Part shown: piece after piece, positions 1-36,372 of the stretch
Position numbering within the stretch: position 1 is the stretch's first letter
Layout: each line of letters begins with the position of its first letter
Virus record (IMG/VR): IMGVR_UViG_3300032050_000398
Coordinates: 1-36,372 of that record
Strand: one strand, 5' to 3'
DNA: 36,372 nucleotides
Source of the DNA: a virus
Made by a program: the position numbers and the translations under genes
Notes under the pieces: generated by a model
Seen by the model: only the letters and a program-made list of their open reading frames with translations
The model's database searches: none
Told to the model about the DNA's origin: nothing

Positions 1-70
1 CTTGTAGCTCAGCTGGTAGAGCACCGCTTTTGTAAAGCGGTTGTCGCAAGTTCAAGTCTTGTCGGGGGCT
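1..70 (+). tRNA. tRNA-Thr (anticodon UGU), 5' end cut by window
   Basis: Cloverleaf is readable. The anticodon stem 24-28/36-40 encloses a seven-base loop with anticodon TGT at 31-33. The T stem 46-50/58-62 has loop TTCAAGT. The acceptor 3' strand is 63-69 with discriminator T70. Only the last four bases of the 5' acceptor strand (CTTG) are inside the window, so about three bases are missing upstream. No CCA is encoded. It would decode ACA threonine codons, which are frequent in the AT-rich fibre genes that follow. Confidence 0.93.
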
Positions 71-90
71 TGAGTTCTATAAAACTCCAA

Positions 91-246
91 ATGTCACTTA
101 TTTCACAACAAGATAGAAAAACCACAATCGAAGCACTTGATTTCTATCTCTTTAGCAAAGGAATTGATATGAGCGAAGAGAAAAGAATGGAATTAAATGC
201 TCTTCTAAATTGGGTAAAACTAGAATATCAAAAAAATGAAAATTAA
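91..246 (+). CDS. Small phage protein, 51 aa, unknown function
   Basis: An ATG ORF of 51 codons starts 20 nt after the tRNA and overlaps the next gene by 11 nt. It is mostly helical and charged (MSLISQQDRK start), with a central LDFYLFSKGIDM segment and no membrane segment or cysteine motif. No Shine-Dalgarno is obvious. The tight overlap and protein-like composition support a real gene; the function is not recognised. Confidence 0.6.
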   Translation: MSLISQQDRKTTIEALDFYLFSKGIDMSEEKRMELNALLNWVKLEYQKNEN

Positions 247-403
247 TCTCTGGTATTGTAATGATATGAATCAGTGGCGTTGGACTTTAACTGACGACGC
301 AAGACCTATCATAAAACAAGAATCTGGACAGCAACCAAATCTTCGTGATGCTATGAATGATGTTGCAACTACTGTAGAATATCTAATGAATGGCAAAGAG
401 TGA
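236..403 (+). CDS. Conserved cyanophage-type small protein, 55 aa
   Basis: ATG ORF starting MKINLWYCNDMNQWRWTL, rich in aromatic residues. I recall similar short proteins from cyanophage genomes; no function is known to me. It overlaps the Mom-like gene by 14 nt, an arrangement reminiscent of com/mom in phage Mu. It has only one cysteine, so it is not a Com-type zinc finger. Translational coupling to the downstream gene is an inference from the overlap. Confidence 0.7.
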   Translation: MKINLWYCNDMNQWRWTLTDDARPIIKQESGQQPNLRDAMNDVATTVEYLMNGKE

Positions 404-1010
404 TTTCTATATTGATAAAGTAAATAAACAACAAGCAAAGGAACTTTTATTACAATATCATTACCTCAAAGATTTTTCAAAGGGATTTAAGTCGGGGTAT
501 AACTATGGTCTCTTTGAAAATAATTATTTCGCGCCATTAAATATTGGTGGAATTAAAGGAGTTTGTATATTCACTGGATTGCCTGTACCTGAGATTGCAA
601 AAGGAGCATTTGGACTTGAAAGAAATGAACAACAAGGACTTTTCGAACTCTCAAGACTTTGCATCGAACCTAGTACGCAGTCATGCGAATATAACATCAC
701 TTCTTGGTTTGTGTCACGGGCGATTAGACAACTTCGGAAAGATACTGAGGTTAAAGCAATCCTTTCTTATGCTGATTCAGATTTCCATTCTGGTACAACT
801 TATCGTGCTTGCAACTTTAAGTATTACGGTCTCACGGATCGAAAAAAAGATTTCTATTATTCAGACGGAACTAAACACTCTCGTGGAAAAGTAAAAGGTG
901 CTGAAGGAGAATGGAGAGAACGAAGTAGAAAGCACAGATATCTTATGGTATTCGACAAAAAACTTCAAGAAAGGTTGACTTGGAAAGAAGAGATGTGGTA
1001 TAATAGTTAA
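390..1010 (+). CDS. Mom-like adenine modification protein
   Basis: 206 aa. The protein resembles the Mom family, which in phage Mu converts DNA adenine to a methylcarbamoyl-type modified base that resists host restriction; the fold is GNAT-like. Visible hallmarks are a YHYLK segment near residue 24, a central ELSRLCIEP segment, a SWFVSRAIRQL helix, then ILSYADSDFHSGTTYRACNF followed by YYGLTDR. The length is close to that of known Mom proteins. The start ATG lies inside the preceding 55-aa gene, and a terminator follows the stop. In a phage the likely role is protecting the genome against host endonucleases. The chemistry in this phage is inferred from family resemblance only; another GNAT-type transferase is the main alternative. 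Confidence 0.78.
   Translation: MAKSDFYIDKVNKQQAKELLLQYHYLKDFSKGFKSGYNYGLFENNYFAPLNIGGIKGVCIFTGLPVPEIAKGAFGLERNEQQGLFELSRLCIEPSTQSCEYNITSWFVSRAIRQLRKDTEVKAILSYADSDFHSGTTYRACNFKYYGLTDRKKDFYYSDGTKHSRGKVKGAEGEWRERSRKHRYLMVFDKKLQERLTWKEEMWYNS
975..1004 (+). promoter_or_regulatory. Possible sigma70-type promoter inside the 3' end of the Mom-like gene
   Basis: TTGACT (975-980), an 18-nt spacer, then TATAAT (999-1004). The next gene on this strand lies beyond the terminator at 1048-1070, so a transcript from here would be a short leader or RNA of roughly 60 nt. The hexamers are also codons of the Mom-like gene, so coincidence is possible. Confidence 0.3.
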
Positions 1011-1047
1011 GGCGATACAAAACCAAACTCCCTTCCGTGTGACTTCA

Positions 1048-1075
1048 AAACCTCCCTTTAAGGGGGGTTTCGTTG
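1048..1075 (+). terminator. Rho-independent-like terminator after the Mom-like gene
   Basis: Ten-base-pair stem 1048-1057/1061-1070 (AAACCTCCCT with AGGGGGGTTT, one T-G pair) around a three-base loop. It is followed by a weak T-containing tail. It separates the Mom-like gene from the late tail-fibre region. Confidence 0.72.
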
Positions 1076-1078
1076 TAT

Positions 1079-1086
1079 GATAAATA
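1079..1086 (+). promoter_or_regulatory. Phage late promoter (GATAAATA)
   Basis: Matches the T4-like/cyanophage late consensus NATAAATA and lies 30 nt upstream of the first giant tail-fibre ATG, just after a terminator. It would be read by polymerase carrying the phage late sigma factor (gp55 type). Confidence 0.7.
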
Positions 1087-1116
1087 ATCTATAACGGAAC
1101 TTCTCATAGCAATAAA

Positions 1117-4100
1117 ATGGGTCTTAGTCGCTTAGATAATTTTCTTAAGAATACAAAAGGAACAATTCTCTACGTCGATCCTTCGAGTATTGACGCAACA
1201 GATGGTGTAGAAAATCAAGGTAATTCTCTCACGAGGCCCTTTAAAACAATCCAAAGAGCTTTAGTTGAGGCAGCAAGATTTTCTTATCAAAAGGGAAGAG
1301 ATAATGATAGATTTGGTAAAACAACAATTTTATTATATCCAGGTGAACACTTAGTTGATAATAGACCTGGATATCTTGTCAATAATATAAATGATTATAC
1401 TCTGAGAAATGGAGGAACAACTAATGACTTGTCTCCGTTTGATTCTCAAACTAATTTTGATCTAGCTACTGAAGATAATACTTTATATAAACTTAATAGT
1501 ATTCACGGTGGTGTTATTGTTCCAAGAGGAACTTCAATTGTTGGATTGGATTTAAGAAAGACTAAGATCCGACCAAAGTATGTACCAAATCCAGAGAATG
1601 ATAATATTGAAAGATCTTGTATTTTTAGGGTAACAGGTTCTTGTTATATTTGGCAGTTCAGTATTTTTGACGCTGATCCAAATGATGTTGTATATAAAGA
1701 TTATACAAGCAATGTCTTTGTTCCCAATTTTTCTCATCATAAACTTTCATGTTTTGAATATGCAGATGGTGTCAATAAGGTAGAAATTGAAGACGCATTC
1801 TTATCTTATTATTCAGAGAAAACTGACCTTGACATGTATTATGAAAAGGTCGGAGCAGTTTATGGTTCGACAAGTGGAAGAGCTCTTCCTCCAGAATTTG
1901 TTGGAGATCCTATTGATATCCGATCAAAAGGTGCTGAAATTGGAATAACCAGTATTAGATCTGGTGATGGTATAACACCTACTACAACTATTACAGTAGA
2001 TCTTCAAACTAATGATGCAGGATTACAAGTTGATACTCCAATAAGAGTTGAAGGTGTAAATGCTCCTGGATATGACGGACAATATGTTCTTAGTGAAGTT
2101 ATTAGTAATACTCAGGTAAAATATAAGGTACAGAACTCTCCACTAGATCCTCTTCCTTCTGTTTCTGGAGCAACTTTAAGTATATTAGTTGATACTGTTA
2201 CATCTTCCTCACCATATATCTTTAACATTTCATTGAGATCTGTATATGGAATGTGTGGAATGTTGGCAGATGGAGAAAAGGCAGATGGATTTAAGAGTAT
2301 GGTTGTTGCCCAATTCACAGGAATTGGACTCCAAAAAGACAACAATGCTTTTGTAAAATACAACTCTACTAGTGGAACATTTAATGATAAAACTGCTAGT
2401 GGAAATGAAAATATTCACACGGACTCTAGAGCAAGATATAAACCAACATATTCAAACTTCCATATTAAAGCAACAAATAATGCATTTATTCAGGTAGTTT
2501 CTGTTTTTGCTATTGGATATGCTCAACATTTTATTGCTGAAGATGGTGGAGATCTTTCAATAACAAACTCAAACTCAAACTTTGGTGCCAAAGCCCTAGT
2601 TGCTTCTGGATACCAAAAAGAAGCTTTTAGAAGAGATGATGTTGGATATATAACTCATATTATTCCTCCAAGAGAATTAGAAACAACAGAAACTAGTGTT
2701 GAATTTTTATCAATTGACATTGCAAAAACTGTAAGTATTGCTTCAACTAATCGCCTTTATCTTTATAACGAGACAAATCAATCTTCACCTCCTGAAGGTG
2801 TAATAGAAGGTTACAGGATTGGTTCTAAGAGAAACGAAAATTTAAATGTACTTTTCTCTTCGGGCGGAATTAGTACACAATATTCGGCTAGAGTCATCAT
2901 GCCGAATACTCAATTCACTTCTTCTGAGACAACCTCAGAAAAAATATTTGTTGTTGATAGAAGTGTAACTGGAATTAATAGTATTACAAGCAATGTAATT
3001 ACACTAAATCAAACTCATTCGTTTATTAATGGAGAATCTGTAAGAGTTATAAGTGAAACTGGTCAAATTCCAGATGGAATTTCGAATAATCAAATTTATT
3101 ATGCAATTACTAGTGGCAGCAATATTAGCAATGGTAAGCAACTTAAACTTGCACAGACTTTAAATGATGCTATCAATGATGATGAGATTACTATTAATAG
3201 CAAGGGTGGAATACTTCAAGTAATAAGTAGAGTATCCGATAAAAAGTCGGGAGATATTGGACACCCAATTCAATGGGATGGAAGCCAATGGTATATCAAC
3301 GTTGCAACTGCTTCGACCGAAAATTCAATTTATCCAACAATTATTAGTGCAGGAACAACTTCTCTTGGACAGGCAAGTCCTAGAACATTTATCACAAGAA
3401 AACCTGATAATAGATCTCTAGATGATACAATTTATAGAGTTCGTTATGTAATTCCTTCCGATTCGACAATTGTTTCAAGACCTCCTGTTGAAGGATATGT
3501 AATCCAAGAATCAAATACGTCAATAGGATCTACAGACTCTGAAGTTGCATATCAGTTTAATCCTTCTTCAGCAAGTCTATCAAATTCAACCGAATTAAGG
3601 AACTTTAGAATAATTTCTAATGCAAGTTGGAACATTGGAACTGCAAACATTTTAACAGAAATTCCACACAACCTTAAAGTTGGATCTGAGGTTGAAATTA
3701 ATAATATAACCAGTTCAAATAATACGACTGGTATTGCAAATACTGGATTTAATGGAACTTTCACTGTTACTGGAATTAGTAGTTCTAAGCATTTTAGTAT
3801 TGCCTTAAGCAAAGATCCAGGATCCTATACGAATAATAACTCTTCTAGAAATGTATCTCTTCCATATTTTAAGAAGAAAAGATACTCTGGAACATATTAT
3901 ATCTACAAGAGTCAAGAAGTTCAAGAATATATTTCAGGAAAACAGGATGGAATTTATCATTTACACATAGTAAATTCCTCAAATTCTCCAACTTCTTCAC
4001 CATTCACAGGTTATAGATTCTCTCAACCGCTGCAGAATCTATATCCACAACTAGATAGAGATAATCCAATATCGGATCCTCAATCTGCAACATGTTTTGC

Positions 4101-6954
4101 TTTATCAGAACCAGCAGGACAAGTTATCGTTAATAATTCACAATACAGCATTACAAAAGAAACGATTGAAAAACTGTCTCATGACAATAACATTGGAATA
4201 GGTCTTACCAATATTATTTCGAATGTTGCAGGAACTGCTCACACATTCTTCACTTCTTATGATCATGGGTTGAATGGAATAACTAAAGTTGGAATTGTAA
4301 GTTCTGGGTATGCATATGGTTCTGGATCTTCTGGTACTCTTTACAATGCTCGTTTAGTTGGACTTGCTGGTTCTGTCACAGGCATTAATGCTACTGCCAG
4401 AATATCCTTTGATACTGCTGGAAAACTAACTAATGTTTTCATTATTAATGGTGGTAGTGGTTATGGAATAGGAAACAGTCTTGCTGTTGTCGGAGTAGCA
4501 ACTACATCAGGACATATTATTGGAATCGTAAGCGTAACAGCAACGACAAATAATATAAATGATACTCTTGTCCTTTCTGGAATTTCTTCCTTATCATACA
4601 AAGATTACAACACTTCATATAGAATTACTGGAATTTCCACAAGAACTATTACAGTAGAGTCTTCCAGTCCCATATCTGGTGTCTCCACAATAACTGGTAT
4701 TGGAATTACTGCTTCACTTTATTCTGAAGCAATTCTTACAGGAAAAACTTTAGGAATAACTACCATTGCATATAATCCAGTAACAGGACTGGCTACTGTT
4801 ACAACGGATCAAAATCATGGTCTGTTTACCAATAACAAAGTAAGATTTAGTGGAGCAAACTCTTCAGTATTCAATGGAGACTTTGTTATTAAGAGTGTTG
4901 TTGGACTAACTACATTTATTGCCAATATTGGTGTCGGAACAGCAAACTATGATACAAGTGGCACAAAATATCTTTATAGACTTGGATATACTTCAAATGC
5001 TGGAATTATTAAGAGAGACGACGAAAATCTTTCTGGACGTTTAATATCAGAATATGCTGGTATTACAACAACACTACAATCCACAATTTCTTCACAAACA
5101 ACTACAACGATATCTATCGTAAACGTAGAAAATCTCAATTTACAAATTGGCGATTTCTTACAAATAAATGACGAGATCCTTAGAATTAAGACAACAGTTA
5201 CTGGAAATCCAGTTACTGTCTTTAGAGGAGTTCTTGGATCCAGAAGACAGACACACGAAGCTGGATCTGTAATTAGAAGAATAAGACCAATACCAGTTGA
5301 ATTGAGAAGAAATTCTATTATTCGTGCATCTGGTCATACTTTTGAATATGTTGGATATGGTCCTGGCAACTACTCTTCATCACTTCCAGAAAGACAAGAT
5401 AGACAAATAACTCCTCAAGAAGAAATTTTATCACAGTCAACAAAAATTGATGGTGGTATTAACTATTATAATGGTATGAATGATAAGGGTATTACATACT
5501 CTGGAAATAAGAAAGTAAATTCATCGACTGGTCAAGAAGAAGTATTTGACACTCCAATTGCAACAGTTGTTGGTGAGGATATCATTTCAAATGATATCAA
5601 TGTTGGATTTAATGTTATCAACCCATTAGAAGCTACCATTAGCAGATCAATTAGGGTTGAGGGTGGTATAGATGGAAATATTATTTCGAAGTTTGATGGT
5701 CCTGTTGTTTTCAACAACAAATTAACTTCAAATTCAACAAAGGGTATTGAAGCTTCTTCGCTACTCCTACAAGGTGATGTTCAGGTATCTAGAAAGTATA
5801 CTGTAGGTATTTCAACTCCTACTGCAGCTTCAAACCCAGGAGATGTTGTTTACAACGGCAATCCTTTAAGTGGAGGCAGTGTTGGTTGGATATACACACA
5901 AAACAATCGTTGGGAGACATTTGGAAATATTGCAGATAATGGATTACTAACCAACTTCTTAACGATAGGCATATCTTCAAATTACAATTATGTTGGACTT
6001 GCAACTCTAATTAACTTTGTTGGTACCGGTATTTCTATTGCACATTATTATGATAATACAACAGGAATCACTACATTAACATTCTTCTCAAGTTCTGTTG
6101 CACCAGCAACATTAAACGTCGCAGGAGTTTCGACATTCAATAACAATTCGATATTTAATAGTGGAATTAATGTTGTTTCTGGTGTATCTACTTTCTCAGA
6201 TCCTGTTAACTTCGCTAAAGAAGTCAATCTATCCCAAAGATTAATTGCAAATAATATTAGATCCACGGGTATTACAACACTACCAAATCTAGATTTATCA
6301 ACAGTTATAAGTGGAATTACCACTTTCAATGGTGATGTTTCAATAGGATCATCTACTAGAGCGTCTGATTCTTACGTTAGAGTTCTTGCTGGTGATAACA
6401 ATATTGCTGGATTTGAGGCACATGGTTCCGTTCAAGGAACAGGATATATGTTTGTAGGACAATCCAGTATATATGGTGGAGGCGTATACTATAATGGTGA
6501 TGGAACTCCAGGATTTGCTACTGGCGAGACTTCGGATGAAATTTCATTCTATAGAAAGGATAATTCTACAAATGAAGTAGTTTTCTCATATCCTTACAAT
6601 AGCAATATTGTGACATTCAGAGGTTCAATAACTGCGCCATTTGTAAGTGTTTCTGGAATAGTAACTGCTTCAGACTTCAACTCTAGTTCAGATATTAATC
6701 TGAAAAAGAACATTGAACCACTACAGAATTCTCTAGATAAAATTGCACAACTTCAAGGTGTAAGTTTTGAATGGAAATCAACTGAAGAAAAATCTATAGG
6801 TTTAATTGCACAAGAAGTTGAAAAAATATTCCCAGAGATGATTGGTGAAAGTGAGGATGGATTTAAGACAATTAGATATAATAATCTAATTGCAGTCCTA
6901 ATTGAAGCAGTTAAAGAACTAAGAGAAGAGGTTAATGAACTGAAAAAACAATAA
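1117..6954 (+). CDS. Giant tail fibre/virion structural protein with C-terminal S74 chaperone
   Basis: 1945 aa. The N-terminal part (about residues 18-75, with YVDPSSIDATDG and RPFKTIQRAL) looks like the opening of a pectate-lyase-type right-handed beta-helix. The middle is Thr/Ser/Gly/Ile-rich beta-repeat sequence. It contains at least four related modules built on a 'H(G/N/S)(L/F)..G..V.i' pattern, starting near residues 628, 845, 1041 and 1225. The C-terminus is a Peptidase_S74 intramolecular chaperone: Ser1858-Asp1859 and Lys1863/Lys1864 in SDINLKKNI, then GLIAQEVEKIFPEM and a terminal coiled coil. In this family the domain trimerises the fibre and cuts itself off just before the serine. 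It is a late gene with its own late promoter and probably forms a receptor-contacting trimeric fibre. The exact position in the virion is unknown. Confidence 0.9.
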   Translation: MGLSRLDNFLKNTKGTILYVDPSSIDATDGVENQGNSLTRPFKTIQRALVEAARFSYQKGRDNDRFGKTTILLYPGEHLVDNRPGYLVNNINDYTLRNGGTTNDLSPFDSQTNFDLATEDNTLYKLNSIHGGVIVPRGTSIVGLDLRKTKIRPKYVPNPENDNIERSCIFRVTGSCYIWQFSIFDADPNDVVYKDYTSNVFVPNFSHHKLSCFEYADGVNKVEIEDAFLSYYSEKTDLDMYYEKVGAVYGSTSGRALPPEFVGDPIDIRSKGAEIGITSIRSGDGITPTTTITVDLQTNDAGLQVDTPIRVEGVNAPGYDGQYVLSEVISNTQVKYKVQNSPLDPLPSVSGATLSILVDTVTSSSPYIFNISLRSVYGMCGMLADGEKADGFKSMVVAQFTGIGLQKDNNAFVKYNSTSGTFNDKTASGNENIHTDSRARYKPTYSNFHIKATNNAFIQVVSVFAIGYAQHFIAEDGGDLSITNSNSNFGAKALVASGYQKEAFRRDDVGYITHIIPPRELETTETSVEFLSIDIAKTVSIASTNRLYLYNETNQSSPPEGVIEGYRIGSKRNENLNVLFSSGGISTQYSARVIMPNTQFTSSETTSEKIFVVDRSVTGINSITSNVITLNQTHSFINGESVRVISETGQIPDGISNNQIYYAITSGSNISNGKQLKLAQTLNDAINDDEITINSKGGILQVISRVSDKKSGDIGHPIQWDGSQWYINVATASTENSIYPTIISAGTTSLGQASPRTFITRKPDNRSLDDTIYRVRYVIPSDSTIVSRPPVEGYVIQESNTSIGSTDSEVAYQFNPSSASLSNSTELRNFRIISNASWNIGTANILTEIPHNLKVGSEVEINNITSSNNTTGIANTGFNGTFTVTGISSSKHFSIALSKDPGSYTNNNSSRNVSLPYFKKKRYSGTYYIYKSQEVQEYISGKQDGIYHLHIVNSSNSPTSSPFTGYRFSQPLQNLYPQLDRDNPISDPQSATCFALSEPAGQVIVNNSQYSITKETIEKLSHDNNIGIGLTNIISNVAGTAHTFFTSYDHGLNGITKVGIVSSGYAYGSGSSGTLYNARLVGLAGSVTGINATARISFDTAGKLTNVFIINGGSGYGIGNSLAVVGVATTSGHIIGIVSVTATTNNINDTLVLSGISSLSYKDYNTSYRITGISTRTITVESSSPISGVSTITGIGITASLYSEAILTGKTLGITTIAYNPVTGLATVTTDQNHGLFTNNKVRFSGANSSVFNGDFVIKSVVGLTTFIANIGVGTANYDTSGTKYLYRLGYTSNAGIIKRDDENLSGRLISEYAGITTTLQSTISSQTTTTISIVNVENLNLQIGDFLQINDEILRIKTTVTGNPVTVFRGVLGSRRQTHEAGSVIRRIRPIPVELRRNSIIRASGHTFEYVGYGPGNYSSSLPERQDRQITPQEEILSQSTKIDGGINYYNGMNDKGITYSGNKKVNSSTGQEEVFDTPIATVVGEDIISNDINVGFNVINPLEATISRSIRVEGGIDGNIISKFDGPVVFNNKLTSNSTKGIEASSLLLQGDVQVSRKYTVGISTPTAASNPGDVVYNGNPLSGGSVGWIYTQNNRWETFGNIADNGLLTNFLTIGISSNYNYVGLATLINFVGTGISIAHYYDNTTGITTLTFFSSSVAPATLNVAGVSTFNNNSIFNSGINVVSGVSTFSDPVNFAKEVNLSQRLIANNIRSTGITTLPNLDLSTVISGITTFNGDVSIGSSTRASDSYVRVLAGDNNIAGFEAHGSVQGTGYMFVGQSSIYGGGVYYNGDGTPGFATGETSDEISFYRKDNSTNEVVFSYPYNSNIVTFRGSITAPFVSVSGIVTASDFNSSSDINLKKNIEPLQNSLDKIAQLQGVSFEWKSTEEKSIGLIAQEVEKIFPEMIGESEDGFKTIRYNNLIAVLIEAVKELREEVNELKKQ

Positions 6955-6957
6955 ATA
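6950..6957 (+). promoter_or_regulatory. Phage late promoter (AATAAATA)
   Basis: NATAAATA match overlapping the stop codon of the giant fibre gene and 37 nt upstream of the next ATG. The next gene also has a GGTGGAG Shine-Dalgarno-like sequence. Confidence 0.65.
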
Positions 6958-6993
6958 GTAGAAACAATCTACTCGGGTGGAGAGTGAAACCCA

Positions 6994-9315
6994 ATGGGAA
7001 TCAATAAAAACTTTGTAGTAAAAAACGGATTAGAAGTTGATACAGATCTAATTGTTGCCGATTCCTTAACCAATAAGGTGGGAATCGGTACTTCTATTGC
7101 AAAATATTTGTTTCATGTAAGTGGTGGTATTGGGGTTACTGACATTTATACCACTGGGGTATCTACCGTTAGAGAAAAGCTTCAAGTTGGTCTAGACGGC
7201 ATTGTAATGACTGCCGGAAAAGACGATGCATATGTTGGATTTGGAACGAATTTGCCCATATATCAGGTAGAAATAAGAGGATTTTCTACTGGAGCAGGGA
7301 CAACTTCATTTTATGTAGATGGAAATTCTATATTTAATGGAAATCTTATCGTAAATAATGTAAATGCGAATGGAATCGAACTTACAAATATAAATCTCTC
7401 AGGAATCTCAACTTTTGCTGTAGGTGTAGTTACTACTCTTAGAGGAACTAACCTAAGTTATAGTGGAATTGGAACCATAGTTAATGTAAGAGGTACGGAT
7501 CTTAGTTACACCGGTATTGGCACAATAGTTAATGTAAGAGGTACAGATCTTAACTATAGTGGAATCGGCACAATTGCCAATATAAGCAATACAAATTTAT
7601 ATTCGCAAAATGCATTTGTAAATACTGGAATAATTACCACACTAACGGGAACCAATCTAAATTATACCGGTATTGGTACTATAGTTAATGTAAGAGGCAC
7701 TAATTTAAACTATAGTGGAATTGGTACTATTACTAATTCTGTAGGTACTAATTTAAATTATAGTGGCATAGGAACCATTGTCACACTAAATTCAACAACA
7801 AGCAATATTACAAATTTATATAATACTAATGCTTATGTCAACACGGGTGTAGTTACATCTATATCAGGATCAACTGCAACATATTCAATTGGGGACATTA
7901 CTTCAGTTAGAGGTACTAATCTAAACTACAGTGGAATTGGAACCGTTGCTACTTTAAATTCAACAACAAGCAATATTACAAATTTATATAATACAAATTC
8001 ATATGTTGTTGTTGGTATAACAACGACTTTAACAGGAACCAATCTAAATTATACTGGTATTGGTACCATAGTTAATGTAATAGGCACTAATCTAAACTAT
8101 AGTGGAATTGGCACTATTGCTACATTTAATTCCACAACTTCAACAATAACTACGTTAAATCCAACAACAATTAATAATGCAAACTTATACAGTACTAATG
8201 CATATATTAACACAGGCGTAGTTACATCAATATCAGGATCGACCGCAACATATTCAGTTGGTGATATTACAGCAGTTAGAGGCACCAATTTAAACTATAG
8301 TGGAATTGGTACGATAGTTACCTTCAATTCAACAACCTCTACGATTACTACATTAAATCCAACAACAATTAATAATACAAACTTATACAGTACAAATTCT
8401 TATATTAATACTGGTGTAGTTACATCTATATCAGGATCAACTGCAACATATTCAATTGGTGATATTACATCAGTCAGAGGCACCAATTTAAACTATAGTG
8501 GAATTGGTACAATTGTAACACTAAATTCCACTACTTCAAATAATACAAATTCTTATGTTGGTAATTTGTATGCAACTTCTGGTATTGTAACAACTTTAAC
8601 AGGATCTTCTATAAGTTATTCTGGAGTAGGAACAATTGCTGCACTAAGGGGCAATAATATTAACTATACTGGAGTATCTACAATTACTGCCGCTTCAGGA
8701 ACAAGTCTCAATTACACTGTAGCCGATATTGTCAATACTAGAGGTACTAACTTAAATTATACTGGAATTGCAACTATTGGTAATGTCTTAATATCAAATG
8801 GAAATGTAAGTGGTATTGGAATTACGGTTTATTATTATGGTGATGGGTCTAATTTAACAAACACTCCTCCAGGAAACCCAGCAGGAGCAAATCAAACTAT
8901 TCAATATAATAATGGTGGAGCGTTTGCCGGATCAGGTAACTTAACATTTGATGGAACTACAGTAACTTTTGGTTCTGTAGTGAAGGCTAATGGTACTGGT
9001 GTTAATGCTGGTGTTGGAGTTATAACTGCAACAGATTTCAATTCAACTTCTGATATTAATTTAAAAGACGATATTAGTGTAATTGATAACGCTTTAGAAT
9101 TGATCAATTCAATCGAAGGAGTTAGATTCAAGTGGAAGTTTAATAGCAAACCTTCAATAGGTGTTATTGCACAACAAGTCGAAGAAATTTTACCAGAACT
9201 AGTTTCGGTAGGAGATTCTAAAACTGTCAATTATAATGGTTTTATTGGAATATTGATCGAAGCTGTTAAAGAATTGAGTTTGAAAGTCGAAGACCTTGAA
9301 CGTAAGTTATTATAA
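6994..9315 (+). CDS. Repetitive tail fibre protein with C-terminal S74 chaperone
   Basis: 773 aa. The N-terminus (MGINKNFVVKNGLEVDTDL, then VGIGT motifs) resembles fibre modules seen in other phage fibre proteins with S74 tails. Residues about 150-590 consist of degenerate 16-residue repeats of the type RGTNLNYSGIGTIVNV, interrupted by longer blocks such as SGSTATYSIGDITSVRGT that recur three times. The C-terminus is a second Peptidase_S74 domain: Ser686-Asp687 and Lys691 in SDINLKDDI, then IGVIAQQVEEILPEL and a short coiled coil. It presumably forms a trimeric fibre whose shaft is the repeat region, with autocleavage before Ser686. It sits directly behind the 1945-aa fibre and has its own late promoter. 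Confidence 0.88.
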   Translation: MGINKNFVVKNGLEVDTDLIVADSLTNKVGIGTSIAKYLFHVSGGIGVTDIYTTGVSTVREKLQVGLDGIVMTAGKDDAYVGFGTNLPIYQVEIRGFSTGAGTTSFYVDGNSIFNGNLIVNNVNANGIELTNINLSGISTFAVGVVTTLRGTNLSYSGIGTIVNVRGTDLSYTGIGTIVNVRGTDLNYSGIGTIANISNTNLYSQNAFVNTGIITTLTGTNLNYTGIGTIVNVRGTNLNYSGIGTITNSVGTNLNYSGIGTIVTLNSTTSNITNLYNTNAYVNTGVVTSISGSTATYSIGDITSVRGTNLNYSGIGTVATLNSTTSNITNLYNTNSYVVVGITTTLTGTNLNYTGIGTIVNVIGTNLNYSGIGTIATFNSTTSTITTLNPTTINNANLYSTNAYINTGVVTSISGSTATYSVGDITAVRGTNLNYSGIGTIVTFNSTTSTITTLNPTTINNTNLYSTNSYINTGVVTSISGSTATYSIGDITSVRGTNLNYSGIGTIVTLNSTTSNNTNSYVGNLYATSGIVTTLTGSSISYSGVGTIAALRGNNINYTGVSTITAASGTSLNYTVADIVNTRGTNLNYTGIATIGNVLISNGNVSGIGITVYYYGDGSNLTNTPPGNPAGANQTIQYNNGGAFAGSGNLTFDGTTVTFGSVVKANGTGVNAGVGVITATDFNSTSDINLKDDISVIDNALELINSIEGVRFKWKFNSKPSIGVIAQQVEEILPELVSVGDSKTVNYNGFIGILIEAVKELSLKVEDLERKLL
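7441..8770 (+). repeat. In-frame coding repeats of a fibre shaft (48-nt unit plus longer blocks)
   Basis: Imperfect tandem repeats encoding 16-residue units (consensus RGTNLNYSGIGTIVNV) lie in the 773-aa fibre gene. Higher-order duplications are visible: the block encoding SGSTATYSIGDITSVRGT occurs near 7866, 8236 and 8436, and the STTSNITNLYNTN block near 7795 and 7965. Nucleotide divergence between copies is mostly synonymous, which fits selection on the protein after duplication. This is not a CRISPR array. Confidence 0.85.
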
Positions 9316-9318
9316 ATA
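9311..9318 (+). promoter_or_regulatory. Phage late promoter (TATAAATA)
   Basis: Exact T4 late consensus TATAAATA overlapping the end of the preceding fibre gene and 32 nt before the next ATG. Confidence 0.75.
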
Positions 9319-9349
9319 TTAATATCCCTAGCCTAGTGGAGACACGAAA

Positions 9350-9514
9350 ATGGCAATCAAAATTAGCAATACGACCGTTATTGATGATGCCAGAAATATA
9401 GTTAATGTTCCTAATGCAAATTATACCGGAATTGTAACAGCCTCTAGTTTTGTTGCTAACAATACAGCTCTACCTAGTAGAGGGCAAGTAATTGCATTTT
9501 CACTTGTCCTATAA
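9350..9514 (+). CDS. Small fibre-related protein, 54 aa
   Basis: ATG ORF beginning MAIKISNTTVIDDARNIVNV and ending GQVIAFSLVL. The N-terminal pattern resembles the opening of longer phage fibre proteins (a short 'TVIDD.R...NV' module), so this may be a minimal or truncated fibre segment. It has its own late promoter. I cannot give a function beyond a likely virion-associated role. Confidence 0.7.
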   Translation: MAIKISNTTVIDDARNIVNVPNANYTGIVTASSFVANNTALPSRGQVIAFSLVL

Positions 9515-9539
9515 TTTACCAAAATAAGAGGTATCACAA

Positions 9540-9902
9540 ATGGCCGCACCAAATGTTGTAAACACTTCTACAATTACTGGCAAATCCGTTCATTACACAG
9601 CTACAACTTCTTTAGCAGATACTGGTGTTACAAACACTAGTGGAAGTAATAAAGTTTTTAAGATAAATAGCATTATTCTTGCAAACAAAGGAGCAGCCAC
9701 TGTTCCAGTAAGAGTTGCAATTGTTTCTTCTTCTACAACTTATTATCTAGCATATGATATTCCAGTTCCTCTTGGGGCAACTTTGGTTCTTATTGGTAAG
9801 GATGATGCAACATTTTACTTAGAAGAGAACGAAAAAATACAAGCTTATGCAGCTTCTTCAACTTCAATAGACGTTCATATTAGTTACGAGGAGATTTCAT
9901 AA
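9540..9902 (+). CDS. Small virion structural protein, 120 aa
   Basis: The protein is Ser/Thr/Val-rich and all-beta looking (MAAPNVVNTSTITGKSVHYT start), with a central FKINSIILANKG segment and a YYLAYDIPVPLGATLVLIGK segment. It has no signal peptide or cysteine. An AGAGGT Shine-Dalgarno precedes the ATG. The stop overlaps the start of the glycine-rich fibre (TAATG), so the two are probably translated together. I recall similar proteins from marine phage tail regions; the exact role is unknown. Confidence 0.75.
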   Translation: MAAPNVVNTSTITGKSVHYTATTSLADTGVTNTSGSNKVFKINSIILANKGAATVPVRVAIVSSSTTYYLAYDIPVPLGATLVLIGKDDATFYLEENEKIQAYAASSTSIDVHISYEEIS

Positions 9903-10894
9903 TGCCAGGAAATGGGGGATTTATTGGTACAGTAGCGACTTCCAATTCAAATAATGCTTATGGTGTTTGGGGTATAAAAGAAGTTTTTTCCGCACTTCGT
10001 AATGGTAATTGGCCAAAGCTATACATCAGTGCTTCTGGTGGCACTACAACAACTTCTGGTGGATATACAATTCACACATTTACTTCTACACAAACATTCT
10101 CAATAAACTATGCTCCACCAGGAGCAACTATGGAATATTTGGTAGTTGCAGGTGGAGCTGGTGGTGGAGCATATCAAGGTGGTGGAGGAGGAGCTGGTGG
10201 ATATAGGACAGGAACTATGTCCATGACCACAGGCACATCATATACAATGACTGTTGGTGGTGGTGGATCTGGAACTGTTGGTGGTTCTGGTGGAGTTGGT
10301 GGAGATAGTTCCATTGGATCTGCTGTCATTTCCACTGGAGGTGGTAGTGGGGCAGTATATGGATCTTCTGGTGGAAGTGGTGGATCTGGTGGTGGAGGAG
10401 GCCCATATGATCCTTCACCATATACAGGACCTGGAGGAGCAGGAAATACTCCGGCAACTTCACCTTCACAAGGAAATCCTGGTGGATATGGTAAAGCTGG
10501 TCCAGGGTTCATGCCTGGTGGTGGAGGAGGTGGGGGTGCCTCAGCAAGTGGTGGAAATAGAACCAGCACATTTTCGGGACCTGGTAATGGTGGGTCTGGA
10601 AACACTTCCACTATATCAGGAACTAGTATTGTATATGCTGGTGGTGGTGGAGGTGGTCAATATTATGACCCAACACAACCATTTGTACCTGCAGGAACTG
10701 GTGGATCTGGTGGTGGAGGTAACGGTGGAGTAGGATTTACTGCTGCACAAACTGGAACCACAAACCGTGGAGGTGGAGGTGGAGGAGCTAATGCAGATTT
10801 TGTTCCTTACCAAGGACCTACTGGTAGCGGAGTTGGTGCCGCTGGCGGATCTGGAATTGTTATTGTCAGATATTTAACAACTTATACTGCATAA
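9902..10894 (+). CDS. Glycine-rich tail fibre/adhesin
   Basis: 330 aa. A short non-repetitive head (residues about 1-45) is followed by a beta strand block with SGGYTIHTFTSTQTF, then MEYLVVAGGAGGG. The rest is a long Gly-rich domain full of GGGG and GGSGG runs and ends GGSGIVIVRYLTTYTA. Polyglycine adhesins of T-even phages (gp38 type) stack glycine helices into a sandwich that presents variable loops to the receptor; a similar architecture is likely here. It starts one base into the previous stop codon. The same module occurs twice in the 605-aa protein at 12989. A 35-nt stretch (10436-10470) is identical to 13589-13623. Confidence 0.85.
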   Translation: MPGNGGFIGTVATSNSNNAYGVWGIKEVFSALRNGNWPKLYISASGGTTTTSGGYTIHTFTSTQTFSINYAPPGATMEYLVVAGGAGGGAYQGGGGGAGGYRTGTMSMTTGTSYTMTVGGGGSGTVGGSGGVGGDSSIGSAVISTGGGSGAVYGSSGGSGGSGGGGGPYDPSPYTGPGGAGNTPATSPSQGNPGGYGKAGPGFMPGGGGGGGASASGGNRTSTFSGPGNGGSGNTSTISGTSIVYAGGGGGGQYYDPTQPFVPAGTGGSGGGGNGGVGFTAAQTGTTNRGGGGGGANADFVPYQGPTGSGVGAAGGSGIVIVRYLTTYTA

Positions 10895-10912
10895 TACAAA
10901 TATTGGAGAGAT

Positions 10913-11290
10913 ATGGCACATTTCGCAGAATTAGACCAAAATAATATTGTAAAACAAGTTGTTGTTGTTGATAATAGTATTATTTTGGATGAAAATGAAG
11001 TAGAAGTTGAAGAACTTGGAGTTGATTTTCTAGAAGAAGTATATGGACATAGGAATTGGAAACAAACCTCATATAATGGAAATTTTAGATGTCATTATGC
11101 TCAGATTGGAGGAACTTATGATGAAGAAAAAGATATTTTCATTCATAAGAAGCCATTTCCTAGTTGGGTTTTAAATATTGAAAATAACACTTGGAAACCC
11201 CCTATACCAAAACCAACTCCAAAAGACGGATCATTGTTTATTTGGAATGAAGAGATTGGAAATTGGGTAGATATTTTAAACCCAGAATAG
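10913..11290 (+). CDS. Conserved phage protein of the MAHFAEL family, copy 1
   Basis: 125 aa, beginning MAHFAELDQNN. It contains GHRNWKQTSYNGNFR, a YAQIGGTYDEEKDIFI block and PFPSWVLNIENNTWKPP. A paralogue of 122 aa lies at 11945-12313 with the same order of blocks. I recall this family from fibre regions of cyanophages, where it is usually left without a function; virion or fibre-assembly roles are guesses. A GGAGAG sequence lies immediately before the ATG. Both copies sit between the two glycine-rich fibre genes. Confidence 0.82.
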   Translation: MAHFAELDQNNIVKQVVVVDNSIILDENEVEVEELGVDFLEEVYGHRNWKQTSYNGNFRCHYAQIGGTYDEEKDIFIHKKPFPSWVLNIENNTWKPPIPKPTPKDGSLFIWNEEIGNWVDILNPE

Positions 11291-11314
11291 ATATACAATT
11301 ATTAATTTGTTTTA

Positions 11315-11926
11315 ATGAATATGAAAAAGATTATTAAGCAAGCTCCTACTATCATGGAGAAGCACAACGCATTAGGTGTTTATTTTTCTATTGACGAAGG
11401 ATATCCAGCAGTTCCTTATGGAGCAATTAAATACTTTGAAAAGTATGGATATTTGTTGGTGAAAGATTTATATAATTCGGGATATTTTAAAAATGACTAT
11501 GACAAAATCCTCAGAAAAAATAACATTTGTAGTATTTTTTCCGAGGATTATTATAAATGTTTTGAAGAAATCAAAAACATTTTAGAGAGTGTTTTTGATA
11601 CAAGTCTATATAAAAAATCATATTATGATAAATTTTTTACTACTTCTAGTGGAAATCTAGATTATTTTAATCAAAATTCCAATATTTGTGTCAGATATCA
11701 ATTAAGTTCGAATTCGAATAAAACAATTGTTTATATTGAAACTGATACAAACGAAATACATGAGGTTAATTTATGTAATGGTGGAGCATTAATTTATAAA
11801 AACAACATTGAAAGAAAAGTATCTATTAAAAACGTTGGTGACTCTAACAATGTTATCAAAAAACTAATACCAAACAATTTCTTCAGTCACCAAATTTTCT
11901 TTAATTATGACTATTGTAGTAGATAA
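11315..11926 (+). CDS. Apparently inactive 2OG-Fe(II) oxygenase-like protein
   Basis: 203 aa, very AT-rich and Lys/Asn/Tyr-rich. By eye it aligns with the minus-strand oxygenase at 14803-15378. The shared parts are FEKYGYLLVKDLY against FEKNGLLYVKDIF, GGALIYKNNIERK against GSALLYKGIDLPHW, and the final SHQIFFNYDY against NHIQLFLHYV. At the aligned metal site, HID becomes YFN and the distal His segment PHWR becomes IERK, so the His-x-Asp...His triad is missing. It may be a dead paralogue used as a partner or chaperone, or a decaying gene. It lies between the two MAHFAEL-family copies. The alignment is mine and was not tested computationally. Confidence 0.62.
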   Translation: MNMKKIIKQAPTIMEKHNALGVYFSIDEGYPAVPYGAIKYFEKYGYLLVKDLYNSGYFKNDYDKILRKNNICSIFSEDYYKCFEEIKNILESVFDTSLYKKSYYDKFFTTSSGNLDYFNQNSNICVRYQLSSNSNKTIVYIETDTNEIHEVNLCNGGALIYKNNIERKVSIKNVGDSNNVIKKLIPNNFFSHQIFFNYDYCSR

Positions 11927-11944
11927 ATTCTTAAGGAGGTAAAA

Positions 11945-12313
11945 ATGGCACACTTTGCTGAACTTGATGAAAATAATACAGTAAAGCAAGTTATTGTTGT
12001 CGGTAACGAGAATTTGATAAATGAAAATGGTGAAGAAGTTGAAGAACTTGGGGTTAACTTTTTAGAAGATCTATTCGGTCATAGAAATTGGAAGCAGACT
12101 TCTTATAATAATAATTTTAGAAAAAAATATGCTTGTATAGGTGATACCTATAGAGAGGATAAAGATTGCTTTATAGGAGAACAACCATTCCCAAGTTGGT
12201 CTTTAAATGAAGAAACTATGGAATGGGATCCTCCAGTGCCTAAACCAATTATTGCTGGAACATTTTACGTTTGGGTTGAGTCTGAACTAAAATGGAAAAA
12301 TCTTGTCGAATAA
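11945..12313 (+). CDS. Conserved phage protein of the MAHFAEL family, copy 2
   Basis: 122 aa paralogue of the gene at 10913. It shares MAHFAELDENN, GHRNWKQTSYNNNFR, a YACIGDTYREDKDCFI block and PFPSWSLNEETMEWDPP. A perfect AAGGAGGT Shine-Dalgarno (11933-11940) precedes the ATG by four bases, the strongest ribosome binding site in the region and a hint of high expression. The function is unknown; a fibre-associated role is inferred from context. Confidence 0.83.
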   Translation: MAHFAELDENNTVKQVIVVGNENLINENGEEVEELGVNFLEDLFGHRNWKQTSYNNNFRKKYACIGDTYREDKDCFIGEQPFPSWSLNEETMEWDPPVPKPIIAGTFYVWVESELKWKNLVE

Positions 12314-12354
12314 AAAGTAAATATATATCTAGTATGCAATAGGATTATTATTTT

Positions 12355-12957
12355 ATGTCATTTCAAAGTGTTTGGTATGAAACCAAAATGCCAGAAGAAA
12401 TTATTGACATCTTCGAGAAAGAACTAGAATATGTTCCAACAGAAGATGGTCAAGTAGGTCAAGTAGATAATTTTAGAATTTCATATAAAACAAGAAAATC
12501 TAAAATTGGTTGGATTGGAGCAAATTGTTGGTTTTCTGGACTTTTGCATTCATATATTCTGAAAGCAAATAACGAAAACTTTTTCTATGATATTGAGGGT
12601 TTTGAAGGAGACACTATCCAATACAGCATTTATAATAAAGATAGTCATTATACTTGGCACACTGATATGTCCCTTCCAAATTTTTATCACCCCACAAAAA
12701 ATAAAGAAGAAGATTTTATAAAATTAAAGTCAGAACGTATTAGAAAATTGTCAGTTAGTTTACAGCTATCTGGAGAAGATGAATATGAAGGTGGCGAAAT
12801 GCAGTTTTTAGATGACAATAACCAACTTTATACTGCACCAAAATCTAGAGGAACTATAATTATTTTTGATAGCAGAGCTAAACATAGAGTAAGAAAAGTA
12901 AAATCTGGATGCAGAAAATCGATTGTAGGGTGGGTTGTTGGACCTAGATGGAAATAA
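12355..12957 (+). CDS. PKHD-type 2OG-Fe(II) oxygenase (prolyl-hydroxylase-like)
   Basis: 200 aa. The full iron and 2-oxoglutarate signature of the prolyl 4-hydroxylase superfamily is visible: His102-Thr-Asp104 (WHTDM), then KLSVSLQLS and YEGGEMQF, distal His177 in AKHRVRKV, and Arg187 in SGCRKSIVGWVVGP. Such enzymes hydroxylate a protein or small-molecule substrate using O2 and 2-oxoglutarate. The gene sits just upstream of the large glycine-rich fibre, so a fibre protein is a plausible substrate, though this is inference. No strong Shine-Dalgarno is seen. Confidence 0.85.
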   Translation: MSFQSVWYETKMPEEIIDIFEKELEYVPTEDGQVGQVDNFRISYKTRKSKIGWIGANCWFSGLLHSYILKANNENFFYDIEGFEGDTIQYSIYNKDSHYTWHTDMSLPNFYHPTKNKEEDFIKLKSERIRKLSVSLQLSGEDEYEGGEMQFLDDNNQLYTAPKSRGTIIIFDSRAKHRVRKVKSGCRKSIVGWVVGPRWK

Positions 12958-12960
12958 ATA
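12953..12960 (+). promoter_or_regulatory. Phage late promoter (AATAAATA)
   Basis: NATAAATA match overlapping the oxygenase stop codon and 29 nt upstream of the glycine-rich fibre ATG. Confidence 0.65.
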
Positions 12961-12988
12961 TAAAATAATAGAGAAATAATCTGATAGT

Positions 12989-14806
12989 ATGCCACTTCCT
13001 AGTTCTGGACAAATAAGCCTACTACAAATTGCCCAAGAATTTCTAGATGGGGCCCCACACCAGATGGACGAGTTCTATAGGGGAGGGGCTAAAGTTCTCC
13101 CTAGTCCTGCAAATAACCCTATTCCAACAAGTGGTACCATTGCATTTTCAAATTTTTATGGAGCAACTCTAAAACTTACTACGGGAGGAACAGAATCTAC
13201 TAGCCCATCTGGAGGATCAACAAGACACACTTTTACAACTACTGGAAATTTTCAAGCTATTGGAACAATTCCAAGTTTAAATTATCTTGTTGTAGCTGGT
13301 GGCGGAGGAGGAGGTTCTGTTTATGGTGGTGGTGGAGGTGCCGGAGGGTTTAGAGAAGGAACCTTTACAAACTTTGCTGCTGGAACTTATACAGCAACTG
13401 TTGGTGGTGGGGGAGGAGATAGAGGTAATGGCAATAATAGCGTTTTTAGTACTATTACTTCTGCAGGCGGTGGAGGTGGTGGTAGAGGATATCAAGGAAG
13501 TCCTTCCACAATTCCGGGAGTAGCAGGAGGATCTGGAGGTGGAGGTGGATTCTCTGCAAACTATATTGGATTTTTTGGAGGAAGTGGGGGAGCAGGAAAT
13601 ACTCCGGCAACTTCACCTTCACAGGGGAATAATGGTGGAAGTGGGGCGCACGGAGGTCCATCCTATCCTGGTGGTGGAGGAGGCGGCGGAGCTAATGGTG
13701 CGGGAAGTAGTAAATACTCCGCGTTTGGATCTGCTGGTCCTGGTGGATTTGGAAGAACAGCTTCAATAAATGGATCAACTTATGCCGGTGGTGGAGGTGG
13801 TGGACAATATAGAAATCCTTCACAACCATTTGCGCCTGCAGGAGTTGGTAGAGATGGTGGTGGTAATGGTGGAGTTGGTGCTGGTGGAGCAAGCGGAACA
13901 GCAAACACTGGAGGAGGTGGTGGTGGAGGATCTGGTAATGGAAATGGTGGGTCTGGTATCGTAATCTTATCTTATGCAAATGCCACAGGAGGAACTGTAA
14001 CAACAGCCAGTGGTTATACGATCCATACATTTACCTCTACAAACACATTTACCGCAAATTCCACAATTACTGCAGAATATTTGGTAATTGGTGGAGGTGC
14101 TGGTGGTGGTATGGGATCTGGGGGTGGAGGAGGAGCTGGAGGTTATAGAACTGGTTCTATAACAATACCTGCCGGATCTTATACAGTAACTGTTGGTGGT
14201 GGAGGTGGTGGTGGAACCTCATATGGAGCGAAAGGTCCTAATGGAAATGCAAGTTCTTTTAGTACAATAACTGCTGCTGGAGGAGGTGGTGGTGGAACTT
14301 CTTATCCTTCTTCGGCATTCCCGGGAAACCCAGGCGGATCTGGTGGAGGAACTAGCGGAGAAGGTGGATCTATCGGTCCTGGAAACTCTCCCGCAACTGC
14401 GCCATCACAAGGAAATAATGGTGGACAAGGAAGACAACTTGGATACTCTGGTGGTGGAGGTGGTGGAGGTGCTGGAGGAGCTGGTGGCAGTAAATACTCT
14501 GCATTTGGATCTGCCGGAACAGGTGGAACTGGAACAACTAGTAGTTTTAATGGAACAAGCACAGTTTATGCCGCTGGCGGTGGAGGAGGACAATATAATG
14601 ACTATACGCAACCATTTGCACCTTCAGGGCCAGGAGGATCTGGTATTGGTGGAAGGGGAGGGACTAGAGCAACTCCAGTTGGAAGTGGTACAGCTAATCG
14701 CGGAGCAGGGGGTGGAGGGTCTGGTAATGGTTGGCAAGGAGGTTCATTCTTCTCTACTGGAGGAGGATCTGGAGGTTCTGGAATAGTAATGATTAGATAT
14801 ACTTAA
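12989..14806 (+). CDS. Large glycine-rich tail fibre with duplicated adhesin module
   Basis: 605 aa. The N-terminal domain (residues 1-60: LPSSGQISLLQIAQEF and IPTSGTIAFSNFYGA) is a common phage-fibre head. Two tandem glycine-rich modules follow. Module 1 covers about residues 60-330 and ends GGSGIVILSYA. Module 2 covers about 332-605, begins SGYTIHTFTSTNTF and ends GGSGIVMIRYT. Each has a short beta region with EYLV(V/I)(A/G)GG, then long Gly runs. Module 2 closely resembles the 330-aa fibre at 9902. It probably forms a polyglycine-sandwich receptor-binding adhesin. Its stop codon overlaps the stop of the convergent minus-strand gene. A late promoter lies 29 nt upstream. Confidence 0.86.
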   Translation: MPLPSSGQISLLQIAQEFLDGAPHQMDEFYRGGAKVLPSPANNPIPTSGTIAFSNFYGATLKLTTGGTESTSPSGGSTRHTFTTTGNFQAIGTIPSLNYLVVAGGGGGGSVYGGGGGAGGFREGTFTNFAAGTYTATVGGGGGDRGNGNNSVFSTITSAGGGGGGRGYQGSPSTIPGVAGGSGGGGGFSANYIGFFGGSGGAGNTPATSPSQGNNGGSGAHGGPSYPGGGGGGGANGAGSSKYSAFGSAGPGGFGRTASINGSTYAGGGGGGQYRNPSQPFAPAGVGRDGGGNGGVGAGGASGTANTGGGGGGGSGNGNGGSGIVILSYANATGGTVTTASGYTIHTFTSTNTFTANSTITAEYLVIGGGAGGGMGSGGGGGAGGYRTGSITIPAGSYTVTVGGGGGGGTSYGAKGPNGNASSFSTITAAGGGGGGTSYPSSAFPGNPGGSGGGTSGEGGSIGPGNSPATAPSQGNNGGQGRQLGYSGGGGGGGAGGAGGSKYSAFGSAGTGGTGTTSSFNGTSTVYAAGGGGGQYNDYTQPFAPSGPGGSGIGGRGGTRATPVGSGTANRGAGGGGSGNGWQGGSFFSTGGGSGGSGIVMIRYT

Positions 14807-15378
14807 TCACAGTTTAATAAATTAAAACAATCAATATCTTTATCATAAGCATATTCTTTATATTTTCCATTTTTTCTAACATAATGGAGAAATAATTGAA
14901 TATGATTTTCGTTTTTACTGCAGTTTAAAGGTGATCTCCAATGTGGAAGATCTATGCCCTTATATAAAAGAGCAGAACCCGTGTCAATATAAAATTTTTG
15001 TTTCTTTCCACTAGAATCTAAGATTTGAAGTGGCCATTTTGTAGGACTATCTATTGTAACCGAAAGAGATATCTCACAAGAAGGTCTATCAATATGATAT
15101 TTTAAATATGATTTATTTGGATATGCTGTCATGAACCAATAAGTGGGAACTATTTCTTCTCCAAGCAATTCTTCAATAACTACTTTTGCTTTTTTTACGG
15201 CAAAAACTGCATACTTTGGAGAGTAAAACATGATAACGTTTCCTCTTGTTTTATCATATTCCGGTTGATACAAATTTATATTATTTTTATATGCACCTTT
15301 TTTAATTGATGCAATTTCGGATCTAGTAAATATGTCCTTTACGTATAACAATCCATTCTTTTCAAATTCTCTATTCAT
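14803..15378 (-). CDS. 2OG-Fe(II) oxygenase-like protein
   Basis: 191 aa from the ATG at 15378; a GTG at 15417 would add 13 residues with no better ribosome binding site. The metal site is readable: His95-Ile-Asp97 in YHIDRPSCEISLSV, then GSALLYKGIDLPHWR with His146, and a closing NHIQLFLHYV. This matches phage oxygenases in which the distal His lies in a 'PHWR' segment. It is the only minus-strand gene in the window. It converges on the glycine-rich fibre so tightly that the two stop codons share the bases TTAA. It is a paralogue of the degenerate protein at 11315. The substrate is unknown; fibre hydroxylation is a possibility suggested only by location. Confidence 0.8.
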   Translation of the reverse strand: MNREFEKNGLLYVKDIFTRSEIASIKKGAYKNNINLYQPEYDKTRGNVIMFYSPKYAVFAVKKAKVVIEELLGEEIVPTYWFMTAYPNKSYLKYHIDRPSCEISLSVTIDSPTKWPLQILDSSGKKQKFYIDTGSALLYKGIDLPHWRSPLNCSKNENHIQLFLHYVRKNGKYKEYAYDKDIDCFNLLNCD

Positions 15379-15398
15379 TTTATTTTGGGTGAAGTGGA

Positions 15399-15451
15399 CA
15401 CTTTTTAAACTGACCACTTCTTGACAAAAATTGTTTATTGTGGTCTAAAAT
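15399..15451 (+). promoter_or_regulatory. Dyad-type promoter module, copy 1
   Basis: Dyad CACTT-N4-AACTG at 15399-15412, continuing ACCAC. There is a TTGACA at 15421-15426 and a -10 that reads TCTAAA at 15444 (17-nt spacer) or TAAAAT at 15446 (38 nt from AACTG). GACCAC at 15412-15417 and GTGGTC at 15440-15445 form an inverted repeat across the -35. A second inverted repeat, GAAGTGG/CCACTTC, spans 15391-15420. It would drive the metallopeptidase gene and lies in the gap upstream of the divergent oxygenase. Confidence 0.62.
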
Positions 15452-15493
15452 TTGGACAGTTCGCAACAGGCATGTAATTGTTCAGCACTTTTG

Positions 15494-15518
15494 ATAGGAT
15501 CCTATTTTTAGGATCTAT
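15494..15518. promoter_or_regulatory. Operator-like palindrome and half repeat
   Basis: Perfect 12-nt palindrome ATAGGATCCTAT (15494-15505), followed three bases later by TAGGATCTAT (15509-15518), which repeats one half. It lies in the 190-nt divergent gap between the minus-strand oxygenase and the metallopeptidase, downstream of the promoter module. A repressor site is a reasonable guess; no binding protein is identified. Confidence 0.35.
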
Positions 15519-15568
15519 TATTTGGTTTTTTCATTGGGCAACAAAATTAACTGAACTTGTTATTAACC

Positions 15569-15997
15569 ATGTTATGTTTTGAATTATCTGGTTATGGATA
15601 CAGAAAAAAACTTTGTGAAAATGTAATTACTTGGTTTATTAAACACTATTTACCAAGACACAAAATTGATTTGTTTATCAACCACAGGGGATTAAAAAGA
15701 GAGGGTGTTTATGGATTTGCAAGCATTGATAGTCCATATTATAACCCACGATCATTCTTGATCGAAATCCAAAGTCACTTGGAGGAAGAAGACTATATTT
15801 CCACTTTATTACACGAACTTTGGCATGTGTATCAATGGGTAAAAGGTTCTATGAAAGAAAAGGGAAATAAACGTCTTTGGAAGAATATTGATTATACCGA
15901 AGTTTCTTATGAAAATCAACCATGGGAAATAGAGGCAAAGAACATGGAAATAATTTTATTGCAACAATATCTTGACAACACTCTCCATACTAAGTAA
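15569..15997 (+). CDS. Zinc metallopeptidase-like protein (HExxH)
   Basis: 142 aa from the ATG at 15569; an in-frame TTG at 15557 is possible but less likely. The motif His82-Glu-Leu-Trp-His86 in LLHELWHVYQW is a zincin zinc site, and NQPWEIEAKNME downstream could supply the third ligand Glu. The size and single-domain form suit an SprT-like or minimal zincin fold. It is the first gene after the promoter module and precedes the restriction-modification operon by 29 nt. The substrate is unknown. Confidence 0.7.
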   Translation: MLCFELSGYGYRKKLCENVITWFIKHYLPRHKIDLFINHRGLKREGVYGFASIDSPYYNPRSFLIEIQSHLEEEDYISTLLHELWHVYQWVKGSMKEKGNKRLWKNIDYTEVSYENQPWEIEAKNMEIILLQQYLDNTLHTK

Positions 15998-16000
15998 AAT
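15972..16000 (+). promoter_or_regulatory. Sigma70-like promoter for the restriction-modification operon
   Basis: TTGACA (15972-15977), a 17-nt spacer and TAAAAT (15995-16000). The -10 overlaps the metallopeptidase stop codon and lies 27 nt before the ATG of the nuclease gene. It has no AACTG dyad upstream, so the operon appears to have a separate, host-polymerase-type start. Confidence 0.6.
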
Positions 16001-16026
16001 AACCTTTGTGCAGGTTCAAACGCATT

Positions 16027-17355
16027 ATGAAGACTCTTTGGGTACTCGGAGAAGAACAGATCTCCTCAGACATTCCTAATCTTATTCATTGGGTATGTAA
16101 TAGTAACGTTGAATTTGATCAGATTAAGTACGATCTAACAACTATTGACGGTAAAATCTTCTTCAAGATTTCAGGTATTCGCAGTTCTCAGTATTCTGAA
16201 TTTTATTATGGATTGGTTTCTCGTTCTGGCAATGGTTTTGTAGATTTTCTTGTATATGAACGTTCAGAACCTCCCACAGAAAATAGTATTCCCATTGCAG
16301 TAGCAGAAGCAACAAAGTGTAATGGAAAAGAATCTGGAAATATGAATTCTCAAAGAGCGTCTAAGAAGATTGCTATTATTGAGAAGTGGGGAAATATTCC
16401 TTTTGCATATTTGATTGCAAATTCTCTCCCTATTGAAGAAACTCAGAAGTCTTTTGGTCACTCACATAATTGTGATTTTGCTACTATGAGTTACTTTGGT
16501 GCTGATATTTTGATCTCTAAGATCGGAGAACTTGGATATCAGAAATATGAGAATCCAATTGAGTTTTCTTCAGTTGTAGATGTTTGCGCTCAAGAGGGAC
16601 TTAAGAAATCTAAGTCTGGATTTATTCCTTCTAGGGTTTTCTGTGGTGATAATGTGATTCAGATTCAGGCAAATCTCTTCAAAAACAAAGGTAACAACGA
16701 TCCTGGTGAGGGATATATTGCAAGTCGTGCTTATCTTTGTCGTCTACTGAGTACAGACGAAGAAATTCAGATTATCAACCATAACCGCCCTCGTGAATAT
16801 TTTGAGCGTAAAAACAACAAACTAGTTAACGTTCTTAAGATTGTTGGAGTTACTATTGTTTTTCCCGATGGGAATAACCTTGTAATTGAAAAGCAACCTG
16901 GAATCTATGATAAAGATTACTGGCAGTATTCAAATCGTGGGGAGAAGATTGCTTCGATTGTGATGGAGAATTACTACGTTAATCTGGGATGGGAAGTTCT
17001 CTTTACAAATCATGCTGGGTGTGGAAAATCCTATGTAAGTGCCAATGGTGAGTATTACAAGACCAAGAAATCTAAAGGTCTTCCTGATCTTGTTCTCTAC
17101 AACAAGTCACAAAATCTTCTTTATGTGATTGAGGCAGAGCAATCTAAAAACTACAAGAAAGGTATCAAACAAGTCAAAGACGTTGAGTTCTCTAAGTTTA
17201 TCGACCGAGAGATTCTTCCTCACCTCCCTTCTGGAGTTAAATCGGAAAAGTATCTTTGCACTTATGGAAAATACAATAATGAACCTGAAGTTATCTTTAA
17301 TTTGACAGAAGACTTCCAAATCAATTATAATGTAAATGCAGAGGTAATCAAATGA
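16027..17355 (+). CDS. Putative type II restriction endonuclease
   Basis: 442 aa from the ATG at 16027; a TTG at 16006 is in frame but has no ribosome site. The call rests mainly on context: its stop overlaps (ATGA) the first of two adenine methyltransferase genes, giving a classic R-M operon. Two regions look like PD-(D/E)XK catalytic cores. One is Asp73 in FVDFLVYE followed by VAEATK (Glu94, Lys97). The other is Pro353-Asp354 in GLPDLVLYN followed by VIEAEQSK (Glu369, Glu371, Lys374). The second gives the better pattern (PD-x14-ExE, as in enzymes with a BamHI-like ExE). I do not recognise the specific family or its recognition site. It would cut DNA lacking the methylation made by its two partners. 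Confidence 0.68.
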   Translation: MKTLWVLGEEQISSDIPNLIHWVCNSNVEFDQIKYDLTTIDGKIFFKISGIRSSQYSEFYYGLVSRSGNGFVDFLVYERSEPPTENSIPIAVAEATKCNGKESGNMNSQRASKKIAIIEKWGNIPFAYLIANSLPIEETQKSFGHSHNCDFATMSYFGADILISKIGELGYQKYENPIEFSSVVDVCAQEGLKKSKSGFIPSRVFCGDNVIQIQANLFKNKGNNDPGEGYIASRAYLCRLLSTDEEIQIINHNRPREYFERKNNKLVNVLKIVGVTIVFPDGNNLVIEKQPGIYDKDYWQYSNRGEKIASIVMENYYVNLGWEVLFTNHAGCGKSYVSANGEYYKTKKSKGLPDLVLYNKSQNLLYVIEAEQSKNYKKGIKQVKDVEFSKFIDREILPHLPSGVKSEKYLCTYGKYNNEPEVIFNLTEDFQINYNVNAEVIK

Positions 17356-18332
17356 GATATATTGGCAATAAAACTAAACTTTTAGATTTTATTCACAGTG
17401 AAGTTCAGAGTGTCTGTGGTGATATTTCTGGTATGCAATTTTGTGATTTGTTTGCTGGATCTGGATCTGTGTCCAAATACTTTAAACAGTACGTACAGCA
17501 AGTGTCTTCTAATGACCTTGAGCAGTATAGCTATGTTCTCTGTTCTAATTACATTGGTAATCTATCAACAATCGATTGTTCAGATTTCATTCGATATTTG
17601 AATAATATTCCCAGCGTTGAGGGTAAATTTTATAAAAACTTTTCTCCTGCAGGAAATCGTAATTTCTTTACAGAACATAATGCTAAAAGAATTGACGCAA
17701 TTCGACAAGAAATTCAAAGGTTATTGAATGAAAATCAGATTAATTTAGATCAATACTATTTTCTTCTTGCTTCTTTGATCGAGACTGTTGACTCGTATGC
17801 TAATACGACAGGAGTTTATGGTGCTTTTTTGAAACAATTTAATGGAAGGTCTGCTAAAAATCTAGTCTTAGTTCCTGCTCAACCAGCACCAGGAAATCGT
17901 GGTATCGCTTATCGAAATGACGCGAATAAGTTGATTGAGACAATTAGTGGAGACATTCTTTATCTCGATCCTCCATATAATACACGTCAGTATGGAGCAA
18001 ATTATCATATTCTTAATTATTTGGTTGACTATGATAATTTTCAATTTAAAGAGGATTCTAAAACTGGACTTGGTGATTATAATAAATCAGATTATTCCTC
18101 AAAGAGATCTGTTTTGGAATCTTTTGACCAACTGATTCGCGATTCTAACTTTAAATATATTTTCGTTTCTTATAACAATGAAGGTATCTTAACCATGGAG
18201 CAAATGGAGAATATTATGTCAAAATATGGACAATACCAACTGAAAACCAAAGAACATAAACGATATAAGTCCAATACAAATAATCCACAACAAGCAAAAG
18301 TCTTAGAGTACCTTCACGTTCTTATCAAATGA
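17352..18332 (+). CDS. DNA adenine-N6 methyltransferase, D12 class
   Basis: 326 aa. The order of motifs is that of alpha-class adenine methyltransferases. Motif X is MRYIGNKTKLLDFI at the N-terminus, motif I (AdoMet binding) is DLFAGSGSV at residues 32-40, and catalytic motif IV is DPPY at 206-209 in ILYLDPPYNTRQYGANYH. It transfers a methyl group from AdoMet to adenine N6. It overlaps the nuclease gene by four bases upstream and the second methyltransferase by four bases downstream, so the three are probably translationally coupled. It is a different branch from its neighbour; two methyltransferases often serve the two strands of an asymmetric site. Confidence 0.9.
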   Translation: MRYIGNKTKLLDFIHSEVQSVCGDISGMQFCDLFAGSGSVSKYFKQYVQQVSSNDLEQYSYVLCSNYIGNLSTIDCSDFIRYLNNIPSVEGKFYKNFSPAGNRNFFTEHNAKRIDAIRQEIQRLLNENQINLDQYYFLLASLIETVDSYANTTGVYGAFLKQFNGRSAKNLVLVPAQPAPGNRGIAYRNDANKLIETISGDILYLDPPYNTRQYGANYHILNYLVDYDNFQFKEDSKTGLGDYNKSDYSSKRSVLESFDQLIRDSNFKYIFVSYNNEGILTMEQMENIMSKYGQYQLKTKEHKRYKSNTNNPQQAKVLEYLHVLIK

Positions 18333-19264
18333 CATTTACTAATTTTGTTACCGAGTTTCCAATTGTTAAAAATCCAAAAACAAAATCACAAGTAAATGTT
18401 GCTTCTCCATTTATCCAGTGGGTTGGTGGAAAGCGATCTCTCTTGGACAAGTATGATCCACTAATTCCAGTAGAATTTAATAATTATTATGAACCATTTT
18501 TGGGTGGTGGAGCTATGTTCTATCACCTATATTCCAAGTACGGTAATACTAAAAAATATTACCTTTCTGATTTTAATTCTGAGTTGATTACGGTCTACAA
18601 TAGCATTGTATCTTCCCATGAAGAGGTTGTTGAATTGCTTTCACAAATGAATACGCGGCACAGTAAAGAGTTTTACTATTCAGTTCGTAACTACGATCGA
18701 GAAGAAATTTCACCAAAACGGTATAGAAAAAAATTTAATGTACAAGAAGAATTAAATCATGTTGAACTTGCTGCAAGGTTTATATACTTAAATCTAACTT
18801 GTTTCAATGCGCTTTATCGGGTAAATTCTGAAAACTTGTTTAATGTTCCTATTGGAACTTCTCTTAAAAAGGACATTTCTGATAATGGATTGCTAAAATC
18901 TTGCTCGGAAGTTCTTGAGTCTGCAGATATTAAATTTCAATCATATGAAATGATTAATCCTGTTGAGGGTGATTTTGTATTTTTTGATCCACCATACGCA
19001 CCTCTTTCTTCAACTTCAGATTTTACGTCATATACTTCTGAGGGATTTTCATTGAATGATCAAATGAAATTGAAAGAGTTTTGCGATACTTTGAAAAGTA
19101 AAAATGTGCAGTTTATGCTATCAAATTCAAATTGCGAATTTATTAGGGAACTTTATAAAGATTATGAACAACATACATTTTCTTTGAATAGAACTCTCAA
19201 TTCCAAAAAAGAATTAAGGAAGCAAACAACAGACAATGAAATTCTAATTGTCAATAAAAACTAG
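18329..19264 (+). CDS. Dam-family DNA adenine-N6 methyltransferase
   Basis: 311 aa. Motif X is PFIQWVGGKRSLL (residues 27-39), motif I is YYEPFLGGGAMF (53-64), and motif IV is DPPY (220-223) in FVFFDPPYAPLSSTSDFTSY. This is the Dam/DpnIIA type arrangement, also seen in T4 Dam. It is the third gene of the restriction-modification operon, overlapping the previous gene by ATGA. It may methylate the second strand of the nuclease site or a separate motif; sequence alone cannot say which. Confidence 0.9.
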   Translation: MTFTNFVTEFPIVKNPKTKSQVNVASPFIQWVGGKRSLLDKYDPLIPVEFNNYYEPFLGGGAMFYHLYSKYGNTKKYYLSDFNSELITVYNSIVSSHEEVVELLSQMNTRHSKEFYYSVRNYDREEISPKRYRKKFNVQEELNHVELAARFIYLNLTCFNALYRVNSENLFNVPIGTSLKKDISDNGLLKSCSEVLESADIKFQSYEMINPVEGDFVFFDPPYAPLSSTSDFTSYTSEGFSLNDQMKLKEFCDTLKSKNVQFMLSNSNCEFIRELYKDYEQHTFSLNRTLNSKKELRKQTTDNEILIVNKN

Positions 19265-19266
19265 GA

Positions 19267-19319
19267 CAGTTTTTAAACTGGCACACCATTTATTTTAAAT
19301 TCAATTTTTGCCTTATAAT
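19267..19319 (+). promoter_or_regulatory. Dyad-type promoter module, copy 2
   Basis: CAGTT-N4-AACTG (19267-19280) continuing GCACA, then TATAAT at 19314-19319, 38 nt from the start of AACTG. There is no good TTGACA; TTCAAT at 19290 is the nearest -35. It lies between the restriction-modification operon and the small gene at 19343. Confidence 0.7.
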
Positions 19320-19342
19320 GATCTGTACAACTGGAGGTTTTC

Positions 19343-19537
19343 TTGAAAACTGAATTTATTTGTGTTGAACCCAAGAGTCCTAATGCAAAAATTAGGTTTG
19401 AAACTATGATGGATTCGCTCCATTCTTGTAAAGTTGAACAAAGAAAAGACGGGAAAGTTTTTCTTTCTTCTATTACGGGACGTTATTTCTTCTGCATTCC
19501 AGAATCTGGAGACGATCATTGGAAAATCGTTAAGTAA
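19343..19537 (+). CDS. Small conserved phage protein, 64 aa (TTG start)
   Basis: The start is TTG at 19343, decided by a GGAGG Shine-Dalgarno at 19333-19337 only five bases upstream. Visible blocks are VEPKSPNAKIRF, KVEQRKDGKVFLSS, then GRYFFCIPESGDDHWKIVK. A paralogue with VRPKSKKAKNR, CIVEQDTGGELFLAS and KYFFW...HWEVIE lies at 34959-35174. Unknown function; compact beta-rich fold likely. First gene after promoter copy 2. Confidence 0.78.
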   Translation: MKTEFICVEPKSPNAKIRFETMMDSLHSCKVEQRKDGKVFLSSITGRYFFCIPESGDDHWKIVK

Positions 19538-19547
19538 ATTAATAATC

Positions 19548-20111
19548 ATGAAATATAAAAAATTACTCAAAAATTATCCCATACTTCTAATAAAAAATTT
19601 TGAAGTAGTTGATGATAGTAAAAGAGAATCTCTAGTCAATATTGTTTATACAAATAGTAAAAAAACCTCTATTGATCTTACTGGATATAGTTTTCCATTG
19701 TTTCACGATCCCACTTGTTTTTTTGCAAATCTTTTAAAAAAGTTTAGAGAAACGTGTGTGGAATTGTTTGGTGATCTTAAATATCTACCAACAAACAATG
19801 ATTTTTGTTGGGCATATTGTAGCAATAGTGGTGATTATGCTGAAATTTGGCATGATCATATGAAGACATCTACTATTAATTCTGTTTATTATCTAAATGT
19901 TCCGAATTGTTCTGGTGGAGAAATCGAGTTTGATCTAGGAAAAAATAAGACGTTTAAATATAAACCAAGCAATTTTGATCTATTAATTTTTCCAAACTAT
20001 CTGAGACATAGACCTCTAATGGTAAACAGCAAAGAACTTAGAGTTTCAATTAATATGGAATTCTTGTGCGAAGAGCAACCATTTTATATCTTTGATTTTA
20101 AAGAAAGATGA
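19548..20111 (+). CDS. 2OG-Fe(II) oxygenase, phage HxH type
   Basis: 187 aa from the ATG at 19548; upstream in-frame sequence belongs to a neighbour's other frame. It follows the family pattern of phage 2OG-Fe(II) oxygenases (PF13759-like). Residues His102-Asp-His104 lie in EIWHDHMKTS, then SVYYLNVPNCSGGEIEF, a PSNFDLLIFPNYLRHRP segment with distal His154, and Arg165 in LRVSINMEF. The HxH in place of HxD is typical of this subfamily as I recall it. Its stop overlaps the next oxygenase start (ATGA). The substrate is unknown. Confidence 0.8.
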   Translation: MKYKKLLKNYPILLIKNFEVVDDSKRESLVNIVYTNSKKTSIDLTGYSFPLFHDPTCFFANLLKKFRETCVELFGDLKYLPTNNDFCWAYCSNSGDYAEIWHDHMKTSTINSVYYLNVPNCSGGEIEFDLGKNKTFKYKPSNFDLLIFPNYLRHRPLMVNSKELRVSINMEFLCEEQPFYIFDFKER

Positions 20112-20608
20112 AATTTGAAATCTATGATAATTTCTTAGATTATCAACAATTCTTTCTTTTAAAATCTAGCATTTTGAATGCAAATTTTCCCTGGTATCTA
20201 AATGACGGTATAATCACACCTACCGAAACAAAGTTTGCAGATGAAAGTGAGAGATATCAATTTACACATACTTTTTTTGCAGAAAACAACGTAAAAAGTT
20301 CCTGGTATCAATTTTTAAGTCCAGTACTAGATAAAATACCCCATAAAAATCTTATAAGAATCAAGGCAAATCTTTTGCCAAGAACTGATTTTGCAGAACT
20401 TCAACCATTTCACTGTGATAATTCCTTTGATCATAATGTTTCTATTTTTTATATAAATTCTAATAATGGATTTACTGTTTTTGAAAATGGAGATAAGGTG
20501 GAAAGTGTTGAGAATCGATTACTAACGTTTTCTGGAAATTGCTTGCACTCTGGAACTACTTGTTCAGATAAAAATGCTAGGATTCTTATTAATTTTAATT
20601 ACGTTTAG
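20108..20608 (+). CDS. 2OG-Fe(II) oxygenase, compact phage type
   Basis: 166 aa. His102-Cys-Asp104 in PFHCDNSFDHN, then SIFYINSNNGFTVFENG, distal His147 in GNCLHSGTT, and Arg158 in NARILINFNYV make a complete HxD...H...R site on a short double-stranded beta-helix core. ATGA overlap with the preceding oxygenase suggests co-translation and perhaps a joint task. Confidence 0.8.
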   Translation: MKFEIYDNFLDYQQFFLLKSSILNANFPWYLNDGIITPTETKFADESERYQFTHTFFAENNVKSSWYQFLSPVLDKIPHKNLIRIKANLLPRTDFAELQPFHCDNSFDHNVSIFYINSNNGFTVFENGDKVESVENRLLTFSGNCLHSGTTCSDKNARILINFNYV

Positions 20609-20617
20609 AAATAAGAT

Positions 20618-21163
20618 ATGAATTTTAGATTTGTTGGCAATTTTGAAGTAGACAAAATAAAAGAAAAAATTATTGAAAACGGCCAAGATCCTTGGAGAGA
20701 GAATAGTGTGCGTCAAAAAATTTACGACGTACATAAAGATACTCAAACAATACCTTTATTATGGGATCTAAAATCTTTACAGCACAATACTATTGGTGAA
20801 AAAACTGAGTATTATGATCTATATGACGTTGAAAGTTATTTCTACGACATAAAAAAAGTTTTAGAGCAGTTTTATGGTGAAGGTAGAATTGTAAGAATTA
20901 TTCTCACAAAACTTAAAAAAAGAAAAAAGATTTATCCGCACACTGACGACACAATATCACTTTCACTTTGCAATAGAATTCATATACCAATTATAACAAA
21001 TGAAAATGTTGTATTTTTGGTAGGTGGTGAATCTAAAGTTATGTTGGAAGGTGAAATGTGGGAGATTAACAATCTCAAAGAACATTCCGTTTCAAACGAC
21101 GGAAAATCTGATAGAGTTCATTTAATTATAGATTATTATGCATCAAAAAAATTCCGAGACTGA
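20618..21163 (+). CDS. Aspartyl/asparaginyl beta-hydroxylase-like oxygenase
   Basis: 181 aa. The pattern fits the AspH family: His108 in YPHTDDTISL, Arg120 in CNRIHIPIITNENV, a GEMWEINNLKEHSVSN block with His156, and Arg166 in DRVHLIIDYY. Family members hydroxylate Asp or Asn side chains in proteins, using Fe(II) and 2-oxoglutarate. It is the third oxygenase in a row here and comes from a different subfamily than the two before it. It lies nine bases after the previous stop and overlaps the next gene by 26 nt. Confidence 0.83.
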   Translation: MNFRFVGNFEVDKIKEKIIENGQDPWRENSVRQKIYDVHKDTQTIPLLWDLKSLQHNTIGEKTEYYDLYDVESYFYDIKKVLEQFYGEGRIVRIILTKLKKRKKIYPHTDDTISLSLCNRIHIPIITNENVVFLVGGESKVMLEGEMWEINNLKEHSVSNDGKSDRVHLIIDYYASKKFRD

Positions 21164-21371
21164 AACTAAAAAACTGTATGATGATTGTTTCTACGTGGAA
21201 CAAAAAAAGTGGGGAACTTGGGATTCCTATGATAAAAACGGTAAATGCATTATTACTTCATTGACCGAAGAAGAGTGTGTAAGAAGCACTAGATACTACC
21301 TTAAGGGGTTGCAAGAAGGGTGGGGTGCTGATATAATCACTTATGAAGGAACTGTAGGAGGAAAACTATGA
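21138..21371 (+). CDS. Small conserved phage protein, 77 aa
   Basis: The only ATG in frame lies 26 nt inside the AspH-like gene. Contains CFYVEQKKWGTWDSYDKNG and a LTEEECVRSTRYYLKGLQ helix. The stop overlaps the next start (ATGA). The function is not recognised; cytoplasmic, with no membrane segment. Confidence 0.72.
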   Translation: MHQKNSETETKKLYDDCFYVEQKKWGTWDSYDKNGKCIITSLTEEECVRSTRYYLKGLQEGWGADIITYEGTVGGKL

Positions 21372-21562
21372 CGACACGAACTTTTACCGACAAAAACCAA
21401 AATCAATGGACTTGGGAAGAAACCCCAGAAACTGTTGAAGCACTTAAACAACTTCACCAAAGTGTAAAAAATGTAAATGAAGTAAAATTTGCTGGTAATT
21501 ATCCAGGTCCTCTTTATGCACCACACCCTGATTTGGTAAATGAAACTCAGAATGACACCTAA
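21368..21562 (+). CDS. Small conserved phage protein, 64 aa
   Basis: ATGA-coupled to the preceding gene. Begins MTTRTFTDKNQNQWTWEETPE, then a helix (ETVEALKQLHQSVKNV) and a PGPLYAPHPD tail. Overlaps the next gene by 11 nt. Function unknown. Confidence 0.7.
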   Translation: MTTRTFTDKNQNQWTWEETPETVEALKQLHQSVKNVNEVKFAGNYPGPLYAPHPDLVNETQNDT

Positions 21563-21713
21563 CCAACAAATGTGGGCTAATATTTTTTATTGTGCCCAAA
21601 AGAGGTCTGATCTGTATTTCAAAGAAAAAGATCTAGATAGACAAGCAAGAGAACATACTACAGTCGCATTAGCTCTCCAAAAAGGAGATAAATTCTGGAA
21701 AGAACTTCTATGA
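21552..21713 (+). CDS. Small protein, 53 aa
   Basis: ATG ORF of 54 codons, beginning MTPNQQMWANIFYCAQKRSD and ending KGDKFWKELL. It overlaps both neighbours (11 nt upstream, 4 nt ATGA downstream), which fits the compact operon. Mostly helical and charged. Function not recognised. Confidence 0.65.
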   Translation: MTPNQQMWANIFYCAQKRSDLYFKEKDLDRQAREHTTVALALQKGDKFWKELL

Positions 21714-22222
21714 ATATTTTTGTAACTTCACCTTGGCCTGCAGAAAGTGCTATTTGTCTTCCTGATAAACATGTTGTTAAAATGCCTTTAGAGTGTTGCC
21801 AAATGCTTTCTATTGTTGCGTCTAAAAAGTGGGGTCATGGTTATGGTTTTCTATATAAAACTGATAGTACGCCATACAAAACTGATAAGGGAGCTTTCCG
21901 CAATCATCCCTGCACTAAATGGGCATTAGAAAATATTCATAATGCATATTGGTTGATTAAGCATGGATTGAATTTGTGCGATGAATATACTTTGCGTTAT
22001 AACAAAGTTCATTCCTGCTATAAAACTCTTGTAGACGCTTTCTATTTGTTTCCGAAAGGTAAAATTACAGAAGTAACACCATTTGCCCGTGCTATGCCAG
22101 ATGAATTTAAATTTGACACAAGCATTGACACTTTTACTGCTTACAAGATGTATATTGCGTCCAAACCTTGGGTTGCATCTAATTATCTTCGTATGCCAGA
22201 ACGAAAACCTGATTGGGTATAA
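21710..22222 (+). CDS. Conserved phage protein with DKHVVKM motif, 170 aa
   Basis: The N-terminus MNIFVTSPWPAESAICLPDKHVVKMPLECCQML is a recurring pattern (DKHVVKM.LE..QML). Later blocks are FRNHPCTKWALENIHNAYWL, LCDEYTLRYNKVH and PFARAMPDEFK. I recall this family in many phages, sometimes labelled as related to pyrimidine-dimer glycosylases, but I cannot support that label from residues here. Conserved His, Lys, Glu and Arg hint at an enzyme. ATGA-coupled upstream. Confidence 0.75.
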   Translation: MNIFVTSPWPAESAICLPDKHVVKMPLECCQMLSIVASKKWGHGYGFLYKTDSTPYKTDKGAFRNHPCTKWALENIHNAYWLIKHGLNLCDEYTLRYNKVHSCYKTLVDAFYLFPKGKITEVTPFARAMPDEFKFDTSIDTFTAYKMYIASKPWVASNYLRMPERKPDWV

Positions 22223-22227
22223 AACTT

Positions 22228-22383
22228 ATGGACAACGATAAAGTCTATCATGTATTAGATCCAACAACTCCATGGTATGAGTGGATTTCATATCTAGAAT
22301 GTTGTCAGAGTTTGAACATAAAACCTAGCATGAATAGATTTCTTGCGTATAATAGATACTATAAGTCTGTTATAGAGGAATGA
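22228..22383 (+). CDS. Small protein, 51 aa
   Basis: ATG ORF starting MDNDKVYHVLDPTTPWYEWI and ending YNRYYKSVIEE. It starts six bases after the previous stop and overlaps the next gene by ATGA. Aromatic-rich; function unknown. Confidence 0.65.
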   Translation: MDNDKVYHVLDPTTPWYEWISYLECCQSLNIKPSMNRFLAYNRYYKSVIEE

Positions 22384-22601
22384 ATTTTTTACGCTGGTTG
22401 TTTTCTCCCACCGACAAAGAAATGTGCGAAGAAACTAATATATACTCAATTCTTCTTGATTTGCAAGAAAGAGTGGAAATATTGGAGGCAGAAAATATTG
22501 AAACCACAAATACTCTTTATGAACTTATGAATTCTATTGAAGCAGTTGATGCTCGTATAGATATTCTTACTCTAGAAAAGTGGAAAGAGAAAAATGTATG
22601 A
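22380..22601 (+). CDS. Small coiled-coil protein, 73 aa
   Basis: The hydrophobic N-terminus MNFLRWLFSP is followed by a long helix with heptad-like hydrophobics (ILLDLQERVEILEAENIETT, then IEAVDARIDILTLEKWK), predicting a coiled coil. It may attach peripherally to the membrane through the N-terminal Trp/Phe. ATGA-coupled upstream, eight-base overlap downstream. Function unknown. Confidence 0.68.
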   Translation: MNFLRWLFSPTDKEMCEETNIYSILLDLQERVEILEAENIETTNTLYELMNSIEAVDARIDILTLEKWKEKNV

Positions 22602-22773
22602 ACTTGATTCTTTTGAACGAGCATTAGCGCACTTTGGTACAAGAGTAGATATTATTATAGCACTAGAAATGGGAGGAAAACTTGATGCTGACTCTGCTTA
22701 CAAAAATATTAAGGCTGAACTTAAAGAACTCAAGCGAATCCGCAAACAATACAAAAAAGACGCGGATTTGTGA
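22594..22773 (+). CDS. Small protein, 59 aa
   Basis: Begins MYELDSFERALAHFGTRVDI and ends with a basic helix (ELKELKRIRKQYKKDADL). Overlaps the previous gene by eight bases. Its last 89 nt are also read in another frame by the zinc-ribbon gene starting at 22685. Function unknown. Confidence 0.65.
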   Translation: MYELDSFERALAHFGTRVDIIIALEMGGKLDADSAYKNIKAELKELKRIRKQYKKDADL

Positions 22774-22891
22774 TAAGTGTGGTGTCGAGAAACCGCTTGA
22801 CGTAGACCATTATCAGGTGGTAAAATACTTTCGAGATGGTTTCTCTTACTATTGTCACGATTGCTCTAAACCTAAACCAAGAGATGATTGA
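22685..22891 (+). CDS. Small zinc-ribbon protein, 68 aa
   Basis: Two Cys pairs, CDKCGVEKP and CHDCSKPKP, separated by about 26 residues, form a zinc ribbon of a kind found in small phage DNA- or protein-binding factors. The start at 22685 is supported by GGGAGG at 22671-22676, eight bases upstream, although it lies inside the previous gene. The first 89 nt are therefore dual coding. Function unknown; nucleic acid binding is a guess. Confidence 0.72.
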   Translation: MLTLLTKILRLNLKNSSESANNTKKTRICDKCGVEKPLDVDHYQVVKYFRDGFSYYCHDCSKPKPRDD

Positions 22892-22893
22892 TT

Positions 22894-23436
22894 ATGAACT
22901 TTGATTATAAGAAGTATTCACTTGAAAATCTTGAAAAGTGGATTGAAGACGCAATCAATAGTAGTGAAGCATCGCCGCAAGAGATTTATGATGTAATTAA
23001 AAATGTGGTTAGTGAGAACTACCATAGTTATAAAAATCATACCGAAAGATGCTATGAACTTCTTGCCCTTCTAAATGGTAATGGCAAAGGACACATTGAA
23101 GCATATGACAAATTGACTTGTGATAAAGATGATAAGTCTCCCGAATGTCAAAAAGCGTGGAATGATTTCTGGGAAGAAAATTATTATCCAGAAGAAGTAA
23201 AAGATGATGGTATGCGTCCTTGGGGACATAGTGACCTAGAATATCTTATTGCAAATAAAAAAGAAGATAAAGTAGTTAAGTGGCAACTTCCTATTGAAAT
23301 TGATGGTGCAAGTGGTGAGTATTATATTCAGTTTCCTGATGATTTAATGGAAGCAGCAAATATAAAAGAAAATGACATGGTGGAATGGGTAGATCAGGGT
23401 AATGGATCTTATTTACTTAAAAAAGTAAATGGTTAA
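22894..23436 (+). CDS. Conserved cyanophage protein with C-terminal AbrB/MazE-like domain
   Basis: 180 aa from the ATG at 22894. The N-terminal helical part (MNFDYKKYSLENLEKWIEDA, SPQEIYDVIKNVVSENY) resembles conserved cyanophage proteins I recall. The C-terminal 50 residues (KWQLPIEID, YYIQFPDDLMEAANIKENDMVEW, GSYLLKKV) have the swapped-hairpin pattern of AbrB/SpoVT/MazE DNA-binding domains. It may be a transcription factor or an antitoxin-like protein. No toxin gene is seen beside it. Confidence 0.75.
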   Translation: MNFDYKKYSLENLEKWIEDAINSSEASPQEIYDVIKNVVSENYHSYKNHTERCYELLALLNGNGKGHIEAYDKLTCDKDDKSPECQKAWNDFWEENYYPEEVKDDGMRPWGHSDLEYLIANKKEDKVVKWQLPIEIDGASGEYYIQFPDDLMEAANIKENDMVEWVDQGNGSYLLKKVNG

Positions 23437-23602
23437 TTTCATTAATGCATGTTTAAATGGTTTGATATACAGCACTGGAGTTGTTTGTGTTGTTGACCAT
23501 CCAAACCCTCCAGTGGTAAAATACTATGAACCTGGTAAGTCTTGCTATGTTAATGGAACTTTTTATATTAAATGTGAGGATAGATTAAATGGCTCTAAGT
23601 GA
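23429..23602 (+). CDS. Small protein, 57 aa
   Basis: ATG ORF starting MVNFINACLNGLIYSTGVVC, with VVDHPNPPVVKYYEPGKSC and a final CEDRLNGSK. Overlaps the previous gene by eight bases and the next by 14. Four Cys residues are spread through it without a clear ribbon pattern. Function unknown. Confidence 0.6.
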   Translation: MVNFINACLNGLIYSTGVVCVVDHPNPPVVKYYEPGKSCYVNGTFYIKCEDRLNGSK

Positions 23603-23819
23603 ATCGGTTGAAGAAAGTCTAAAAGAGGCAGAAGCAAGTTTGCGTAACGCACTTGCATATGCAGCAAGGCAGGAAAAACCATTTGTTGCTCGCGAAATAT
23701 CTGAAATGGTATGTCGTATCGATACCCTTATTAAAACAGATCAACTTTTTGATAAACTTGAAGAAAGATTGAAGGGAGACGGCGAGGATCGTGGTTCTTT
23801 TGGAACTTTCTTCGGTTAA
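23589..23819 (+). CDS. Small conserved phage protein, 76 aa
   Basis: Helical, with ESVEESLKEAEASLRNALAY, a CRIDTLIKTDQLFDKLEERL segment and a Gly/Phe tail GSFGTFFG. GAGG lies upstream of the ATG. I recall close relatives in cyanophages but no function. A gap of 90 nt with a late promoter follows. Confidence 0.75.
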   Translation: MALSESVEESLKEAEASLRNALAYAARQEKPFVAREISEMVCRIDTLIKTDQLFDKLEERLKGDGEDRGSFGTFFG

Positions 23820-23833
23820 GTTATGTAACAACA

Positions 23834-23842
23834 CTATAAATA
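23834..23842 (+). promoter_or_regulatory. Phage late promoter (CTATAAATA)
   Basis: Nine-base match to the cyanophage late form CTATAAATA. It lies 68 nt upstream of the 54-aa gene at 23910, in an otherwise empty gap. Confidence 0.72.
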
Positions 23843-23909
23843 CAATCTTAAGAAACCTCACATTTACCTTAAATAATGTTAGGATACGCTCATATGCGGG
23901 AGCAAACCG

Positions 23910-24074
23910 ATGACACATTCGGCACGAAATCAAAAAAAACTGACTGATGCTGAGTGGAAAGAAATGACAGCACTTAAAAATGCAATCAATGAACATCCTC
24001 AGTCAGTTGTTCCACAAAAAATGGAAGAGTTCACTGAGTATTTGGTAAGAAGTTTGCGAGAAAAAGGTGGGTGA
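23910..24074 (+). CDS. Small protein, 54 aa
   Basis: ATG ORF starting MTHSARNQKKLTDAEWKEMT and ending TEYLVRSLREKGG. GGGAG at 23898-23902 gives a well-spaced Shine-Dalgarno. Polar and helical. Behind a late promoter, so possibly expressed late, unlike its neighbours. Function unknown. Confidence 0.7.
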   Translation: MTHSARNQKKLTDAEWKEMTALKNAINEHPQSVVPQKMEEFTEYLVRSLREKGG

Positions 24075-24077
24075 AAC

Positions 24078-24132
24078 CACTTTAAAAACTGTCACAGCAC
24101 CTCTTGCGTAACCGCGCAGGGGGTGTTATATT
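24078..24132 (+). promoter_or_regulatory. Dyad-type promoter module with hairpin, copy 3
   Basis: CACTT-N4-AACTG (24078-24091) continuing TCACA, then an 11-bp hairpin (24098-24108/24115-24125, loop TAACCG), and TATATT at 24127-24132, 40 nt from AACTG. The hairpin fills the -35 region and could end upstream transcripts. It drives the helicase gene. Confidence 0.68.
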
Positions 24133-24154
24133 ATGTTTATTGAATTGATTGATC

Positions 24155-25381
24155 ATGTTTCAACTGCGTCCTCACCAACAACGTGCTCTGGATGCTCTTG
24201 CTAAGTATCTGAAGGGTCAAATTATCATTCCTACTGGCGGCGGTAAGACCAACGTTGCTATCTTTGATGTAATGCGTGAGTTTCTGAAAGAGACTTCTCA
24301 AACGATTGTGGTTGTTGCTCCTCGCATTCTCCTTGCTGAGCAACTTTCTAGTGAGTTTCTTGAGTTTATCACTAATGCTTCTGTGTTGCATGTTCATAGT
24401 GGTGAGACGCATCACCAGAGCACTACTCGCCCCAGTGAGATCCGCAACTGGGTAGATCAGACTCGTGGTAATAAACTGATCTTCACCACCTACAACTCCC
24501 TGCAGCGCCTACAGCAGGCAGATATTCACGTTGATACCATTTACTTCGATGAAGCACACAACTCTGTTCAGCGCCATTTCTTCCCTGCCACAGAGCATTT
24601 TTCTTCTACTGCTGACCGCTGCTATTTCTTCACTGCTACTCCTAAGCATTCTGCTACTATTTCCAAACCTGGTATGAATGACGCTGCTGTTTATGGCAAC
24701 GTTATTTGCAATGTTCCTGCTCCCGAACTTGTTCGTGGTGGTTTTATTGTTCCCCCTAAAGTTCATGTGAAGCAACTTCCTATGCTTACTAAAGGACAGC
24801 AAATTGCAGAACGCGATTGTGAGAATCTGATTGAAACTATTAACGAACATAAGTCCAGTAAGATTCTGATTTGTGCTAAGGCAGTCAAGCAAATTGTCAG
24901 TCTGATTTCTGAGTCTGATTTTTGCCAACAACTTGAGGATCGGGGTTATTCTTACATGTATATCAGTGCCAAGACTGGTGGCGTTATTGACGGCAAAAAA
25001 GTAAACCGTGAGGTATTCTTTGACACTCTTTCTGCGTGGGGTAAGGACAACGATAAGAAGTTTGTTGTTCTTCATCACAGCATTCTCTCTGAGGGTATCA
25101 ATGTCTCTGGTCTTGAGTCTGTGATCTTTATGCGTTCCATGGATTATATTGGTATTTCTCAAACCATTGGTCGCGTGATTCGAATGCATCATGACGACGC
25201 CAAAGGTCTTCGTGAGGGTGCTATTCAACCTGGCAACTTGGATCAATACACCAAATCTTTTGGTCTTGTCTGCGTACCTGTGTTCAACAATGTTGGAATC
25301 AGTACTGCAAAGAAAGTACAATCTGTAGTGGATATTATCTTCCAGCAAGGAGAAGCAGCAGTTTCTGTGGTAAAGCGATGA
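24155..25381 (+). CDS. Superfamily 2 DNA/RNA helicase
   Basis: 408 aa from the ATG at 24155; a TTG six bases earlier is in frame. Motifs in order: RPHQQRALDAL (Q-like), motif I PTGGGKT (26-32), Ia VVVAPRILLAEQL, motif II DEAH (132-135), motif III TATP (160-163), and motif VI QTIGRVIR (336-343). The arrangement is that of a UvsW/type III restriction-like SF2 helicase, shorter than T4 UvsW. Likely roles are replication fork or recombination intermediate processing. Codon use is visibly richer in G and C at third positions than in the fibre genes. It follows promoter copy 3 and overlaps the next gene by ATGA. Confidence 0.9.
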   Translation: MFQLRPHQQRALDALAKYLKGQIIIPTGGGKTNVAIFDVMREFLKETSQTIVVVAPRILLAEQLSSEFLEFITNASVLHVHSGETHHQSTTRPSEIRNWVDQTRGNKLIFTTYNSLQRLQQADIHVDTIYFDEAHNSVQRHFFPATEHFSSTADRCYFFTATPKHSATISKPGMNDAAVYGNVICNVPAPELVRGGFIVPPKVHVKQLPMLTKGQQIAERDCENLIETINEHKSSKILICAKAVKQIVSLISESDFCQQLEDRGYSYMYISAKTGGVIDGKKVNREVFFDTLSAWGKDNDKKFVVLHHSILSEGINVSGLESVIFMRSMDYIGISQTIGRVIRMHHDDAKGLREGAIQPGNLDQYTKSFGLVCVPVFNNVGISTAKKVQSVVDIIFQQGEAAVSVVKR

Positions 25382-25566
25382 AGGAAGGATTTATTATAGG
25401 AAAGGGTGACTATGCTGCTATACCTTTTGGTAAGCAGCTTATGGTCATTTATAGAGGAGAACAACTTAAAGTATGTCGCACAGAGAATTCTGCTCGTAGT
25501 TTCATACAACAACATAAAAAAGCGCAACGGGCCAGCAGCGCAGGTGCTAGTGGTCCTATTGGGTGA
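25378..25566 (+). CDS. Small protein, 62 aa
   Basis: ATGA-coupled to the helicase. Begins MKEGFIIGKGDYAAIPFGKQ and has LMVIYRGEQLKVCRTENSAR, a beta-rich core, then a basic and small-residue tail (HKKAQRASSAGASGPIG). Function unknown; co-expression with the helicase is inferred. Confidence 0.68.
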   Translation: MKEGFIIGKGDYAAIPFGKQLMVIYRGEQLKVCRTENSARSFIQQHKKAQRASSAGASGPIG

Positions 25567-25744
25567 AATTGCAAAAAAATCAGGTTTTTGCTTCAGTGGT
25601 GGACTGGGTTCTCACCAAGTCTTATTTGAGAATTTGGTGGGGGTCCAGCAGACCGATCAAAAATCCAATTCTCAGACTGTCCACTGATCTCCCACAGACC
25701 CTGCCAGATGCCATATACTACAAAGGTAGTCAAGGGAACGCCCC
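25567..25744 (+). other. Gene-free 178-nt gap with several hairpins
   Basis: No credible gene. A seven-base-pair stem GCAAAAA/TTTTTGC (25571-25577/25585-25591) follows the helicase operon. CACCAA/TTGGTG (25613-25618/25634-25639) sits within GGAC/GTCC (25601-25604/25643-25646). A longer-range pairing of 25592-25603 with 25679-25687 is also possible. The end of the gap holds promoter copy 4. It may be a terminator plus leader, or a small structured RNA. Confidence 0.45.
25666..25719 (+). promoter_or_regulatory. Dyad-type promoter module, copy 4
   Basis: Divergent copy: CAATT-N4-GACTG (25666-25679), continuing TCCAC, and TATACT at 25714-25719, exactly 39 nt from GACTG. The ATG of the next gene lies 26 nt beyond the -10. 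Confidence 0.6.
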
Positions 25745-26011
25745 ATGCAACTCTCTGCTCTCTCCAAGATTGACGGCAAACCTTCTATGGTTGTTGATTA
25801 TTATCCCGTCAAAGTTTCACTTAATGCAGATGTTTCTCCCAACTACATGCTCAAGGTTGTTTCTTTCAAGGGTGTTGATACCATGAGCAAGAAGGTTATC
25901 AGCAAGCGTGAGTTCGAGCGTGAGTGTGAGGAGCGTGTTGGTATGGGTTATGAAGTGACTGGTTTTAATACCATTCCCCAACTCGCTAATCCTATGTGGG
26001 GTGCTTGCTAA
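25745..26011 (+). CDS. Conserved small protein, 88 aa
   Basis: Begins MQLSALSKIDGKPSMVVDYY and has a KKVISKREFERECEERVGMG segment ending in ANPMWGAC. First gene behind promoter copy 4. The stop overlaps the next start (TAATG). Function unknown. Confidence 0.75.
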   Translation: MQLSALSKIDGKPSMVVDYYPVKVSLNADVSPNYMLKVVSFKGVDTMSKKVISKREFERECEERVGMGYEVTGFNTIPQLANPMWGAC

Positions 26012-26109
26012 TGGAAATTATACTGCCCATTCTTATTATCTCTGGTGGTATTGGGTGGGCATGTTTTTGTCTCTTTTCTGACTTTTTTGATTGCTTACCT
26101 AAAGACTAA
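26011..26109 (+). CDS. Tiny membrane protein, 32 aa
   Basis: ATG ORF of 33 codons whose start and stop both form TAATG overlaps with its neighbours, strong support for translation. The sequence is one hydrophobic segment (MEIILPILIISGGIGWACF) followed by a short acidic tail. A single transmembrane helix is likely. Function unknown. Confidence 0.68.
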   Translation: MEIILPILIISGGIGWACFCLFSDFFDCLPKD

Positions 26110-26495
26110 TGGCAACTCGTTCTCGCATTGGCATTGAACTCTCTGATGAATCTGTACTCTCTGTGTATCACCACTGGGACGGTTATCCCGAATGGTTGGG
26201 TCGTATTCTGAAGACTCATTATAATACTAAAGATAAAGTTGCTGAATTGATTGATGGTGGCGATATGTCCACTTGTTGGGATGAAGATAAAAAACCAGCA
26301 TATTATTCTGCTCGGGGAGAAGTTTGTCCGCCTCGCCTTGATGCTGACTTGTGTGAGTATCTGCTCCCCGATAATAGCGAAGAGTACGCCTATGTCTTCC
26401 GTAATGGTGAATGGGTGTGCTATAATATGAATCAGTTTGACGATTCCAAACTGCCTGAAGTCGTTGAAATTCCCTCTGGTGCTCTTGCTGCTTGA
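26109..26495 (+). CDS. Conserved phage/bacterial protein, 128 aa
   Basis: N-terminus MATRSRIGIELSDESVLSVYHHWDGYPEWLG is a well-conserved signature that I recall in cyanophages and some bacteria, followed by KVAELIDGGDMSTCWD, YYSARGE and a C-terminal YAYVFRNGEWVCYN. Conserved His-His-Trp-Asp suggests a binding or catalytic pocket, but the function is unknown to me. Confidence 0.8.
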   Translation: MATRSRIGIELSDESVLSVYHHWDGYPEWLGRILKTHYNTKDKVAELIDGGDMSTCWDEDKKPAYYSARGEVCPPRLDADLCEYLLPDNSEEYAYVFRNGEWVCYNMNQFDDSKLPEVVEIPSGALAA

Positions 26496-26498
26496 TCT

Positions 26499-26690
26499 AT
26501 GAAAACTTCTGCTACTGCTCTTGCTCTCTTTGTTGTAATTGTTCTTGCAACTGCTGGACTTCTTTTTGAGGCGTGGTTACTTGGACTGATTCTGTCTTGG
26601 TTTGGTGTATCCCTGTCCTTCTGGCAGAACTTTGCTATTATCTTTCTTGCTAATCTTATTTACAAACCCATTGGAGGTTCTTCTAAATGA
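26499..26690 (+). CDS. Small two-helix membrane protein, 63 aa
   Basis: Two hydrophobic stretches (ALALFVVIVLATAGLLFEAW and FWQNFAIIFLANLIY) predict two transmembrane helices with both ends on the same side. Four bases after the previous stop; ATGA overlap with the SPFH-like gene downstream, which is also membrane-linked. Function unknown. Confidence 0.75.
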   Translation: MKTSATALALFVVIVLATAGLLFEAWLLGLILSWFGVSLSFWQNFAIIFLANLIYKPIGGSSK

Positions 26691-27091
26691 CACAAGACAA
26701 TACTATGCGTAACGCCAGTATCATTGGCGTTTCTTTTATTCTTTCTCTGTTTATTATCAACGCAGTGGTTGGTCCTCTCTACAATGTCTGGGCACAATCG
26801 CTTCAAGGTAAAGCAGAACTTCAGAAAGCTGAGTACACTCGTCAGGTAGCAGTTCTTGAGGCACAAGCAAAGAAAGATAGTGCTCAACAACTTGCTGATG
26901 CTGAAATCATCCGTGCTGGTGGTGTTGCCAAAGCAAACGAGATTATCGGTAACTCGCTGAAAGACAATCGTGAGTATCTTCAGTATCTGTATATTACTGG
27001 CATCGAAGAAGGATCAAACAAAGGTAATGTGACGATCTATGTGCCTACCGAAGGTGGAATGCCTGTCCCTACACTTCAAATGAACAAATGA
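26687..27091 (+). CDS. SPFH/prohibitin-like membrane protein fragment, 134 aa
   Basis: N-terminal membrane helix (SIIGVSFILSLFIINAVVG), then an Ala/Glu/Gln-rich coiled coil (KAELQKAEYTRQVAVLEAQA, LADAEIIRAGGVAKANEIIG) and YLQYLYITGIEE, typical of the C-terminal half of stomatin/prohibitin/HflC proteins. The globular SPFH domain itself is absent. Family members scaffold membranes or regulate FtsH-type proteases, so interference with host membrane proteolysis is conceivable. Overlaps the next membrane protein by ATGA. Confidence 0.68.
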   Translation: MTQDNTMRNASIIGVSFILSLFIINAVVGPLYNVWAQSLQGKAELQKAEYTRQVAVLEAQAKKDSAQQLADAEIIRAGGVAKANEIIGNSLKDNREYLQYLYITGIEEGSNKGNVTIYVPTEGGMPVPTLQMNK

Positions 27092-27246
27092 ATCGTAAGT
27101 ATGTGATCGCTGGATTGATTGGTTTTTCTGCTATTCTTGGTTGGAATGTCTTTCTAATCCAGCGTGACGAGCGAATGTATGATTCTTACTACCGCACAAA
27201 AGCAGTAGAGAATCTTAAAAAACCACCTTCAACAGAAATTAGGTGA
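27088..27246 (+). CDS. Small membrane protein, 52 aa
   Basis: ATG ORF with one transmembrane segment (YVIAGLIGFSAILGWNVFLI) and a basic, polar tail (QRDERMYDSYYRTKAVENLK). ATGA-coupled to the SPFH-like gene; the three membrane proteins 26499-27246 form one translational unit. Its stop codon lies immediately before promoter copy 5. Confidence 0.68.
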   Translation: MNRKYVIAGLIGFSAILGWNVFLIQRDERMYDSYYRTKAVENLKKPPSTEIR

Positions 27247-27300
27247 CAGTTCATTAACTGGTACAATACCCATCAAATTCGGTGGGTTTTTTGCTATACT
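27247..27300 (+). promoter_or_regulatory. Dyad-type promoter module, copy 5
   Basis: CAGTT-N4-AACTG (27247-27260) continuing GTACA, and TATACT at 27295-27300, exactly 39 nt from AACTG. A terminator hairpin lies between the dyad and the -10. It drives the 45-aa gene at 27325. Confidence 0.7.
27268..27292 (+). terminator. Terminator hairpin inside promoter module copy 5
   Basis: Seven-base-pair stem ACCCATC/GGTGGGT (27268-27274/27281-27287), loop AAATTC, followed by an uninterrupted T run (27287-27292). It would end the helicase-to-membrane-protein operon just before the next -10. Confidence 0.75.
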
Positions 27301-27324
27301 AAAAAAGTAGTTGAGGAATTCGCA

Positions 27325-27462
27325 ATGGATCTATCTGAACTGATCGAAGAACTTCGTGAGATTGAAATTTATGGATCCGAACCTTCCGATTGGATGGGAT
27401 ATATGGGATCTGACGACTACTGGGTAGATCCTTCGGTGCCAGATCAAGAACTGGCATACTGA
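27325..27462 (+). CDS. Small acidic protein, 45 aa
   Basis: ATG ORF starting MDLSELIEELREIEIYGSEP and ending DPSVPDQELAY; strongly acidic. GAGGA precedes the ATG. The last codons contain the dyad of promoter copy 6, so coding and regulatory sequence overlap. Sole gene between two promoter modules. Acidic DNA-mimic or inhibitor roles are conceivable but unsupported. Confidence 0.68.
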   Translation: MDLSELIEELREIEIYGSEPSDWMGYMGSDDYWVDPSVPDQELAY

Positions 27463-27493
27463 GTTTACTGGGCACCCTAGGGTGCCCTATAAT
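27440..27493 (+). promoter_or_regulatory. Dyad-type promoter module with perfect palindrome, copy 6
   Basis: CAGAT-N4-AACTG (27440-27453) continuing GCATA, inside the end of the preceding gene. TATAAT lies at 27488-27493, exactly 39 nt from AACTG. The perfect 18-nt palindrome GGGCACCCTAGGGTGCCC (27470-27487) directly abuts the -10 and replaces the -35. It drives the 147-aa gene at 27522. Confidence 0.72.
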
Positions 27494-27521
27494 ACTTTCA
27501 TACGCAAGGGAACCAACCCCG

Positions 27522-27965
27522 ATGAGCACCACGACCTTCGCTGACTACGCTGCTTCTGCTCAAGCACGGCAAGACATTGCTTCTGCTGTTCTGGCGCACA
27601 CTTACGCATTGTGTGAAGCACTGCGTCAAAACTACATCGACTATTCTATTCGTACTCATCAAAAGTTTGTTGATGATGCTGATACTCACAACTATCACAA
27701 AGAGCAGATTTCTAAACTGAAGCAAGGCACTTGTGATTATGATTTCTATCCTGAGACTGGTAGAAAGTATCACAAAATTGTTATGAACGCTGCTGGATCT
27801 CGTTCGGTTCATGCTTTCGTTGATAAAAAGACTGGCGAAGTTTATAAGTCTGCCAGTTGGAAATCTCCTGCAAAAGGTGTACGTTATGACCTACGACTGA
27901 TCAAAGATCGTGAATGGTTGCTGGAAAATGCTGACTGGTCTGGTGGTTATCTTTATCAGCGTTGA
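27522..27965 (+). CDS. Conserved cyanophage protein, 147 aa
   Basis: N-terminal helical part (MSTTTFADYAASAQARQDIA, then ALRQNYIDYSIRTHQKF) and a C-terminal part with VHAFVDKKTGEVYKSASWKS and GVRYDLRLIKDREWLL. The FVDKKTG(E/D)VYK.ASWK segment is one I recall in cyanophage and marine Synechococcus proteins of unknown function. First gene behind promoter copy 6; TGATG overlap downstream. Confidence 0.8.
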   Translation: MSTTTFADYAASAQARQDIASAVLAHTYALCEALRQNYIDYSIRTHQKFVDDADTHNYHKEQISKLKQGTCDYDFYPETGRKYHKIVMNAAGSRSVHAFVDKKTGEVYKSASWKSPAKGVRYDLRLIKDREWLLENADWSGGYLYQR

Positions 27966-28231
27966 TGTATCTTCAAACCCAACACTTTCCTCAAATGACT
28001 GACTACCAACAAGAAATCAAAGATCTTACAACCACAAGATCTCTGCGTCTACTGCGTGATGGTTTCAAGAGTGATTTTGCAACGTTTGCTTACGCCGATG
28101 AGCGCATGACAGAATTGTTACAAGAACTTTCAAGTGAATTTGTCCAGGCAAACATTCCTATAGTTGATGAGGATAATGCAATGGATCTTTCTCTAATGCT
28201 TATGGAATCTCTTGACATTACTGCACGATAA
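27965..28231 (+). CDS. Conserved small phage protein, 88 aa
   Basis: The ATG at 27965 overlaps the preceding stop (TGATG); an internal ATG at 27995 gives MTDYQQEIKDL and may be the true start by resemblance to family members I recall. Helical, with SLRLLRDGFKSDFATFAYAD and ELLQELSSEFVQANIPIVDE. Function unknown. Confidence 0.75.
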   Translation: MYLQTQHFPQMTDYQQEIKDLTTTRSLRLLRDGFKSDFATFAYADERMTELLQELSSEFVQANIPIVDEDNAMDLSLMLMESLDITAR

Positions 28232-28233
28232 TT

Positions 28234-28374
28234 ATGTACACAAACAACACAAAACTTGAAAAAATCATTCAAAATATGACAAAAGAACAAGTTGAAGAAT
28301 TCTTTTGTGAATGTGAGATTCAAGCGTCAAAGTTTGAAGTAACCCTTGATTATTATTTCCGAGAATTTGTATGA
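28234..28374 (+). CDS. Small protein, 46 aa
   Basis: ATG ORF starting MYTNNTKLEKIIQNMTKEQV and ending LDYYFREFV. Two bases after the previous stop and ATGA-coupled to the next gene. Helical, with two Cys (FFCECE). Function unknown. Confidence 0.65.
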   Translation: MYTNNTKLEKIIQNMTKEQVEEFFCECEIQASKFEVTLDYYFREFV

Positions 28375-28547
28375 GTGAAGAGTTAAAATTAATTTTTTGT
28401 CTACAACAAATTGAAAACATTTCAAATTTGGTTAAAGGCAATGAGTGGGAACATTTCTTAGTTTCCAAATTGATTTCTCTTAAGGTTGAATTCGAGCGTC
28501 AACTGGAATTGACAAAGCAAAAACAGCGTGCTACTATCAAGGAGTAA
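28371..28547 (+). CDS. Small helical protein, 58 aa
   Basis: ATG ORF starting MSEELKLIFCLQQIENISNL and ending ELTKQKQRATIKE. ATGA overlap upstream. Almost entirely helix-forming, with heptad-like leucines. Function unknown. Confidence 0.65.
   Translation: MSEELKLIFCLQQIENISNLVKGNEWEHFLVSKLISLKVEFERQLELTKQKQRATIKE
28509..28537 (+). promoter_or_regulatory. Possible sigma70-type promoter
   Basis: TTGACA (28509-28514), a 17-nt spacer, TACTAT (28532-28537), at the 3' end of the preceding gene and 23 nt upstream of the ATG at 28561. An AACTGG lies at 28501 but at the wrong distance (31 nt) and without the dyad partner, so it is not counted as a copy of the dyad module. Confidence 0.35.
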
Positions 28548-28560
28548 TTTAGAAAACCAA

Positions 28561-28800
28561 ATGAAGTATCTTTACATTGTTCGTTACTGGGTTCCATTTC
28601 CTTCTTCTGAGTATGGTGGGGTAATCAGTGTAATTGCAGGCAATGACGAGGAGTGTCATGATATCTTGCTTGAATGGCGTGATGACTACAACTCTCAATA
28701 TGATTCAAACATTATGGAAGAGGTCAAGCTTGCCGTTCGATATGAACTGAATCCTCAAGTTGAATATGACACTGGAATTGTAGATTCTTTTACTACCTGA
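28561..28800 (+). CDS. Conserved phage protein, 79 aa
   Basis: The start is placed at 28561 because MKYLYIVRYWVPFPSSEYGG is the conserved N-terminus I recall from cyanophage relatives; extending upstream would only read another gene's frame. It continues VISVIAGNDEECHDILLEW and ends TGIVDSFTT. Mixed alpha/beta; function unknown. Confidence 0.78.
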   Translation: MKYLYIVRYWVPFPSSEYGGVISVIAGNDEECHDILLEWRDDYNSQYDSNIMEEVKLAVRYELNPQVEYDTGIVDSFTT

Positions 28801-28802
28801 TC

Positions 28803-29084
28803 ATGATTGATTTCCCACACAAGGCACCAGAAGGTTACACTTATGAATTTGAAAACTTTAAGCGCAATACTACTCGTATTATGCTACGTTTTCATAAAAA
28901 GTTTGACTACAATCTCGGAAAACCTGTTGCAACAGTTTGGGGATTCTATGACTCAAAGAAAGACAAGTATTTTGCGCCAGTAAATTCTGCAACAATTGGA
29001 AAAGAAGTTGATATTCATTCAACTCGTCCATGGTCTGCAATGAAAATCAACCTTACACCTCTTGAACTCGCATTTTATGACTAA
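28803..29084 (+). CDS. Conserved phage protein, 93 aa
   Basis: Contains FPHKAPEGYTYEFENFKRNT, IMLRFHKKFDYN, and a VWGFYDSKKDKYFAPVNSAT block with a final TPLELAFYD. Beta-rich, single domain. Two bases after the previous stop, eight-base overlap with the next. Function unknown. Confidence 0.78.
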   Translation: MIDFPHKAPEGYTYEFENFKRNTTRIMLRFHKKFDYNLGKPVATVWGFYDSKKDKYFAPVNSATIGKEVDIHSTRPWSAMKINLTPLELAFYD

Positions 29085-29241
29085 GCAAAATCAAATTGAT
29101 CTAATCGAAGAATTTTACTGCGATAGAATTCAGTATCTTGTTGACAATGAAATGTACTTGGAGGCACATTCGATCTTTGAGGAATTCGTTGTAAATGACG
29201 AAGAACCTACCGATTATCTTTTTATTGCCTCTGTAAACTAA
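29077..29241 (+). CDS. Small acidic protein, 54 aa
   Basis: ATG ORF starting MTKQNQIDLIEEFYCDRIQY with a helix pair (LVDNEMYLEAHSIFEEFVV) and the end TDYLFIASVN. Tetratricopeptide-like helical hairpin is possible but too short to claim. Overlaps the previous gene by eight bases. Confidence 0.66.
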   Translation: MTKQNQIDLIEEFYCDRIQYLVDNEMYLEAHSIFEEFVVNDEEPTDYLFIASVN

Positions 29242-29252
29242 TATAACGTCAT

Positions 29253-29426
29253 ATGTTTACTCCAGGCGAAAAAGTCTACTACAAAGGATTATCTGGAACA
29301 GTTAATTTTGTCTGTTCGAAATATATTACAATCCTGGTGAAAAAGGGTGAACACAAATCTCTTGACGTTAATGTTTTAGTTCATCCAGAAAATTATGATA
29401 ATGTAGTAGATTTTAATTCCAAATAA
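29253..29426 (+). CDS. Small beta-rich protein, 57 aa
   Basis: ATG ORF starting MFTPGEKVYYKGLSGTVNFV and continuing CSKYITILVKKGEH. The short strands and FTPGEKVYYKG opening resemble SH3-like barrels found in small phage proteins, a weak inference. Function unknown. Confidence 0.68.
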   Translation: MFTPGEKVYYKGLSGTVNFVCSKYITILVKKGEHKSLDVNVLVHPENYDNVVDFNSK

Positions 29427-29440
29427 TAAGAAGATTAATA

Positions 29441-29659
29441 ATGAAATCAATATGGAGACTATGGGCGAAGGCGCTAGGGGAAAAGGCACACAAAAAAGAT
29501 TGTGTTGCTGATAAAGTTGCGATTATCCGAACAGTCATATTCGCAACTTATTTGATCACAAATATGTTCATTGTTGCTGGTGTTATTCGACATTGGAATG
29601 AAAAAACAATTGAAATTTACATTGAACAACCAGAACAAATTTCTAACCAATTAATGTAA
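29441..29659 (+). CDS. Conserved small membrane protein, 72 aa
   Basis: The N-terminus MKSIWRLWAKALGEKAHKKD is followed by one transmembrane segment (TVIFATYLITNMFIVAGVI) and a periplasmic or cytoplasmic tail with HWNEKTIEIYIEQP. I recall close relatives in cyanophages without function. It directly precedes the RlpA-like gene, suggesting a joint envelope role. Confidence 0.78.
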   Translation: MKSIWRLWAKALGEKAHKKDCVADKVAIIRTVIFATYLITNMFIVAGVIRHWNEKTIEIYIEQPEQISNQLM

Positions 29660-29664
29660 TTTTT

Positions 29665-29979
29665 ATGATTGAAACACTAATTGCTGGTCTCACTTGCGGC
29701 ATTGCTACATACTATGGAGTTGGTGACGGATTTCATGGACAAATCACCGCTAATGGGGAAAGGTTTAATGCTTATCGTTGGACTGCAGCTCACCCTTATC
29801 TTCCTATGGGCACTAAAATCAGGGTAACAAACCAAGACAACATGAAGCAAGTTATTGTTAGGGTAAATGATCGTGGTCCTTATTCCCACGCAGACATTGA
29901 CCTTTCCTATTCTGCTTTTGCACATATCCAATCAACAAGTAAAGGAAACGCTACAGTGTGTTGGAGAGTTGTCGGATGA
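29665..29979 (+). CDS. RlpA-like double-psi beta-barrel protein
   Basis: 104 aa. The motifs are those of RlpA/expansin-like domains: ATYYGVGDGFHGQITANGERF (residues 14-34), TAAHPYLPMGTKIRVTN (40-56) and VIVRVNDRGPY (63-73) followed by DIDLSYSAF. The Asp69 and His43 region matches the catalytic area of RlpA lytic transglycosylases. A short hydrophobic start (IETLIAGLTCG) may act as a minimal export signal. It may remodel or bind peptidoglycan during entry or lysis, or be a virion component; sequence cannot decide. Confidence 0.82.
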   Translation: MIETLIAGLTCGIATYYGVGDGFHGQITANGERFNAYRWTAAHPYLPMGTKIRVTNQDNMKQVIVRVNDRGPYSHADIDLSYSAFAHIQSTSKGNATVCWRVVG

Positions 29980-29997
29980 TCTTTATTAATTTTACCT

Positions 29998-30393
29998 ATG
30001 TTTAGCAGACCTCTTTTTGGAACTAATACAAAGAAAACCAAACTGTCTTGGTTTGAATATATCTGGCACTCTTGTATTATTCAAGGTTGGTATAATTGCT
30101 GGTATTCCTTTAAGAACTGGGCTGACTTGATGGGAGATAATTATCAAGAATATGCTCTTCTTGTATCTGATGACCCACTGGAGCAGTGTATCTTATACTT
30201 CTGGGATAGTTTAGAGGATGAGATTTATCCTAAACATTTCCTGGAAAGTTTACTTCAAATGTCTTATGATGTTGAAACTGGTAAGGTTAAGACATATTCT
30301 ATGAATGAAGTTTTTGATAGAGTACAAGACCTTGTAGGTGATCTTATTGAAGATTTGAAACTTGATGAGGAATTAGATAATGACAATCTTTGA
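29998..30393 (+). CDS. Hypothetical phage protein, 131 aa
   Basis: Trp/Tyr-rich N-terminal half (WFEYIWHSCIIQGWYNCWYS), then an acidic helical half with DPLEQCILYFWDSLEDEIYP and EVFDRVQDLVGDLIEDLKLD. No motif recognised. Overlaps the next gene by 14 nt. Confidence 0.72.
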   Translation: MFSRPLFGTNTKKTKLSWFEYIWHSCIIQGWYNCWYSFKNWADLMGDNYQEYALLVSDDPLEQCILYFWDSLEDEIYPKHFLESLLQMSYDVETGKVKTYSMNEVFDRVQDLVGDLIEDLKLDEELDNDNL

Positions 30394-30568
30394 TTTGGTT
30401 TACGATCAACGTAAATATGGTTGGGTTGTTGATAAACGCTATGATTGGATCAATATGCTCATGACAATGCAGAAGAAAAATCCACAACGTTTCAAAGAGT
30501 TTGAATATACAAATGCCACGATTTATCATTACATAGATAGAGTACAAATGGAGCAGACCCATGAGTGA
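30380..30568 (+). CDS. Small phage protein, 62 aa
   Basis: Begins MTIFDLVYDQRKYGWVVDKR, then YDWINMLMTMQKKNPQRFKE and a YHYIDRVQMEQ end. Overlaps both neighbours (14 nt and 8 nt). Function unknown. Confidence 0.7.
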   Translation: MTIFDLVYDQRKYGWVVDKRYDWINMLMTMQKKNPQRFKEFEYTNATIYHYIDRVQMEQTHE

Positions 30569-31034
30569 AGTAACCTTTAAGAAGCATAGAGTATTCCGTG
30601 AAACAGAAGCAGTTGTATTCTATGATATCTCGGTTGAGTATTCAAACGCTCAGGACCTTGTGGTTCATTCTGGTCCTGCTATCAGTCCTCCTGATGATAT
30701 TGTAGGTGCAAAACAGTTTTATATTCACTATCATCAGGTAGATCATAATCGCGTTCTGTCTGGTATCAGAACATTTGAACTGGTGAATCCAGAGTGGCGA
30801 TATCCTTACCATATCGTTCACCTTAATCGTTCTTCTGGTGCATTAGTCATTCCTAAAATGACCTATCACCGTTCTTATTCTGGAGAAGAAGGTTCTATTG
30901 TCATTAATCAAGCAATTCGTGACGATGAGTTTAATCCTGAAACTGAGTTTGTTCCCGTATCAGCAGCCAAAGACAGCAATCTTTATCATATCCTCGCTCA
31001 CGAAAAACCAGTTATTCATACACTTGGAGAATAA
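30561..31034 (+). CDS. Conserved phage protein, 157 aa
   Basis: Beta-rich sequence with TEAVVFYDISVEYSNAQDLV, a KQFYIHYHQVDHNRVLSG block, HIVHLNRSSGALVIPKMTYH and RSYSGEEGSIVINQAIRD. The conserved His residues and VIP..TYHRSYSG segment suggest a cupin-like barrel, but I cannot confirm it. Precedes 31037 by two bases. Confidence 0.74.
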   Translation: MSEVTFKKHRVFRETEAVVFYDISVEYSNAQDLVVHSGPAISPPDDIVGAKQFYIHYHQVDHNRVLSGIRTFELVNPEWRYPYHIVHLNRSSGALVIPKMTYHRSYSGEEGSIVINQAIRDDEFNPETEFVPVSAAKDSNLYHILAHEKPVIHTLGE

Positions 31035-31036
31035 CC

Positions 31037-31432
31037 ATGGGGATGTTTGATTATTTTCGTTCTTCCTATGATTTGGGCGAAAAATTTACAAATGTTTTAT
31101 GTCAAACCAAAGATATAGAAGAAGGTATTGGCGGAACCTTGACTGACTATTGGTTAGATCCTAATGGTGTGTTATGGTATCCAGATTATAGGGGTACAAA
31201 TACATATGAGATTATTGAAGAAGACGATCCTCGATATGATCCGAAGAAATTGTTTTTGAACTTTGAATGGGTGCCGACTGGCAATCGTGGATCATATAAA
31301 CCCCATTTGATTACAAAGTATGTTGAGGTTTATCCTGCAACTTGGGAAGGACACTGGGAAGATTGGCCCCGTTGCAGATTGCACTTCAAGTATGGTAGAC
31401 TTGTTGATTATGAGGATTTCACTGGGCGATGA
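31037..31432 (+). CDS. Conserved phage protein, 131 aa
   Basis: Starts MGMFDYFRSSYDLGEKFTNV, an opening shared by many phage proteins of unknown function. It continues with FTNVLCQTKDIEEGIGGTLT, TDYWLDPNGVLWYPDY and VEVYPATWEGHWEDWPRCRL. GGAGA lies upstream. ATGA overlap downstream. Function unknown. Confidence 0.78.
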   Translation: MGMFDYFRSSYDLGEKFTNVLCQTKDIEEGIGGTLTDYWLDPNGVLWYPDYRGTNTYEIIEEDDPRYDPKKLFLNFEWVPTGNRGSYKPHLITKYVEVYPATWEGHWEDWPRCRLHFKYGRLVDYEDFTGR

Positions 31433-31611
31433 ATTCAACAGAGAAGGCAAAAATATATAAAAACGTTTGGTGTTGTGCATATCAAAGACGTTACATGTAT
31501 CGCGGCACCCCACGCGAATATAGAGAGCATGAAACTATTTTAATGTGTCTTAATATGAAAGGCGCAAAGTGGTATCAATTTGACACAGAAAAACCCCATT
31601 ATTTGAAATGA
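31429..31611 (+). CDS. Small basic protein, 60 aa
   Basis: ATGA-coupled on both sides. Contains KIYKNVWCCAYQRRYMYRGT and PREYREHETILMCLNMKGAK. Basic and Cys-containing but without a zinc pattern. Function unknown. Confidence 0.68.
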   Translation: MNSTEKAKIYKNVWCCAYQRRYMYRGTPREYREHETILMCLNMKGAKWYQFDTEKPHYLK

Positions 31612-31931
31612 TAGAAACGTCATTATTTCCTTACGAAAATCACCCATATCGGTTGGAATTCGGAGAAAAGAAAAACACTACAGTTTGTTATTTCTCATGT
31701 GAAGATCACTTGCAAAAATACTTGACCAGGTATAAACTTAATAAGAAAAATGTAAAAATTGATTGCTATCATGAACAATCCATTCAACCCAGTAAAAAGA
31801 ACAAGAGAAGTGTGGAGCAAAAGTCTGAACCAAAAAGTAACGGAAGTTCAAGTTCAGTTCGCAGAAGAAAATCCAGCATGGATTCCACTGGAAACTCTAA
31901 TCGCGCTCCAAAACCTAAAAAAAGAAAATAA
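31608..31931 (+). CDS. Phage protein with basic low-complexity tail, 107 aa
   Basis: The first 60 residues look like a folded domain (MIETSLFPYENHPYRLEFGE, TVCYFSCEDHLQKYLTRYKL). The remainder is a Lys/Ser/Arg/Pro tail (KKNKRSVEQ, SSSSVRRRKSS, APKPKKRK) that could bind nucleic acid. The tail region also encodes a second protein in another frame (31771-31935), so part of its odd composition may reflect the overlap. ATGA-coupled upstream. Confidence 0.7.
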   Translation: MIETSLFPYENHPYRLEFGEKKNTTVCYFSCEDHLQKYLTRYKLNKKNVKIDCYHEQSIQPSKKNKRSVEQKSEPKSNGSSSSVRRRKSSMDSTGNSNRAPKPKKRK

Positions 31932-31935
31932 ATAA
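31771..31935 (+). CDS. Overlapping small protein, 54 aa
   Basis: ATG ORF in a different frame from the 107-aa gene that it overlaps over 161 nt. It begins MNNPFNPVKRTREVWSKSLN and continues TEVQVQFAEENPAWIPLETL, then LIALQNLKKENK. It has normal amphipathic protein character, unlike the low-complexity tail in the other frame. No clear Shine-Dalgarno is seen. Its stop overlaps the late promoter. Confidence 0.55.
   Translation: MNNPFNPVKRTREVWSKSLNQKVTEVQVQFAEENPAWIPLETLIALQNLKKENK
31927..31934 (+). promoter_or_regulatory. Phage late promoter (NATAAATA) for the lectin cluster
   Basis: ATAAATA at 31928-31934, preceded by A, 17 nt before the ATG at 31952. It gives the three lectin-like genes a late start within an otherwise non-late region. 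Confidence 0.62.
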
Positions 31936-31951
31936 AAAAAATATAAAATAC

Positions 31952-32602
31952 ATGGCAATTGCATATAATCCAACAATAGTTACAACAGGATTAGTTTTAT
32001 GTCTTGATGCTGGTAATACAAACTCATACTCTGGTTCTGGTACCAGTTGGAATGATTTAAGTGGTAATCAATATGTTGCTACTATGAGGAATTTGACATC
32101 TTCAAACTGGGTTTTGATCAATGGACAACGTGCATTTGAAACAAATGACACAAACAATCAAGGATTTACTGTATCTAATTTTGTTAGACCTGGATCTCAA
32201 AGAACATATAGTATTTGGTTAAGGTCAAAGTCATTCTCCATTGGGTGGCAAACATGGTTTGATGACGGTGCAGAAAGAATTTTATTTGGTACCAGTACAA
32301 ATACCGTTCACATTTATCCTGATGTCAATCTAACTGCAAATTTACAAACAGATACTTGGTATAATTTATCTTATACTTTATCGGGAACAACTGCTATTGG
32401 ATATGTAAATGGTGTTTCTGTGGGAAGTGGTACTTATTCGTCAGCACTGACAAGTGGAACTGGAGATCTATGGATACTTGGCGATACTGGAAGTGAAATT
32501 ACAAGTTGCTATTGTTCTTATGCTTCTGTTTATAGCAGAGCACTCACAGCAACAGAAATTTCACAAAACTTCAATGCTCTCAGAGGAAGGTTTGGAATCT
32601 AA
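31952..32602 (+). CDS. LamG/ConA-lectin-like tail protein, copy 1
   Basis: 216 aa. Opening TIVTTGLVLCLDAGNTNSYS and GTSWNDLSGN, a beta-sandwich with RTYSIWLRSKSF, TWYNLSYTLSGTTAIGYVNG and LWILGDTGSE, and the ending QNFNALRGRFGI. This is the pattern of laminin-G/concanavalin-like jelly rolls that phages use to bind surface glycans. First of three tandem paralogues behind a late promoter; likely a fibre-tip or capsid-decorating receptor-binding protein. Confidence 0.83.
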   Translation: MAIAYNPTIVTTGLVLCLDAGNTNSYSGSGTSWNDLSGNQYVATMRNLTSSNWVLINGQRAFETNDTNNQGFTVSNFVRPGSQRTYSIWLRSKSFSIGWQTWFDDGAERILFGTSTNTVHIYPDVNLTANLQTDTWYNLSYTLSGTTAIGYVNGVSVGSGTYSSALTSGTGDLWILGDTGSEITSCYCSYASVYSRALTATEISQNFNALRGRFGI

Positions 32603-32627
32603 ATATTTTAAAACTAAGGAAGTGTAA

Positions 32628-33233
32628 ATGGCTGTTTATGCTGGACCAGAAATAGTAGATAATGGTCTTGTATTGTATCTTGACGCTGCAAATCAAAAAT
32701 CTTATCCTGGATCTGGTACCACTTGGAATGATTTGAGTGGTAGAGAAAATCATCATACATTAACTGGAAGTCCAATATATGGTTCCGGTAGATTTACTTT
32801 AGACGGTTCGACACAAGGATTCACCAAAGCGAGTGCAATAAATGGAGTATCTTCAACAAATACTGTAGTAATATGGTACTCTACATCCGATGGAGCTGAA
32901 TTGTGGGTAAGGGGAAATCAAAGTAATGGAGTTTATTTAAGTGCCTCCTCTGGCAATAACTACTATCATAGTAATGTAGGTTCTCCTACGAATTGGGTTG
33001 ATTTAAATTCAGTAACAAATCCTGTTACTGAAGGGTATAGAAATGGCGCATTTCATATGTGGGAAGCAAAAAGTGTAGACTTTTCTTCTTGGTCATATTA
33101 TGAATGGTTTTTATATCCTGCTCCTTGGCAAATGGCAGGAAATGTTAGTTGTATAATGGTATATGACAGAAATTTAACTGCAAATGAAAGTAGACAAAAC
33201 TTTAATGCCATTCGTGGACGCTTTGGAATCTAA
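32628..33233 (+). CDS. LamG/ConA-lectin-like tail protein, copy 2
   Basis: 201 aa paralogue: VDNGLVLYLDAANQKSYPGS, GTTWNDLSGRENHH and the ending SRQNFNAIRGRFGI. The middle differs strongly from copies 1 and 3 (TNTVVIWYSTSDGAELWVRG, SSWSYYEWFLYPAPWQMAG), as expected for a receptor-facing core between conserved ends. AAGGAAGTG serves as Shine-Dalgarno. Confidence 0.82.
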   Translation: MAVYAGPEIVDNGLVLYLDAANQKSYPGSGTTWNDLSGRENHHTLTGSPIYGSGRFTLDGSTQGFTKASAINGVSSTNTVVIWYSTSDGAELWVRGNQSNGVYLSASSGNNYYHSNVGSPTNWVDLNSVTNPVTEGYRNGAFHMWEAKSVDFSSWSYYEWFLYPAPWQMAGNVSCIMVYDRNLTANESRQNFNAIRGRFGI

Positions 33234-33245
33234 GGAGAAACAAAA

Positions 33246-33968
33246 ATGGGATTATCACACTCGCCAAGCATAGCAACCAATGGATTAGTTTTGTATCTTG
33301 ACGCTGCAAATGAAAAATCTTATCCTGGATCTGGAACTAATTGGCAAAATTTAGTTGGGTCTGAAGTTTTTACTATTAATGCTTCTGCTTATAATAGCAG
33401 CGGTCCAAAATATATGGACTTCAAGGGAAGTTTTGGGTGTGCCAAAAAAACTGATTCTGATTTTATTATTTCTGGAGATGTAACTTGTATTTGTTGGACT
33501 AGAATTTTAAATTCTACTTCAAACTGGAGAACTCTTCTTCGTGGTCTTAGCTCTGGACAAGACCACCAAGTAATTGTTCAAAGTGGTACTTGGCAAATCG
33601 GTATGTATGATAATACCAATGGAACAGGATTTAATGATTCTGGATTTAGTCAACAAAATCTTCCTGGTTATGCTTCAAATCAATGGAATATGTTAACTTG
33701 GAGGTGGAAGAATGCAGCAACTCCATATTATAACTTAAGTTATAATGATTCTCCAGAAACAATAAGAGGTTCAAATAATAGTTCAAATGCTAGATTTAAG
33801 CACGGATTTTGTTCTATTGGTGCTTATAATAATGGTGTTCAAAGTGACCCAAATAATGCCTCTCAATTTTGGGGTGATATATCACAAATATCCATTTATA
33901 ATAGATATTTGACTGACGCGGAGATTTCACAAAACTTCAATGCTCTCAGAGGAAGGTTTGGAATCTAA
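33246..33968 (+). CDS. LamG/ConA-lectin-like tail protein, copy 3
   Basis: 240 aa paralogue: TNGLVLYLDAANEKSYPGSG, the lectin core GDVTCICWTRILNSTSNWRT, QWNMLTWRWKNAATPYYNLS, and the ending AEISQNFNALRGRFGI. Its last 45 nt (33924-33968) are identical to those of copy 1 (32558-32602). AAGGAG precedes the ATG. Promoter copy 7 follows directly. Confidence 0.82.
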   Translation: MGLSHSPSIATNGLVLYLDAANEKSYPGSGTNWQNLVGSEVFTINASAYNSSGPKYMDFKGSFGCAKKTDSDFIISGDVTCICWTRILNSTSNWRTLLRGLSSGQDHQVIVQSGTWQIGMYDNTNGTGFNDSGFSQQNLPGYASNQWNMLTWRWKNAATPYYNLSYNDSPETIRGSNNSSNARFKHGFCSIGAYNNGVQSDPNNASQFWGDISQISIYNRYLTDAEISQNFNALRGRFGI

Positions 33969-33973
33969 TATGA

Positions 33974-34027
33974 CACCCAGAGAACTGGCACACTCCTTCT
34001 TGCATTCGTGTGGTTTTGCCTTATAAT
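33974..34027 (+). promoter_or_regulatory. Dyad-type promoter module with hairpin, copy 7
   Basis: CACCC-N4-AACTG (33974-33987) continuing GCACA, and TATAAT at 34022-34027, exactly 39 nt from AACTG. CACAC/GTGTG (33989-33993/34008-34012) forms a hairpin followed by GTTTTGCC. TTGCAT at 34000-34005 could be a -35 (16-nt spacer). It ends the late lectin cluster and starts the next small-gene operon. Confidence 0.72.
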
Positions 34028-34050
34028 ATAAAGGTAATCAAGAGATCCAA

Positions 34051-34245
34051 ATGATTTTCCACTATACTGCTGGTCAGGGAAAGCAAGGTACCCTCACTCT
34101 TGTTCCTTCTATGTCTCTTATCAACCCTCAGTATGTTTGTGTTGCTGAGGTTGAGGGAAAATCAATGGTTGTGAGCAACCCTCGCCCTCTCAATGAAGCA
34201 CTTAATTGGGCTCGTAATTACTGTGGTTCTTTCTGCCTCCTCTGA
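34051..34245 (+). CDS. Small protein, 64 aa
   Basis: Begins MIFHYTAGQGKQGTLTLVPS and has QYVCVAEVEGKSMVVSNPRP and a LNEALNWARNYCGSF helix. First gene behind promoter copy 7. Function unknown. Confidence 0.72.
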   Translation: MIFHYTAGQGKQGTLTLVPSMSLINPQYVCVAEVEGKSMVVSNPRPLNEALNWARNYCGSFCLL

Positions 34246-34247
34246 TA

Positions 34248-34433
34248 ATGAAACCTAAATTTCGACCCATATTAGAAATGGCATTAGAACAAGGTGTTAG
34301 GTATGGATATAATCGTGCATTTAGGCATGATCCAGCACCACATGTAGATGCTATTGTTGAACATATTGTTGAACAAGTAATTAACTCTCTTGACGATTGG
34401 TTTGATTTTGAGGAGAACAATGAACCTAATTAA
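34248..34433 (+). CDS. Small phage protein, 61 aa
   Basis: Begins MKPKFRPILEMALEQGVRYG, continues YNRAFRHDPAPHVDAIVEHI and ends with an acidic DDWFDFEENNEPN. Helical. Overlaps the next gene by 14 nt. Function unknown. Confidence 0.73.
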   Translation: MKPKFRPILEMALEQGVRYGYNRAFRHDPAPHVDAIVEHIVEQVINSLDDWFDFEENNEPN

Positions 34434-34710
34434 TTTTAAACATAGATACGATTACGGTCACGATTGGTATGTTCAAATTCTAACCATCAAGCGTTGGAGT
34501 TTGCTTCAAATATCTGTGAGTTGGAATGATTATGCATCGTGGCCTTATCTGCAAATTAGGTCTGGAAGTGGTGATTTGGTAAGTATTATTTTCTGGGTTT
34601 ATAAGTTTGGGTTTGATATTGATTTTTGTGGGAGAACTTGGAAATGGGATTACTTAGAAAAATGTGATGAGGAATCTGATAAAGATTTCTTGAAAGCGGA
34701 TGAATGCTGA
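34420..34710 (+). CDS. Phage protein, 96 aa
   Basis: The start is set at 34420 by GAGGAG a few bases upstream (inside the previous gene). Begins MNLINFKHRYDYGHDWYVQI and has LLQISVSWNDYASWPYLQIR and FGFDIDFCGRTWKWDYLEKC. Beta-rich and aromatic. Function unknown. Confidence 0.72.
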   Translation: MNLINFKHRYDYGHDWYVQILTIKRWSLLQISVSWNDYASWPYLQIRSGSGDLVSIIFWVYKFGFDIDFCGRTWKWDYLEKCDEESDKDFLKADEC

Positions 34711-34741
34711 AGCAATTACCTACTAAAAAGCACCGAACATT

Positions 34742-35014
34742 ATGAACCTCAAAGAGAAGAAAGCACTACTCAAGAAACTTGAGACTGCATACAACACTTG
34801 TTTTGATTGTGGACAAAAGTATGGAGTTTATTCCGTAGGTTGCTCCTCTGTTTATGAGTCAAAGTGTGGTGTATGCGGTGAGATCAAACGTATCACCGAA
34901 ACCCGTGATTTTGCTTATTTTGTAACTGGTATTCGCAAACTGAAACTGGAGATTGCAAATGAGAAGAGTAAGCGTAAGACCCAAAAGCAAGAAGGCGAAG
35001 AATCGTCTTGCTAA
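34742..35014 (+). CDS. Small zinc-ribbon protein, 90 aa
   Basis: CFDCGQKYG and CGVCGEIKR form two CxxC knuckles about 20 residues apart; an extra Cys lies in VGCSSVYESK. Helices flank them (MNLKEKKALLKKLETAYNTC and TGIRKLKLEIANEKSKRKTQ), with a basic C-terminus. A nucleic-acid or protein adaptor is plausible. Overlaps the next gene by 56 nt. Confidence 0.75.
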   Translation: MNLKEKKALLKKLETAYNTCFDCGQKYGVYSVGCSSVYESKCGVCGEIKRITETRDFAYFVTGIRKLKLEIANEKSKRKTQKQEGEESSC

Positions 35015-35174
35015 CACAATGGAAGGAAATCCTGTTTGTATTGTGGAGCAGGATACTGGCGGTGAGTTATTTCTCGCTTCTGAGAATCGTAAATACTTCT
35101 TCTGGGTTAGCACTCGCACTGGCACAAATCGTTTTGGTGACAAATCTGATTCACACTGGGAGGTGATTGAATGA
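34959..35174 (+). CDS. Small conserved phage protein, 71 aa, paralogue of the gene at 19343
   Basis: The ATG at 34959 is favoured by GGAG at 34948-34951; an in-frame TTG lies six bases earlier. Blocks: RRVSVRPKSKKAKNRLANTM, CIVEQDTGGELFLASENRKY, FFWVSTRTG and SDSHWEVIE. The same block order occurs in the 64-aa protein at 19343. Function unknown. ATGA-coupled to the next gene. Confidence 0.77.
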   Translation: MRRVSVRPKSKKAKNRLANTMEGNPVCIVEQDTGGELFLASENRKYFFWVSTRTGTNRFGDKSDSHWEVIE

Positions 35175-35365
35175 CTTACGACCAACTCTATGAGCACATT
35201 GTCAACTACATTGCTCAACCACTGGATGACAAACGCAAAGCATGTCTGATTCTTGGTGCTGTTATGGAGTTTCACCTTGATTGCCTTGATGAAGGTGTAG
35301 ATCCTCGCACTATTGATATGACTGGTTTTGTGAATGAGAAACTTGATGAACTGGAGGGTAAATGA
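35171..35365 (+). CDS. Small acidic phage protein, 64 aa
   Basis: ATGA overlaps on both sides. Begins MTYDQLYEHIVNYIAQPLDD and has KACLILGAVMEFHLDCLDEG and a MTGFVNEKLDELEGK end. Helical. Function unknown. Confidence 0.72.
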   Translation: MTYDQLYEHIVNYIAQPLDDKRKACLILGAVMEFHLDCLDEGVDPRTIDMTGFVNEKLDELEGK

Positions 35366-35616
35366 GATTTCGTGATATTGAGTTCCGTTGGAGCAACTGC
35401 AATAACAAGTATGAACTCGTCAAGTGGCATCAAAACCCAAATGGTAAAAAGTGTTATGTGATTGCTTTCTTTGATAAAGGCAAAGAGGGATATGATATGA
35501 GAACTATTGGTGACAGGTTCTTTGAGGATAAAGATGCCTGGGTTGTGGGTAAGTATGGTCTGGAGTTTCTAAATGAAGTCTTTGAGATTGAAAGGATTGA
35601 AGAGGAACTGAAATAG
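35362..35616 (+). CDS. Phage protein, 84 aa
   Basis: Begins MRFRDIEFRWSNCNNKYELV and has KKCYVIAFFDKGKEGYDMRT and RFFEDKDAWVVGKYGLEFLN. Mixed alpha/beta with a charged helical end. ATGA-coupled upstream; promoter copy 8 begins two bases after the stop. Function unknown. Confidence 0.73.
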   Translation: MRFRDIEFRWSNCNNKYELVKWHQNPNGKKCYVIAFFDKGKEGYDMRTIGDRFFEDKDAWVVGKYGLEFLNEVFEIERIEEELK

Positions 35617-35617
35617 A

Positions 35618-35671
35618 CACTTGAAGAACTGGCACAGGGCATCTCCACAGGTGCCCTTTTTGGTCTATAAT
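35618..35671 (+). promoter_or_regulatory. Dyad-type promoter module with terminator, copy 8
   Basis: CACTT-N4-AACTG (35618-35631) continuing GCACA, and TATAAT at 35666-35671, exactly 39 nt from AACTG. A terminator hairpin lies between them. It drives the 116-aa gene at 35693, 22 nt downstream of the -10. Confidence 0.74.
35637..35661 (+). terminator. Terminator hairpin inside promoter module copy 8
   Basis: Eight-base-pair stem GGGCATCT/AGGTGCCC (35637-35644/35649-35656), loop CCAC, followed by TTTTT (35657-35661). It closes the operon 34051-35616 just before the next -10. Confidence 0.8.
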
Positions 35672-35692
35672 GACTTCATAAGAAACAAACCA

Positions 35693-36043
35693 ATGACTGA
35701 CCTTTCCAACTTTACTTACAAGCAAATACAGGAACTTGAAAGGCAAATTGAAGAACAGAAAAGGTTGATTCAAGAACGCAAGGAGTTTTTGAGTCAAACA
35801 AAAGACTGTGCGATTGGATATAAGGTGACTTTTTGTGTGAAGTTCAATCCTTATACTCACGAACACGATGAACTGTGTAGTAAGGAGGAATTTGGTGATT
35901 GGTTGGCAAATGATAATGCGAAACAAATTATTGAATACTTTGAACTTAAAACTCCTGTTGAAGATGTAAGTGGTTTTGAGATTACAGAAATGACTGATGA
36001 CGACAAGGAAGAATGGAAGTGTTTTTGGGAAAATGAAGAATGA
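35693..36043 (+). CDS. Phage protein with N-terminal coiled coil, 116 aa
   Basis: The start at 35693 lies downstream of the promoter -10; in-frame sequence further upstream would read through the promoter. Begins MTDLSNFTYKQIQELERQIE, forming a coiled coil to about residue 34, then IGYKVTFCVKFNPYTHEHDE and EFGDWLANDNAKQIIEYFEL. Acidic C-terminus. ATGA overlap with the next gene. Function unknown. Confidence 0.75.
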   Translation: MTDLSNFTYKQIQELERQIEEQKRLIQERKEFLSQTKDCAIGYKVTFCVKFNPYTHEHDELCSKEEFGDWLANDNAKQIIEYFELKTPVEDVSGFEITEMTDDDKEEWKCFWENEE

Positions 36044-36216
36044 ACTACCTCTGCCTTGTTGATGGTGTCGTAGAATACGGCAGCACAGACCTCTACCAAT
36101 TCAATCATTATCGTATGATGTATTACGAAGACCACAAAGATGCTGAAAATGTAGAGTATCTTGTGCTGACTGATGAAGCATACAACGAAATGTTCCCTTG
36201 TGAGGATGAAGAATGA
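36040..36216 (+). CDS. Small acidic protein, 58 aa
   Basis: ATG ORF starting MNYLCLVDGVVEYGSTDLYQ and ending NEMFPCEDEE. ATGA overlaps on both sides. Strongly acidic and Tyr-rich. Function unknown. Confidence 0.68.
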   Translation: MNYLCLVDGVVEYGSTDLYQFNHYRMMYYEDHKDAENVEYLVLTDEAYNEMFPCEDEE

Positions 36217-36372
36217 AACCCTATCAGTACAACCTAAAAGTTTGGGATGATGGTGATACTGACCGCACTTGGCAGTTTGGTATCATCAACAATAAAACAT
36301 TACTCTGGGTTCATTATGAAAATCCCAGTCGTTTAGTTTTTAGTGTTGGTGGATTACACATCCTATTATCAT
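36213..36372 (+). CDS. Start of a phage protein, cut by window edge
   Basis: An open frame runs from the ATG at 36213 to the window end without a stop (53 codons seen). Begins MKPYQYNLKVWDDGDTDRTW and continues QFGIINNKTLLWVHYENPSR. ATGA-coupled to the previous gene. Beta-rich; function not recognised. Confidence 0.65.
   Translation, partial: MKPYQYNLKVWDDGDTDRTWQFGIINNKTLLWVHYENPSRLVFSVGGLHILLS

Follow-up and report, generated by a model that had tools for sequence, protein, structure and literature searches.

A putative late mini-array of three LamG-fold adhesin genes in a T4-like cyanophage, with cores probably swapped by recombination at conserved gene ends

The window, meaning the whole stretch of DNA analyzed here, is a 36.4-kb virus record. 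A blastn search with window positions 30500-36000 matched 38 records, all of them named Synechococcus, Prochlorococcus, or "Cyanophage." This part of the window contains three tandem genes, referred to as copies 1 to 3, with the following features:

31928..31934, plus strand: late-promoter-like ATAAATA, 24 nt before copy 1
31952..32602, plus strand: copy 1, 216 aa, stand-alone LamG/ConA-like protein
31970..32066, plus strand: 5' end block of copy 1, GLVLxLDAxN...DLSG, conserved in the family
32529..32602, plus strand: 3' end block of copy 1, encoding QNFNALRGRFGI; last 45 nt identical to those of copy 3
32599..32605, plus strand: CTAAATA, the sole one in the window; overlaps the copy 1 stop codon and precedes copy 2
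32628..33233, plus strand: copy 2, 201 aa
32646..32742, plus strand: 5' end block of copy 2, nearest to that of copy 3 (74 nt, 85%)
33160..33233, plus strand: 3' end block of copy 2, C-terminus QNFNAIRGRFGI
33246..33968, plus strand: copy 3, 240 aa, LamG/ConA-like
33264..33360, plus strand: 5' end block of copy 3, nearest to that of copy 2
33895..33968, plus strand: 3' end block of copy 3, C-terminus QNFNALRGRFGI; last 45 nt identical to those of copy 1

A preliminary description of the locus had reported three tandem plus-strand open reading frames (ORFs) with a common start block and a QNFNA(L/I)RGRFGI end, and these are present. The start motifs are TGLVLCLDAGN in copy 1 and NGLVLYLDAAN in copies 2 and 3, and the C-termini are QNFNALRGRFGI, QNFNAIRGRFGI, and QNFNALRGRFGI, respectively. 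Although the start motif occurs in all three ORFs, they do not start with it as had been stated, as it begins at residue 12 instead of residue 1. The identical 45-nt 3' end of copies 1 and 3 is found at 32558-32602 and 33924-33968, with 47 of 48 positions identical when 48 nt are counted. The ends are conserved as claimed, but the repeated blocks are larger: a 5' block of 97 nt, in which copies 2 and 3 are 70-73% identical to copy 1, and a 3' block of 74 nt with 70-82% identity. Degenerate DNA patterns for the two ends give three exact matches each in the window and none in 100 shuffles. The array recurs with >99.8% identity in three more contigs (L005, L006, and L007) and is therefore no accident of one assembly.

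Copy 1 matches the Pfam family PF13385 (Laminin_G_3) with 55.5 bits at a curated cut-off of 27.6; copy 3 stays under this cut-off with 23.4 bits, and copy 2, which is 38% identical to copy 1, shows no Pfam match up to an E value of 0.1. AlphaFold2 models of copies 1 and 3, for which environmental relatives were used, are confident for copy 1 (pLDDT 89.2, pTM 0.88) and fair for copy 3 (pLDDT 78.5, pTM 0.82). Both models show a β-sandwich with one C-terminal helix made by the conserved tail, and the conserved ends hold the first and last strands of the modeled fold together with this helix. The best solved neighbor of copy 1 is domain 4 of the arabinanase AbnA (5hon, arabinotriose bound; VIA Z 20.8), followed, among the matches listed, by trans-sialidases and the Pan3 tailspike. 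ConA-like solved domains score Z 18-21 among the matches listed for copy 1 and reach a Foldseek E value of 1e-9 for copy 3. The clostridial toxin domains among the structure matches of copy 1 indicate a common fold and nothing more. The best named predicted viral matches are phage ConA-like proteins, including those of S-PM2 and S-SKS1. Models and fold matches support copies 1 and 3 as predicted concanavalin-A-like jelly rolls; the lectin-like fold that had been proposed from the letters is thereby borne out for these two copies, and for copy 1 by Pfam as well.

The array lies 17.1 kb from the fiber ORFs, the last of which ends at 14806, in agreement with the earlier figure of about 17 kb. The neighboring gene at 30561-31034 is called "hemagglutinin" or "redox protein" in many cyanophages, which is a doubtful name. 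The fiber genes at 1117-6954 and 6994-9315 end in an S74 intramolecular chaperone domain, each behind ATAAATA. Inside the fiber block, the ORFs at 10913-11290 and 11945-12313 are paralogous by eye and start with MAHFAELD. Inspection by eye further points to 2OG-Fe(II) oxygenase-like ORFs at 12355-12957, 14803-15417, 19434-20111, 20108-20608, and 20618-21163 and to two adjacent DNA methyltransferase-like ORFs with DPPY motifs at 17352-18332 and 18329-19264. Positions 1-70 hold a tRNA cut by the start of the record according to Rfam, and ARAGORN finds none.

ATAAATA occurs seven times in the window, always on the plus strand, compared to 16.6 occurrences expected by shuffling. The motifs at 1080, 6951, 12954, and 31928 lie 24-43 nt before the ORFs at 1117, 6994, 12989, and 31952, the first three of which are fiber or structural ORFs. 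Those at 9312 and 23836 precede other ATG codons (~40 nt on for 9312), and the one at 9663 is located within an ORF. The late motif of the array reads AATAAATA in context, with its core at 31928, so that the array carries just upstream the TATAAATA/NATAAATA motif by which T4-type late genes are recognized. The S-PM2 late promoter is given as NATAAATA in PMC2984593. Together with the motif at 31928, this published promoter indicates that the array is most likely transcribed from a late promoter of its own, and the private late promoter of the preliminary description is backed, at the level of sequence, by the motif and its position. The CTAAATA at 32599 is a possible weak promoter. Such a late motif is no rule of the family, being found within 80 nt of just 12 of 142 family ORFs.

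At least 119 viral-contig stretches contain the C-terminal DNA pattern, and a narrower tail pattern with fixed Arg codons has no match in the contigs of 84,980 species genomes of bacteria and archaea; both searches count exact pattern matches only, and the two patterns differ. In view of the zero cellular matches of the narrower pattern, the QNFNA-type tail looks virus restricted. A total of 160 nonidentical ORFs with the tail were extracted, identical genes being counted once. Two or more tail-bearing ORFs are present at 42 of 107 loci, with a maximum of seven at one locus. An alignment of 93 members gives the start consensus PxIVTxGLVLxLDAxNxKSYPGSGTTWxDLSG and the end consensus YNRxLxAxEIxQNFNALRGRFGI. 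The mean information in alignment A3 (86 members, with 7 rows of A1 left out; A4 is A2 minus 2 rows) is 2.7-3.0 bits for residues 1-40, 0.8-1.5 bits for residues 61-180, and 3.6 bits for the last 16 residues. All three copies of the array share the two features that define the family, the GLVLxLDAxN start block and a QNFNALRGRFG-like C-terminus (QNFNALRGRFGI tail). The constant ends from which a cassette had been deduced are real, but they are not private to the cluster: a whole phage family has them, and a family trait is alone no proof of a cassette.

Several homologues sit among structural genes. S-PM2p176 and Syn1_217 are annotated as "virion structural protein" and are located between T4-GC 865 and 863, and S-SKS1 contains two multidomain homologues flanked by a baseplate wedge gene and a tail-fiber gene. 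Flavobacterium phage immuto carries two stand-alone tandem copies, annotated as "structural protein," behind a tail-fiber-like gene. In contig L012, the gene immediately after a 1595-aa S74 tail-fiber gene is a 57% homologue of copy 1; in L009, two ORFs of >1650 aa, for which Pfam gives no telling match, enclose an 82% homologue. The category of PHROG 8510 is "head and packaging" and not tail. The marker gp23, present in 1 of 8 records, is of little use for typing the relatives.

The array of the window itself is situated among small genes. In the loci around relatives of the gene at 31037-31432, many of which are shortened by contig ends, an ORF with LamG ends is within reach in 4 of 80 cases, all of them this virus. 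Based on the small-gene setting and on the few neighbor-gene loci that carry it, the array looks like an arrival outside the fiber block. Contig L016 represents a second case of three stand-alone copies distant from recognized fiber genes. At L016 4345-8093, three tandem stand-alone LamG genes are followed by HNH and GIY-YIG homing-endonuclease-like genes, which could help move that array.

Within the window, copy 3 is a mosaic by synonymous codons, with a copy 1-like 3' end and a copy 2-like 5' block. It shares with copy 1 all 14 of 14 synonymous codons at the 3' end (probability of ~5e-6 under the codon usage of the window) and 8 of 17 in the 5' block, compared to 7 of 11 and 15 of 22, respectively, with copy 2. 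In the cores, synonymous sharing is near the expected level for all three copy pairs. The virus's own population yielded no clean recombinant; its sole variant array is that of L034 (3300008108_001089, positions 3939-5755). The third gene of L034 begins as copy 3, changes over to copy 2 within the 5' block that the two have in common, and continues at window position 33503, out of frame; the copy 2 of L034 has lost 115 nt, also out of frame. This frame-broken array was rejected as a natural recombinant and is not among the swap rows described below; it is probably an assembly error, since the near-identical L006 and L007 show deletions at other, nonrepeated places. In copy 3 of L007 (3300008262_001745), a C-to-T change at gene position 619 makes a stop, which reflects either a sequencing error or the loss of copy 3 in the population.

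For the relatives, genes from different loci were compared in contig pairs with an abutting flank of ≥80% identity over ≥150 nt. This comparison gave 53 rows, and in 22 of them the gene is not near-identical. Thirteen of the 22 rows have the same gene throughout, one is partial, and eight are alignable in parts only, with <35% of the gene alignable, mainly at the ends. Since L016 and L155 are one contig, the eight swap rows correspond to seven distinct pairs. Their abutting flanks are 85-98% identical, compared to 22-44% amino acid identity of the cores, and two of the seven contain a short matching stretch inside the gene as well. In L042/L047, identity is 96-100% up to about nt 150 and then drops to 44% (25-nt steps); abrupt breaks are likewise seen at about nt 92 in L118/L120 and about nt 125 in L068/L089. 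Toward the other gene end, L016/L102 breaks ~104 nt and L066/L148 ~40 nt before the stop. A clean 3' break ~75 nt before the stop is found in L053/L158, which stands outside the 22-row count because one gene is a fragment of <500 nt. The break points are located in or just beside the two conserved end blocks. Close abutting homology on both flanks is restricted to L016/L102, and the other swap pairs show it on one side. The clearest swap pairs come from metagenome contigs; chimeric assembly would tend to produce breaks at these very sites, which speaks against exchange.

Among isolates, S-RIM44 Np_42_0711 and Sn_08_0709 have different cores at T4-GC 865/863, and homology resumes 66 nt before the stop; with a flank of only 74% identity, an old swap is hard to separate from fast core evolution. 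Syn19 and S-BM1 were considered as a further isolate swap, with homology resuming precisely where the Syn19 gene ends, and were not counted because neither product has the QNFNA tail.

Tandem paralogues provide a further line of evidence. Their synonymous sharing exceeds the between-contig baseline by 0.092 at the 3' end (P = 0.0026) and by 0.003 in the core (P = 0.81), with P = 0.007 for the 3' end versus the core (41 contigs, 77 tandem pairs). This test was designed after a per-contig comparison of 3' end and core excess over the codon-usage expectation had given 25 of 41 contigs (P = 0.14); the between-contig baseline was adopted because different-contig pairs showed the core expectation to be biased. 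With core identity restricted to <0.25, 5 contigs are left, with P = 0.31. Taken as sequence comparisons, these results support core replacement in relatives, with the conserved ends on either side kept. The exchange of variable cores suggested in the preliminary description thus finds support in the relatives, through seven contig pairs and the 3'-end synonymous sharing, but it is not clean in this virus. An absence of recombination among copies in relatives, which the same description had named as evidence against its proposal, was looked for and did not occur.

The reading that we consider probable is that of a late mini-array of three LamG-fold lectin adhesins of a T4-like cyanophage whose cores are swapped by recombination at the ends. 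The three stand-alone LamG-fold proteins would most likely be virion surface or tail-associated adhesins binding host glycans. The 5' block (~97 nt) and the 3' block (~74 nt) would act as short homology arms, most likely for the ordinary homologous recombination of a T4-like phage, among paralogues of the same genome or between co-infecting phages. Such recombination would swap the variable core and keep the parts needed for folding or attachment, and its outcome would be a limited repertoire of binding specificities expressed from a single late promoter. The fold and the gene context suggest that the benefit may lie in binding different glycans or receptors. A diversity-generating retroelement was rejected as the mechanism, as reverse transcriptase (RVT_1) is absent from all five records searched, the window and four relatives, each possibly a fragment. 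A serine/tyrosine recombinase inversion or integration cassette was rejected as well: Resolvase and Phage_integrase are absent from the same five possibly fragmentary records, and inverted repeats at the array are 71-83% complementary at most, none of them strong. A wider and more tentative proposal, which we hold possible but would not bet on, regards the tandem lectin genes as an in-genome library, with the end blocks as universal homology arms for aquatic phages. Receptor-binding cores would then be traded among tandem copies, multidomain fiber proteins, and co-infecting phages without a reverse transcriptase or an invertase. In the present virus, the library would have left the fiber block and acquired a late promoter of its own.

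The conserved ends could also be explained without any exchange, if the LamG fold alone conserved them and the cores had diverged quickly in place. The placement of the ends at the first and last strands and the C-terminal helix of the fold fits this explanation, as do their conservation by the whole family and the 13 of 22 rows with the same core. Divergence in place is nevertheless improbable, given that the in-gene breaks lead from ~90-100% identity to background within ~25-50 nt beside abutting flanks of 93-98% identity and that synonymous sites of the 3' end are common within contigs and not between contigs.

The role of the proteins leaves room for two further explanations. Virion decoration lectins on the capsid or tail would bind abundant glycans of sheath, mucilage, or particles and make encounters more frequent, but would not determine receptor specificity. 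The small stand-alone proteins lack a recognizable attachment domain, PHROG 8510 is labeled head and packaging, and the array lies outside the fiber block, all of which agrees with decoration; we still regard it as rather unlikely, because homologues are found in or beside tail-fiber and baseplate genes and, for Pan3, the protein with this fold has been deposited as a tailspike. Least probable, and by our judgment very unlikely, is a nonvirion role inside or near the infected cell, such as that of late-made lectins that block superinfecting phages. The location among small nonstructural genes and the 76 of 80 neighbor-gene loci without the cluster would suit such a role, but the late motif is the same as that of the fiber set and homologues are annotated as structural.

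T-even gp37/gp38 adhesins consist of constant segments and variable receptor-binding segments that are exchanged by homologous recombination. The array family resembles them in its constant parts and exchanged variable parts; in contrast to the tandem complete small proteins of the array, the T-even adhesin is an unrelated protein present once per fiber. The targets of diversity-generating retroelements (Mtd-like, with a C-type lectin fold) likewise combine variable lectin-like tips with a constant frame, whereas members of the array family differ in whole cores and not at scattered sites.

The closest comparison is with the LamG virion proteins of cyanomyoviruses, namely, S-PM2p176 (T4-GC 864), Syn1_217 (T4-GC 1089), and S-SKS1 SWZG_00007/00008. 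Like copy 1 of the array, the S-PM2 and S-SKS1 homologues, which are those scanned, contain Laminin_G_3 domains, in their case C-terminal, and related C-terminal motifs are present in S-PM2 (QNFNALRTRFGL) and Syn1 (QNFNATRSKYGV). As in the array family, the cyanomyovirus cores differ between phages at the T4-GC 865/863 locus. Unlike the array, whose three proteins have one domain each and are encoded in a separate region of small genes, the cyanomyovirus proteins are multidomain proteins of 470-1358 aa in the structural region. The tailspike of the cyanopodophage Pan3 (PDB 9vyh, 9vyh_p), a phage of another type than the array's virus, matches the fold of copy 1 along its entire length (Z 19.0, 207 residues, 12% identity). 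It is absent from the 60 family-profile sequence matches listed and from the four phmmer matches of copy 3. To our knowledge, no array is known for the Pan3 tailspike.

Phage tail fibers and virions with ConA or Laminin G3 domains have already been described (PMC7824862, PMC7029224). The open-access literature searched yielded no account of a LamG family whose single-domain copies stand in tandem and have had their cores replaced repeatedly at two constant end blocks. Modular phage adhesins are known, and repeated core replacement at two fixed end blocks is unreported for this family in that literature. Several T4 tail-fiber genes are without a recognized counterpart in cyanomyoviruses, according to a review (PMC2984593). 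Host recognition by phages of picocyanobacteria and other aquatic bacteria is mostly unknown, and the lectin family, being widespread and seemingly restricted to viruses, supplies concrete candidates. The sharp and repeatable exchange points make host-range evolution testable from long-read viromes, and they suggest a natural route by which such viruses may change what they stick to.
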